From positions 1 to 37,864 of the IMG/VR virus record IMGVR_UViG_3300009702_000052: DNA of 37,864 nt; one strand, written 5' to 3'. The stretch comes from a virus. A model generated the notes under the pieces. It made no database searches, was not told the DNA's origin, and saw nothing but the letters and a program-made list of their open reading frames with translations. Positions 1 to 37,864 of this stretch are shown here, piece after piece. Numbering within the stretch: the first letter of the stretch is position 1; each line of letters begins with the position of its first letter. A program made the position numbers and the translations under genes.

Positions 1-943
1 AAGCCGGTCTGGTTAAAGTTGCTCTCTTATAATCACCATATTCCTGAGTAGAAACAACGCTATAAATAGTGCCCGATTCATCAAAAGAAACTATATCATT
101 TTCCACAGCAAGCAATGTCCTGTCATTAGCAGTACCACCACGCCATTGAGCCTGTGAATATCCCCAATTAGCAACTGTAGTATCAAGGTCATCAATCACA
201 TATACACGATTTTTACCTGCACATAATAATCTGTCCCCATATTCAACAGCATTGATTATGCCGAATTGATCTCCTGTATCTATACTAATAGTAATAACAT
301 TCGCATCTGAAAAATCAGGTTCAGTTGAGCCATCTGAGGTATTAAGATCAGAAGCATATACGGTATACGGGTCTACAGCACCACCAATAGCCCACAAACG
401 CTCTGAAGATTCCCTGCCATGTTTAACCATCTTACGTGGATAATTAAGTCCAGTACTCCAATCTGTTGGCACATTCGTCAATGTTGATGTATTACCTGTA
501 CCTGTCCATACCTCCGGTAAATCATTTCCTGTGCAGATAATAAGTAAATTATTAAATGACTCGAAATGAACTGCCTGATTTATAGTAAGACCGGTCTTTA
601 TTTCAGTATTATAATCTTTCTGTATTTTGCCATCTGAAGTGGCTGTTATAATATATGAATTGCCGTTTTTAAGAGTAAACTGATAAATACCCCATATTCT
701 CGGTGTACCGGTAATTACCGTAGAATTAACATGATCAGTACCACCACGCTTAGACCTGCCTGATCTATGAAGATTTATGTTTCTGGAATTATCTACAAAT
801 GCATTAGCAGATAATTTATCTCGATTAAGATTATTATTAAACCCACCACGACTACAATCAATAACAAATGTCTGCCCTTCATATTGTGCATTTGCTATAG
901 AAGTAACTGACAATACAAATAAAATAATTAGTAGTTTTTTCAT
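1..943 (-). CDS. gp10-like tail stabilisation protein, 3' end beyond window
   Basis: A reading frame starts with ATG at 943 and runs off the left edge without a stop (314 codons seen). Residues 1-19 form a clear Sec signal peptide (MKKLL, hydrophobic core, IANA before Q). The next part has a GGFNNNLNRDKL stretch and an R-S-G-R-S-K-R-G-G-T motif like the N-terminus of P22 gp10 and related beta-propeller tail hub proteins. After this come beta-rich repeats such as YGDRLLCAGKNRVYVIDD. Its place directly downstream of a gp4-like gene fits gp10, which closes the portal channel after packaging. The signal peptide is odd for such a protein. The gp10 assignment rests on pattern and gene order, so it is probable rather than certain. 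Confidence 0.7.
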   Translation of the reverse strand, partial: MKKLLIILFVLSVTSIANAQYEGQTFVIDCSRGGFNNNLNRDKLSANAFVDNSRNINLHRSGRSKRGGTDHVNSTVITGTPRIWGIYQFTLKNGNSYIITATSDGKIQKDYNTEIKTGLTINQAVHFESFNNLLIICTGNDLPEVWTGTGNTSTLTNVPTDWSTGLNYPRKMVKHGRESSERLWAIGGAVDPYTVYASDLNTSDGSTEPDFSDANVITISIDTGDQFGIINAVEYGDRLLCAGKNRVYVIDDLDTTVANWGYSQAQWRGGTANDRTLLAVENDIVSFDESGTIYSVVSTQEYGDYKRATLTRPA

Positions 944-945
944 TT

Positions 946-1275
946 TTATTCTAATAATATCTGACTAGCATCTTCCAATAAAATATAACTACCTGATTCT
1001 AAAAGTAACGAGCCGGTTGTAGCCCATGTTGATATGGCCACACGCCGCCATGTATTTGTTGCCGTACAGATATAAAAATAAGTACTATCATACGCCACTT
1101 GTCCTTCTACTCCTGCACTACTTATTGTTGACGGCACAGATACATTGAAATCATCTAGTGTATTAGCTATCTTCTGTCTATGATCTACAAACGGATTCTT
1201 AATAGTCTTATCAGCAAAACTAAGATTACAATAAACAACTATCATTAATCCTGTAACAATAACCAATATTTTCAT
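946..1275 (-). CDS. small secreted phage structural protein
   Basis: 109 aa. Residues 1-21 are a signal peptide (MKILVIVTG, then NLSFA before D). The middle has the pattern VEGQVAYDSTYFYICTATN followed by TWRRVAISTW, a short beta motif of the GxxxYDxxYxYxCxxxxxWRR type that recurs in small virion and tail proteins of many phages. The C-terminus has repeated ILLE/LLLE units. It is packed between the gp4-like gene (next base) and the gp10-like gene (2-base gap), so the three are co-translated. The function is not known; a small head-tail or fibre component is an inference. Confidence 0.65.
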   Translation of the reverse strand: MKILVIVTGLMIVVYCNLSFADKTIKNPFVDHRQKIANTLDDFNVSVPSTISSAGVEGQVAYDSTYFYICTATNTWRRVAISTWATTGSLLLESGSYILLEDASQILLE

Positions 1276-1998
1276 TTAATAACCTCTATTATAATCCATT
1301 GATCTACTATACCTGTTACTGACAATCGCATTATCAAGAGATACCGTATCAGCAAGTTTCTCTATTGCATTATAATCCTCAAGCGCACGCTTACTCTCTA
1401 TAGCAATACGCCTGACATCATCACTTAGTTTACTTTTAAGTTCATTACCAAGTCTTAAAGCAAGATTATAAACCAATGTTTCATTTATCGCTAATGGCAG
1501 ACTTAATGTATCCGTTTTTGCCGTTACATCAGTAAGTGCCTTTTCTGATTGCATGTGGAAATCATATGCAGTGTCACATGCATCACTGAATTTTATCTTT
1601 CCGGTAGGATATTGTGGGTCGTAATAAAGTGATCTTGGTCTTAAATTTAAAGATTTCTGAGTAATTTTTGCATATTCACTCTTTGTCATATCCACATTAA
1701 TAGGATAATCAACACTACTTATTCTGAAAAATGCGTTTATTATTCTTAGAGGTCTGCCGGTACTCGTAACAAGATCAGGACTATCACCGATAACACCAAT
1801 AGTATATACTGCTTGCCCTACAGTAAGCGTAAAATTTTCCGTTACATAATTTGGTACGATAAGCCCTTCTACACTCCATGACGATAACATATCCTGAAAC
1901 GCTTCAAGTGCATATCCATCTTGAGTTGACGTAGGTGATTTTACCGCATTTTTGCGATATGCCGCATCAGTTATTTGATTTACTGTCCTATCAGGCAA
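1276..1998 (-). CDS. P22 gp4-like tail accessory / head completion protein
   Basis: 240 aa. Features shared with the P22 gp4 tail accessory factor family are an N-terminal helix with ALEAFQDMLSSWSVEGL, a central LTVGQAVYTIG strand, the PLRIINAFFR segment, YYDPQYPTGKIKF, and a helical end with INETLVYNLALRLGNEL. In P22, gp4 binds the portal after packaging and forms the platform for gp10 and the tail needle. The start is TTG: AGGAG lies 7 bases upstream (AGGAGAATAATTTTG) and no in-frame ATG is near. It follows the coat region and precedes the gp10-like gene, which supports the call. Confidence 0.85.
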   Translation of the reverse strand: MPDRTVNQITDAAYRKNAVKSPTSTQDGYALEAFQDMLSSWSVEGLIVPNYVTENFTLTVGQAVYTIGVIGDSPDLVTSTGRPLRIINAFFRISSVDYPINVDMTKSEYAKITQKSLNLRPRSLYYDPQYPTGKIKFSDACDTAYDFHMQSEKALTDVTAKTDTLSLPLAINETLVYNLALRLGNELKSKLSDDVRRIAIESKRALEDYNAIEKLADTVSLDNAIVSNRYSRSMDYNRGY

Positions 1999-2028
1999 AA
2001 TTATTCTCCTAAATATGCTTAATTTCTG

Positions 2029-2841
2029 TTATAAATCAACCCACCATATAGAATCTACTGTTTTAAATGCTTTTCCGAATTTTTCATCAACCGCTTTTTT
2101 CACTCCCATGTGATCATTGCTGTAATCATGCCCACATATTCTTTTTTTGCATTTAGGCAGCCACGCTTCAATATCAGACTTACATTCTTCATAAGTATGT
2201 CCAGCATCTATGAATACCATATCAACCTTTGTGCCATTGAACATATTTGCCATTTCTACAGAATCACCTTTTAATATTTCAAGATTTTTATAATGACCAA
2301 CATTTTTAATAAACTGATCATATATATTCAATTCAACAGAAGCTAAATCAGACGAATAATCACTATTTGTACCGGAAAAATGATCTACTGCATAGACCTT
2401 CCCATTACAGTTTTCAAGAAATTCTTTTGTACTTCTCCCTTTCCAACAACCAACCTCAACAATAGAATCAGATTTCTTAGCAAATTTCTTTAACACTTTC
2501 AACTCAGCAGGACTCATCCACCCGGATATACCTTCTTCAACTTTATCAAGGTTTTTTACGGCTCTGCCCATAAGATGTTTATGTAAATTTCCTTCATATT
2601 CTCTATTACCTATATGAGTAAAAGTAAGTCTTGGTTCTACCATTACATCACCGCCCATATCAGTCCATTTTTTACAAAAGGCAGTATCTTCACCCCACCA
2701 TTGACCATCATTAAATACTCTCATACCTGTTTCAAAAAAAGGCATTATACCATGAGTATCTGTTTTCAATGCATAATGCACAATCATTGCCTCGAACACT
2801 CTTCTTTGTATCCTCATAAATCCTGTAGGTGCTGATTTCAC
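2029..2841 (-). CDS. Glycosyltransferase C-terminal half fused to class I SAM methyltransferase
   Basis: 270 aa from a GTG start. Residues 1-85 are the second half of a glycosyltransferase-A-like domain (SAPTGFMRIQRRVFEAM, WWGEDTAFCKKW, a C-terminal FTHIG). The first half lies in the next gene upstream in another frame. Residues about 110-270 form a Methyltransf_24-type Rossmann methyltransferase: VEVGCWKG (128-135) binds SAM, then VDH (152-154) and VFIDAGHTYEEC. The GTG overlaps the TGA of the upstream frame (GGGTGA), so expression may need reinitiation or the gene may be broken. It sits among virion genes between coat and gp4. It could glycosylate or methylate a surface sugar or virion component; the substrate is unknown. 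Confidence 0.75.
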   Translation of the reverse strand: MKSAPTGFMRIQRRVFEAMIVHYALKTDTHGIMPFFETGMRVFNDGQWWGEDTAFCKKWTDMGGDVMVEPRLTFTHIGNREYEGNLHKHLMGRAVKNLDKVEEGISGWMSPAELKVLKKFAKKSDSIVEVGCWKGRSTKEFLENCNGKVYAVDHFSGTNSDYSSDLASVELNIYDQFIKNVGHYKNLEILKGDSVEMANMFNGTKVDMVFIDAGHTYEECKSDIEAWLPKCKKRICGHDYSNDHMGVKKAVDEKFGKAFKTVDSIWWVDL

Positions 2842-3215
2842 CCATACAGTCCTGTCTTCTCATCCTTACAATTTTTATGCTCCCTATCAAAATCAATTAC
2901 AATAGGATAATGTTCAAATATCTGTTTCAATCTGTAAGCACCAGCTACAATAGGTTTATCATATTTGATAATTTCTTCCATAGCAGTATCATCAAATATA
3001 AGGTCAGCATCAACAAATAATAAATCTGTACAATCAGTTTCAAGAAATTTTTTAATACAAGCATTTCTTGATCTATCTATATAAAGTTCACTATTATAAA
3101 AAACAGTTACCTTATATCCTCTTTGAATTAAATTGATACAATTATTGAGTATAGATTCGGAACATTTTGCAAAAATTTTATCTTCATATGTTGTTATAGC
3201 TACAAACAAGTTCAT
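2838..3215 (-). CDS. Glycosyltransferase N-terminal half (split gene)
   Basis: 126 aa. It begins MNLFVAITTYED, with the DxD motif of GT-A enzymes in LLFVDADLIFDD, then PIVAGAYRLKQ. It stops at TGA right after EKTGLYG. The natural continuation, VKSAPTGFMRIQRR, is found one frame away, so one extra G in the GGG run would make a single 396-residue protein with the downstream gene. I chose the ATG at 3215 because AAAGGCGG precedes it and the upstream part of the frame would translate the terminator hairpin at 3241-3266. It is either a frameshifted gene, a sequencing error, or a translationally coupled pair. Confidence 0.7.
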   Translation of the reverse strand: MNLFVAITTYEDKIFAKCSESILNNCINLIQRGYKVTVFYNSELYIDRSRNACIKKFLETDCTDLLFVDADLIFDDTAMEEIIKYDKPIVAGAYRLKQIFEHYPIVIDFDREHKNCKDEKTGLYG

Positions 3216-3240
3216 AAAACCGCCTTTTCTATTAAAGATG

Positions 3241-3266
3241 TGGGAGTGGGTTTTATCCCACTCCCA
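3241..3266 (-). terminator. GC-rich hairpin after the 69-aa capsid-region gene
   Basis: Perfect 10-bp arms (TGGGAGTGGG / CCCACTCCCA) with a 6-base loop lie between the gene ending at 3275 and the glycosyltransferase start at 3215. On the minus strand the hairpin is followed by CATCTTTAATA, a weak T-tract. It could be a partial terminator that lowers expression below the capsid genes, or an RNA stabiliser. Confidence 0.5.
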
Positions 3267-3274
3267 TCTCAAAA

Positions 3275-3484
3275 TCATGCTTTGGTAATAAGACCCAAAT
3301 TGTCAAGCGCAGTTGCTATGGCTGCAACATCTGCTTTTAAAAGCGTAGTTGTAGTCCCGGCACTAAGCGTAACAGTCGCTTTTACAATAGGAGTTGTCAA
3401 ACCATAAAAGCCAATCTTATCATCTGATCTGCCCATAAGCGAACCATCAGGCTGGCCACTTGTTAATTGTTCAACTTTTGTCAT
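3275..3484 (-). CDS. Small conserved phage head-region protein
   Basis: 69 aa with DDKIGFYGLTTPIVKATV in the middle and a C-terminal half that looks like a short helix (KADVAAIATALDNLGLI). Small proteins with a KIGFYGxTP motif and an LxxLGL tail are common just after the major capsid gene in phages. Some are annotated as head fibre or decoration proteins, but I cannot assign a role from sequence. AGGAGG (ACAGGAGGTTTTTATTATG) gives a strong ribosome binding site. It lies between two GC-rich hairpins, so its mRNA is set off from both the coat gene and the glycosyltransferase gene. Confidence 0.65.
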   Translation of the reverse strand: MTKVEQLTSGQPDGSLMGRSDDKIGFYGLTTPIVKATVTLSAGTTTTLLKADVAAIATALDNLGLITKA

Positions 3485-3517
3485 AATAAAAACCTCCTGT
3501 ATATTCTGAAAATTATG

Positions 3518-3538
3518 AGGGTGGGATTATCCACCCCC
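3518..3538 (-). terminator. Hairpin after the coat gene, possible attenuator
   Basis: Arms GGGTGG (3519-3524) and CCACCC (3531-3536) with a 6-base loop lie in the 69-bp gap after the coat gene stop. The minus-strand tail is CATAATTTTC, so any termination should be partial. Such a site would let coat be made in excess of downstream proteins. Confidence 0.4.
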
Positions 3539-3553
3539 AAATATTTAAATTTA

Positions 3554-4786
3554 CTATGTAGTTCGTACTCTTGCTGCCCATTCAGGTCTGATAGCTTTAG
3601 CTCCAAAAAGAACATCAATCCTGGTTCCGAACTCATCATTCTTGAAGTCTGAACCATGCCATATTCTCATGGATATACCATCCATAACCTCCCGACTCAT
3701 TCTCTGTCCAGGCTCAAGAGGCAAATCAGCAGTAACAAAAGTAAATGCATCACGGTGATAACAAAGATTCTGCCTTGAACTCGTACTTGCAGCACCACTA
3801 CCCCCGGCAGTAAGGTTTACAACTGCCTTACCGGAACCAGCAGATACTATTTCAACATTCTGTCTTGCACCTGAAGTATAAGGTGTAGGGGAAACCACAA
3901 TAGTATCATTTCCATTAAGAGTATAATCAGTAGTAACCACAAACTGTTGTAAAAATGACTGTCTTACTTTTGTTTCAAGATTAACCGCATATACACCTGC
4001 AATCGTGAATACATCACCTTCTTTTAATGTTTTAGCATTGGTAAACCCTGTAATAACAATACTTGAAGAACCACTTGTTATATCAGTAGATGTATTTACT
4101 ACCGGTGTGGTATCTGTTCTGGAACCATTAGTATGAGAAGGAATCATCTCGGTTTCAAGCCAGTCAAAACCTGCGGCATGGCCAACATATCCATCAAGAA
4201 AAGATTTCTCAATTTCAGCATTTGCATGAAAAAGAGTTTTCAATGTATCGGTTGTTGTTGACATTGCGCTCGCAGTTAACAGTGCATAGCGGTCAGTTCT
4301 CGGAGCAAGAAATTCAGTTAACCTTGCGCCTGCCCTGCGAATATCAATCAAAGCTGCCGGTTGCTTATCTACTGCCGTACCTACAATATTAAATACTTCC
4401 TTATACATAGAAGTAATAATCGTACTCTCTACATCAGCGGCAAGTCTTAACATTGCAGGTCGTAAGTATCTTGCCCTGAAATCCTCTATTTGCATGGTTT
4501 GTTCAAGCGAACTGAAAGATTCCATGTCAACACCCTTCTGCGTTGCAACTGTCAGGGTAGTGGTGTTTTCATCCGCTTCCTGCACATCCATAACCTTGCC
4601 TGTTCTTACAGTATACTGATTAGGATTCCTGATAAGCAGTGTTCCGTTGTTTTTATGTCCATCTCTACCGAATCTATTGTCGTATTGATTATTAATGGTT
4701 TTGAGGAAAGTCAACGCATTATGAAACTCTACCAACGCTTCCCTCGTAATATCACCATCAGATAAATCTTTTAATGTATTTGCCAT
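3554..4786 (-). CDS. Major coat protein, P22 gp5-like
   Basis: 410 aa, close to the 430 aa of P22 coat. The N-terminus MANTLKDLSDGDITREALVEFHN, the RNPNQYTVRTGKVMDVQEADENTTTLTV segment and the QIEDFRARYLRPAMLRLAADVE helix are typical of the P22-like HK97-fold coat family. The central part has a beta-rich Thr/Ser/Gly insertion region (about 215-330), comparable in place to the I-domain. The C-terminus contains GTRIDVLFGAKAIRPEWAAR, the usual end of this family. It follows the scaffold gene, and AAGGAGAAACTT gives a good ribosome binding site. It assembles with the scaffold and portal into the procapsid. Confidence 0.92.
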   Translation of the reverse strand: MANTLKDLSDGDITREALVEFHNALTFLKTINNQYDNRFGRDGHKNNGTLLIRNPNQYTVRTGKVMDVQEADENTTTLTVATQKGVDMESFSSLEQTMQIEDFRARYLRPAMLRLAADVESTIITSMYKEVFNIVGTAVDKQPAALIDIRRAGARLTEFLAPRTDRYALLTASAMSTTTDTLKTLFHANAEIEKSFLDGYVGHAAGFDWLETEMIPSHTNGSRTDTTPVVNTSTDITSGSSSIVITGFTNAKTLKEGDVFTIAGVYAVNLETKVRQSFLQQFVVTTDYTLNGNDTIVVSPTPYTSGARQNVEIVSAGSGKAVVNLTAGGSGAASTSSRQNLCYHRDAFTFVTADLPLEPGQRMSREVMDGISMRIWHGSDFKNDEFGTRIDVLFGAKAIRPEWAARVRTT

Positions 4787-4801
4787 AAGTTTCTCCTTAT
4801 A

Positions 4802-4848
4802 GGCAATACGTTAGTTCACCGCGTCTGCGATCACTTATCGTATTAGCC
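4802..4848 (-). other. Possible structured leader of the coat mRNA
   Basis: The 71-bp gap between scaffold and coat has near-complementary arms GGCAATACG (4802-4810) and CGTATTAGCC (4839-4848) around a GC-richer loop, just upstream of the coat ribosome binding site. It may tune coat translation; no function is shown. Confidence 0.25.
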
Positions 4849-4857
4849 CTGTTTAAT

Positions 4858-5730
4858 TTAAGATTTCTTTGCCCTCATCTCCGCATTTCTTGCCTTACGG
4901 AACTCACTGTTATCCTTTATATCATAAATAGATTTTATAACAGTCGAAGCCTCTCCCTTTACGGTATCAAGTGCTTTAGGAGCAGAGGTTGTTTTTTTCC
5001 GTACATTAGAAAATCGCTCTTCCAGTTTTCCAATCTCACGATTAATAATCGCTGCATCTGTCAAAGATGCTATTCTTGTTAATTCACTTGGGTTTTTAGC
5101 CAGGAAAAGCGCAATTCTAGCATTGTGTTCACTATCACTGATATATGGAGCTGCATTACCGAAACCATTTACATCTGCAACTGACGAAATAGTGTCGCTA
5201 ACATTGATATTAGGAAATCTCTTCTGTAATTCATCCATCTGAGCAAGAAGCCTATTATCATTTGCAGCTACACGACTTTCAGCCTCGGATTTCTGAGAAT
5301 TAGCTTTATTCACAGCAGCATTATAAGCAATAATATCGGATTGATACTTATCCATTGCCGCCTGATATTCCTCATCCTCTACAAAATTACGTTCAAGAGG
5401 AACAACAGGTTTCTCGGTAGGAATAGCTTTTTCCGCTTCCAATTCTGCTATCCTGGCTTTAGCCTTTCGAGCTTCCTCTTGGGCAATATTCCGCTCCTTA
5501 ATAGCATTGCCTATCTTGTTATTAATCCTGTCTTGCGCCTTTTCAGATACTCCAAGTACTTCCTCGTCTGTCTTTACAGCATCAGACCCTATATCCTCAA
5601 TACTAAACCCATTACCCTTTTCTTCTTCAGTAGCAGCCGTATCTACTTCTTGTGTGTCACCGGCTTTATCTTCAATTTGTTCTTCCCCAGGTTGTACAGC
5701 CTGTTCTGTTTCTTCTAATACTTCTGTCAT
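4858..5730 (-). CDS. Scaffolding protein
   Basis: 290 aa, strongly charged. Residues 1-60 are acidic (Glu/Asp rich), about 65-110 and 140-175 form coiled coils (KERNIAQEEARKAKARIAELEAEK), and the C-terminus is a basic helical segment (SEFRKARNAEMRAKKS). This acidic N-terminus, coiled-coil middle and basic C-terminus is the usual plan of P22-type scaffolds, whose C-terminal helices bind coat. Its start overlaps the portal stop by 4 bases (ATGA) and coat follows, which is the P22 order portal-scaffold-coat. Sequence identity is low in this family, so the call rests on composition and position. Confidence 0.8.
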   Translation of the reverse strand: MTEVLEETEQAVQPGEEQIEDKAGDTQEVDTAATEEEKGNGFSIEDIGSDAVKTDEEVLGVSEKAQDRINNKIGNAIKERNIAQEEARKAKARIAELEAEKAIPTEKPVVPLERNFVEDEEYQAAMDKYQSDIIAYNAAVNKANSQKSEAESRVAANDNRLLAQMDELQKRFPNINVSDTISSVADVNGFGNAAPYISDSEHNARIALFLAKNPSELTRIASLTDAAIINREIGKLEERFSNVRKKTTSAPKALDTVKGEASTVIKSIYDIKDNSEFRKARNAEMRAKKS

Positions 5731-7532
5731 TGTCCTTCTCCTACCCCGGTTTGAGCCCCCGGTTGGCCTTCCGCATTTTGCGGTTTAATTCCTAATAAAG
5801 CAGGCAAATTTGCATCTATCTTCTTTGCCAATTCCTGTGAACCATCCCAATCCTGTAATTTTGCAATATCACCGGCAAGGAATACTCCTAACATTGGATT
5901 ACCTGCTGCCAGTGCTTGCATGCCTACAAGCTGTTCCTGTCTGCGTGTAGACATTAATTTGATAGATTCTACAATATCATATTTTCCAATACTTAAATCA
6001 TTAAGTATTATCGGGTCTCCATTTCTATCAACAAACCCTGTATCAAAATTAATAGTAACCTGACTGTCTGTTTTTCCATCTTCTCCGAATATACGTTGTA
6101 TTCGTTCTGTATCGTAAAAATGAGGAATAACATCTATAAGCATTCGTGTAGATTTATTAATTGCTCGTCTAAAATTGTCAGGAAAGTGAAACGTACTGAC
6201 TTCCGACCTGTTCGCTCTTGCATCAATAGCAACTTTAGAACGCTCATTACTTTTCTGCCCGAAAGAAGCTTCAAATCTCCCGATAGTATCCATAATATTC
6301 TCTTTATGAATACTAAGCATGGAAGCCTCGCCAGTACTGATCTGAGGTGGTTCCACACGTTTAGGACCTCCGGGCATTTTAGTATCATGTTTAAATGATA
6401 GATATGGATAAAGTTTTTTATGTGCATATTTCCATATATGTTCTAATCCTGCAATCATCTTGGTTGTTACAAGGTAAGGCGCTTTACTTGCAAGTGCATA
6501 TCGTTCTGCAAGACTTGTAAGCCAGAAGTTATACATACGCTGATCATCATGTGCACCTTGTGTCAAATTACGCTTGTATAATTTACCGTCAATCCATACC
6601 CAATCACCTTCTACTTCTATAATCGGAATATCTTTGCCAGGCCATTCACCTTTAGACAATATTTGAGTACCGGTAATCTTTGCCCATTTAACAACAAACT
6701 TTTTAGGTGTTTTACTGTTTTCTATTCTCCAACCTGAAGCAGCAAGTTGCTCTTCAGTAACATTATCACGCTTTAAATCAAATATCCTTGCCTCTCCTAA
6801 TAGTTGCCCGGAAGGGTCAACTTTACGAACCTGTACTATTTTTGTTTTAACTCTTTCTTTATAAAAATATTCTCTTATATATAATGATTCTTCGTCATAC
6901 CATTGATCTCGATATTGAGCGTCAATATCAATATTTTCTTCATTTGCATCAGGATATTTATGTTTAAATTCATAACGACTTATCTTTTCATCTATAAAGG
7001 CAAACATGCCGTCAGGGTCTAAAGTAACTGAAAACGGATTACGGATTCCCTCTAAAAATAATTCCTGATCAAAACTATTGTCAAGTTCTTCAGACTTAAT
7101 ACGCCAATACCCTACATTGCCTGCAACCGCCTGCTCACCGGCCATCGTATATATTCTCTCTGCATCACTGGCATGTTCTATCTGACGAATTATCCCCGAT
7201 ATAATCCTTGCGATTTCAACATCACCTTCGCTATCAACAGGCCGTACGTTTCCAGCAATGCGTTGGTCACGTTCAGCGTTAGCAATTCCGGCTACAAATT
7301 TACGTAGTTGTCCAGAGGTAAGACATGGTCTGCCATCTCTCTTTCTCTGGTCACGATCTTCTTGAGACCACTGCCCTTCATCTATTTCATAAACAAAACG
7401 TAAGTTTTCCCTTGCTTGTTGACGATTGTGTTCGTCCTGACTAAACAGGCGTGCATATCGCTTCTGCGCAACTGAGAGAAAATTAACATCATCCTTTTTT
7501 AATATTTCACCTTCGGTTTCGTTTCCTGCCAT
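5727..7532 (-). CDS. Portal protein, P22-like
   Basis: 601 aa. It carries the N-terminal signature of the P22-like portal family: RDQRKRDGRPCLTSGQLRKF, then VAGIANAERDQRIAGNVRPV, IARIISGIIRQIEHASDAER, and AVAGNVGYWRI. The middle has LDPDGMFAFIDEKISRYEF and a long helical stem region with SEVSTFHFPDNFRRAINKSTRMLIDVIPHFYD. P22 portal is 725 aa, so this protein is shorter, mostly by lacking the extended C-terminal barrel. The portal forms the 12-mer vertex that docks terminase, then gp4. A strong terminator (7554-7594) lies just upstream in the transcription direction, so the portal may need read-through or its own promoter. Confidence 0.9.
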   Translation of the reverse strand: MAGNETEGEILKKDDVNFLSVAQKRYARLFSQDEHNRQQARENLRFVYEIDEGQWSQEDRDQRKRDGRPCLTSGQLRKFVAGIANAERDQRIAGNVRPVDSEGDVEIARIISGIIRQIEHASDAERIYTMAGEQAVAGNVGYWRIKSEELDNSFDQELFLEGIRNPFSVTLDPDGMFAFIDEKISRYEFKHKYPDANEENIDIDAQYRDQWYDEESLYIREYFYKERVKTKIVQVRKVDPSGQLLGEARIFDLKRDNVTEEQLAASGWRIENSKTPKKFVVKWAKITGTQILSKGEWPGKDIPIIEVEGDWVWIDGKLYKRNLTQGAHDDQRMYNFWLTSLAERYALASKAPYLVTTKMIAGLEHIWKYAHKKLYPYLSFKHDTKMPGGPKRVEPPQISTGEASMLSIHKENIMDTIGRFEASFGQKSNERSKVAIDARANRSEVSTFHFPDNFRRAINKSTRMLIDVIPHFYDTERIQRIFGEDGKTDSQVTINFDTGFVDRNGDPIILNDLSIGKYDIVESIKLMSTRRQEQLVGMQALAAGNPMLGVFLAGDIAKLQDWDGSQELAKKIDANLPALLGIKPQNAEGQPGAQTGVGEGQ

Positions 7533-7553
7533 ATTTCATTTTCCTATTGCAAT

Positions 7554-7594
7554 AAAAAAGGGCAACATAACTATATGACAGTCATATTGCCCTT
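7554..7594 (-). terminator. Rho-independent terminator between terminase and portal
   Basis: On the minus strand an 8-bp stem (AAGGGCAA / TTGCCCTT; plus-strand arms 7558-7565 and 7587-7594) with an inner TATGAC/GTCATA pairing is followed by six T residues (7559-7554). This is the best intrinsic terminator in the structural block. It would separate terminase from portal transcription unless antitermination acts. Confidence 0.75.
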
Positions 7595-7635
7595 ATTTTC
7601 ACTTTATTGCCTTATAAGGTAGCTAACCTTAAAGA

Positions 7636-7815
7636 CTATTTAATTGTTATTTTTCTCGTTAATAGATAACGCATTATTGGAGCTATGTTCATTTTTTTAT
7701 TATAAATAAGTATCGTTTCGTTTCCTTTTCTGCAATGTGCAGTAAAACCATTCTTAAACTGTTTGCCAAATCTCAAGCCTTGAATAGTATATTTATCCCC
7801 TGTTTTCATCTTCAT
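7636..7815 (-). CDS. Small basic protein of unknown function
   Basis: About 59 aa, starting MKMKTGDKYTIQGLRFG and ending RYLLTRKITIK. The start overlaps the last codon of the large terminase gene (ATGA-type overlap), so it is probably translationally coupled. An in-frame ATG at 7824 would add three residues. It is basic with beta-like segments (KGNETILIYNKK). I do not recognise a family. It is the last gene before the terminator at 7554-7594. Confidence 0.5.
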   Translation of the reverse strand: MKMKTGDKYTIQGLRFGKQFKNGFTAHCRKGNETILIYNKKMNIAPIMRYLLTRKITIK

Positions 7816-9656
7816 CCCATCCACCCAATCTCTCCACTGCCTGCCATTTCATAATGCCTTGATTTTTCTTCATACGTCACGCCCATCAGTGTATATCTGT
7901 ATAAACACTCCATAAAATGATCATCTACCTTCTCAATCTCGCCTTTAACGTAGCATAACCTCTGTATTTCATATATATGCCCATACATATCGTTCTTTAT
8001 ACTTTGCAAATTGTCAAGGAAGTACAGTACAGGAATCTTATTAACTCCCTTCAACCATGATTTTATATTTATAAAACCAGATTTCTTATCTTTATTTGCA
8101 ACACCAAGTTCAATATCTTCTTCATCTAACAGATTTTCTATAATAGTAAAGGAATCTTCTGCATCTGCATCACGGTTTTTCATATATTTATCATCACCCT
8201 TGCTTAAAGGGTCTATCTCACCATATTCAATATTCCATCCACGCACTCTCTTCCTATTTATAATAAGATATGCTATCTCCTCAGGCGTCATATTCTCCCA
8301 CACCTCATCTACAACATAGTGAATATTCCTTTCAGAACAGGCATAAAACGCAATTGCATGTGGTTTGCCTAAATGAAAATCAATTTGAAACGAAACTATC
8401 CAGTTTGCCGGCACTTCATCATCAAAAGCAGGCAATATATGTTTAGACTTATTAAACTCTTTTACAACAAGCCCGACAAGCTTCTTAAATATGCCAAAGA
8501 ATCTTGATGGCTTATCTTCCAGGCTGGTATTCTTTGCCTTTTTAAGGAATCTCAGTTTTCTAATAAGCTCGTGCTTGTCTTCTTCAGTATTTTCAATAAG
8601 AAACCTCTCAGCACTCTCGCCTTGATCATCAGGCGCAGGATGACCGTCTTGATCAATGTCAGTATATAAATCCCAACGCATTATATAATCATAATATTTC
8701 TTCTTTTGTCCTTCCATCTCACGCCAGTATTTCGTTCTCTTCCCACTCAACCCCATCTCAGTTAGGATATTATCATCATGATCATATGTTATTTCATTAT
8801 CCAAACAGCATAAATCTTTGATTACCGCAACATCAGAATCATTTTTAAGCACTAACTCGTCTAACATCCATGCCTGAGATAATGGCGTAGTAGGAATAAA
8901 CACCTTGCCATCAAGCTCCGTCAAAGCTCTTCCTGCAAATGCTTCAAATATATTCTGCGGCGGAGGTTCGTCAGGCAACCAAAAATGACCACGCCACGAT
9001 TCGTATAATCCTATTTTCTGATCATGCGTCATTAATTCAAGCGTACTCCCTGTAGGCTTATGAGTATAAAACCATGTTACCCCCTGGGTATTATTTTTAG
9101 TGTGAAAATCATCCATTGGAAACCATTTCTTAATTTCTCTCACCACAGTCTGCCCCAAATGATGCGACCAATCATTCCCTGTCAACCTTATCCTCACACC
9201 CTCTACCGGTAATTTACCAAGCGGAGACGGCTTGAAATACTTACCATCATGTTTCACAGCTCCAGGATAATCAGCAGATACTTCATTCCACGCTTCATAT
9301 CCCGCAAGAATCGACATTATCGTACATATTGCCAACGTGGTCTTTCCAATTCCGTTCGGAGACGCCGCTAATGTAACAAAATGATCTCCTACCTGTTCAC
9401 CACACTCCCTCTGCCATTTAAACGGCTTGAAAAACTCCCACCTATGCGTACTTATATACAACTCTTCAATCTTTAAATCATTAGCCTCTTCCTCATCAAG
9501 CCTGTCTAACTCAGCATCAATCTCAGCAAGAGACATTCCATCAGGCTTCTTCTTACGCTTATTAATCTTCTTTATAATCTTCTTAGGCTTGCTTGCCTTA
9601 TTCTTACTACCTTTCGGCCTACCCGGTTTTTTTATAGTATTAGTTGATTTAACCAT
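7812..9656 (-). CDS. terL: Terminase large subunit
   Basis: 614 aa from the ATG at 9656 (618 if the ATG at 9668 is used; neither has a clear ribosome binding site). The ATPase has Walker A in AASPNGIGKTTLA (about residue 100) and Walker B FWLPDE (about 226-230). The C-terminal half has the RNase H-like nuclease: VSFQIDFHLGKPHAIAFYA with the first Asp, VVDEVW, and YGEIDPLSKGDDKYM further on. It packages DNA into the procapsid through the portal. The N-terminus is unusual: about 40 residues rich in Lys with an AT-hook-like GRPKGSKNK, which may help DNA binding. Confidence 0.9.
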   Translation of the reverse strand: MVKSTNTIKKPGRPKGSKNKASKPKKIIKKINKRKKKPDGMSLAEIDAELDRLDEEEANDLKIEELYISTHRWEFFKPFKWQRECGEQVGDHFVTLAASPNGIGKTTLAICTIMSILAGYEAWNEVSADYPGAVKHDGKYFKPSPLGKLPVEGVRIRLTGNDWSHHLGQTVVREIKKWFPMDDFHTKNNTQGVTWFYTHKPTGSTLELMTHDQKIGLYESWRGHFWLPDEPPPQNIFEAFAGRALTELDGKVFIPTTPLSQAWMLDELVLKNDSDVAVIKDLCCLDNEITYDHDDNILTEMGLSGKRTKYWREMEGQKKKYYDYIMRWDLYTDIDQDGHPAPDDQGESAERFLIENTEEDKHELIRKLRFLKKAKNTSLEDKPSRFFGIFKKLVGLVVKEFNKSKHILPAFDDEVPANWIVSFQIDFHLGKPHAIAFYACSERNIHYVVDEVWENMTPEEIAYLIINRKRVRGWNIEYGEIDPLSKGDDKYMKNRDADAEDSFTIIENLLDEEDIELGVANKDKKSGFINIKSWLKGVNKIPVLYFLDNLQSIKNDMYGHIYEIQRLCYVKGEIEKVDDHFMECLYRYTLMGVTYEEKSRHYEMAGSGEIGWMG

Positions 9657-9907
9657 TCCAATACACATTCACATGCAATTTCAAAAGAATTGTTTTTACC
9701 AATCCATCTATCAGAAGAAGCAGCAGAATTAATAACAAAATACCATGAATTGTCTGGTTCCACATATACTAAATCAAAACTAACGCCAGCTTTTTGCGCT
9801 GCATCATATACTTTATTTAATTGTGAAAAATCAATATTCTTGGCTGTCATTATATCTATATCAATCCATGAAACAATATCCAAACCACTAATATCAATAT
9901 CACACAT
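9632..9907 (-). CDS. Hypothetical protein between terminase genes
   Basis: 91 aa: an Asp/Ile-rich start (MCDIDISGLDIVSWIDIDIM), a middle with KVYDAAQKAGVSFDLVYVEPDNSWYFVIN, and a C-terminal helix (SFEIACECVLEWLNQLIL). It overlaps the start of the large terminase gene by about 25 bases in another frame. The EPDNSWYFVI strand and amphipathic ending look like real coding sequence. No family recognised. The start has no strong ribosome binding site, and an internal ATG at residue 20 is a possible alternative. Confidence 0.55.
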   Translation of the reverse strand: MCDIDISGLDIVSWIDIDIMTAKNIDFSQLNKVYDAAQKAGVSFDLVYVEPDNSWYFVINSAASSDRWIGKNNSFEIACECVLEWLNQLIL

Positions 9908-9910
9908 ACA

Positions 9911-10120
9911 CTAAATAACATCATTCTCCAACTCCCCAACCCTTCTCTCCAACTCCTCCACCCTATCCACCAACACATCCAACACCTTCTTACACTTCAC
10001 CAACGCATTGTTATTGTCAACATTAAACATACCCTGCTTCACTATCAATGAATTTAAATTCTGCTCAAGCGAATGTAATCTCAACTCAACCTGACCAGCT
10101 ATGTTAGCACTCTTATTCAT
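9911..10120 (-). CDS. Short coiled-coil protein
   Basis: 69 aa ending in a clear coiled coil (KKVLDVLVDRVEELERRVGELENDVI) with Val/Leu heptads. The N-terminal part is also helical (GQVELRLHSLEQNLNSLI). It sits between the small and large terminase genes. Probably an oligomerising accessory protein; no function can be assigned. Confidence 0.55.
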   Translation of the reverse strand: MNKSANIAGQVELRLHSLEQNLNSLIVKQGMFNVDNNNALVKCKKVLDVLVDRVEELERRVGELENDVI

Positions 10121-10244
10121 ATGAAAATCTTTTATTTTGGGCAGACTGTGTGTGGGGTGTAATTATACATATCAGTTTAAAAAAAGGCACATTACCCCCT
10201 ACCACTTGCAATGTTTACATAATTAAATAACATAATATAATTTA

Positions 10245-10718
10245 TCAGACGTCCTTCTCTCCTTCGCCTGATAACTCTAACACTCTTGCCCTAGCCTCTT
10301 GTAATTCCCGTCTACGGCTTTCTCTATCCTCTTTGTTAGCCTGTATAGTCTGCATTGAGACGTTTTGCGTACTTTTGTCTGAGAGTAAGCGATATTTGTC
10401 AATGTGTGTACCAGAAATGGCATTAAGAGCGAATAAATCCTTTTTCTCAGTCTCATTCAAGTGAAGACATAATCTTTCTTGTGCCTTATTAGCAATATGT
10501 TTTGCTTGAATGGCCATTACGCCATCTGTACTATCTATAAGTGGTGCTAATTCGTTGTAATGTCTTGCGCAATAATCATATACAGCTTGAGCTGATATGT
10601 TGCAAAGGTCAGCGATTTTAGTACGTTTAATACCTCTTGCTAGATATGAAGCTACGAGCGGTATTGTTAATTTAACAGTTTGTTTCTCTACAAGCTTTTC
10701 AAGTTTATTAGTAACCAT
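10245..10718 (-). CDS. terS: Terminase small subunit (probable)
   Basis: 157 aa from ATG at 10718. Residues about 20-55 contain a helix-turn-helix of small terminase type (LARGIKRTKIADLCNISAQAVYDY). After it comes a long helical body and a charged C-terminal tail (SRRRELQEARARVLELSGEGEKD). Its place at the head of the terminase-portal-scaffold-coat order supports the call. There is no good ribosome binding site. A TTGACA box at 10750-10755 lies about 30 bases upstream, but the -10 opposite it (TAACCG) is poor. An ATG at 10736 would add six residues. Confidence 0.75.
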   Translation of the reverse strand: MVTNKLEKLVEKQTVKLTIPLVASYLARGIKRTKIADLCNISAQAVYDYCARHYNELAPLIDSTDGVMAIQAKHIANKAQERLCLHLNETEKKDLFALNAISGTHIDKYRLLSDKSTQNVSMQTIQANKEDRESRRRELQEARARVLELSGEGEKDV

Positions 10719-11487
10719 AATTGACACGGTTAGCATAATTGTTAATACTTGTCAAGAGGTTTTTTTGGAATTGATGATAATTGTGATACCGGCAAACCTG
10801 AAGAGTATGAATGATTTGAAGTTTTTTATTGTGAATAACCAGTTGTGAAAGTGTTTAAAATTAGATAGTTTATGATAGTGAATACTGATCATATTTAAAT
10901 ATAGACATTGGGAATATTATTTGTATTGAAACATTAATAATAATTGAATACTCATCTACATTTTAAAATACACATTCATTTTAAAATTATGGCTTTTTGA
11001 TATTATATCATATAGTAAGCGATGTTTGTCAAGCGTAATAATTATTTATTTTTTTGTCTGTTCATAACATACTTTGATTATTATATTTATGACATACCGT
11101 AATAATTATTATTTATAACTTTATAATATTTAAAACAATTTATTGTTGAGAATACAACAATTCTAGCGGTTTACAATCGTTTCTAAGACGTCCAAAAACC
11201 ATTTTGCTTGTCAACACATGCAAGAGATTTGCAAACCCTTAGAATCGATTGATGACACATAGTCAATTTCGCTTGATTTTGTGTTATATGCCTCGACATT
11301 TTGTCTTAATTGTGTCATATCCAACAATTATCATTGACAAATTTTCACTGTTTAGATTTCTATAACATGTTGATATTATTAATCTTAAAGCAGTTGCTAA
11401 AATACTATATTGAGATTGTAGATTCTTAAAATAATTCTCAAATTTTAAATCCTTATATTTATTATACTTACAATTTATTTGTGTTTT
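10719..11487. other. AT-rich divergent control region, possible origin
   Basis: About 770 bases without a credible gene lie between the plus-strand island and the packaging operon. It holds a minus-strand promoter (11002-11032), a second TTGACA box (10750-10755), a near-direct repeat GTAATAATTATTATTTAT (about 11099) / GTAATAATTATTTATTTT (about 11035), and a small inverted repeat ATTGTTG...CAACAAT (11142-11161). Long A/T runs would melt easily. No repressor gene is seen. An origin role is only a suggestion. Confidence 0.4.
11002..11032 (-). promoter_or_regulatory. Sigma70-type promoter toward the packaging operon
   Basis: On the minus strand TTGACA (11032-11027) and TATAAT (11007-11002) are separated by 19 bases. 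The -10 is extended (TGATATAAT), which can compensate for the long spacer. Transcripts would run into the small terminase gene about 280 bases away. Confidence 0.55.
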
Positions 11488-11515
11488 TTGGCATGAGGTA
11501 TGCATTATGTATAAG
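11488..11515 (+). promoter_or_regulatory. Candidate promoter for the plus-strand island
   Basis: TTGGCA (11488-11493), a 16-base spacer and TATAAG (11510-11515) stand 40 bases before the first plus-strand start codon. The match is moderate and no other plus-strand promoter nearby is better. Confidence 0.4.
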
Positions 11516-11555
11516 TGGCTTAAGAAATTATAATTTTATTTTGAAAGGTAATAAC

Positions 11556-11708
11556 ATGACTACAAAGGAGAAAACCCGGATATGGCATAACTACAGAAAC
11601 AACATAGGCTATGCTATACTCCGTGACGACAAAGAGGCTCAGGAGCGGCTACAAGCGGAATTTGAGGCATTTTGCAATGACAACAATTTGGAATATCCAG
11701 AAAAGTAA
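11556..11708 (+). CDS. Small hypothetical protein, first gene of plus island
   Basis: 50 aa: MTTKEKTRIWHNYRNNIGYAIL followed by RDDKEAQERLQAEFEAFCNDNNLEYPEK. GAAAGG precedes the ATG at a good distance (GAAAGGTAATAACATG). It is charged and mostly helical. No family recognised. Being first behind the only plausible plus-strand promoter, it may be an early-expressed protein. Confidence 0.6.
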   Translation: MTTKEKTRIWHNYRNNIGYAILRDDKEAQERLQAEFEAFCNDNNLEYPEK

Positions 11709-12003
11709 TCAATACGGAATTATTGAACCCCTACCCCCTGTAGAAACTCTACCTAACTCTACCACTCTCTCAAGTCCTGATATACCAAATACTTATACAG
11801 CTAGAGAGTTGGTAGAGAGTCAGGGAAACGCTACCAAAACTCTACCAACGGAAGGTGTTGATAATAAAGAGGTTAGGTGTTTGGTAGAGAGTGGTAGAGA
11901 GTTGCAGGAGGGTGAGGAAGGAAAAAATAAAATAAGTGAATTTGTTGATTCCGGGCTGCAAGCTCAGCCTGGGATTAATTATTTTAGTTTGTTAATTTTT
12001 TAG
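11677..12003 (+). CDS. Possible repeat-coding hypothetical protein
   Basis: 108 aa if started at ATG 11677, overlapping the previous gene in another frame. It encodes Pro/Ser/Thr/Glu-rich, probably disordered sequence with recurring ELVES / LVESGREL units that come from repeated GGTAGAGAGT DNA. GAGG stands 9 bases upstream of the ATG. The unusual composition means the DNA repeats, rather than the protein, may be what is selected, so the gene call is uncertain. Confidence 0.4.
   Translation: MTTIWNIQKSNQYGIIEPLPPVETLPNSTTLSSPDIPNTYTARELVESQGNATKTLPTEGVDNKEVRCLVESGRELQEGEEGKNKISEFVDSGLQAQPGINYFSLLIF
11744..11903. repeat. Cluster of GGTAGAGAGT / ACTCTACC repeats
   Basis: Within 160 bases ACTCTACC occurs at about 11747, 11757 and 11839, and GGTAGAGAGT at about 11811, 11883 and 11893, with a variant CTAGAGAGTT at 11801. 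The two orientations can pair into several alternative hairpins. This looks like a cluster of protein-binding sites or iterons. Confidence 0.6.
11951..11972 (+). other. GC-rich hairpin 1 of the plus island
   Basis: CCGGGCTG (11951-11958) and CAGCCTGG (11965-11972) pair with one G-T wobble and a 6-base loop. It stands before the ribosome binding site of the next gene and is not followed directly by a T-run. Confidence 0.4.
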
Positions 12004-12016
12004 AAAGGTAAGAAAA

Positions 12017-12406
12017 ATGAAAGTATCAAAACAAGAAATAGCTGATATTATACTCAGCCTGAATGGCTCAAATGCATCATCTATACACCTGCCAGATGGA
12101 CAGGAATATAAAAGAAAATGTAAATATGATAATGCATGGAGCGATTGGGTTAGAAAATTTGCGAATACAAATGATTTTATCGGGAGATCGGTTGCTGGTG
12201 GAGAATTTGTAGCATATAAAATGTATATTAATGGCAGCAAATGTGCACTAATCCTGTTTTCATGGCTTCAAGGTGGCTTTGATTCTCCAGTTTTGGTTGA
12301 TGGTCACCCAGATAACATCTATGATGCCGGATATTTGTGGCTAGGGGATACTAATGTTGAAGACGAAGAATACATAAATCATCCTATACGTAAAATAATT
12401 AAGTAA
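12017..12406 (+). CDS. Hypothetical protein, plus island
   Basis: 129 aa beginning MKVSKQEIADIILSLNGSN, with a beta-rich middle (IGRSVAGGEFVAYKMYINGSKCALILFSW) and DAGYLWLGDTNVEDEEYINHP near the end. AGAAAGGTAAG gives a good ribosome binding site. The regular mix of strands and turns looks like a folded cytoplasmic domain. No family recognised. Confidence 0.65.
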   Translation: MKVSKQEIADIILSLNGSNASSIHLPDGQEYKRKCKYDNAWSDWVRKFANTNDFIGRSVAGGEFVAYKMYINGSKCALILFSWLQGGFDSPVLVDGHPDNIYDAGYLWLGDTNVEDEEYINHPIRKIIK

Positions 12407-12413
12407 TCCCTTC

Positions 12414-12437
12414 GTGTCCTGGAGTAATCCGGGACAC
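12414..12437 (+). other. GC-rich hairpin 2 of the plus island
   Basis: GTGTCCTGG (12414-12422) pairs with CCGGGACAC (12429-12437), 9 bp with one T-G wobble and an AGTAAT loop. It lies 8 bases after a stop codon. No T-run follows, so simple rho-independent termination is unlikely. Confidence 0.5.
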
Positions 12438-12485
12438 CTTGAAATTACTTTGTTATTTTATATTTATAGAAAGGGAGGTAAGAAA

Positions 12486-12674
12486 ATGAAAAAAAATTGT
12501 GATTATTGCAATTTAAAAGAAGGTGATTTGAATGGACACATAAAACTATTTGAACAAAAAATAAGGTTAAAAAAACGGGGAAGGCCTTATAAGATTGTAA
12601 CCGTATGCTGTATTTCTCATGCAGAAAAACTAGCAGGAGAAATCACGACAATCGAAAAAGTTATTTATTATTAA
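12486..12674 (+). CDS. Small cysteine-containing protein
   Basis: 62 aa starting MKKNCDYCNLKEG, with a second Cys pair plus His (VCCISHAEKL). CxxC ... CCxxH could bind zinc. AAGGGAGG before the ATG is a strong ribosome binding site. The upstream in-frame extension to 12414 would translate the hairpin and is rejected. No family assigned. Confidence 0.6.
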   Translation: MKKNCDYCNLKEGDLNGHIKLFEQKIRLKKRGRPYKIVTVCCISHAEKLAGEITTIEKVIYY

Positions 12675-12693
12675 TTGTGAAAAGGAAGGGCCA

Positions 12694-12720
12694 TGCCGGG
12701 ACGCCTGCAAGTTCCCGGCA
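12694..12720 (+). other. GC-rich hairpin 3 of the plus island
   Basis: TGCCGGGA (12694-12701) pairs with TCCCGGCA (12713-12720). The same arm sequence forms the minus-strand terminator at 17075-17106. Here no T-run follows, so the function may differ. Confidence 0.5.
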
Positions 12721-12775
12721 AATGATAGAAATTTTATTATTTTAGAAACAAAAGGAAAGGAAAGGAAAGCCAAAA

Positions 12776-13027
12776 ATGAGAATTAAAAATAAAACAGAAT
12801 TACGGAAATTGATTAAAAACAGTATCGGAAATGCATATAGTCTGATACGGATAGAATTCTATCGTGACGGCTCCTGGATGCTCTATGCGCATACTGAAGA
12901 ACCTGACCTAGTATTTGCCTGCCAATTGGGAAATCTTGCATATTCCGATGAACAAAATAACAAATCTGTTAACGCAGCTATTACATATAATTTCAAACAA
13001 ATAGAGAAAAGGGAAACCGAAAAATGA
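12776..13027 (+). CDS. Hypothetical protein, plus island
   Basis: 83 aa, beginning MRIKNKTELRKLIKNSIGNA with strands in the middle (IRIEFYRDGSWMLYAHTEEPDLVFACQLG). The ribosome binding site is part of a tandem GGAAA run (AAAGGAAAGGAAAGGAAAG). It overlaps the next gene by 4 bases (ATGA), so the two are coupled. No family recognised. Confidence 0.65.
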   Translation: MRIKNKTELRKLIKNSIGNAYSLIRIEFYRDGSWMLYAHTEEPDLVFACQLGNLAYSDEQNNKSVNAAITYNFKQIEKRETEK

Positions 13028-13455
13028 AAAGCAAAGAGAAGATAGCTGAGTACAACAAACGATATTATAGCAAAAATAAGAAGAAGATACAAAGAGACCG
13101 GAAATTGAAAAAAGAAGGAAAGCTCCAGAGGCGTTGCGCAAATCCAAAATGCAAGAAACCTCTTGAATATGGCGTAAATATGATTAATAACCGTGCTAAA
13201 GTATGTTGTAGCGGAGTACCTGGTGTGTTATCAGAATGCCAGAAGTGGCAGCAAGCGAACTACAAAAAAGCATTGTATCAAAAGAAAGGAACGTATAGGC
13301 GAATACTCACATATAACTCAAAGCCGAAGATAATACAAGTTGCAGGAAGCGAAATACAGGAAAAAGAGCGTGTTTGCTTATGTTGCGAGAAACCTTTCTT
13401 AAGTTTGTCGAAATTTAATCGCATCTGTAGTCGGTGTAAGACTTTAAGACTTTAA
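13024..13455 (+). CDS. Double zinc-ribbon-like protein
   Basis: 143 aa. The N-terminal 35 residues are highly basic and helical (KRYYSKNKKKIQRDRKLKKEG). Two Cys clusters follow: CANPKCKKPL ... VCCSG ... LSECQKW, then CLCCEKPFLS ... ICSRCKTL at the C-terminus, each of CxxC type. This suggests two zinc-binding modules and nucleic-acid binding. It is the largest gene of the plus island and a candidate regulator of host or phage transcription; that role is inferred from composition only. Confidence 0.65.
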   Translation: MKSKEKIAEYNKRYYSKNKKKIQRDRKLKKEGKLQRRCANPKCKKPLEYGVNMINNRAKVCCSGVPGVLSECQKWQQANYKKALYQKKGTYRRILTYNSKPKIIQVAGSEIQEKERVCLCCEKPFLSLSKFNRICSRCKTLRL

Positions 13456-13473
13456 TTTTAAGGAGACAAAATT

Positions 13474-13662
13474 ATGGATAATGAAATGTTGGAATTAAGT
13501 TTAACAGTAAGAGGCTCAACACAATACGATCTCGATGAACTATTTTACCACTTCGTTCGTGAATATGAAGAAAATAAGAAACAAAAACAAGGTTGCCGGG
13601 TTGAGAATGCCGGTAATTTTTACTTCCATATCACTTCTTGGGAAGAAAGGAAAGGAAAATAA
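13474..13662 (+). CDS. Small acidic hypothetical protein
   Basis: 62 aa starting MDNEMLELSLTVRGSTQYDLDEL. AAGGAGACAAAATT before the ATG is a good ribosome binding site. It ends in HITSWEERKGK, and its TAA shares one base with the ATG of the next ORF. No family recognised. Confidence 0.55.
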   Translation: MDNEMLELSLTVRGSTQYDLDELFYHFVREYEENKKQKQGCRVENAGNFYFHITSWEERKGK

Positions 13663-13757
13663 TGAACACAAAAGACATGATATTTTTCTATATATTTACA
13701 TTTGTGGTGATTTTTGGAATTGTAAGCGCATTTACATGGATTTTTAACAATTTGTAA
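13662..13757 (+). CDS. 31-aa single-span membrane peptide
   Basis: The ATG at 13662 overlaps the previous stop (TAATG) and follows GAAAGGAAAGG. The peptide starts MNTKDMIFFYIFTFVVIFGI and is hydrophobic over residues 6-26. It is a likely inner-membrane micropeptide. The function is unknown; superinfection or envelope effects are possible but unsupported. Confidence 0.5.
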   Translation: MNTKDMIFFYIFTFVVIFGIVSAFTWIFNNL

Positions 13758-13774
13758 GAAAAGGAATAAATCTC

Positions 13775-13957
13775 ATGGATAAAATATTGAAATATGGCGC
13801 CATAATCGCTGTAGGATTGGCGTGGGCTGGATATATTGCCTACTTGCATATGGAACTATGCAAAGCAAGGGAATTACCACATACAAGGCAAATTAGAGAG
13901 GTAAAAGTCAATGGCAACTGGAAACCTTTTGAAATTATATGGGAGTGTGAAAAATGA
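13775..13957 (+). CDS. Small membrane-anchored protein
   Basis: 60 aa. Residues 6-24 form one membrane span (YGAIIAVGLAWAGYIAYL), then a short soluble part with VKVNGNWKPFEIIWECE. The ribosome binding site is AAGGAA. It overlaps the next gene by 4 bases. With the preceding micropeptide it makes a pair of membrane proteins in the plus island. Confidence 0.6.
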   Translation: MDKILKYGAIIAVGLAWAGYIAYLHMELCKARELPHTRQIREVKVNGNWKPFEIIWECEK

Positions 13958-14235
13958 ATAGGAAAACACGCAAGGCACTTGAGAAGTCAATCGAACATTG
14001 GGAAATAGATGTTTTGAAAAATAATGTATTCCCAGAAGCAAAAAATTGTCCTTTGTGTACGCTCTTTTATGGAAAAATCGGTAAATCATGTAAAGGGTGC
14101 CCAGTATCTGAAAAAACAGGCTTGCCTTATTGTATAAACACACCATATCAAAATTTAGTATATCCTCTGCCGATTTTAGAACAAACAGATACAATTATGC
14201 AGGAAATTGCGTTTCTTGAGTCTCTTCTGGAATAA
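13954..14235 (+). CDS. Cys-cluster phage protein, likely zinc binding
   Basis: 93 aa. The order HWEID...NCPLC...SCKGCPV...TGLPYC...TPY matches a widespread small phage protein family with four to five conserved Cys, usually annotated hypothetical. CPLC plus CxGCP plus C suggests a metal site. It is the last gene of the plus island and converges with minus-strand genes 20 bases away; no clear terminator is seen between them. Confidence 0.7.
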   Translation: MNRKTRKALEKSIEHWEIDVLKNNVFPEAKNCPLCTLFYGKIGKSCKGCPVSEKTGLPYCINTPYQNLVYPLPILEQTDTIMQEIAFLESLLE

Positions 14236-14254
14236 TTTCTATACCTTCTGTGTA

Positions 14255-14449
14255 TTAGTTTTTTTCTTTAATAACGCTAATACATTCAACGCTACCGATT
14301 TGATCTCCGATCTCATTGGAATGTAGAGTCAATAAGCCGGTTTTACCAAGTAGAATATCGTTATAAAACCAAGCAATAGCTTCTTGATCTTTGCCATGCA
14401 TAAGTTCATCATCATATTCAAGCTCGATTATCATTTTTATTTTCTTCAT
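14255..14449 (-). CDS. Small conserved hypothetical protein
   Basis: 64 aa: MKKIKMIIELEYDDELMHGK, then AIAWFYNDILLGKTGLLTLHSNEIGDQIGSVE. The pattern of a strand, a helix and a GxIGxV end is of a kind common in phage replication modules. It overlaps the preceding gene and ends the minus-strand early operon. Confidence 0.6.
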   Translation of the reverse strand: MKKIKMIIELEYDDELMHGKDQEAIAWFYNDILLGKTGLLTLHSNEIGDQIGSVECISVIKEKN

Positions 14450-14576
14450 ATTTCAGATATTTCTTTCTTATTCTTTTTATTTCAGAGGCTATTATTTCTT
14501 GTCCTTGTTCATCAGCAACCTGTTTTGCCATAGCAAGCCGGTGAAAGTACGTTAAAAGCTTGTTTTTAGTATTCAC
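14418..14576 (-). CDS. Small helical protein after the primase-helicase
   Basis: 52 aa from a GTG at 14576 that overlaps the primase-helicase stop and lies behind GGAGAG. The sequence NTKNKLLTYFHRLAMAKQVADEQ and EIIASEIKRIRKKYLKYEE is basic and helical. A longer frame with ATG at 14618 exists but has no ribosome binding site. Unknown function. Confidence 0.55.
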   Translation of the reverse strand: MNTKNKLLTYFHRLAMAKQVADEQGQEIIASEIKRIRKKYLKYEENKNDNRA

Positions 14577-16200
14577 AATATACACTCTCCTCTCTATATG
14601 TTCCGGTTGGTATATCATATTTTAATTTTTCCATTCCTATTTTACCTACATCTCTAAATCTTATTTTTTGAATATGTATTTCAACGCTACTTTCTTCGTC
14701 TTGAAGATCACGCCAGACAGATATACAATTATCTGCTTTGTTCCTAAAATTTGCAGAACCGGCTATATCATAAGGAGTAGGTACAGGATATTTATTATTT
14801 ATTTCTTTTTTTAACTTTGTAGGATGAGCGATAAGCCACACATGTATATCATGTTTTCTTGCAAATCTTCTTATTTTTGTTAGGCAATCACTTATATATT
14901 CAGTTTCTGTCATATATATCGGTCTGGAATGATCTATTTCATTCCAAGGGTCTATTACAAGTCCTTTTATACCATATCGTTTAATTAATGCTTTTGCTTT
15001 TCCCAATATGTCAGAAATCTTTAATTCTTCATCGTTTGGAGAGATAAAATAAACCAAATTATTAAGATATTTTATTTCTGCTTCAAGTTCATTTTCTTCT
15101 AAATGTCCATTGTAATTAATACTAAATGGTTTTCTAATAGATTTCCTAATCATCTTAGAAATATGTTTTTCTATAGGAAAATTCTCAGGTGAAAAATAAG
15201 CAATACGCCAACTATGTAATTTACAAAGATTTAAAGTCAGAGCATCTATGTACTCAGATTTTCCATGACTTGGAATTCCTGTAACTATTGTAAGCTCGCC
15301 AGATTTTACTGTATAATACTTGTCAATATTTGCCCATCCTGTTGAAATACCACCAGCATCATTATTGTAATATAGATTCAATATTTCATTTTCAAAATCG
15401 TTTACAGTAAATATACCATTAACCGGACAAGGCTTTGCATTATCTATAACCGACATAAGCATAAAATCAGAATGTTTCACAAGTATATCATTTGCATCTT
15501 TACATTCATCAGGATATTCTACATACCAACAGTTTTCGGGAGATAATCTTCTGACAAGCTCATATTTTAATTTTATTCCTGGTTGATCATTATCTGTAGC
15601 GATAATAAATTTTTCAACATGTTCTAATTCTTTTTCGCAATTTTCAATATAATCAAATTTAGTGCTATATGCTTTAGTATTCACAGCAGGAGCGCCATCT
15701 GGTACAGAGATAACATTATTAAACCCAGCTTCATTGAAAGATAATTTATCCATTTCGCCTTCTACTATAATAACTGTTTTATGCTCAGCTATATCATCAA
15801 TACCATAAAATATTTTTTCAGCTCCAGCTTCTTGCCTGAACCGTTTATTTTTTGTCTTATATTTTATATTGATAATATTGCCATGTTTTATATATGGAAA
15901 TAATATTTCTTTTCCATTACTTGATATTCTGTTTCTAATCAATATTTCTTCTGAAATTCCACGATCTCTAAAATATTTTATTAAGTTAGCTGATAAGCTT
16001 TTTTCAGGCAGTTTAATATCTTTGTGTAGTATAGACATGCGTTTATGTGTTTGCGTGGCCTTATGGCTTTTTAATATACCTTTAAATCCACAATGAAAAC
16101 AATTAAACAACCCTGTTTCAATATTTGTGCTCATACATTTATCATGTTTCTTTTTTCTTGTATGTGAGCATTCAGGACAGGTACTTAATTTTTCTGTCAT
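14566..16200 (-). CDS. DNA primase-helicase
   Basis: 544 aa, with the plan of T7 gp4-type enzymes. A zinc-binding domain has Cys 8, 11, 34 and 37 (CPEC ... CFHC). A TOPRIM-type primase core has VEGEMD (146-151) and ATDNDQ (201-206). A RecA-like DnaB helicase has Walker A GIPSHGKS (308-315), Walker B LVIDP (about 414-418) and HVWLIAHPTK (about 453-462). It unwinds DNA and primes the lagging strand at the phage fork. It follows a winged-helix replication protein and a 41-aa ORF. No phage DNA polymerase is seen in the window, so host polymerase may be used. Confidence 0.9.
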   Translation of the reverse strand: MTEKLSTCPECSHTRKKKHDKCMSTNIETGLFNCFHCGFKGILKSHKATQTHKRMSILHKDIKLPEKSLSANLIKYFRDRGISEEILIRNRISSNGKEILFPYIKHGNIINIKYKTKNKRFRQEAGAEKIFYGIDDIAEHKTVIIVEGEMDKLSFNEAGFNNVISVPDGAPAVNTKAYSTKFDYIENCEKELEHVEKFIIATDNDQPGIKLKYELVRRLSPENCWYVEYPDECKDANDILVKHSDFMLMSVIDNAKPCPVNGIFTVNDFENEILNLYYNNDAGGISTGWANIDKYYTVKSGELTIVTGIPSHGKSEYIDALTLNLCKLHSWRIAYFSPENFPIEKHISKMIRKSIRKPFSINYNGHLEENELEAEIKYLNNLVYFISPNDEELKISDILGKAKALIKRYGIKGLVIDPWNEIDHSRPIYMTETEYISDCLTKIRRFARKHDIHVWLIAHPTKLKKEINNKYPVPTPYDIAGSANFRNKADNCISVWRDLQDEESSVEIHIQKIRFRDVGKIGMEKLKYDIPTGTYREESVYCEY

Positions 16201-16325
16201 TATTCCATATTCTCTAAAAGATAATCACAACAATTAACTAACTGTGATCTTTGTTCTGTATATTTTTTTGACACAAGATTTTTGACATACCAGCCTAACA
16301 GATATTTCAGTAAAACTATTTTCAT
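16200..16325 (-). CDS. 41-aa hypothetical protein
   Basis: The ATG overlaps the stop of the upstream replication protein (ATATGA) and the stop overlaps the primase-helicase start (TAATG). The peptide begins MKIVLLKYLLGWYVKNLV and ends with YLLENME. Both overlaps make it a probable coupled gene. It fills what would otherwise be a 120-base gap. No function known. Confidence 0.5.
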   Translation of the reverse strand: MKIVLLKYLLGWYVKNLVSKKYTEQRSQLVNCCDYLLENME

Positions 16326-17029
16326 ATTACCAACCCTCTTTCTTTTTCCACCTTCTTTTTTTTATTCTTCCGTTCCCACGATAATATTGTGTGATAATGA
16401 GAATCATATTTATATCCTTTAGAACCTATCCCCTCATTCAAGTTTTCAATCCTGTCTTTTGTTCCCTCTTCGCCAAATCTATCAATAAGTCTTTCATATT
16501 GATCTTTAGTTAAAAAAACAAACTCACCATATTTTTCCTTATCTTTTACATTATTATCATTTTTTAACGTCTTTACATTCTTCTTAGTGTCACGCTGTTG
16601 TCTAGTTTCTTGCTCACGATCTAGTTCAATATCTTGTTCAATTACTTGTTTTTTTATTCCTGTAGTATCTTTGTAACTATCCCAGTTTAATATAGTTACG
16701 ATAGAATATTTCTTGTCACTTTTTATTGAAATAAAGCCATGTGATTCTAACATTTTTAATCTTTTCCATGTTGTACTCGGATTTGAACCCAAAGATTTTG
16801 CCATGGAATGCCTGCCACAAACAAACTGTCCTGGCAAAATTTCTACATATATTTTACCTCTACCTTTTACTATAAAATCCCATTTCGTCTTTGTGTGTGA
16901 TGCTTTCGATAAACACCATACCCACAAATTATTTAAATCAGAGTCTAATGAGAATATAGAATCTTCTTTCATCCAACACCTCCAATAAGGAAACCAACCA
17001 TATTTTCTATCTTCTCTACTGAGTTCCAT
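16322..17029 (-). CDS. Winged-helix replication initiation-type protein
   Basis: 235 aa from ATG at 17029 (MELSREDRKYGWFPYWRCW). Residues about 55-125 match the helix-turn-helix of phage replisome-organiser proteins: ILPGQFVCGRHSMAKSLGSN, PSTTWKRLKMLESHGFISI, YSIVTILNWDSYKD. The C-terminal part is charged and ends with KNKKKKVEKERGLVI. Such proteins bind the origin and load helicase. The ATG lies exactly where transcription should start from the promoter at 17036-17064, and there is no ribosome binding site, so the mRNA may be leaderless. The upstream ATG at 17044 would lie outside that transcript. Confidence 0.75.
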   Translation of the reverse strand: MELSREDRKYGWFPYWRCWMKEDSIFSLDSDLNNLWVWCLSKASHTKTKWDFIVKGRGKIYVEILPGQFVCGRHSMAKSLGSNPSTTWKRLKMLESHGFISIKSDKKYSIVTILNWDSYKDTTGIKKQVIEQDIELDREQETRQQRDTKKNVKTLKNDNNVKDKEKYGEFVFLTKDQYERLIDRFGEEGTKDRIENLNEGIGSKGYKYDSHYHTILSWERKNKKKKVEKERGLVI

Positions 17030-17035
17030 ATAAAC

Positions 17036-17064
17036 ATGATACAATTATGTCACTTACTTGTCAA
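17036..17064 (-). promoter_or_regulatory. Promoter for the replication genes
   Basis: TTGACA (17064-17059), 17 bases, TATCAT (17041-17036) on the minus strand. The predicted start site falls at 17029-17030, on or next to the ATG of the replication protein. It sits just behind a terminator, so it starts a new transcription unit. Confidence 0.7.
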
Positions 17065-17074
17065 TAATATAATT

Positions 17075-17106
17075 AAAAAATGCCGGGAAGGAATCCCTCC
17101 CCGGCA
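17075..17106 (-). terminator. Rho-independent terminator ending the recombination operon
   Basis: Minus strand: TGCCGGG and CCCGGCA arms with an inner AGG/CCT pairing, followed by TTTTTTAATT. The plus-strand arms are 17081-17087 and 17100-17106. It separates the ERF/nuclease operon from the replication operon. Confidence 0.8.
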
Positions 17107-17227
17107 AGCGTGTGTTTATACAGGATGCGTACTCCCCCTGTTATTGACCATCATAGGTTGAGTAAGAACCGTCGCTATTGTAAATAGTACCGCTATCACC
17201 ATCGTCAATTACATCACCCCCTTTCTA

Positions 17228-17926
17228 TTATGCCCTGGTTGAAGGTCTTGAAATTTCTTTTATGCTGAGACCGTAAATATTAATATTTTTATAACCTATT
17301 ACTTTTGCCCAGGCTTTAAGATTTTTAAACTCGACACAAGTTACTGGTATATTGTCATCAACAACAGCCTTGCAAACCTCTTTTATATTATCAACTTTAA
17401 CCTCAATATCTTTTATCCAAGTACGGGTTCCGCCGCCGGAGAGTGCTGTAGTTTTCTCAATCGTCTTTTCTGCAAATACAGGTTCTTGCACAATAAAATC
17501 AGCTTTTTCAAAAAGACGTTTTTTTTTCTTTTCATCTTTTTCAGCTTCGGCTTTTTCAATCAACTTTTGCCTTTGTTGATCTGCTTTCTCCTTCGCTTTG
17601 CGTTCAAGTTCTTCCTGCTTTATTCTTGTCTTTCTATCCTCTTCTGCCTTCCATTGCCCTGCAAGAGTATCAATCTCTTTGCGTGCATACTGTACTGGTT
17701 TTAAGTCAGCATCTCTCAAATTCCTTACTCTATCGTAAGCAGTCTTTGCATCTTTTACCGCATCGTTCCAATATTTTTTTATCCCATTTTCTGCTTTCTT
17801 CAAAGACCCAGAGAGATCATTTGCAAAAGAAAAATCAAACATAGTCTTAATTTTAATATTCTTTGCCGTTTCCACTAAGCTTAAAGCTTGCTCTTTTTCT
17901 TCATATACTGTTATTTCATCTATCAT
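17228..17926 (-). CDS. Coiled-coil protein of the recombination module
   Basis: 232 aa. The N-terminal 100 residues are helical (SLKKAENGIKKYWNDAVKDAK). A long Lys/Glu coiled coil follows (about 95-150, EELERKAKEKADQQRQKL). A C-terminal domain has TTALSGGGTRTWIKDIEVKV and ends with INIYGLSIKEISRPS. Proteins of this plan are frequent next to ERF or RecT genes in phages, and the GGxRTWxxxxEV segment recurs in them, but the function is not established. It lies at the end of the operon, just before the terminator. Confidence 0.6.
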   Translation of the reverse strand: MIDEITVYEEKEQALSLVETAKNIKIKTMFDFSFANDLSGSLKKAENGIKKYWNDAVKDAKTAYDRVRNLRDADLKPVQYARKEIDTLAGQWKAEEDRKTRIKQEELERKAKEKADQQRQKLIEKAEAEKDEKKKKRLFEKADFIVQEPVFAEKTIEKTTALSGGGTRTWIKDIEVKVDNIKEVCKAVVDDNIPVTCVEFKNLKAWAKVIGYKNINIYGLSIKEISRPSTRA

Positions 17927-17955
17927 TTAACTGCCCCTTTCCACTGTTCTAAAAG

Positions 17956-18519
17956 TTAATTAAATTTCTGTTCAGATTTCCACCTATCCAAAAGCTTCCT
18001 GAATACTGCCCAGGCTTGAGAATGATATGCGTCATGCACGCTTATCTTGCCTTCCAGATCAAAGCACACCGTCCACAGTGCCCTCGTTTCATGATTTACC
18101 ATGTGTCGATATGCTTCTAGTTGCAAACAATCTGTAATCGGATTATATCGTCTTAATTTGAAATCTATTATGCGTGTATCTGAAATTCTATCGGGCTTTC
18201 CACAATATTTAAGAGTTTTATGATGAAGAGGCTTTTCATATATAGCTGATTTTCTATCATCTTGACTCTTTTCCCATTGGATAAAACTATTCATAGGTTT
18301 GATTAAATTTGAATCAAGGCTATCTATGCGAAGATCGTCAAGCGCATATAATTCTATTGCTAAATGGAAATATATTCCAAGCTGTTTTTTTCTTTCTAAA
18401 ACTTTAACAGGAATGTTATCGAAATTCGTAAGTGGCTCAATAATCTGACTAACCGAAGGCAAAATAATACCATCTAGCGTATGTATTCTCGTATCTTCGT
18501 TATATATAAAATTGCTCAT
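17956..18519 (-). CDS. PD-(D/E)XK nuclease, RecB/Cas4-like exonuclease
   Basis: 187 aa. The catalytic core is visible: Asp109 in CGKPDRI, IIDFK with Asp119 and Lys121, and the QLEAYRHM helix (133-140). N-terminal PSVSQIIEPL and HLAIELYALDD are also typical of this superfamily. In phages such an enzyme degrades one strand at DNA ends and works with an annealing protein; the ERF gene lies two genes upstream. Its ATG overlaps the stop of the HNH gene by 4 bases. Confidence 0.8.
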   Translation of the reverse strand: MSNFIYNEDTRIHTLDGIILPSVSQIIEPLTNFDNIPVKVLERKKQLGIYFHLAIELYALDDLRIDSLDSNLIKPMNSFIQWEKSQDDRKSAIYEKPLHHKTLKYCGKPDRISDTRIIDFKLRRYNPITDCLQLEAYRHMVNHETRALWTVCFDLEGKISVHDAYHSQAWAVFRKLLDRWKSEQKFN

Positions 18520-19124
18520 GATTTGACTGCCTCAGTTAATGTTCTTTGAACCGACCAGCCACTTTTGTTTATCCTGTTGCATATGGTTGCTGGTAAAATA
18601 TTCAACTTTTCAGACCATTGAGCGATTGTTAAAGAAACTCCATTTAGAGTTAATATACGGCTAGTTCTACGATTATTTGCCTGTTCTTTATGAGTAGCCC
18701 ATTTGCAATTTTTCTTAGAATATCCTTTATTATTATCTATCCTTTCTAAGGTTAAACCTTTTGGTTTTTCACCCATATCAGCATAAAAGTTTTCAAATAA
18801 TTCCCAACGCTTACACACTTTAATCCCTCTTCTGCCATACCATTTGTATCTGTCACTTTTAGGATTATTGCAACGAGTTTTCATATTTCTCCATACTGAA
18901 TGACTTGTTGTATAATACAATCCGTGTGTTTTTCCGCTATGATTTAACTTTCGTAGGCAACCACATGATTTAGTCTTATTATGTCTAATATTTACACCAG
19001 AAACTATTCTATCATTACCACACACACATCTAACATTCCAGTAAGCAACTTTATTCTTTGTATGACTATATTTAACAACCAGCCATCTATTAAACATTTT
19101 TCCAGTTAAGTCTATTCTTCCCAT
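18516..19124 (-). CDS. HNH endonuclease of homing type
   Basis: 202 aa from ATG at 19124, which has AGAGGAATT before it. Residues 1-60 hold a zinc-type cluster (VRCVCGNDRI ... KSCGCL). The HNH core has RCNNPKSDRYKWYGRRGI, then LTLERIDNNKGYSKKNCKWAT and HKEQANNRR. A C-terminal helix-turn-helix (SLTIAQWSEKLNILPATICN) resembles the DNA-binding tails of homing endonucleases. It interrupts the recombination operon between the DUF669-like and exonuclease genes, as free-standing homing genes often do. A longer frame begins at 19214 but its first 30 residues do not resemble the family. Confidence 0.85.
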   Translation of the reverse strand: MGRIDLTGKMFNRWLVVKYSHTKNKVAYWNVRCVCGNDRIVSGVNIRHNKTKSCGCLRKLNHSGKTHGLYYTTSHSVWRNMKTRCNNPKSDRYKWYGRRGIKVCKRWELFENFYADMGEKPKGLTLERIDNNKGYSKKNCKWATHKEQANNRRTSRILTLNGVSLTIAQWSEKLNILPATICNRINKSGWSVQRTLTEAVKS

Positions 19125-19233
19125 AATTCCTCTAAACAAAAAACCCTCTTGCAAGATAGAGCAGTACCTCACAAAAGGGTTTTCTTTGAAACATTCCTGA
19201 TAGTATCTGCTCATACTATATTTATTTTCAGGA

Positions 19234-19262
19234 ATTATAACCTCTTATAAGGCTTTTGTCAA
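19234..19262 (-). promoter_or_regulatory. Perfect-consensus sigma70 promoter before the HNH gene
   Basis: TTGACA (19262-19257), 17 bases, TATAAT (19239-19234) on the minus strand: both boxes and the spacing are at consensus. It overlaps the end of the DUF669-like gene and would drive HNH, exonuclease and coiled-coil genes. It is the best promoter in the window. Confidence 0.8.
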
Positions 19263-19277
19263 ATGTTTCCTCTTTGG

Positions 19278-19688
19278 TCAAAACAATTCCTCTTCTGCAT
19301 CGGCCTTACAATTTTCTACAAAAGCAGCCTGTTCATCTTTGCAATAATCTTCAATTTTATTTTGCCATTTCTCTTTATATTCTTCTTTTTTTACTTTACA
19401 TCTGCCGGTTTTGTTCAAACACATTGAGGCATCAAGATATTCATTTTCATAATCCAATCCTGTGGCCTCACAAAAATGTTTAATTTTAAAAAGCATTGCT
19501 TCGAGTAGATAATCATACGCTCCGCCTCTACGGTCATTGTCGTCAAATAAAGCGAGTTTCAATTTTATCTGTTCGTTACCAGCTTGACTTATTTGATTAG
19601 TTGCTTCTACTACCCGAAAACTATATTCACCCTCTTCAAATATAGTAAATTGATTTAATTCTTCTTCTCCTTTTGCTTTATATTGCAT
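19278..19688 (-). CDS. DUF669-like single-strand DNA-binding/annealing accessory
   Basis: 136 aa. It has the family pattern EGEYSFRVVEATNQISQAGN, EQIKLKLALFDD, DYLLEAMLFKIKHFCEATGL, then a C-terminal part with TGRCKVKKEEY. The last 15 residues are acidic, ending in ADAEEELF, as in SSB-like proteins. In many phages this gene follows the recombinase and probably binds single-stranded DNA. Here it directly follows ERF, which fits. Confidence 0.75.
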   Translation of the reverse strand: MQYKAKGEEELNQFTIFEEGEYSFRVVEATNQISQAGNEQIKLKLALFDDNDRRGGAYDYLLEAMLFKIKHFCEATGLDYENEYLDASMCLNKTGRCKVKKEEYKEKWQNKIEDYCKDEQAAFVENCKADAEEELF

Positions 19689-19689
19689 A

Positions 19690-20454
19690 TTATTTTTTTC
19701 CTTTCTCTAAATTTTCCTGAAATTCTTTTAATAAATCTTCCCGAATGCTTATATCAATATTTTTCAATTCTCCCATTTTAGAAACTTTCAAATCATTTTT
19801 TATTAGAATATCTTTAAAGATCTCCATGCCAAGTTGATTTTTATATTTAATAAGTTTATTGAAAAATTCTTCATTTGCATCTTTTGGTTTGTTCTTACGC
19901 TCCGGTGGCTTAATTGGTGCATTATATTTTTCTAGCATTGCATCATCGTCTTCTTCTGCAATATTAAAAATCATTCCAAGCAAATATCTTCTTGCATATT
20001 TTAATGTAGACCCTTTACTGTGTATTGCTGTCATCATTGATGCTCCTTTTATACCAACGCCATCTAAAGGTACATCTATAAAATGCGATGTGTCTATATG
20101 TCCATTTTCATGAGCGATTTTTGCTCTTATACGTATAGTCTTTTCTTCATTAGTTTTTTCCTCACTGAAAGAGATAAAAAAACCATGGTTAGTATATGCA
20201 GGCTTTAGTGTTTCAACTACATCTTTTAGATCAGCATATAAGCTTCTTGTTTGTGAATTATATTTTTGTTTTAGCACTGTTTCAACTTCTGCCTGTGCAA
20301 GAGCAAAATTTTTGTTGTAAGCCTTTTTGGCCTCTCCCGCTTCCCATCGCTCTTGAAGCTCTAACAACTTCTCAAGTTTTTCCAGATCTGTACCTGATTT
20401 TACTGCTAGCTCGATCATTGCTGCTGGGGTAGTTGCAACTTCATTGTTTTGCAT
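19690..20454 (-). CDS. erf: ERF-family single-strand annealing protein
   Basis: 254 aa. ERF signatures: LLELQERWEAGEAKKAYNK, FALAQAEVETVLKQKYNSQT, SLYADLKDVVETLKPAYTNH, GFFISFSEE and GASMMTAIHSKGSTLKYARRYLL followed by IFNIAEEDDDA. ERF proteins form rings that anneal complementary strands for phage recombination and genome circularisation. P22 Erf is 204 aa. It lies at the head of the group DUF669-like, HNH, PD-(D/E)XK nuclease. The ribosome binding site is AGAAAGGAAA. Confidence 0.9.
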   Translation of the reverse strand: MQNNEVATTPAAMIELAVKSGTDLEKLEKLLELQERWEAGEAKKAYNKNFALAQAEVETVLKQKYNSQTRSLYADLKDVVETLKPAYTNHGFFISFSEEKTNEEKTIRIRAKIAHENGHIDTSHFIDVPLDGVGIKGASMMTAIHSKGSTLKYARRYLLGMIFNIAEEDDDAMLEKYNAPIKPPERKNKPKDANEEFFNKLIKYKNQLGMEIFKDILIKNDLKVSKMGELKNIDISIREDLLKEFQENLEKGKK

Positions 20455-20566
20455 TTAATTTTTCCTTTCTTATCAATTTTGTAATCATAATTATATATTT
20501 TCCATCTATTACTTTGTTATATTTCAAACACTTGGATTTAAATTTTAGAAATATTCTATTTCTCAT
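20441..20566 (-). CDS. Possible 41-aa basic peptide
   Basis: A frame beginning MRNRIFLKFKSKCLKYNKVI starts 11 bases before the end of the 84-aa gene and ends 14 bases inside the ERF gene. It would fill the 100-base gap but has no clear ribosome binding site. It is basic and could be spurious. Confidence 0.25.
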   Translation of the reverse strand: MRNRIFLKFKSKCLKYNKVIDGKYIIMITKLIRKEKLNAKQ

Positions 20567-20810
20567 TGTCTGTTTTGTCATAAACAGATATACCATCACC
20601 CGCTGCTTGCAAAATTTTACCAACTCTCATTCTTGCATCTTCTAAATGTCTATATGAAAGCATAATATTAGCTTTCATTTCTTCATGTTGCCCATTGTAA
20701 GCTTGTTCGTTTTTAAATTCTCCATGATTCATCAATGATTTTACTGTCTTACAACCACCTTTAATATCATGCCTAAGTCTATCACATATTGCATTCAATT
20801 CTTCTTCCAT
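20556..20810 (-). CDS. Small helical hypothetical protein
   Basis: 84 aa: MEEELNAICDRLRHDIKGGC, HEEMKANIMLSYRHLEDARMRVGKILQAA. The EMKANIMLSYRHLEDARMRVGKxLQA segment recurs in small phage proteins next to recombination genes. AAGGAGAACATT precedes the ATG. It lies just after the attC-like element at 20840-20946. Confidence 0.65.
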   Translation of the reverse strand: MEEELNAICDRLRHDIKGGCKTVKSLMNHGEFKNEQAYNGQHEEMKANIMLSYRHLEDARMRVGKILQAAGDGISVYDKTDNEK

Positions 20811-20839
20811 AATGTTCTCCTTATCCCCAAGTGTTTGAA

Positions 20840-20946
20840 ATATAACAAACCGCTCCAGCTTACCGGCAATGCTCGTGCGATCTAGGTTTTAATTGTTTTC
20901 TAAGTTATTAGTCAACCTGCCGGAAGCTGATCTACGACAGTTATAC
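20840..20946 (+). other. attC-like element A
   Basis: On the plus strand: R''-like ATATAAC (20840-20846), arm CAGCTTACCGGCA (20856-20868), a 49-base centre, arm TGCCGGAAGCTG (20918-20929), R'-like GTTATAC (20940-20946). The arms pair perfectly except for one extra A at 20862. Paired outer cores, a spacer, paired inner arms and a single unpaired base are the marks of integron attC sites. The stop codon of the 69-aa gene lies inside GTTATAC. Confidence 0.65.
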
Positions 20947-21150
20947 CGCTTCCACTAATATAGAATCATTTTCATATCCGTAAGATTTTAATATTCTTAT
21001 TAAATCCCTGATTTCAAATTGTGGAATATCAGTCTCTATTTCAGACCAATAAAAGTCATCATATACAGACACCTTAAAGTGCGGTTTAACCACGCAGTCA
21101 AGATGACTGCGAATATCCTCCTGATTCTCCGGTTTAGTTGTTTGTTTCAT
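20941..21150 (-). CDS. Cassette gene: 69-aa hypothetical protein
   Basis: 69 aa: MKQTTKPENQEDIRSHLDCV, VYDDFYWSEIETDIPQFEIR, ending SYGYENDSILVEAV. It is acidic, with a C-terminal helix-strand pattern (IRDLIRILKSYGYENDSIL). Its TAA falls inside the GTTATAC core of element A. The ribosome binding site is weak (GCGGAGAAG). No family recognised. Confidence 0.6.
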   Translation of the reverse strand: MKQTTKPENQEDIRSHLDCVVKPHFKVSVYDDFYWSEIETDIPQFEIRDLIRILKSYGYENDSILVEAV

Positions 21151-21183
21151 TTTTAACTTCTCCGCAGCATCTTACTTAAGTCT

Positions 21184-21190
21184 GTTATAC
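21184..21190 (+). other. Isolated attC R'-like half site
   Basis: GTTATAC preceded by TTACTTAAGTCT matches the R' side of the attC-like elements, but no left half with paired arms is visible before the next gene start at 21150. It may be what remains of a degraded element between two fused cassettes. Confidence 0.35.
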
Positions 21191-21191
21191 G

Positions 21192-21548
21192 CTACACCCA
21201 TTCTTCATCGTTTTCAAGTGGGCAATCTATATGCACTTTATCATCATCGGTTTGTTCAATAATAATATTGGTTACCAGTTCACACGAATATCTTATATCT
21301 TTAAAAAAGTTAGCGGTTGGTAATTGTTGACAATATGGGCAATCAGCACAACAAGTTACAACTATCTTCTTATTCGCATTTTTTACTCTCTGTAAAATCT
21401 TTAATATCAAATCTGTTTCCTTATAATATGTTTTACATTTTTTCTCATGTATAATTTTTTGTATTTCTAAAATAGCAGATAACAAACCACTGGACGCTGA
21501 CTCGAAATGCACATGCGGTCTAGCCTTTTTTTGTTTTATATCTTTCAT
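21192..21548 (-). CDS. Cassette gene: Cys-containing hypothetical protein
   Basis: 118 aa, beginning MKDIKQKKARPHVHFESASS. A central cluster VTCCADCPYCQQL (CC..C..C) may bind a metal. The end is acidic with VHIDCPLENDEEW. Its helical N-terminal half (LLSAILEIQKIIHEKK) and the Cys cluster do not match a family I know. It lies between two attC-like remnants in the array. Confidence 0.6.
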   Translation of the reverse strand: MKDIKQKKARPHVHFESASSGLLSAILEIQKIIHEKKCKTYYKETDLILKILQRVKNANKKIVVTCCADCPYCQQLPTANFFKDIRYSCELVTNIIIEQTDDDKVHIDCPLENDEEWV

Positions 21549-21575
21549 TTTTCTTCTCTCGCAGGTCAGTTTTGA

Positions 21576-21641
21576 CTGATAAGTGTATTGATTGTCATTG
21601 AGATTGCTAGCAGCCAGATTGCCAATCTAGTCCGGCTTAGT
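21576..21641 (+). repeat. 66-bp direct repeat, copy 1
   Basis: Identical over 66 bases to 23227-23292. It runs from CTGATAAGTGTATTG to GTCCGGCTTAGT and contains short inverted repeats (GATTG/CAATC, AGATTGCCAATCT). It lies between element C and the 118-aa gene. Its first bases resemble a damaged attC R' end (CTGATAAG). Confidence 0.85.
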
Positions 21642-21663
21642 CTCCTATCCTCTCGGAAATACA

Positions 21664-21730
21664 CCTATCAAACTCATACAGTGGAGCAACAGAGTCTATG
21701 CGATTTGCTCGATAAACCCGATTTGAAACA
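21664..21730 (+). other. attC-like element C, degenerate
   Basis: CTATCAAACTCATACAG at the left matches the R''-plus-spacer of element F-a (TTATAACAAACTCATACAG) with a 3-base loss. Arms GAGCAA (21684-21689) and TTGCTC (21705-21710) pair. The right side is CGATTTGAAAC, a poor R' match. It is probably a decayed site. The remaining bases to 21776 are AT-rich and I see nothing in them. Confidence 0.4.
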
Positions 21731-21776
21731 CTTTTGTACTTTTATATTTTCTTTATTTATATTATTCATTTGATTA

Positions 21777-22262
21777 TTATAAATTATTCCTTCTTGCATA
21801 TTCCGCTATCAACAAAGCATCTGCATCATGTTTACATATAAATTCTGTCTGATTAGGAAATAATCTACATCCTATATCCCTGCTTGCTTTTTTCAATTCC
21901 TTTGCTTTCAGCCCTTTTGGCAATAATTCTTTTTGCCATTGCTTTGCACATATATACATATGTGGTATTTTATGTGATTCTAAGCATATCAATGTTGCTT
22001 CAAGTGCCCGTACTGCCGACAGACTGGCCTTAAACTTATTAGGATTAATCATAGGCTGTTCAATTATTGCGATTGAGTCAGAACTATAAAGATCAATCAT
22101 TATTGATAATAATTTATAGTCTATTCTGGTTATGTTTTGTTTGGCCTTTGTAAACGACTGTTCTTTTTTTACAGGAGTTTTATGTAAGAAATCATAGCCT
22201 TTACTTATTACTCCAATTGTCCCAGTGACACCATTATCTATCCCTATATATGTCTTCTCCAA
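21777..22262 (-). CDS. RuvC-like Holliday junction resolvase
   Basis: 161 aa from a TTG start behind AAAGGG. The RNase H-fold catalytic residues of RuvC are in place: Asp9 in IGIDNG, Glu68 in IIEQP, and Asp146/Asp148 in KHDADALLIAEYA. It is about the length of RuvC (173 aa). It would resolve branched DNA before packaging or during recombination. It shares a unit with a 29-aa ORF between elements D and C, so in the cassette view this is a two-gene cassette. Confidence 0.85.
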   Translation of the reverse strand: MEKTYIGIDNGVTGTIGVISKGYDFLHKTPVKKEQSFTKAKQNITRIDYKLLSIMIDLYSSDSIAIIEQPMINPNKFKASLSAVRALEATLICLESHKIPHMYICAKQWQKELLPKGLKAKELKKASRDIGCRLFPNQTEFICKHDADALLIAEYARRNNL

Positions 22263-22263
22263 T

Positions 22264-22353
22264 TCAATCCCTTTCGTTGTATTTGATTCTGCGATAGAGT
22301 TTATAAACGTTGAGTAAGATTATTAAAAAGATAAGTCTTATAAAATTTCTCAT
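22264..22353 (-). CDS. 29-aa membrane micropeptide
   Basis: The ATG at 22353 has a near-perfect AGGAGGG 6 bases upstream. The peptide begins MRNFIRLIFLIILLNVYKLY and ends basic (RRIKYNERD). A hydrophobic core with flanking basic residues suggests one membrane span. It ends 1 base before the RuvC-like start. The strong ribosome binding site makes it credible despite its size. Confidence 0.6.
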   Translation of the reverse strand: MRNFIRLIFLIILLNVYKLYRRIKYNERD

Positions 22354-22367
22354 TTAAAACCCTCCTA

Positions 22368-22513
22368 TTATAAGTAATCTGCCTACATAGATGTTTGCGG
22401 GAAACCTAAACACCCATTACGAGAGCGAAAGGAGATTATTCTGATGCCTGGTAAATCATAATCTTAAAGTCTCTCTATAGGCAGATTTATTTTCCACTTA
22501 TTACTTGTTATAA
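22368..22513 (+). other. attC-like element D
   Basis: Plus strand: TTATAAG (22368-22374), arm AATCTGCCTACATAG (22376-22390), an 84-base centre, arm CTATAGGCAGATT (22475-22487), GTTATAA (22507-22513). The arms pair over 13 bases with two extra bases (CA) in the left arm. The stop of the 91-aa gene lies in GTTATAA. The left core departs from RYYYAAC. Confidence 0.55.
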
Positions 22514-22783
22514 TTCTATTGTTCCTGCATTCTCAACTACACTTTTTAGTTCATTTGCCGTTTTACAAAAGTTTTCTAATTTATCAAAAATCAAGCCAAA
22601 ATTATAATCATCTTTTAGTGCTTTAACCTTAGTAATTGTATTTGCATAATCTATAGCAGGTAATTTCTGTCCAATGTCTAAGTTGTCTGGCAAATTACCA
22701 TTTACCGCCTTTAAAATCTCTTGTACTTCCTTAGTCTTTGCAGTTATCAAATACCCATCTTCAGTTTTTGCAATTATTTCCAT
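22508..22783 (-). CDS. Cassette gene: 91-aa hypothetical protein
   Basis: 91 aa: MEIIAKTEDGYLITAKTKEV, QEILKAVNGNLPDNLDIGQK, then a helical end (FGLIFDKLENFCKTANELKS). The N-terminal half reads as a small strand-helix domain, EIIAKTEDGYLITAxxxEV, of a kind seen in small phage proteins near recombination genes. AGAAAGGGG precedes the start. The stop overlaps the R' box of element D. Function unknown. Confidence 0.6.
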   Translation of the reverse strand: MEIIAKTEDGYLITAKTKEVQEILKAVNGNLPDNLDIGQKLPAIDYANTITKVKALKDDYNFGLIFDKLENFCKTANELKSVVENAGTIEL

Positions 22784-22810
22784 TTTATACCCCTTTCTGA
22801 TTGTTTTGAA

Positions 22811-22870
22811 TTATAACAACGAATAAAACCGACCAGAAAAACACTGGCGGCTTATCTATGACTGTTATAA
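22811..22870 (+). other. attC-like element E (most canonical)
   Basis: 60 bp. Plus strand: R'' TTATAAC (22811-22817), arm CCGACCAG (22829-22836), a 7-base centre, arm CTGGCGG (22844-22850), R' GTTATAA (22864-22870). The outer cores are exact reverse complements. The inner arms pair with one extra A at 22832. From memory, classical aadA-type attC sites have the same plan (TAACAA, CCGACGCC, GGCGCGGCTTA, GTTAGAT) with the extra A in the same arm. Confidence 0.7.
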
Positions 22871-22872
22871 TA

Positions 22873-23070
22873 TTAATAATCTTTGTTATACATAATTGTT
22901 TCTTGAGCTTTTTCTGCGATTATTTCAATTGTCCACAATTCTTCCTCTGTTCCTCTTCTTGGATATGCTATTTGCCGCATTGTTCTTTGTAATTTTACCA
23001 ATTTATCATATTTCTCTTTGGGTGTTTCTCCGTCAAGTTGACCCCATATAAGATTATCGAACGATTGCAT
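22873..23070 (-). CDS. Cassette gene: 65-aa hypothetical protein
   Basis: 65 aa: MQSFDNLIWGQLDGETPKEK, LVKLQRTMRQIAYPRRGTEE, ending IIAEKAQETIMYNKDY. Mostly helical and charged. GAAAGGAGATATTAG precedes the ATG. The stop lies 3 bases from the R' box of element E. No family recognised. Confidence 0.6.
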   Translation of the reverse strand: MQSFDNLIWGQLDGETPKEKYDKLVKLQRTMRQIAYPRRGTEEELWTIEIIAEKAQETIMYNKDY

Positions 23071-23101
23071 TTTCTAATATCTCCTTTCTTTGTATAAAAT
23101 A

Positions 23102-23233
23102 TTATAACAAACTCATACAGCCGACCAATAATACAGGTGCGGTTTATAACTAATCATTTTAGCTATCACACTTATCTACCGCCTTACCGTGTGCGATGAC
23201 CTATATACTGGCGGCTGATTCCAGACCTGATAA
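23102..23233 (+). other. attC-like element F-a
   Basis: Plus strand: TTATAAC (23102-23108), arm CAGCCGACCA (23118-23127), a long structured centre, arm TGGCGGCTG (23209-23217), right end GATTCCAGACCTGATAA. The arms pair with one extra A at 23124. The R' box lacks its TT (TG--ATAA), so recombination there may be lost. The centre holds its own hairpins, such as CACTTATC/GATAAGTG. Confidence 0.55.
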
Positions 23234-23292
23234 GTGTATTGATTGTCATTGAGATTGCTAGCAGCCAGATTGCCAATCTAGTCCGGCTTAGT
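23227..23292 (+). repeat. 66-bp direct repeat, copy 2
   Basis: Second copy of 21576-21641, identical over 66 bases. It bridges the damaged right end of element F-a and the left end of element F-b. Confidence 0.85.
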
Positions 23293-23400
23293 GGAGCGGC
23301 AAATGGCAACCCGATAAGGCTGATGACATCCTTGTAAGTATTGTATCTCGTTAGAGCAAGGAAAACATTTAGCCGCCCACTGATTCCCGATCTGTTAGAT
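23276..23400 (+). other. attC-like element F-b
   Basis: Plus strand: ATCTAGT (23276-23282), arm GTGGAGCGGCAAATG (23291-23305), centre, arm CATTTAGCCGCCCAC (23366-23380), spacer TGATTCCCGATCT, R' GTTAGAT (23394-23400), an exact GTTRRRY. The arms pair with an extra A in the left arm and one unpaired A in the right arm. Its left core lies inside the 66-bp repeat. Confidence 0.55.
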
Positions 23401-23405
23401 ATTTT

Positions 23406-23624
23406 TTATTTACTTATTAGCCGTCTATAAATCCTATGTGCTGGATAGCTTGAATCAGGAGCTTTCTTTCCTATACAAGTTGCAGGTTTCCATACAGGAT
23501 TATCTTTCATACCATCTCTACACATATCTACCCAGTCACCTTTTCTTATAATCTCGTTATGCTTAAGATTGCGCCATTTTACATTACTCCAATCAGGAAT
23601 ATTTTTTATTTTATTTTTATTCAT
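23406..23624 (-). CDS. Cassette gene: 72-aa hypothetical protein
   Basis: 72 aa, beginning MNKNKIKNIPDWSNVKWRNL. The middle, IIRKGDWVDMCRDGMKDNPVWKPATCIGKKAPD, resembles short phage proteins with an xRKGDxxD pattern. The end is basic (HRIYRRLISK). TAGGGG precedes the start. The stop lies 2 bases from element F-b. Function unknown. Confidence 0.6.
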   Translation of the reverse strand: MNKNKIKNIPDWSNVKWRNLKHNEIIRKGDWVDMCRDGMKDNPVWKPATCIGKKAPDSSYPAHRIYRRLISK

Positions 23625-23659
23625 TATTTTTACCCCTATTATGTGTTCCTACTTCAGAC

Positions 23660-23666
23660 GTTATAA
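23660..23666 (+). other. Isolated attC R'-like half site
   Basis: GTTATAA preceded by CTACTTCAGAC, like the right flank of element F-a (GATTCCAGAC). The stop of the 69-aa gene lies inside it. Only 35 bases separate the two genes here and no paired arms fit, so this looks like an element reduced to one half. Confidence 0.4.
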
Positions 23667-23870
23667 TTTTAATTCTGGATTATCTGGACATCCATGATAA
23701 TTCCGATTACTACAAGAATAATAAGTATCACTTCTTATCATACTTCCTTCTGTTCCGTTATAATTTCTATGCTGATATTTATGAGGAACAAAGCATTTAA
23801 AATTTTTGCAATTTGTTCTACTAACATTAACTTTAATAAAACCATTATTTTGTTTTATCTTTATAATCAT
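23661..23870 (-). CDS. Cassette gene: 69-aa basic protein
   Basis: 69 aa: MIIKIKQNNGFIKVNVSRTN, then CKNFKCFVPHKYQHRNYNG and SCSNRNYHGCPDNPELKL. Four Cys and several His are spread over the second half and could form a metal site. No good ribosome binding site is seen. The TAA sits in a GTTATAA core. No family recognised. Confidence 0.55.
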   Translation of the reverse strand: MIIKIKQNNGFIKVNVSRTNCKNFKCFVPHKYQHRNYNGTEGSMIRSDTYYSCSNRNYHGCPDNPELKL

Positions 23871-23883
23871 AATAAATTCAAAA

Positions 23884-24018
23884 ATCTAACAAGCTCATAA
23901 AGTTAGGCGCAAATGCACCTGTCAAGTTTTCATCCCAGGCGGCCTATCAGTTAGTCGAACACTGACATCTCGTCCCAGAGCACTCCATTTGCGCCCAATG
24001 ATTCCTGATTTGTTATAA
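23884..24018 (+). other. attC-like element G
   Basis: Plus strand: R'' ATCTAAC (23884-23890, exact RYYYAAC), spacer AAGCTCATAAAG, arm TTAGGCGCAAATG (23903-23915), a 70-base structured centre, arm CATTTGCGCCCAA (23986-23998), spacer TGATTCCTGATTT, R' GTTATAA (24012-24018). The arms pair over 10 bp plus two beyond one mismatch. The stop of the 61-aa gene overlaps R'. Confidence 0.65.
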
Positions 24019-24198
24019 TTTTAAATCAAAACAAATATCTCTTATACTATCAGAGATACTAACACCTTGAGCATACCACTTCCCGCCAATTGAAGTTATC
24101 TTGTCAATTATTAATTTATCATAATCAGAATTAATTCCTTGATTTTCAGTTTTATCAAAATTTGGCAACTTGTAAGTTACTTTAATCCTTGCTTCCAT
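24013..24198 (-). CDS. Cassette gene: 61-aa hypothetical protein
   Basis: 61 aa: MEARIKVTYKLPNFDKTENQ, SDYDKLIIDKITSIGGKWYAQGVSISDSIRDICFDL. The pattern KxxxKITSIGGKWYxQGxxxxxxxRDIxFxL looks like a small folded alpha/beta protein. AAAGGAGTG precedes the start. The stop TAA lies in the GTTATAA box of element G. It is the first gene of the array in transcription order. Confidence 0.65.
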   Translation of the reverse strand: MEARIKVTYKLPNFDKTENQGINSDYDKLIIDKITSIGGKWYAQGVSISDSIRDICFDLKL

Positions 24199-24225
24199 AA
24201 TACATACACTCCTTTATATAAAAAA

Positions 24226-24244
24226 TTATAACAAACTTATATCC
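24226..24244 (+). other. attC R''-like half site at the array edge
   Basis: TTATAACAAACTTATATCC matches the left end of the attC-like elements (compare TTATAACAAACTCATACAG), but the bases beyond it code for the end of the ribbon-helix-helix protein and no second half is seen. It may mark the array boundary, in the place an attI-like or terminal half site would occupy. Confidence 0.35.
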
Positions 24245-24245
24245 A

Positions 24246-24398
24246 TTATTTCTTCTTAATAAAATAGGAAACAATTAAACTTTCGATAAAACTTGATAAA
24301 CTTTTAGTCAGTTTATCAGCTTCAATTTTAGCCTTCCGGTGAACATTATAAGACAAATTAATATTATATCTTTTTTTCTGTGTTTTTGTTTTCTTCAT
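24246..24398 (-). CDS. Ribbon-helix-helix DNA-binding protein
   Basis: 50 aa. After a Lys-rich start (MKKTKTQKK), RYNINLSYNVHRKAKIEADK and LTKSLSSFIESLIVSYFIKK give the strand-helix-helix pattern of Arc/CopG-type regulators. Its promoter (24406-24434) puts transcription start at the ATG, with no ribosome binding site. It precedes the cassette array and is the only plausible transcription regulator on this strand. It may control its own promoter, where TGTGTATTTGTGTATA contains a direct repeat. Confidence 0.65.
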   Translation of the reverse strand: MKKTKTQKKRYNINLSYNVHRKAKIEADKLTKSLSSFIESLIVSYFIKKK

Positions 24399-24405
24399 GA
24401 TAAAA

Positions 24406-24434
24406 AGTATAGCAATTTATACACAAATACACAA
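24406..24434 (-). promoter_or_regulatory. Promoter for the ribbon-helix-helix gene and array
   Basis: TTGTGT (24434-24429), 17 bases, TATACT (24411-24406) on the minus strand. The predicted start falls about 24399, next to the ATG at 24398. A TGTGTA direct repeat within the spacer is a candidate operator. Confidence 0.6.
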
Positions 24435-24688
24435 CATTTATTTTATTGATTTTGAAATTTATTTTATGAAAATTGTATAGAAAAAAGAGAAGTATACAAG
24501 ATATAGCAATGACGGCAATGGGCAGCAGATGGATTCGATTATGGAAACATGCGGAATATCACAATGCAGGGAAACTGAGGAAGTAATGTGCTATTTAATA
24601 GGCTGGCTTAAAATTAATGTGCAAGATAAGGTTTATGATAAATTTGATAAATAAGAAGTAATAACTTAGAAGATTATTTTGCTAAATA
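24435..24688. other. 254-base gap with a possible plus-strand 41-aa ORF
   Basis: The gap between the lysis-side genes and the ribbon-helix-helix gene is AT-rich at both ends. A plus-strand frame 24529-24654 begins MDSIMETCGISQCRETEEVM and reads well as protein (CYLIGWLKINVQDKVYDKFDK), and a second frame starts at 24511. Neither has a good ribosome binding site or an obvious promoter. The gene call is tentative. Confidence 0.3.
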
Positions 24689-25009
24689 TTAATTTCTATG
24701 AATAAATGAATATACTAATCTTCCTATAACACCCATAATTGTCACTCCTATAAGAGTTAGCATCTTAACTATAAATCCCTGTTTTACGCAATATTCTGTC
24801 ATACTTTTATTAATATCCTCTGTATTTTTGATTGAACTTTTCCTGAATGCTTGACAATCATTAATTTCTTTTTTTATTATGTCATCGGCCATTTCCATCT
24901 TTGCTATTTTAATATCTATTTTATTTGTCGTCTTGTGAACTTCTTCAATCTTATCAAACAATTTCTCTACTGATGATTTGACTTCTCTTACAACTTCACC
25001 ATTATCCAT
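24689..25009 (-). CDS. Coiled-coil protein with C-terminal membrane span, XhlA-like
   Basis: 106 aa. Residues 1-75 are helical and charged (VREVKSSVEKLFDKIEEVHK), and residues about 82-100 form one membrane span (MLTLIGVTIMGVIGRLVYSF) with a short basic tail. This plan matches XhlA/hemolysin-type proteins that assist holins. It closes the lysis-side cluster. The call is based on architecture only. Confidence 0.55.
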   Translation of the reverse strand: MDNGEVVREVKSSVEKLFDKIEEVHKTTNKIDIKIAKMEMADDIIKKEINDCQAFRKSSIKNTEDINKSMTEYCVKQGFIVKMLTLIGVTIMGVIGRLVYSFIHRN

Positions 25010-25025
25010 ATTTTTATCTCTATCT

Positions 25026-25391
25026 CTATTGATTAATATTAATTGTAATTGTAATTGTCATTCCTCGCGGTACACCAGGTGCCGTAGTATCGGCTAGATA
25101 TGATACTTCTTTCGATAGTCCTGATTCATTGCCACTTAAATCAAATGCAGTTAAGACAAAATACCATTGTCCATCAGGAATAGTGATTGTAGCCGTTTCT
25201 ACGCCTGCAGGTACCTCTATAACCTCCTTGCCTTTGCCGGTAGTATATATGCTGGACGTTTGCGTCTTGTAAAGCCTATAGCCTGCAAGATCAGATTCTA
25301 AATTTTTATCCCATTTAAATGTAATTTCAGTATCTGCAAATACCTTACTACATATAAATAATATAAATATCATAAACAGTATTTTTTTCAT
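25026..25391 (-). CDS. Secreted fibronectin type III domain protein
   Basis: 121 aa from ATG at 25391, which overlaps the stop of the upstream 53-aa gene (ATGA). Residues 1-19 are a signal peptide (MKKILFMIFILFICSKVFA before D). The rest is one Fn3 domain: ITFKWDKNLESDLAGYRLYK, ATITIPDGQWYFVLTAFDLSGNES, GLSKEVSYLADTTAPGVP. Fn3 domains on phage virions are thought to bind cell-surface sugars weakly. The signal peptide instead predicts export. Confidence 0.75.
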   Translation of the reverse strand: MKKILFMIFILFICSKVFADTEITFKWDKNLESDLAGYRLYKTQTSSIYTTGKGKEVIEVPAGVETATITIPDGQWYFVLTAFDLSGNESGLSKEVSYLADTTAPGVPRGMTITITININQ

Positions 25392-25549
25392 CTTAAATCT
25401 TTCCATTCCGGAAAATTATCAAATTCCTCTTGTATAGTTCTTCTGATATCTTTAAGCTGTTTGCCAGATAATGCTTTGTTATCTCTTGCAAGTTTGATAA
25501 GGCTTATTAATAAAGTAATGCTTTCGTAAATAACTGGTGTAAGTGTCAT
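25388..25549 (-). CDS. 53-aa hypothetical protein of the lysis cluster
   Basis: The ATG at 25549 has AAGGAGGAATAA before it and overlaps the lipoprotein gene stop. The sequence MTLTPVIYESITLLISLIKLARD followed by KDIRRTIQEEFDNFPEWKDL is amphipathic. Start and stop overlaps on both sides show that it belongs to the operon. Function unknown. Confidence 0.6.
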   Translation of the reverse strand: MTLTPVIYESITLLISLIKLARDNKALSGKQLKDIRRTIQEEFDNFPEWKDLR

Positions 25550-25890
25550 TTATTCCTCCTTATAATCTTCTCTATTTCAGCCATAATAACCATTGCAGAA
25601 TCAAGAGATCTGTTATAATCATCTAAGCGTGCCAGAGAATCTTTATCAATCATATCTTCCCATATATTCTCTGACTGAATTAATATCTTTCTTGCCTGAG
25701 TATATAACTCCTTTGCCTTTTTACAATCTTTATCACTAAGTATACCCTGTTCACACAAATGTTTTGCAATTGTACCTGTTGTAATTACTGTATCTTTAGC
25801 AGTCATCAGCCCTATCCCGATATCTTTTTTAGTAATACTACTACATCCAATCAATAATAATAAAATAAATATTATAATGAATTTCTTCAT
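25546..25890 (-). CDS. Lipoprotein
   Basis: 114 aa. Residues 1-15 are a lipoprotein signal with lipobox LIGC (Cys16), followed by SSITKK. The mature part is helical with two Cys (HLCEQGILSDKDCKKAKEL) and ends in VIMAEIEKIIRRNK. In a phage lysis cluster a lipoprotein may act as an outer spanin or as an exclusion factor; it is longer than most Rz1 proteins. A role cannot be fixed from sequence. Confidence 0.75.
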   Translation of the reverse strand: MKKFIIIFILLLLIGCSSITKKDIGIGLMTAKDTVITTGTIAKHLCEQGILSDKDCKKAKELYTQARKILIQSENIWEDMIDKDSLARLDDYNRSLDSAMVIMAEIEKIIRRNK

Positions 25891-25893
25891 GGA

Positions 25894-25950
25894 TTACTCC
25901 TTCTTCAGTTTCTGTAATATTTCTAAACCTTTATCAATTAAATCAGCCAT
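25894..25950 (-). CDS. Possible 18-aa peptide
   Basis: AGGAG stands 7 bases before an ATG that opens MADLIDKGLEILQKLKKE, ending 3 bases before the lipoprotein start. It may be a real micropeptide or a leader that couples translation of the lipoprotein. Confidence 0.3.
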   Translation of the reverse strand: MADLIDKGLEILQKLKKE

Positions 25951-25970
25951 ATATACACTCCTAAATAATA

Positions 25971-26033
25971 TAGATATAGCCATTACCCCATTTGTTATTT
26001 ATGAAAGCCAATATTAGGACTTGGCTATATCTA
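25971..26033. repeat. 11-bp perfect inverted repeat
   Basis: TAGATATAGCC (25971-25981) and GGCTATATCTA (26023-26033) flank a 41-base loop that holds a second short pairing (GCCAATATTAGGACTTGGC). It lies upstream of the lipoprotein gene in transcription order. It may be an RNA element or operator. Confidence 0.5.
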
Positions 26034-26039
26034 TAACCT

Positions 26040-26126
26040 CTACTTTACCGGAAGAGATTTCCCGTTCAACCATCCTTCCTCAAATATACACGGTTGAAAT
26101 GTATCCGGTTGGAAGTACGAAATCAC
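26040..26126 (-). CDS. Possible 28-aa peptide
   Basis: A GTG-started frame encodes ISYFQPDTFQPCIFEEGWLN followed by GKSLPVK. It reads as well-formed protein sequence but has no clear ribosome binding site. It lies mostly in the loop of the inverted repeat at 26075-26142. Tentative. Confidence 0.25.
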   Translation of the reverse strand: MISYFQPDTFQPCIFEEGWLNGKSLPVK

Positions 26127-26142
26127 AATTACTTTGAGGAAG
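26075..26142. repeat. 10-bp inverted repeat after the holin-like gene
   Basis: CTTCCTCAAA (26075-26084) and TTTGAGGAAG (26133-26142) pair across 48 bases, spanning the stop codon of the holin-like gene. No T-run follows on either strand. Confidence 0.45.
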
Positions 26143-26356
26143 TAGCTTTGCCTTCTACGGCCTTCTGTGCTGTTGCTATACCTAACACACCAAGAACCGC
26201 AGACGTAAGCACCATGGACGGCTCAGGCACTGTAGAAGGGTTTAAAACGTGCATTATTACATTAAATCCCCAGCATAGTATCATAATGATCTTACCGACT
26301 CTGGTAGAACTTATTTGGCCTGTATTGTCCTGTATCATTCCGAGTATCGTATTCAT
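26129..26356 (-). CDS. Holin-like small membrane protein
   Basis: 75 aa. Two hydrophobic segments (about 21-40, KIIMILCWGFNVIMHVL, and 48-66, MVLTSAVLGVLGIATAQ) join by a short loop (NPSTVPEP), then a polar tail. Short two-span proteins of this kind in phage lysis regions are often class II holins. No endolysin is visible nearby, so the role is an inference. The start overlaps the stop of the 53-aa basic gene. Confidence 0.55.
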   Translation of the reverse strand: MNTILGMIQDNTGQISSTRVGKIIMILCWGFNVIMHVLNPSTVPEPSMVLTSAVLGVLGIATAQKAVEGKATSSK

Positions 26357-26514
26357 TTTTTACCCTTCTTTCTAGGTTTAAATCCGTGTTCGACTGCATT
26401 CAACAACCGTTTTTGTTTCTCGGCTTTTTTCTTAGTCGTACATTTAGCTTTTGTTCCATGCGGAGTTGAAACCTTGTAGCATCCTTTTTTTGTCTTTGTA
26501 ATTTTAACCGGCAT
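26353..26514 (-). CDS. 53-aa very basic protein
   Basis: MPVKITKTKKGCYKVSTPHG, then KAKCTTKKKAEKQKRLLNAVEHG. AAGGAGGAATAAA before the ATG is a strong ribosome binding site. KITKxKxGxYxVSTPHGxKAKxTTKKKAxxQKRLL is a pattern I associate with small phage proteins of unknown function, found near tail or lysis genes. Nucleic-acid binding is possible from its charge. Confidence 0.65.
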   Translation of the reverse strand: MPVKITKTKKGCYKVSTPHGTKAKCTTKKKAEKQKRLLNAVEHGFKPRKKGKK

Positions 26515-26525
26515 TTTATTCCTCC

Positions 26526-27476
26526 TTAATTATAAAGATAAGATAAATCATTGTTTATCAAGTTATTTATGTATTGACTGATTATTATTATACGCCTTCC
26601 GGTGGGTGGTACAGCAGCAGGAGCTTTGTAATATCTCCTTACAAGTCTCAAATCCGCCATAGGGTATGTGTATAGCTGCCAAATTTCTGAATCTAATAAA
26701 ATACGATTATATAGGCGAACATCATTAATGAGACCATTGAATGGTATATCCGGTGCAGGGTCATCAGTATCACCAATCTGTAATTTAGCTGTTGTATCAG
26801 AAAACTGCGTGAATGTTCCTTTACTCCAACCCCTCACGCCAATCTCTTGGATGCCATTGATATACAATTTGGCTTTGTTAGTTATGTCTCCAGAAATACT
26901 AGCGTCAAATGTTAGAGTAACAAATGTCCATGTTTGAGATATTGTATTTGTAGATATAACGGTATCACCATTACTCAAACTTAAATCACTCCCAAAGAAA
27001 TCAATCTTTCCCGCAGAGGTTACCCTAAATGCATATGCACGGTTACCTGTAGAAGAATTATATTTAGTCACAATCGCTTGCGCTGTAGTCAATGAGTTAG
27101 TATGTATCCATGCTGTTATCGTCATTACACCAGATGAACCAATATGTGGTTCAAGTGTAGCATTATCATTCATTATTACCTTATCGTTCGTCCCATCAAA
27201 ATCCAGCGCATAACCATTCCTGCCTACAACCCAAGCCGCACTAGTCATATTAGTTAATGTGCCATCATTCCCATAACCGGACACATCAAATAATGTACTG
27301 CCTTGCACACCTAAACTAGGAACCCAATGCCCAACTTTACCATCCCATAAATTAGCAGCAGAAGGTATACACTCAGAAGCGTTATGTGCATATCCCTGAT
27401 CAAATGAAGGTATGTAATCTTGAGAATATACATTTACAGAAAATAGCAATATAAAAATGAATAATAATTTTCTCAT
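26526..27476 (-). CDS. Secreted LamG/concanavalin A-like lectin protein
   Basis: 316 aa. Signal peptide at 1-18 (MRKLLFIFILLFSVNVYS before Q). Residues about 60-270 form a LamG-type jelly roll: GYALDFDGTNDKVIMNDN, MTITAWIHTNSLTTAQAIVT, WTFVTLTFDASISG, KLYINGIQEIGV, and FNGLINDVRLYNRILLDSEI. Such domains bind glycans and are common in phage appendages. Its ATG overlaps the stop of the 192-aa gene. It is likely a receptor-binding or surface-binding protein; the signal peptide makes its location uncertain. Confidence 0.8.
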   Translation of the reverse strand: MRKLLFIFILLFSVNVYSQDYIPSFDQGYAHNASECIPSAANLWDGKVGHWVPSLGVQGSTLFDVSGYGNDGTLTNMTSAAWVVGRNGYALDFDGTNDKVIMNDNATLEPHIGSSGVMTITAWIHTNSLTTAQAIVTKYNSSTGNRAYAFRVTSAGKIDFFGSDLSLSNGDTVISTNTISQTWTFVTLTFDASISGDITNKAKLYINGIQEIGVRGWSKGTFTQFSDTTAKLQIGDTDDPAPDIPFNGLINDVRLYNRILLDSEIWQLYTYPMADLRLVRRYYKAPAAVPPTGRRIIIISQYINNLINNDLSYLYN

Positions 27477-28051
27477 GGCTGGATTTCTGGCGGAACAGGG
27501 GTTAATGTTATAGTATGCGCTCCGCCTGTAAGCAATGTACTTGTACTTGCAGCATTGTTATGAACAACAGGAGCTACATATCTTAAAGGTAATCTTACAA
27601 TACCATTTTTTCTTATATTATCTCCTGCCGTTATAGATACTGCCTTAGCTATTCCGGCAAGTGTGCAGTTTTTTGCCTGATCGGTTGTTATTGTACCTTC
27701 TGATGTATCATTGGGGCCGGAGGAAGGTTCTCCTGCAAAATGCGTGGTATCAGTTCCCATAGTGAAATACAATTCAATCGGGTCTCCAAGCGTTGGAGCA
27801 GTATCATAACCATCTATAAATATTTCCCATCTGTACCATTCTGATCGTGGAGCGACTCCGAAATCGTGATATGCACCTAAGTCAATAGCGTCTTGTGCTA
27901 AACCACCTAAATCCAGAACCTCATCACCACCAGAGGCTTTCCATACAACAGAAGTTTCAGGATTTATATAAACTTTATTAGCAGCTATACCAATTACCGC
28001 AAAACAAAATATTACAATAAATAAAATTAATCGTTTTCTTATAAATTCCAT
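27473..28051 (-). CDS. Secreted virion-type structural protein
   Basis: 192 aa. Signal peptide at about 1-24 (RKRLILFIVIFCFAVIGIAA). The mature part is beta-rich: VVWKASGGDEVLDLGGLA, EWYRWEIFIDGYDTAPTLGDPIELYF, NGIVRLPLRYVAPVVHNNA, HTITLTPVPPEIQP. This resembles small appendage proteins found in podovirus and siphovirus gene clusters beside fibre genes. Function unknown. Confidence 0.65.
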   Translation of the reverse strand: MEFIRKRLILFIVIFCFAVIGIAANKVYINPETSVVWKASGGDEVLDLGGLAQDAIDLGAYHDFGVAPRSEWYRWEIFIDGYDTAPTLGDPIELYFTMGTDTTHFAGEPSSGPNDTSEGTITTDQAKNCTLAGIAKAVSITAGDNIRKNGIVRLPLRYVAPVVHNNAASTSTLLTGGAHTITLTPVPPEIQP

Positions 28052-28065
28052 ATCTTTCTCCTTAA

Positions 28066-28521
28066 TTATGGTAGTTTTGCTTGAATTACATTACCTACAG
28101 TAATCTTTCCAATACCAAGTTCCTGACCTCTTGTAATATTATTTTTTCTTGCTGCTTTCAGATTGGTAATAGTTGCACTGCCAGCCCCAAATACATTTAC
28201 AAATATATCAGCTTCAATACCAAACGGATTAACATTTCCAATATGCAATACATTCCATATCTTTGTCTGATCTGCAACTGTTAGAGCATCAAATTCAGTC
28301 TTGCTTATTGCATTTAAAACCTCTGTCGCTGTCATTAAAGCCTTGTTAGACGTGCGATATATAGTATTCATATCTGTCGCAATTTGTTCATTTGTCATAA
28401 CGGAATATCCTCTTGCAAGTGGGTCTGTGGTTATTTCTGATTTTAACAAGGCTATTTTATCCGCATATACACTAGTACAAAACAATAATAAAACTGCAAT
28501 TAATAAAATAATTCTTTTCAT
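28066..28521 (-). CDS. Conserved phage structural protein with added signal peptide
   Basis: 151 aa from ATG at 28521 (GTGGAGAAATAACTATG). Residues 1-20 are a signal peptide (MKRIILLIAVLLLFCTSVYA before D). The rest, LLKSEITTDPLARGYSVMTN, EQIATDMNTIYRT, PFGIEADIFVNVFGAGSATI and LGIGKITVGNVIQA, matches a small protein family widespread in phage tail-fibre neighbourhoods. From memory, its usual members begin directly at the LKxEIxTDPLxRGY motif without a signal sequence. Confidence 0.75.
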   Translation of the reverse strand: MKRIILLIAVLLLFCTSVYADKIALLKSEITTDPLARGYSVMTNEQIATDMNTIYRTSNKALMTATEVLNAISKTEFDALTVADQTKIWNVLHIGNVNPFGIEADIFVNVFGAGSATITNLKAARKNNITRGQELGIGKITVGNVIQAKLP

Positions 28522-28523
28522 AG

Positions 28524-30659
28524 TTATTTCTCCACAATTAATGAAATAGTACAACGTGTTATAGTAGTTGCCGAATTAACATTATATCTTAAAATATCTC
28601 CTGCTGTTAATGCTGTAGTCCATCCGGTTAATGTAGTATCCTGTGATTTAACAGCAGTCGTAATTGTAGGAATCGCTGCTGCTGTTATACTATCTACAAC
28701 TGTAGGAGGATAATTTACATAAGTATCTTTCCATATATCTACAACAATAGAACCTGATGTATCGGCTAATAATGTTACTCTTTTTATCGTACAGTTGAAT
28801 GGTACTTCAATATCACCACTAACTCCGGTGGTTATTACACTTCCTCCGCCATCTATAATAAATTCTATTGAACTACGTACTATATCAGAACCTGCAAGCA
28901 TATTCCCTTCATCAAAGTTCGTATAGGTATTTCCAGTTCCATTAGCATCCACTGTTTTATTAGTAAATGTATTAGTTGTTGCATTTCCGGCAATCGTATC
29001 ATCGCTGACCGCAGTATTAAGCTCTGCAACTGTAAAAGAACCAAGTGAAGTAGCATTTCCAACAGAAGTTACATGTCCGGTCAGATTCGCATTAGTTGTT
29101 ACTGTATCCGCATTACCTGTTAAATTTCCTACAAAAGACCCAGCTGTCAATGCATTAGTTGTAGCATTATATGTCAATTCCGCATCAGTAGCAGGGGCAA
29201 GCGAACCTGTTGCTGCCGTTCCTAAGGATACAAACGTTGTCGTATCACCCGCCGCATCTGCATGGGTTACTGTTCCCGCATTACCTGAAACTGTTGTCTG
29301 ATCACCTGTGTTATTGCCGGACAATACAGTAAGTCCAGATAGAAGATTTAATTCAGTAGAAGTTACAGACGAATCTGCAATATCAGCCGTATTCACTGTA
29401 GCATTAAGCGTGCCGGCAGTAATAGATAATAATGTACCTTCTATATCAGTACAGGTTGTAGCATCAGTGACAGCAGTTACGCCTGCCCCAAAGAAGTCTA
29501 CCGCTGCATCACCAGTAAGAGCATTACCTGCCTCTGCATCACCGGCAGCATAATAACCTGTAGTATTTGTAGTTAATGCAACTTTATCAGCACCTATGGT
29601 TGTTACACCAGCATTTGTCATGGTAACATCACCAGACATTGCAACATAGTTAGCCGTATCTGTACCTGTACCAACTAACATCTCAGTATTTAATATTCCT
29701 GTGATTACCGATTCTAAAGAGTTAGTCTCAGCTCCACCGGCATCTGCAGCCCATGTAAAATTACTACCTGCTGCATTATAACTTAAAACAAAATTATCTG
29801 TAGGTGTGTTGGTGACATTCAAATCTGCTTCTAAAATCTCATTGTCTGTAATCTCGCTTGATGTGATTGCCGTTCCTAACGTTGCCGCTAATGTTAACGC
29901 TGCGCCTTCTGAACCCGCATCACCGCCAGTTATCCCACTTCCATTGGTTATAGATGCAACAAAATTTCCAACTGTATCAGTAGCTAATGTGACTGAGTTT
30001 GCCTGTACAGAATCGACTGTAGTTGCTCCTGTTGTTCCTCCAACATCACCGGCAAGAGTTGTAGCAGATGTGATTACTGTTCCGGTTTCATCTGGAAATG
30101 TAATTGTTTTATCTGAAACCGTTGGGTCTGCAAAGGTAAGTAATGTCTCTATGGCATCCCCTGTTGAACCTTCTGCAATCAATCCTGTAGTTGCAAACCA
30201 TATTGAATTAATCGGGTGTGCAGGATTTCCGGCTAATGTATCTGTGTCATCTATGTCTGCTTGATCTACCGTTCCGTCTGTGATTTCTGTAGTATCTATT
30301 GCTGTTCCTAATGTAGATACCACTGTTTTAGTAACACCTTCACCATCTGCTTCTGCAATAGTTATTCCTGTGCCTGCCGCTACCGTTCCTACATAATTGC
30401 CTGTAGTGTCTGTGGTAAGTGCTACTCCGTTGGCAACTATAGCACCTGTAGAATCCAAGTCAGCAGCAACGCCTAATAATGCACCTATATTGATCTTTTT
30501 ACTTACAGGTGTAACATCCGGATTATCAACAATATACATATCATCAGATACAGTTGGTGAAACTATATCCGTCAATGCTGATACCTTAGTATCTGCTGCA
30601 TGTACCGAAGTAGTTGCAAATAATATAAGTATTGCAATTATTTTAAATAGTTTGTTCAT
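28524..30659 (-). CDS. Long repetitive tail-fibre-like protein with signal peptide
   Basis: 711 aa. Signal peptide at 1-21 (MNKLFKIIAILILFATTSVHA). The start of the mature part (DTKVSALTDIVSPTVSDDMY, IVDNPDVTPVSKKINIGALL) is typical of phage fibre proteins. After that come many Thr/Gly/Asp-rich beta repeats (for example TLAGDVGGTTGATTVDSVQAN, VTLATDTVGNFVASITNGSG). Residues 600-711 form a distinct tip (DGGGSVITTGVSGDIEVPFN, RVTLLADTSGSIVVDIW). It is likely a trimeric fibre or adhesin. The signal peptide suggests export through Sec. Confidence 0.75.
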   Translation of the reverse strand: MNKLFKIIAILILFATTSVHAADTKVSALTDIVSPTVSDDMYIVDNPDVTPVSKKINIGALLGVAADLDSTGAIVANGVALTTDTTGNYVGTVAAGTGITIAEADGEGVTKTVVSTLGTAIDTTEITDGTVDQADIDDTDTLAGNPAHPINSIWFATTGLIAEGSTGDAIETLLTFADPTVSDKTITFPDETGTVITSATTLAGDVGGTTGATTVDSVQANSVTLATDTVGNFVASITNGSGITGGDAGSEGAALTLAATLGTAITSSEITDNEILEADLNVTNTPTDNFVLSYNAAGSNFTWAADAGGAETNSLESVITGILNTEMLVGTGTDTANYVAMSGDVTMTNAGVTTIGADKVALTTNTTGYYAAGDAEAGNALTGDAAVDFFGAGVTAVTDATTCTDIEGTLLSITAGTLNATVNTADIADSSVTSTELNLLSGLTVLSGNNTGDQTTVSGNAGTVTHADAAGDTTTFVSLGTAATGSLAPATDAELTYNATTNALTAGSFVGNLTGNADTVTTNANLTGHVTSVGNATSLGSFTVAELNTAVSDDTIAGNATTNTFTNKTVDANGTGNTYTNFDEGNMLAGSDIVRSSIEFIIDGGGSVITTGVSGDIEVPFNCTIKRVTLLADTSGSIVVDIWKDTYVNYPPTVVDSITAAAIPTITTAVKSQDTTLTGWTTALTAGDILRYNVNSATTITRCTISLIVEK

Positions 30660-30671
30660 TTGTTATTTCCT

Positions 30672-33485
30672 TTATCTTGAAAGAAGTGTATTTATTTCAT
30701 TATCTAATGTGGCTTCATCCTCATTGTTATTTTTTAAATTAGCAGCAGGAATAACACCTGCACTCACAGCAGGTTTTTTAAATTCTAAAGTGTTCTTAAT
30801 ATTTTTACCTGCTCCTCTTGCTTGTTTTGATGCAAAAGATTTGACATCTGAAACTGTTACAGATTTTACTTTGTCAACAAGTTGTTTAACAAGTGCTTCC
30901 TGATTTGCAGCAGGAATATTTTCTAGTTTTTTAAGAAGGTTATCCATTACTTTCTTATCTTTTATTGCTAATATGAGTAATTTTTCCGATTCATCATTAG
31001 TTAATGCTTTAGAAAATCGACCACCAACTCCTGCTGCAATATTTGCTTCTTGCAGTGAAGTTCCAAATCCAGTACCAATACCAAGTTTTCTCTTCACTGT
31101 GCTTGTAAGTCTAACTGCCAATATTTTTAATAAATTAGTTTGGAAGAAACTTGGTATATCATTTATTATAGCTCCAGGTGATTTAGCACTTGCATTAATA
31201 TTTATTTTATCAAAAACATCAGCTATTCGTTTAAATCTTTTAATATCAGGAATAGTAAAAACTTTTGCTTTTACTAATTCAGAACCAAATTTACTCAAAG
31301 CATTAATTAACTTTTTGCCATCAATCGCATCTCCTTTTCTTGCCATATCAAATAGTTTTGTAGCAACTGCTGTTTTAAATCCTTCAATCGCCTTTCCTGT
31401 TGGGTCTTGGGATAATTTTTTTGTTATCTCTGCAAATCCTTCTATTCTCTTACTTCTCATGTTAAATAACGCAGTTGCTTCTTCATCAGGATTAGCTTTC
31501 AAGAAAGTGGCAACTGCTGATCTTTCTTTTATTAAAGGTGAAATATCAGAAAGACGAGTTGTTCCAAGAAAATCATCGACACTTGATTGCTTTTTTATTG
31601 CTGATTGTATCTCTGCTTTAAGATCAGGAAATACACCTGTTAATAATTCATCAAAATTCTTTAAAAAACGGTTTCCTGCTGTCGCATTTATAACACCACC
31701 TGTTTTATTCTGCGTTGCCAATGCAAACTGGACTTTAATAAAATCTTCTATTTCCTCTTTTGCTCCCGGAGTTCCTTTTAATGCCTGTTGAACAGCAGTT
31801 TTTCCTTTTTGGCCTTTTGCACCAACCAATATATCTAATGCTTTCGATGGGTCAGGAGTTTCTCCTCCTGCAAATCCTAATATTTTTCCAATATCACCGT
31901 TAGTAAATTTATTATTCAAATCTTTAGAAAACTCAATTGCCTTTCTATATGAGGATGAAAGATTTGCTTCATCAAGATCTTTCAGTGCAGCTTCTCTTAA
32001 ATCTCTCAATATCCTAATTTTATTCCTAGTTCCTGGCTGTCTTGATAAAATACTCATTTCACGTCCAAGTTCAGAATAAAAAGCATGAATCGCCTTTGCA
32101 GATGCAGTTGTTTTATTGTCATTAAATAATTCACCTGCTTTAATTTGTCTTACTGTTTTAGATTTATCAATATTTGCAAATTCTGTTATATCTTTTTTTG
32201 TTTCTTTGCCAGTAATATTATCTATTCTTTTTGACTTAGTACCGGTTCTTATATCTGATTTTGATATTATTCGTTTTGTTCTTTTAAAATCGCCTAGTTT
32301 TTCAATTACAAAATCACTTACCTGTTTTTTTGACCCACCTTCTGTAATGTTTGCTATAATATTTCTATGTTCTCGTATTAAATTTGACCCTCCTGCCAAT
32401 TCATTAGTAGGTAGATTATTCCATACTTTTCTTTCTACTAGAGATGCCTTATTAAATGAATCTCTAATCTTGTTAGTTGCCCTTTCCGCTAATACTGATG
32501 AATTGCTGACAGTTTCAAGTCTTTCTGCTGTCTTTCTTGCCGCAAGTGCTTTATTAGTTAATTCCGCCTCTAAGAACATTCTAGCATCATCAACATTACC
32601 TGTGCCTTTAAATTTTGTCTCTAAATTTTTTGCTAATTTTATATTTCTTGCAACTTCTTTTGCTTGAAATGCCGGGTCAGCAGCTTCTACTGCTTTACCT
32701 ATTCTTGCAATCCCTGGACTTCCCGCAGCTTGTGCCACAGAAAGCGATTTACCTTCTGGTGAAACTGCTTCTTTTGCTAAATTTGCCCTTGCTAATCCCG
32801 GAGATGGCACTTCTTTTTGAAGCTTAGACAAAACTCTTTTTTCTGTACTTGGCAATAAACCTTTTGCTTTTTTAACTCCTTTTTTAACTCCTTTTTTAGC
32901 AAGACTAACACCAATACCAATTCCACCTCCTTTTTCAGCTATATTTGTAACCGCCTTCGCACTAGATGGACTAAGACCTCCTAATAATTCTCCAATAGCC
33001 CTTGCCAACACAGGGTGTTTTCTTCCAAATCCTGTCTCTTGTGCTAACTTGCCACCAATTGCAGCAGTTACTGCTGCTACTGATTCCATCCCTGCTACTG
33101 ATGGTCCTAAAACCGGAAGTAATGGTCCTGATGTACCAAGATTCTGTGTTATTCTTGATGCCAAATCTTGAGGTTCTTCACCAGGAGCAAAAGTGATACC
33201 TTGATTAGAACCAGCCTTCAATATTTGTTTCGTTGTGGGCAATATAGAAAATTCTTTTGTATTAGATAAATCTTTCTTCTTAAAACCAACAAGATCGAGT
33301 AATTTGGCTTCTCCTGTATCTAACAAATCTACTGCCGCTCTTGGTAATCCAAATAATCTAGCAACACCTGTATTAAAATTTTTTAATATTTTTTCTTGTG
33401 ATTGCCCGAATTTTTGAATAAATCCCATTGCTTCCGGTGAACCTGATTCTCCAAGTGATTGATTTAATTCTTCAAGAGTTGCCAT
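30672..33485 (-). CDS. Large internal virion / DNA ejection protein
   Basis: 937 aa, mostly alpha-helical and Lys/Glu/Ala rich. A Gly/Ala-rich N-terminal third has short hydrophobic stretches (ITQNLGTSGPLLPVLGPS, GMESVAAVTAAIGGKLAQETG). It also has KKGVKKGVKKAKG from a short DNA tandem repeat (about 32865-32900). Size, composition and position between three other long helical genes and the fibre genes fit gp16/gp20-type ejection proteins of P22-like phages. I see no lytic transglycosylase motif. Exact homology cannot be shown here. Confidence 0.6.
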   Translation of the reverse strand: MATLEELNQSLGESGSPEAMGFIQKFGQSQEKILKNFNTGVARLFGLPRAAVDLLDTGEAKLLDLVGFKKKDLSNTKEFSILPTTKQILKAGSNQGITFAPGEEPQDLASRITQNLGTSGPLLPVLGPSVAGMESVAAVTAAIGGKLAQETGFGRKHPVLARAIGELLGGLSPSSAKAVTNIAEKGGGIGIGVSLAKKGVKKGVKKAKGLLPSTEKRVLSKLQKEVPSPGLARANLAKEAVSPEGKSLSVAQAAGSPGIARIGKAVEAADPAFQAKEVARNIKLAKNLETKFKGTGNVDDARMFLEAELTNKALAARKTAERLETVSNSSVLAERATNKIRDSFNKASLVERKVWNNLPTNELAGGSNLIREHRNIIANITEGGSKKQVSDFVIEKLGDFKRTKRIISKSDIRTGTKSKRIDNITGKETKKDITEFANIDKSKTVRQIKAGELFNDNKTTASAKAIHAFYSELGREMSILSRQPGTRNKIRILRDLREAALKDLDEANLSSSYRKAIEFSKDLNNKFTNGDIGKILGFAGGETPDPSKALDILVGAKGQKGKTAVQQALKGTPGAKEEIEDFIKVQFALATQNKTGGVINATAGNRFLKNFDELLTGVFPDLKAEIQSAIKKQSSVDDFLGTTRLSDISPLIKERSAVATFLKANPDEEATALFNMRSKRIEGFAEITKKLSQDPTGKAIEGFKTAVATKLFDMARKGDAIDGKKLINALSKFGSELVKAKVFTIPDIKRFKRIADVFDKININASAKSPGAIINDIPSFFQTNLLKILAVRLTSTVKRKLGIGTGFGTSLQEANIAAGVGGRFSKALTNDESEKLLILAIKDKKVMDNLLKKLENIPAANQEALVKQLVDKVKSVTVSDVKSFASKQARGAGKNIKNTLEFKKPAVSAGVIPAANLKNNNEDEATLDNEINTLLSR

Positions 33486-34925
33486 TTATAAATTCTCCAA
33501 TTCTACGAGCCTATTTCTTAATAATACCTTTTCTTCTCTATTAACATCATTCAAATCAATTTCTCTTATGTCATTTTTAGTCATAGTAGAAACATCTGTT
33601 TTATTTAAAACACGATTTGTTTTCAGTTTAATCTCCGCAGTTGATGGCAATTGCCCCAATAACGATAATGATTTATTTATAGCATTAGTAACATGTTCTC
33701 TCTGTGTTACGCTCATTTGACTATTGTTTAACTGATCTTGTCCGCTAATAACTGCATTTTCCAATCTATTTACAAGACCAAGAAGATTAGTAATATTTTC
33801 TGAAGGGTCAGAAAGATCGGTTTTAAGTAAAAATTTATCAATTGTTTTAAGTTCTGATATTGCATTTCTATCTGTAATCGTAAGTCCTGCTTTTACAAAT
33901 TGATTAAATGACTTAATAGCGGTCTTTGCTGCTGCTGTTTTTGGAGCTACTTCTACTCCGGCAATTGTTAAAGCACCTGCAACAAAATTAATAGCAGACC
34001 TTGCTGCCGCTATAGCTCCAGTTCCTAACTGCGCCTGTTCTGTAGTCAATAATCTTCTGTCCTTATTTCTTTTTCTCACATCTGCAATAAGTTGTTCCCC
34101 TGTTTGTCCTGTAGGTGGCAATGTTTTTGGCTGTTGATTACTTAACCTATTAAATTCATTAAGCACTTCCTGTTGTGTAGCACCAGCACCTACATTTTCA
34201 CGGGCAGTATTTAATAATTGTTGCGCTTCGGTTTTAGCGCCGACTTGCACGCCACTATTCACACCTCTATTCTTATCTATTTTACTTTGAGTTAAGTTAC
34301 TCTGCTGATTTTGACTCATCAATTCATTTACCCTGGCATTTATCCTATTACTAGCTTCTTGACTTCCACCGGCAAACAGATTAGCATTATTTCTAGCAAA
34401 TTCGGCTACTTGTTGTGTTGAGTTTTTACCACCGCCCAAACTATTTGCAATAACTCTTGCCTGAAAATCAATTATTCTATCCTGTTCCTTTTTTTGCGAA
34501 GCACGACCTGCCTCTAATTGTCCTCGTAATAATTCATTCTCTCCGAATTTATTCTCAAATTGAGTCAGCAATGATTGAGTATTTCTTAATAGTTCAGGAG
34601 TAAAGTTTCCTTTTGCTTTTAATAACATATTGGATATTTTCTTTGCTTCTGCTCTTTGGGGTAAAGCCTCTTCAATTGTAGAAACTCTGACAGGTATATC
34701 ATTTATTTCATTAAACTTATTGACAGCGTTTACAATTGTTTCATCCGATTGATTAGGGTCTGCAATAAGAGTGGCCAATCTTTGTGTATTATTTAATTTA
34801 TCTTTAATCTTTGCAGACTTTGCCTGTCTATTTGATTCTTGTTGTGAAAAAATAGCATTGCTAATACCACCATTAGCAGTAACTCCACGCCCTGCACCAC
34901 CCAGTAATCCGCCTAAAACACTCAT
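33486..34925 (-). CDS. Putative ejection protein
   Basis: 479 aa. It starts with a Gly-rich segment (MSVLGGLLGGAGRGVTANGG), then long Gln/Asn-rich helices (SKIDKNRGVNSGVQVGAKTEA), a mid segment with GAIAAARSAINFVAGALTIA, and a helical end. Its stop is 1 base from the next gene. Similar Gly-rich starts and low-complexity helices are seen in phage internal proteins such as P22 gp7 and gp20. The assignment is by context. Confidence 0.55.
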   Translation of the reverse strand: MSVLGGLLGGAGRGVTANGGISNAIFSQQESNRQAKSAKIKDKLNNTQRLATLIADPNQSDETIVNAVNKFNEINDIPVRVSTIEEALPQRAEAKKISNMLLKAKGNFTPELLRNTQSLLTQFENKFGENELLRGQLEAGRASQKKEQDRIIDFQARVIANSLGGGKNSTQQVAEFARNNANLFAGGSQEASNRINARVNELMSQNQQSNLTQSKIDKNRGVNSGVQVGAKTEAQQLLNTARENVGAGATQQEVLNEFNRLSNQQPKTLPPTGQTGEQLIADVRKRNKDRRLLTTEQAQLGTGAIAAARSAINFVAGALTIAGVEVAPKTAAAKTAIKSFNQFVKAGLTITDRNAISELKTIDKFLLKTDLSDPSENITNLLGLVNRLENAVISGQDQLNNSQMSVTQREHVTNAINKSLSLLGQLPSTAEIKLKTNRVLNKTDVSTMTKNDIREIDLNDVNREEKVLLRNRLVELENL

Positions 34926-34936
34926 ATTTATACTCC

Positions 34937-35677
34937 CTATGGAATTGATATGTTAGTTGCCCCTGGAAATAATTGTCTAATTAATCCTACTTTTGCTGCA
35001 TCGCCTAATAAACCACCAAAACCACTTATATTTGACTGTGTATTTTGTGCTTGTATTTGTGCATTTTGAGCAGCACTTTTTAATAATCCACCACCGCCAC
35101 CAATATCAAACCTATTAGGAGCTTCAAGAAGAGACTTCCTTTGATTAAATAATAAATTGTTAAAAGTATTTCCACTATTTAACAATCCGGTAATTGCCCT
35201 ATTTTTTCTATCTTGCTGTTCTGCGCTTACCTGTAGACGTTCATTACGTGATGCATTGGCTAATGATTGTATAGCTGGCGTGCTAAAACCTACCCCTGTA
35301 TCTAAGTTAGTACCTGCGACCGGCTGACCTCTTCTGGCAAGAGTTTCTTTTATAATATCAAATCTCTGTTTACTCCGTTGTTTCTGAAATTCTGTTTTCT
35401 GACCGGAAAAAGCCTTATCTATTTCATTCAATTGCGATTTGAAAGTATTAAATATACCTTGTTGTATTGGGTCTAAAGAATCGAATTTTTCCTGTTCTGT
35501 TAATGGTATCAAAGAACCATCTGTTTGATTAGTTTTAAATCCTAGTGTATGTAGAACAGACTCTGAAAGATTTCCTGTTTCCGCAATTCTTTTCTGTAGA
35601 CCTTCAAGAAATAATCCTTGAAGTGAAATCTCAAACGCAGAAGGTTCAACTGCTGTCCCTAGAAATATATTTGCCAT
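34937..35677 (-). CDS. Putative ejection protein
   Basis: 246 aa. The N-terminal half is helical (SLQGLFLEGLQKRIAETGN). The middle has KETLARRGQPVAGTNLDTGV, a stretch of a type common in phage internal proteins, then SALANASRNERLQ-like helices and a Gly-rich region (IGGGGGLLKSAAQNAQIQAQ). It sits between two other low-complexity virion genes. Likely an injected or internal virion protein. Confidence 0.55.
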   Translation of the reverse strand: MANIFLGTAVEPSAFEISLQGLFLEGLQKRIAETGNLSESVLHTLGFKTNQTDGSLIPLTEQEKFDSLDPIQQGIFNTFKSQLNEIDKAFSGQKTEFQKQRSKQRFDIIKETLARRGQPVAGTNLDTGVGFSTPAIQSLANASRNERLQVSAEQQDRKNRAITGLLNSGNTFNNLLFNQRKSLLEAPNRFDIGGGGGLLKSAAQNAQIQAQNTQSNISGFGGLLGDAAKVGLIRQLFPGATNISIP

Positions 35678-35679
35678 AA

Positions 35680-37164
35680 TTATGAACTCCTTTGTAAAAT
35701 TGATCTTGGTTTTGGGAATCCCTGTGATGCGATTGTAGGCTTAAAGGTATCTTCAAATTGGTTAAATGTTGTTTTTCCTAAATCAGCAATAGGAGCAGGA
35801 GAGAAACCTGATATAGTAGATGGTTTCGTTGTAAATCCACCACCGCCACCTAATAGTCCAGCGGTATTACTAAAACTTGGAGCCAATGTAGGACTTATCT
35901 TTAAATCCGGTGTTTGATTTCTAAAATTTACACCGACATCCTCAGTTTGTCCCTTTACCGCACTTGTCACATCCTCACTGGTTAATATCTGTCCTATAGG
36001 CGCTCCTATTAAAATACCGGCCTGTATCAATCCGGCAAGAGAAGTATTAAGAGCAGCAGTCTGATTGTCTTTCTGTTCTTGAGTAGAATTCGCATCTGCA
36101 TTTATAGAATCAAATAATTGTTTTTGTGTTAATAAATCTGCCTTGGCCGCTTCTACATCTAAGAATTGCTGAGATTGAGCTATAAATAAATCCTGCTGTT
36201 GTTGTTCCGGTGTAAGATCAAAGAAATCAGAAGATAAGTGATTATCTTTAATAAACTGTTCTTGTTCCTGTTTCTTTTTTAAAACTGCTGCGTCATCCGC
36301 AGCCTTGCGAGCTGCGTCTTCTGCAGCCTTACGAGCGGCGTCTTCTGCAGCCTTACGAGCGGCGTCTTCTGCAGCTTTTTTAGCTGCCGCATCTTCTGCT
36401 GCTTTACGAGCGGCATCTTCTGCTGCTTTACGAGCGGCTGCATCATCTGCTGCCTTTTTGGCCGCATCTGCCGCTGCCTGATCTTCAGTTGTAAGATAAT
36501 CAGTTCCACCTATATTTATAGTACCCTTATTAATATCCGCTATCTGATTACCAGTAAACCCTCCATCTAACAATACTTGACCATTATCACTATTTATACC
36601 ACTTTCTAAAATATTTCCAACTTTTTCAAAAGGAAGAGTAACATCCGGATACCTAATACCAAATTCAAACTTGGAAACATCATAAGTAAATGAATCGAGC
36701 TTATCGGTTAAACCTACTGCTACATTAACTGCACCCGGTAATTGAGCATTCCACCATGCACGAGCTTCGGAATTACCAACTCCAGGAATGTCATTTATCA
36801 TACCTGCTGCTGTTCCATCAAATATCTGTCTTAAAGTAAAAACATGACCTGAAGTAGTATGATACTCATTCAAATCTTTATTTACTAAATTAAGATATGT
36901 ACCACCTAATGAAGTACTTTGTGCCGCATTAGTAAACTGGTCTAATTCTCTTGTAAGTTTTCTAGTTTTATCTAATAAATTTCTTGTATCTGCACTATCT
37001 CTATCCCATCGACTTCCTCCTGAATGAAATATTGAATTAAATATATTACCCAGAATTTTAAATGGATTAAAAAAGTTAGCAACCTCACCGCCAAATTCTA
37101 AGGTATTATCCAATATTTTTGACTTTCCAAAAACAATATCTGTTCCGGGTATATTAAATGCCAT
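35680..37164 (-). CDS. Virion protein with TolA-like Ala/Lys/Asp repeat helix
   Basis: 494 aa. The first 230 residues look like a folded domain (MAFNIPGTDIVFGKSKILDN, GVGNSEARAWWNAQLPGAV). Residues about 230-295 are a run of AARKAAEDAARKAAED-type repeats that must form a long straight helix, as in TolA. A Gln-rich helical segment and a Gly/Ser/Pro-rich C-terminus follow. It is the first of four likely ejection proteins. The TolA-like helix could span part of the envelope on ejection; that is a guess. Confidence 0.55.
   Translation of the reverse strand: MAFNIPGTDIVFGKSKILDNTLEFGGEVANFFNPFKILGNIFNSIFHSGGSRWDRDSADTRNLLDKTRKLTRELDQFTNAAQSTSLGGTYLNLVNKDLNEYHTTSGHVFTLRQIFDGTAAGMINDIPGVGNSEARAWWNAQLPGAVNVAVGLTDKLDSFTYDVSKFEFGIRYPDVTLPFEKVGNILESGINSDNGQVLLDGGFTGNQIADINKGTINIGGTDYLTTEDQAAADAAKKAADDAAARKAAEDAARKAAEDAAAKKAAEDAARKAAEDAARKAAEDAARKAADDAAVLKKKQEQEQFIKDNHLSSDFFDLTPEQQQQDLFIAQSQQFLDVEAAKADLLTQKQLFDSINADANSTQEQKDNQTAALNTSLAGLIQAGILIGAPIGQILTSEDVTSAVKGQTEDVGVNFRNQTPDLKISPTLAPSFSNTAGLLGGGGGFTTKPSTISGFSPAPIADLGKTTFNQFEDTFKPTIASQGFPKPRSILQRSS
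36285..36478. repeat. 24-bp coding tandem repeat
   Basis: Repeats coding for the 8-residue unit AARKAAED. Two adjacent 24-base copies are identical (36317-36340 and 36341-36364), and the flanking copies diverge. The repeat can expand or shrink by slippage without breaking the frame. Confidence 0.8.
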
Positions 37165-37173
37165 AATTTATCC

Positions 37174-37864
37174 TTATTTTTTTTTAATCCAGACAGGTTT
37201 TACTTTAGGAGTATAAACTTTGGGAACTTTTATACTATTTCTCTGTCTTGTTTTTTCTTTTATAATATCTTCATCTACTTCAACTGCTATCTCTGCATCT
37301 AATTTATTGATTTTCGCAATAGCAGAATCAATCTCTTCTTGTCTTTTAGTCACAGCATCTGATTGATTAACGTTCCAATCTTCTATTTTTAAATTGCTTC
37401 CTGTACGTAAATTATAATCTTCATAAGTTTCTACAAACCGAAATTTTATATCATTTCCAATAGGTAATGGTTTTCCTTCAAGCATTAATTGTATTAAATT
37501 ATCTTTCCTGGTCTCATTTATAAATATGATTTCACCTTTATAACCATTGGCAACTCTATGCATTTCATCAAGCCCCTTGCCTCTATCATACATCCAATCA
37601 GGCGCATCTTTAGCATGTGGCGATAAAGTAGTAACATTTCCTATTTCATCTCGAACTCTTAATTCCGAACTAGATGATACATCTTCCGCATAAAGCTGAA
37701 CCATATTTGCCGGACTTGAAGATGGTGCCGTGCCGTTCGCAATACCAATAACACTGGCAGCACCTGTTCCAAATGTTGCTGTCCCAATACCCATATTGCC
37801 ATTACCCATACTAATATTACCGTTTTCATAAATAGTCAGGTCAGTTTGCACTGTTGTATCTACG
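37174..37864 (-). CDS. Tail fibre-like protein, C-terminal part (5' end beyond window)
   Basis: The frame is open to the right edge; the GTG at 37851 is probably internal, since VDTT precedes it in frame. It contains GIGTATFGTGAASVIGIANG, ANMVQLYAEDVSSSSELRVR and DEIGNVTTLSPH, a motif set found near the C-terminal end of many phage fibre and appendage proteins. The last part is helical and basic (KIEDWNVNQSD, PKVYTPKVKPVWIKKK). It precedes the ejection genes in transcription order. Confidence 0.65.
   Translation of the reverse strand, partial: VDTTVQTDLTIYENGNISMGNGNMGIGTATFGTGAASVIGIANGTAPSSSPANMVQLYAEDVSSSSELRVRDEIGNVTTLSPHAKDAPDWMYDRGKGLDEMHRVANGYKGEIIFINETRKDNLIQLMLEGKPLPIGNDIKFRFVETYEDYNLRTGSNLKIEDWNVNQSDAVTKRQEEIDSAIAKINKLDAEIAVEVDEDIIKEKTRQRNSIKVPKVYTPKVKPVWIKKK

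Follow-up and report, generated by a model that had tools for sequence, protein, structure and literature searches.

Predicted Sec signal peptides on the tail hub and most outer-tail proteins of a P22-type phage

The window, that is, the whole 37,864-base stretch of a virus record that we analysed, carries a P22-type head module on the minus strand. Within this module, the coat, scaffold and portal genes (3554..7532, minus strand) were identified by profile matches for the portal (PF16510, E = 4e-123) and the coat (PF11651, E = 9e-30) and by position for the scaffold; none of them encodes a signal peptide (SP), and they served as the control set. A gp4-type head-tail adaptor, also without an SP (1276..1998, minus strand), marks the edge of the SP-bearing module, which continues with a 109-aa tail protein (p109; 946..1275, minus strand) and the tail hub, a protein of the P22 gp10 type (2..943, minus strand; homologs A1 and A4). 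The hub gene is truncated by the window start, and its 314 N-terminal residues are present. Both proteins begin with a predicted SP, located at 1213-1275 in p109 (cleavage SFA/D, where the slash denotes the predicted cleavage site, here and below) and at 887-943 in the hub (ANA/Q). The C-terminal half of p109 matches PHROG tail protein 17312, and SP-bearing homologs are encoded in L005 and L069. On the other side of the adaptor, at 2029-3278, two adjoining frames (146 and 270 aa) correspond to the two halves of a gene that is undivided and about 400 aa long in L002 and L022, so the gene, the second part of which contains a Methyltransf_24 domain, may be frameshifted or split in the window.

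The first-pass annotation had placed the SPs at 1-1275. They are present there but are not confined to this region: six more late or tail proteins with SPs are encoded at 25026-30659, all on the minus strand. The largest of these is a 711-aa fibre-like protein (28524..30659; SP 30597-30659, cleavage VHA/AD), which matches a PHROG virion structural protein and has an SP-bearing homolog in L005. Next to it are a 162-aa late protein (p162; 28066..28521; SP 28462-28521), listed as an ORF of 162 aa at 28066-28554, for which the internal ATG at 28521 was taken as the start; a 192-aa late protein (p192; 27473..28051; SP 27980-28051); and a 316-aa protein (p316; 26526..27476; SP 27423-27476, cleavage VYS/Q) with a lectin domain of the LamG/concanavalin-like type (PF13385, E = 1.2e-18) and a syntenic homolog without an SP in L118. 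p316 is a candidate for glycan binding by the tail. The set is completed by a 114-aa predicted lipoprotein (25546..25890; lipobox LLIG/C), which may be a lysis gene instead of a tail gene, and a 121-aa protein (25026..25391; SP 25335-25391) that starts at the internal ATG 25391, resembles fibronectin III by eye and weakly matches PHROG minor tail protein 11445. For the 162-, 192-, 316- and 121-aa proteins, gene order points to a location in the virion. Four large genes without SPs (937, 479, 246 and 494 aa; 30672..37164, minus strand) occupy the ejection-protein position, and their putative function is assigned from that position only; they are followed by the C-terminal part of a fibre-like protein, identified by eye, the start of which lies beyond the window end (37174..37863, minus strand). 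Genes of the tail module are thus cut at both ends of the record (hub, 1-943; fibre, 37174-37863), which looks nearly complete with a small gap; judging by the gene order, the two ends are likely neighbors in a permuted genome, with the gap between them. No tRNA was found in the window.

SPs were called with a rule-based detector. In its calibration on 39 genes of E. coli K-12, it called 10 of 12 encoding exported proteins, none of 23 encoding cytosolic proteins and 1 of 4 encoding membrane proteins; it separates cleavable SPs from signal anchors incompletely. Among homologs of the head proteins, no calls were obtained for portal (0/82), scaffold (0/37) or coat (0/95), and 8 of 36 glycosyltransferase-like homologs were called with low scores that look like false positives. 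The N-termini of the hub, MKKLLIILFVLSVTSIANA/QYEGQT, and of p109, MKILVIVTGLMIVVYCNLSFA/DKTIKN, each comprise n-, h- and c-regions, and the earlier description of both as complete SPs is borne out by coordinates, strand, detector and shuffling alike. The observed score was reached by none of 2000 shuffled sequences for the hub and by 7 of 2000 for p109 (0.0035), which excludes chance as the origin of these two SPs, and by 0 of 2000 for the other SP proteins of the window.

Altogether, SPs are found on 8 of the 9 late/tail genes (hub, p109, the 711-, 162-, 192- and 316-aa proteins, the 114-aa lipoprotein and the 121-aa protein) and on none of the 9 head, packaging, neck and ejection genes (Fisher P = 4e-4, a descriptive value given that this grouping was set after the pattern was seen); enrichment against all other ORFs of at least 100 aa yields a Fisher value of 5e-7. 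The sequence criteria for Sec and signal peptidase I are a basic n-region, a hydrophobic h-region and small residues at -3 and -1, all of which are present, and the h-regions are strongly hydrophobic, with a mean Kyte-Doolittle value of up to 3.9. Hence, the hub, p109 and the late/tail proteins are predicted substrates of Sec and signal peptidase I that would be exported and cleaved, with predicted mature N-termini (pyroGlu)QYEGQTFVIDCSR, AADTK and NKVYINPETSVVWK. We considered and rejected SAR (signal-arrest-release) domains, which are weakly hydrophobic, uncleaved and located on a lysis enzyme, whereas the segments described here are strongly hydrophobic, have cleavage motifs and belong to structural proteins. 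Under the Bacteroidetes Q-rule, most substrates have glutamine at +1; here, it occupies that position in the window hub, p316, the L002 hub and an L002 287-aa protein, and other residues are found elsewhere; this mixture, along with strong Shine-Dalgarno motifs, argues against assigning a Bacteroidota host on the basis of that rule. A search of genome contigs for the host using the coat retrieved only distant or unassigned contigs. One contig titled Candidatus Rokuibacteriota and binned as a bacterial genome (L032) shares ORF lengths and order with the viral contigs L056-L058 and is probably a phage contig.

The hub had been labelled gp10-like, an assignment that sequence profiles did not show (no Pfam match, no PDB profile match, and weak PHROG matches to 'virion structural protein') and that the predicted fold of a homolog confirms. 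An AlphaFold model of the full-length, 548-aa L002 hub homolog (pLDDT 81) aligned with the solved hubs of Pa223 (VIA-align Z = 30.1), VP1 (27.5), P22 gp10 (26.4) and Sf6 (25.6), and Foldseek comparisons with the same four hubs gave E values from 2e-16 to 6e-21. The fold is alike over about 435-455 residues, whereas sequence identity is only 12-13%. The gene also occupies the same position as those of P22 gp10-type hubs, downstream of the genes for portal, scaffold, coat and gp4. Because members of this family retain their fold much more than their sequence, we base the assignment on structure and gene order and, with the fold modelled for the L002 homolog, regard the window hub as a genuine member of the P22 gp10 fold family. 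The difference lies at the N-terminus: the window and L002 hubs have a 19-23-residue SP in front, whereas the first residue of the known hubs is the one that follows the cleavage site. In the L002 model, residues 1-25 have no confident structure (pLDDT near 30), the folded part extends from residue 28, and residues 1-2 of the solved hubs are aligned to model positions 26-28, which implies that the SP is an extension ahead of a normal hub. Neither the window nor L069 showed a second, SP-less copy of the hub; as the hub occurs once in the contigs examined, it must reach virions.

Comparison with SP-less homologs indicates how this extension arose. SP-less hub homologs in IMG/VR start with M-G/S/P/A-Y-x-G-x-T or similar where the window reads A/QYEGQT, within a few residues of the predicted cleavage site. 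The first-pass view that an SP is unexpected on a P22-type hub was right. In a tree of 25 hubs, the window and L002 hubs group together (support 98/95) and are nested within SP-less hubs, such that one change is required. From these starts and the tree, the predicted hub SP is a derived addition, acquired a single time on the branch that leads to the window and L002. The DNA encoding the SPs of these two hubs is similar (z = 7.7), and they look homologous, the sole such pair among those compared. We rejected the spread of one SP cassette by duplication, because the similarity of SP DNA within the same genome is modest and may reflect shared composition only.

The same pattern recurs in other genes. 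p192 reads GIAA/NKVYINPET, and its SP-less homologs in L118 (MPNKVYINPET) and L119 (MPNNKVYINPET) start exactly after the cleavage site (homolog match E = 5e-42); its predicted fold is of low confidence (pLDDT 64), with weak beta-sandwich matches only. The L002 574-aa fibre continues after its SP with VYPYTNTYT where the L003 homolog starts MGYPYSMTYT. For p162, the pattern is less sure and rests on gene order, the similarity to its syntenic SP-less neighbor in L118 being weak (E = 0.28). In the L118 block of 162-like, 192-like and LamG-like genes, no SP is present on any. In L005, the SPs of the homologs of the 711-aa fibre and p109 are diverged but complete, with h-region and cleavage site kept, as expected if selection maintains the SP. 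The charge after the cleavage site does not distinguish SP-bearing hubs (-1) from SP-less ones (-2 to +3). Oxidative folding as the reason for the SPs was rejected, because cysteine counts are not clearly different between SP-bearing and SP-less hubs.

That most homologs start downstream raises the alternative that translation really begins beyond the hydrophobic segments, or that the contig is misassembled. A clear Shine-Dalgarno motif is lacking at the hub ATG, which fits such an artefact; this ATG lies 2 bases past the p109 stop, an arrangement that suits coupled translation. In-frame start-type codons in the hub N-terminus are the ATG at codon 1 and a sole TTG at codon 11, inside the h-region; there is no in-frame ATG, GTG or TTG at the junction. 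Shine-Dalgarno motifs precede most SP start codons (p192 AAGGAG, p162 GGAG, lipoprotein AAGGAG, L002 fibre GGAGG). The lack of alternative starts near the hub junction and the presence of Shine-Dalgarno sites together make a start-site artefact unlikely, and eight genes of the same anatomy plus a hub SP in the independent contig L002 argue in the same direction, leaving the artefact very improbable. The first-pass annotation had held that homologs lacking the segment, with conserved downstream starts, would count against the SPs. Such homologs exist, but the window SPs stand: with no ATG or GTG at the hub junction, these homologs attest to recent SP addition instead.

The distribution among relatives is patchy. 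An SP-bearing hub is found in two lineages, those of the window and L002. In L069 (the L002 contig), SPs are encoded by each of the five genes that separate gp4 from the ejection genes, and by no other gene there; L003 and its kin have no SPs. A strict score threshold yields an SP-bearing gene downstream of gp4 in 6 of 45 distinct loci. Strong SPs occur on fibre-like or uncharacterized proteins of P22-type environmental phages (L006:5824-7986, L024:11530-12846, L029:7013-9253, L090:2403-4003); the neighboring hubs in L006, L024 and L029 have no SP, and no hub was identified in L090. The annotated tail genes of named phages (7 records, L007-L013) showed no strong SP. Searches of a phage collection with the window tail proteins returned zero or single distant matches, and searches for relatives with p162, p192 and the ejection protein gave few matches.

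Three features that can be read from the sequences call for explanation, namely, the predicted SPs, their restriction to one set of genes, and their apparent addition at or near the starts of SP-less homologs. Our preferred reading, to which we assign a probability of about 0.4, is that in this P22-type phage the hub and most outer-tail or late proteins gained cleavable Sec SPs, so that the tail would be exported and joined to the heads at lysis. The hub and the outer-tail proteins would be targeted to Sec and cross the inner membrane, signal peptidase I would trim the exported chains, leaving mature chains equivalent to normal tail proteins, and the hub and fibres would fold in the periplasm. 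Filled heads closed by portal and gp4 would meanwhile accumulate in the cytoplasm and, conjecturally, the two halves would meet once holin and endolysin break the membranes. The stricter version, in which the whole outer tail including the hub has moved to the periplasm via Sec and the virion is built in two compartments that join only at lysis, we put forward with slightly more reserve. Export, cleavage and joining at lysis account for both the boundary of the SP set and the mature ends equal to those of SP-less homologs. Of the three readings offered by the first-pass annotation, which also named export for another role and a membrane anchor in the virion, assembly of the tail late, at the inner membrane or beyond it, fits best, given that the SPs span the outer tail and stop at the head/neck boundary and that the hub must end up in virions. 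Its chief difficulty is DNA retention without a cytoplasmic hub: the P22 gp10 hub helps retain packaged DNA, so hub export would need another DNA plug.

An alternative is that the SPs act, but inefficiently or late. A part of each protein would then stay in the cytoplasm and assemble normally onto heads, which the hub has to reach, and the exported remainder would either occupy receptors of the infected or lysogenic cell, giving superinfection exclusion, or protect progeny from debris. L006 and L024, with their SP fibres beside SP-less hubs, agree with such divided targeting and suggest that fibre export may predate hub export; however, the very hydrophobic h-regions favour efficient co-translational export, and receptor blocking leaves the hub SP unexplained, so we consider this alternative rather unlikely. 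The first-pass annotation had also envisaged a membrane anchor in the virion. Uncut N-termini could provide an assembly platform by tethering hub and fibres to the inner membrane, or stay in the virion and aid penetration of the next host, and the hydrophobic segment on every L002 outer-tail protein is compatible with this, but good AXA-type cleavage sites lie where SP-less homologs start, the solved hubs begin at the cleavage position with no obvious room for an extra hydrophobic segment, and one protein has a lipobox. An anchor is disfavoured on these grounds and appears decidedly unlikely. Similarly improbable is a function mainly on the host cell, with any virion role secondary, in the manner of the Bdellovibrio MAT adhesins, in which an SP is followed by phage-fibre-like domains (PMC10769870). 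The LamG and fibronectin-III-like SP proteins of the window lend themselves to this idea, but the hub is a structural component of the virion with no second, SP-less copy, and the SP genes sit within the structural module.

MAT fibres are exported bacterial surface adhesins, with a conserved beta-rich domain of about 130 aa after the SP, a trimeric fibre and often an S74 tip (PMC10769870). An SP and fibre-like modules are common to them and the window proteins, likened here by description; MAT fibres, however, are bacterial gene products that appear on the surface of the cell that makes them, whereas the window genes are viral. To our knowledge, no hub or virion genes lie alongside MAT fibre genes. 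The part of a report on Porphyromonas gingivalis phages available to us describes genes with Sec SPs, some with a +1 glutamine, that encode capsid proteins (thought to be cut by the prohead protease), spanins and proteins with no assigned function (PMC10367356). In that part, these genes are scattered and no tail-wide pattern is reported (PMC10367356), in contrast to the window.

The literature we searched, with most subscription journals outside its reach, yielded no description of a tailed phage with SPs throughout its tail. Filamentous phages assemble at or beyond the inner membrane from virion proteins, pIII and pVIII, that carry cleavable Sec SPs, as those of the window are predicted to do, but they are unrelated, non-lytic and lack heads and tails, whereas the window represents a DNA-packaging tailed phage. 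Tailed-phage assembly is taught as cytoplasmic, and the exported, late-joining tail proposed here has no counterpart in any tailed phage known to us.

If our preferred reading is correct, tail assembly can be spatially separated from head assembly, which would raise the questions of how DNA is kept inside filled heads and why the phage bears such a cost. The apparent gain of export signals is coordinated, lineage-specific and includes the hub, the component adjacent to the DNA exit, and tail-fibre-like proteins with predicted SPs recur among the relatives of this phage.

Follow-up and report, generated by a model that had tools for sequence, protein, structure and literature searches.

An attC-like hairpin bounding reversed gene cassettes in an uncultivated phage

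Is the 60-base hairpin at positions 22811-22870 of an uncultivated phage sequence an integron-type recombination site (attC), and if so, what does it do in a genome that carries no integron integrase? The hairpin, which we call element E, lies on the plus strand of a 37,864-base virus record (IMG/VR IMGVR_UViG_3300009702_000052), referred to here as the window. The window encodes a P22-like portal (E 3.6e-123) and coat protein, a scaffold protein, primase/helicase, ERF and a Holliday-junction resolvase-like gene. Its closest deposited relatives are far (portal 34%, helicase 39%). A block of small plus-strand ORFs (11611-13455) runs opposite to most genes of the contig; one of them (13024-13455) matches phrog_13335, of unknown function, and three others tried have no PHROG match.

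The initial annotation described E as close to a textbook attC with exact 7-base cores, arms carrying a single extra A, and a 7-base loop, and the sequence confirms these cores, arms and loop. R'' (TTATAAC) is at 22811-22817, L'' is at 22829-22836 (CCG at 22829-22831, the extra A at 22832 and CCAG at 22833-22836), the loop AAAAACA is at 22837-22843, L' is at 22844-22850 (CTGG at 22844-22847 and CGG at 22848-22850), and R' (GTTATAA) is at 22864-22870. The outer stem is 8 bp, one pair more than had been noted. The minus strand folds as DNA at -7.8 kcal/mol (z -4.1; 0 of 200 shuffles as good) with one unpaired T opposite the extra A, and the plus strand folds similarly (z -4.0). The pattern TTATAAC-N30-60-GTTATAA occurs once in the window (expected 0.03), and an E-like site (7-bp core plus bulged arms) appeared in 7 of 500 Markov-shuffled copies of the array region.

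How closely does E resemble the aadA attC of class 1 integrons, to which the initial annotation compared it? We checked the aadA attC sequence against plasmids (2513 records match, 1962 of them at 99% or more) and folded both sites. The minus strand of E and the bottom strand of the aadA attC share the outer core stem, the bulged inner stem and an unpaired T on the 3' arm, which supports the proposed likeness. However, E has only one of the two unpaired bases of aadA, has a 7-base loop and is weaker (-7.8 against -18.2 kcal/mol), and its cores depart from the strict RYYYAAC/GTTRRRY consensus, GTTATAA breaking two of the four variable positions. Sites found here in phage TJE1 (GTTATAC, GTTATGC) also break the middle R, so the consensus is not absolute. 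A covariance model built from 14 other viral attC sites, none from the window, ranks E first in the window, but weakly (14.1 bits, E=0.11; next 8.8). E had also been proposed as the best single test case for recombination activity; it is not the strongest one, since other viral attC sites score far higher and phage attC sites are reported to recombine with IntI1 (PMC9892861).

E is not alone. Element A (20840-20946) and element D (21084-21190), both on the plus strand, have bulged GC-rich arms with the extra A in the 5' arm, on the same strand as in E. A folds little better than chance (z -1.65), and the lowest-energy single-strand fold of D is not a cruciform. Further plus-strand elements with degenerate cores were judged by eye: a longer attC-like element with imperfect arms left of the E cassette (22366-22513), an element with GCCG-A-CCA/TGG-CGGC arms and a degenerate R' (23102-23232), and a longer element with 10-bp perfect arms GGCGCAAATG/CATTTGCGCC (23884-24018), whose R'' pairs with 23394 for 7 bases. 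About 64 identical bases (21578-21641 and 23229-23292) are repeated at the start of two intervals without a called gene, followed by different hairpins; the cores there are degenerate (GATAAG). The Holliday-junction resolvase-like gene (21777-22262, minus strand; phrog_1770, E 1.3e-14) also lies inside the array region.

We next asked whether these elements bound cassettes. In an integron circle R' and R'' should come from the same cassette, so that after integration the start of a cassette would stay complementary to its own R''. Cassette ends in the window show this, with the break at G|TT. The cassette that ends in E (22508-22864, 357 bp, between G|TT at 22507/22508 and at 22864/22865) has ends complementary for 10 bases (22507/22817). 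The ends of the next cassette (22864/23108) show a run of 11, those of the cassette that ends in A (20517-20940; pair 20516/20846) match at 14 of 14, and those of the last interval (24012-24232) at 12 of 14; no full attC was seen beyond the latter. Of 4239 background pairs outside the array, none reaches 12 and 5 reach 11. In the array region, six pairs with a run of 10 or more occur against a mean of 0.056 in shuffles, and 0 of 500 shuffles have 4 or more. The six are not independent, because five share the GTTATAAT core and three share one R''. The same signature is present more widely: in 331 viral cassettes the outer 8 bases match the same cassette's R'' better than the same site's (3.75 against 2.48, random 2.47; 221 higher, 66 lower), as in 267 bacterial ones (4.35 against 2.88). 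An inverted repeat of about 20 bp (20516-20538 and 20829-20852) flanks the gene of the first cassette; no attC was seen to the left of this cassette, so this end may be an attI-like insertion point.

Interestingly, the genes of the array run against attC, a point that the initial annotation does not mention. Every SD-bearing ORF of at least 35 aa in 20450-24700 is on the minus strand. Most intervals hold one minus-strand gene (23394-23890 holds two small ORFs): 22508-22783 in the E cassette (91 aa, SD present), 20556-20810 in the cassette of A (84 aa), 20941-21150 in the cassette of D (69 aa), 22873-23070 in the cassette after E (65 aa) and 24013-24198 in the last interval (61 aa). Several stop codons fall in the R' box itself, for example at 22508, in the previous R' box, at 20941, in the R' box of A, and at 24013. 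The start codon of the D cassette gene lies in the loop of D. The gene of the E cassette has homologues in two other viral contigs, L382 (59%) and L383 (48%), outside any recognisable cassette and with no attC beside them, so it may be an ordinary phage gene turned into a cassette.

Do other viral sequences carry comparable arrays? A helicase search found 50 viral loci. One of them, L007, has a tandem array of near-canonical attC sites in its early region, where the covariance model finds 11 sites, all on one strand; only L007 among the 50 has model hits, so the array is sporadic. Searches with the ERF protein and with a 30-base repeat of the window found no viral relatives. A first site detector was too strict on core pairing and missed most L007 sites, while a second gave 209 sites against 105 in shuffles over 111 loci, so that single hits are not trusted, only clusters and motif-anchored sites. 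A scan of viral contigs for Vibrio-type attC returned 14 stretches whose context does not look like attC, from which we draw no conclusion.

The reversed orientation occurs in most attC arrays found here in viral contigs. We called a cassette reversed (R) or forward (F) when the better SD-weighted ORF score exceeded that of the other strand 1.5-fold. Before dereplication, viral cassettes are 243 R, 18 F, 14 undecided and 57 without ORF (332 in all), and bacterial cassettes in arrays with the same attC motif are 145 F, 41 R, 30 undecided and 52 without ORF (268). After dereplication, the viral set is 215 R, 13 F, 13 undecided and 56 without ORF (297), and the bacterial set 142 F, 40 R, 29 undecided and 48 without ORF (259). 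By locus majority, viral loci are 78 R, 5 F and 2 ties, and bacterial loci 53 F, 5 R and 11 ties. The viral set includes the window, L007, L108 (same contig as L007) and some loci cut from one contig, whereas loci L001-L006 and L008-L057 were not in this count. The script called L007 one F and one without ORF, although its long ORFs in the array (652-1338, 1442-2122, 3723-4202) are minus. In 30 homologous viral pairs, third codon positions change most in the called reverse ORFs (0.337 against 0.219 and 0.210). In 66 of 243 reversed viral cassettes the chosen start codon lies inside the attC and in 119 more within 40 bases of it, and 167 of 243 stop codons lie near the previous R'; element D of the window shows the same arrangement.

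Deposited annotation agrees for three phage genomes. MW202573 has six model hits on minus among plus-strand genes, PH101 has two on plus among minus-strand genes, and P12002L has one detected site on plus among minus-strand genes, though it is not a model hit. TJE1 and Virus Rctr41k are forward, so the rule is not universal. attC clusters lacking an integrase (CALIN) have already been reported in PH101, P12002L, TJE1 and MW202573, with 5 of 6 tested phage attC sites recombining with IntI1 and those of PH101 recombining about as well as attCaadA7 (PMC9892861). The window shares with them attC-bounded cassettes without intI, but its lineage is uncultivated and its attC is AT-rich and weaker. The main text of that paper does not use the words "reverse" or "opposite", and we saw no remark on gene inversion in the sections we read. 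The aadA gene, for its part, normally runs with attC, while the gene of E runs against it. Chromosomal integrons of Rubrivivax and other Burkholderiales share the attC 3' motif used in our scans and the cassette-end signature, but their genes are mostly forward, and E itself is of another, AT-rich type.

Where might an integrase come from? No TIGR02249 match was found in the window, whose contig may be incomplete, or in L007. Of 30 viral records with attC arrays, one is above the TIGR02249 cut-off, the contig of locus L157 (428 bits). There intI (698-1807, minus strand) is followed by five plus-strand attC sites with minus-strand genes (2167-4169), so that the cassette genes lie on the intI strand, as also seen beside full-length integron integrases in relatives among L356-L381. 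The L157 protein matches IntI4 (2a3v) at 272 bits against 119 for the best Xer protein. A viral scan with it found 28 loci at 41-100% identity, in which attC sites are mostly opposite to intI and cassettes are 29 R, 7 F, 5 without ORF and 3 undecided. Terminase profiles hit 14 of 28 viral records tried (10 with phrog_2, 9 with PF03237, 5 in common), including one of the IntI-bearing contigs (L362); the window has no hit with either but has portal and coat proteins. IntI together with attC in a viral genome is known from integrons inside temperate phages (Vibrio anguillarum p16, Shewanella M16-3; PMC9892861). It is also present in Virus Rctr41k (KX853513, 4680-10101), which has its own IntI-like gene (annotated xerD, integrase-like) and six forward attC-like sites of about 130 bp.

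Viral contigs share cassettes end to end, some with different neighbours. L220 lacks one 388-bp cassette that L177 has between flanks of 98.9-99.7% identity, and L223 has one more than L125. Homologous recombination between attC copies could give the first and is not excluded, so we do not take these indels as proof of IntI action. Of 100 reversed-cassette proteins scanned (of 159 listed), Pfam hits are few: N6/N4 methylase 3, C5 methylase 1, RNA ligase, NinX and HTH. PHROGs add HNH endonucleases and other methyltransferases. Proteins beside arrays include RecT, RecE, YqaJ, exonuclease, helicase and a tail fibre.

Taken together, we consider it likely (probability roughly 0.8) that E is an attC-type site in a cluster of gene cassettes carried by a P22-like phage contig without an integron integrase. 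Recombination of E itself is inferred and was not observed, and the host is unknown. In the mechanism we infer, an IntI from the host or a co-resident phage binds the folded hairpin when the minus strand of E is single-stranded and cuts at G|TT, so that cassettes are gained, lost and swapped. We also infer that, because the genes lie against attC, they are read by the phage operon and not by an integron Pc promoter. Whether transcription exposes the bottom strand, or replication direction favours this orientation, is speculation; orientation relative to the fork is reported to change cassette excision in Vibrio cholerae (PMC11023631).

Among the alternatives, the one that survives best, although we think it unlikely, is that E is a fossil: the array came from past integron-type exchange but E and its neighbours have decayed and no longer recombine. 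The AT-rich weak stem, the one unpaired base, the degenerate cores of several neighbouring elements and the marginal model score fit this view. On the other hand, E keeps an exact 8-bp outer stem, the cassette ends at 22507 and 22864 still fit, and the TJE1 sites with GTTATAC/GTTATGC cores are reported to recombine (PMC9892861). Much less probable is that E is an RNA signal, a weak terminator, processing site or stabiliser whose likeness to attC is convergence. E does lie between two minus-strand genes and would be transcribed, both strands fold, and a loose terminator scan flags part of the stem. Yet terminator hits are no more than in shuffles (2 against mean 1.4), there is no Rfam match, and tRNA and promoter scans likewise gave nothing that explains E. 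Nor does an RNA hairpin explain the complementarity of 22507 to the R'' of E or the extra A on the same strand in A, D and E. Finally, that the reversed pattern is an artefact of gene calling, of the site detector or of mis-binned chromosomal integrons is improbable, for although GC-rich ORFs are ambiguous (40 of 182 decided bacterial cassettes are still called reversed) and TerL was found in only 14 of the 28 viral records tried, the same pipeline gives the opposite result for bacterial arrays with the same motif, codon-position changes support the called strand, and deposited annotation shows the pattern in PH101 and MW202573.

It is tempting to go further, to a hypothesis that we regard as about as likely as not: phages may hold their own kind of integron, with genes reversed relative to attC so that cassettes and, where present, intI form one phage operon without a Pc promoter. 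Such inverted cassettes would circulate between phages as a pool largely separate from bacterial cassettes, and phages without IntI, such as that of the window, would borrow an integrase from the host or a co-infecting phage. While attC clusters in phages are known, we found neither the systematic inversion nor viral integrons with inverted cassettes in the literature searched, which took in neither bioRxiv preprints nor most subscription papers. Integrons are described as platforms in which attC strand choice orients cassette genes for expression from Pc (PMC11023631). Viral arrays that are mostly the other way round would be a second solution to cassette expression, would separate viral from host cassettes by one simple feature, and would give phages a site-specific way to swap small early genes, DNA methyltransferases among them. 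The pattern also offers a screen, in that attC clusters with opposed genes flag phage arrays in metagenomes.
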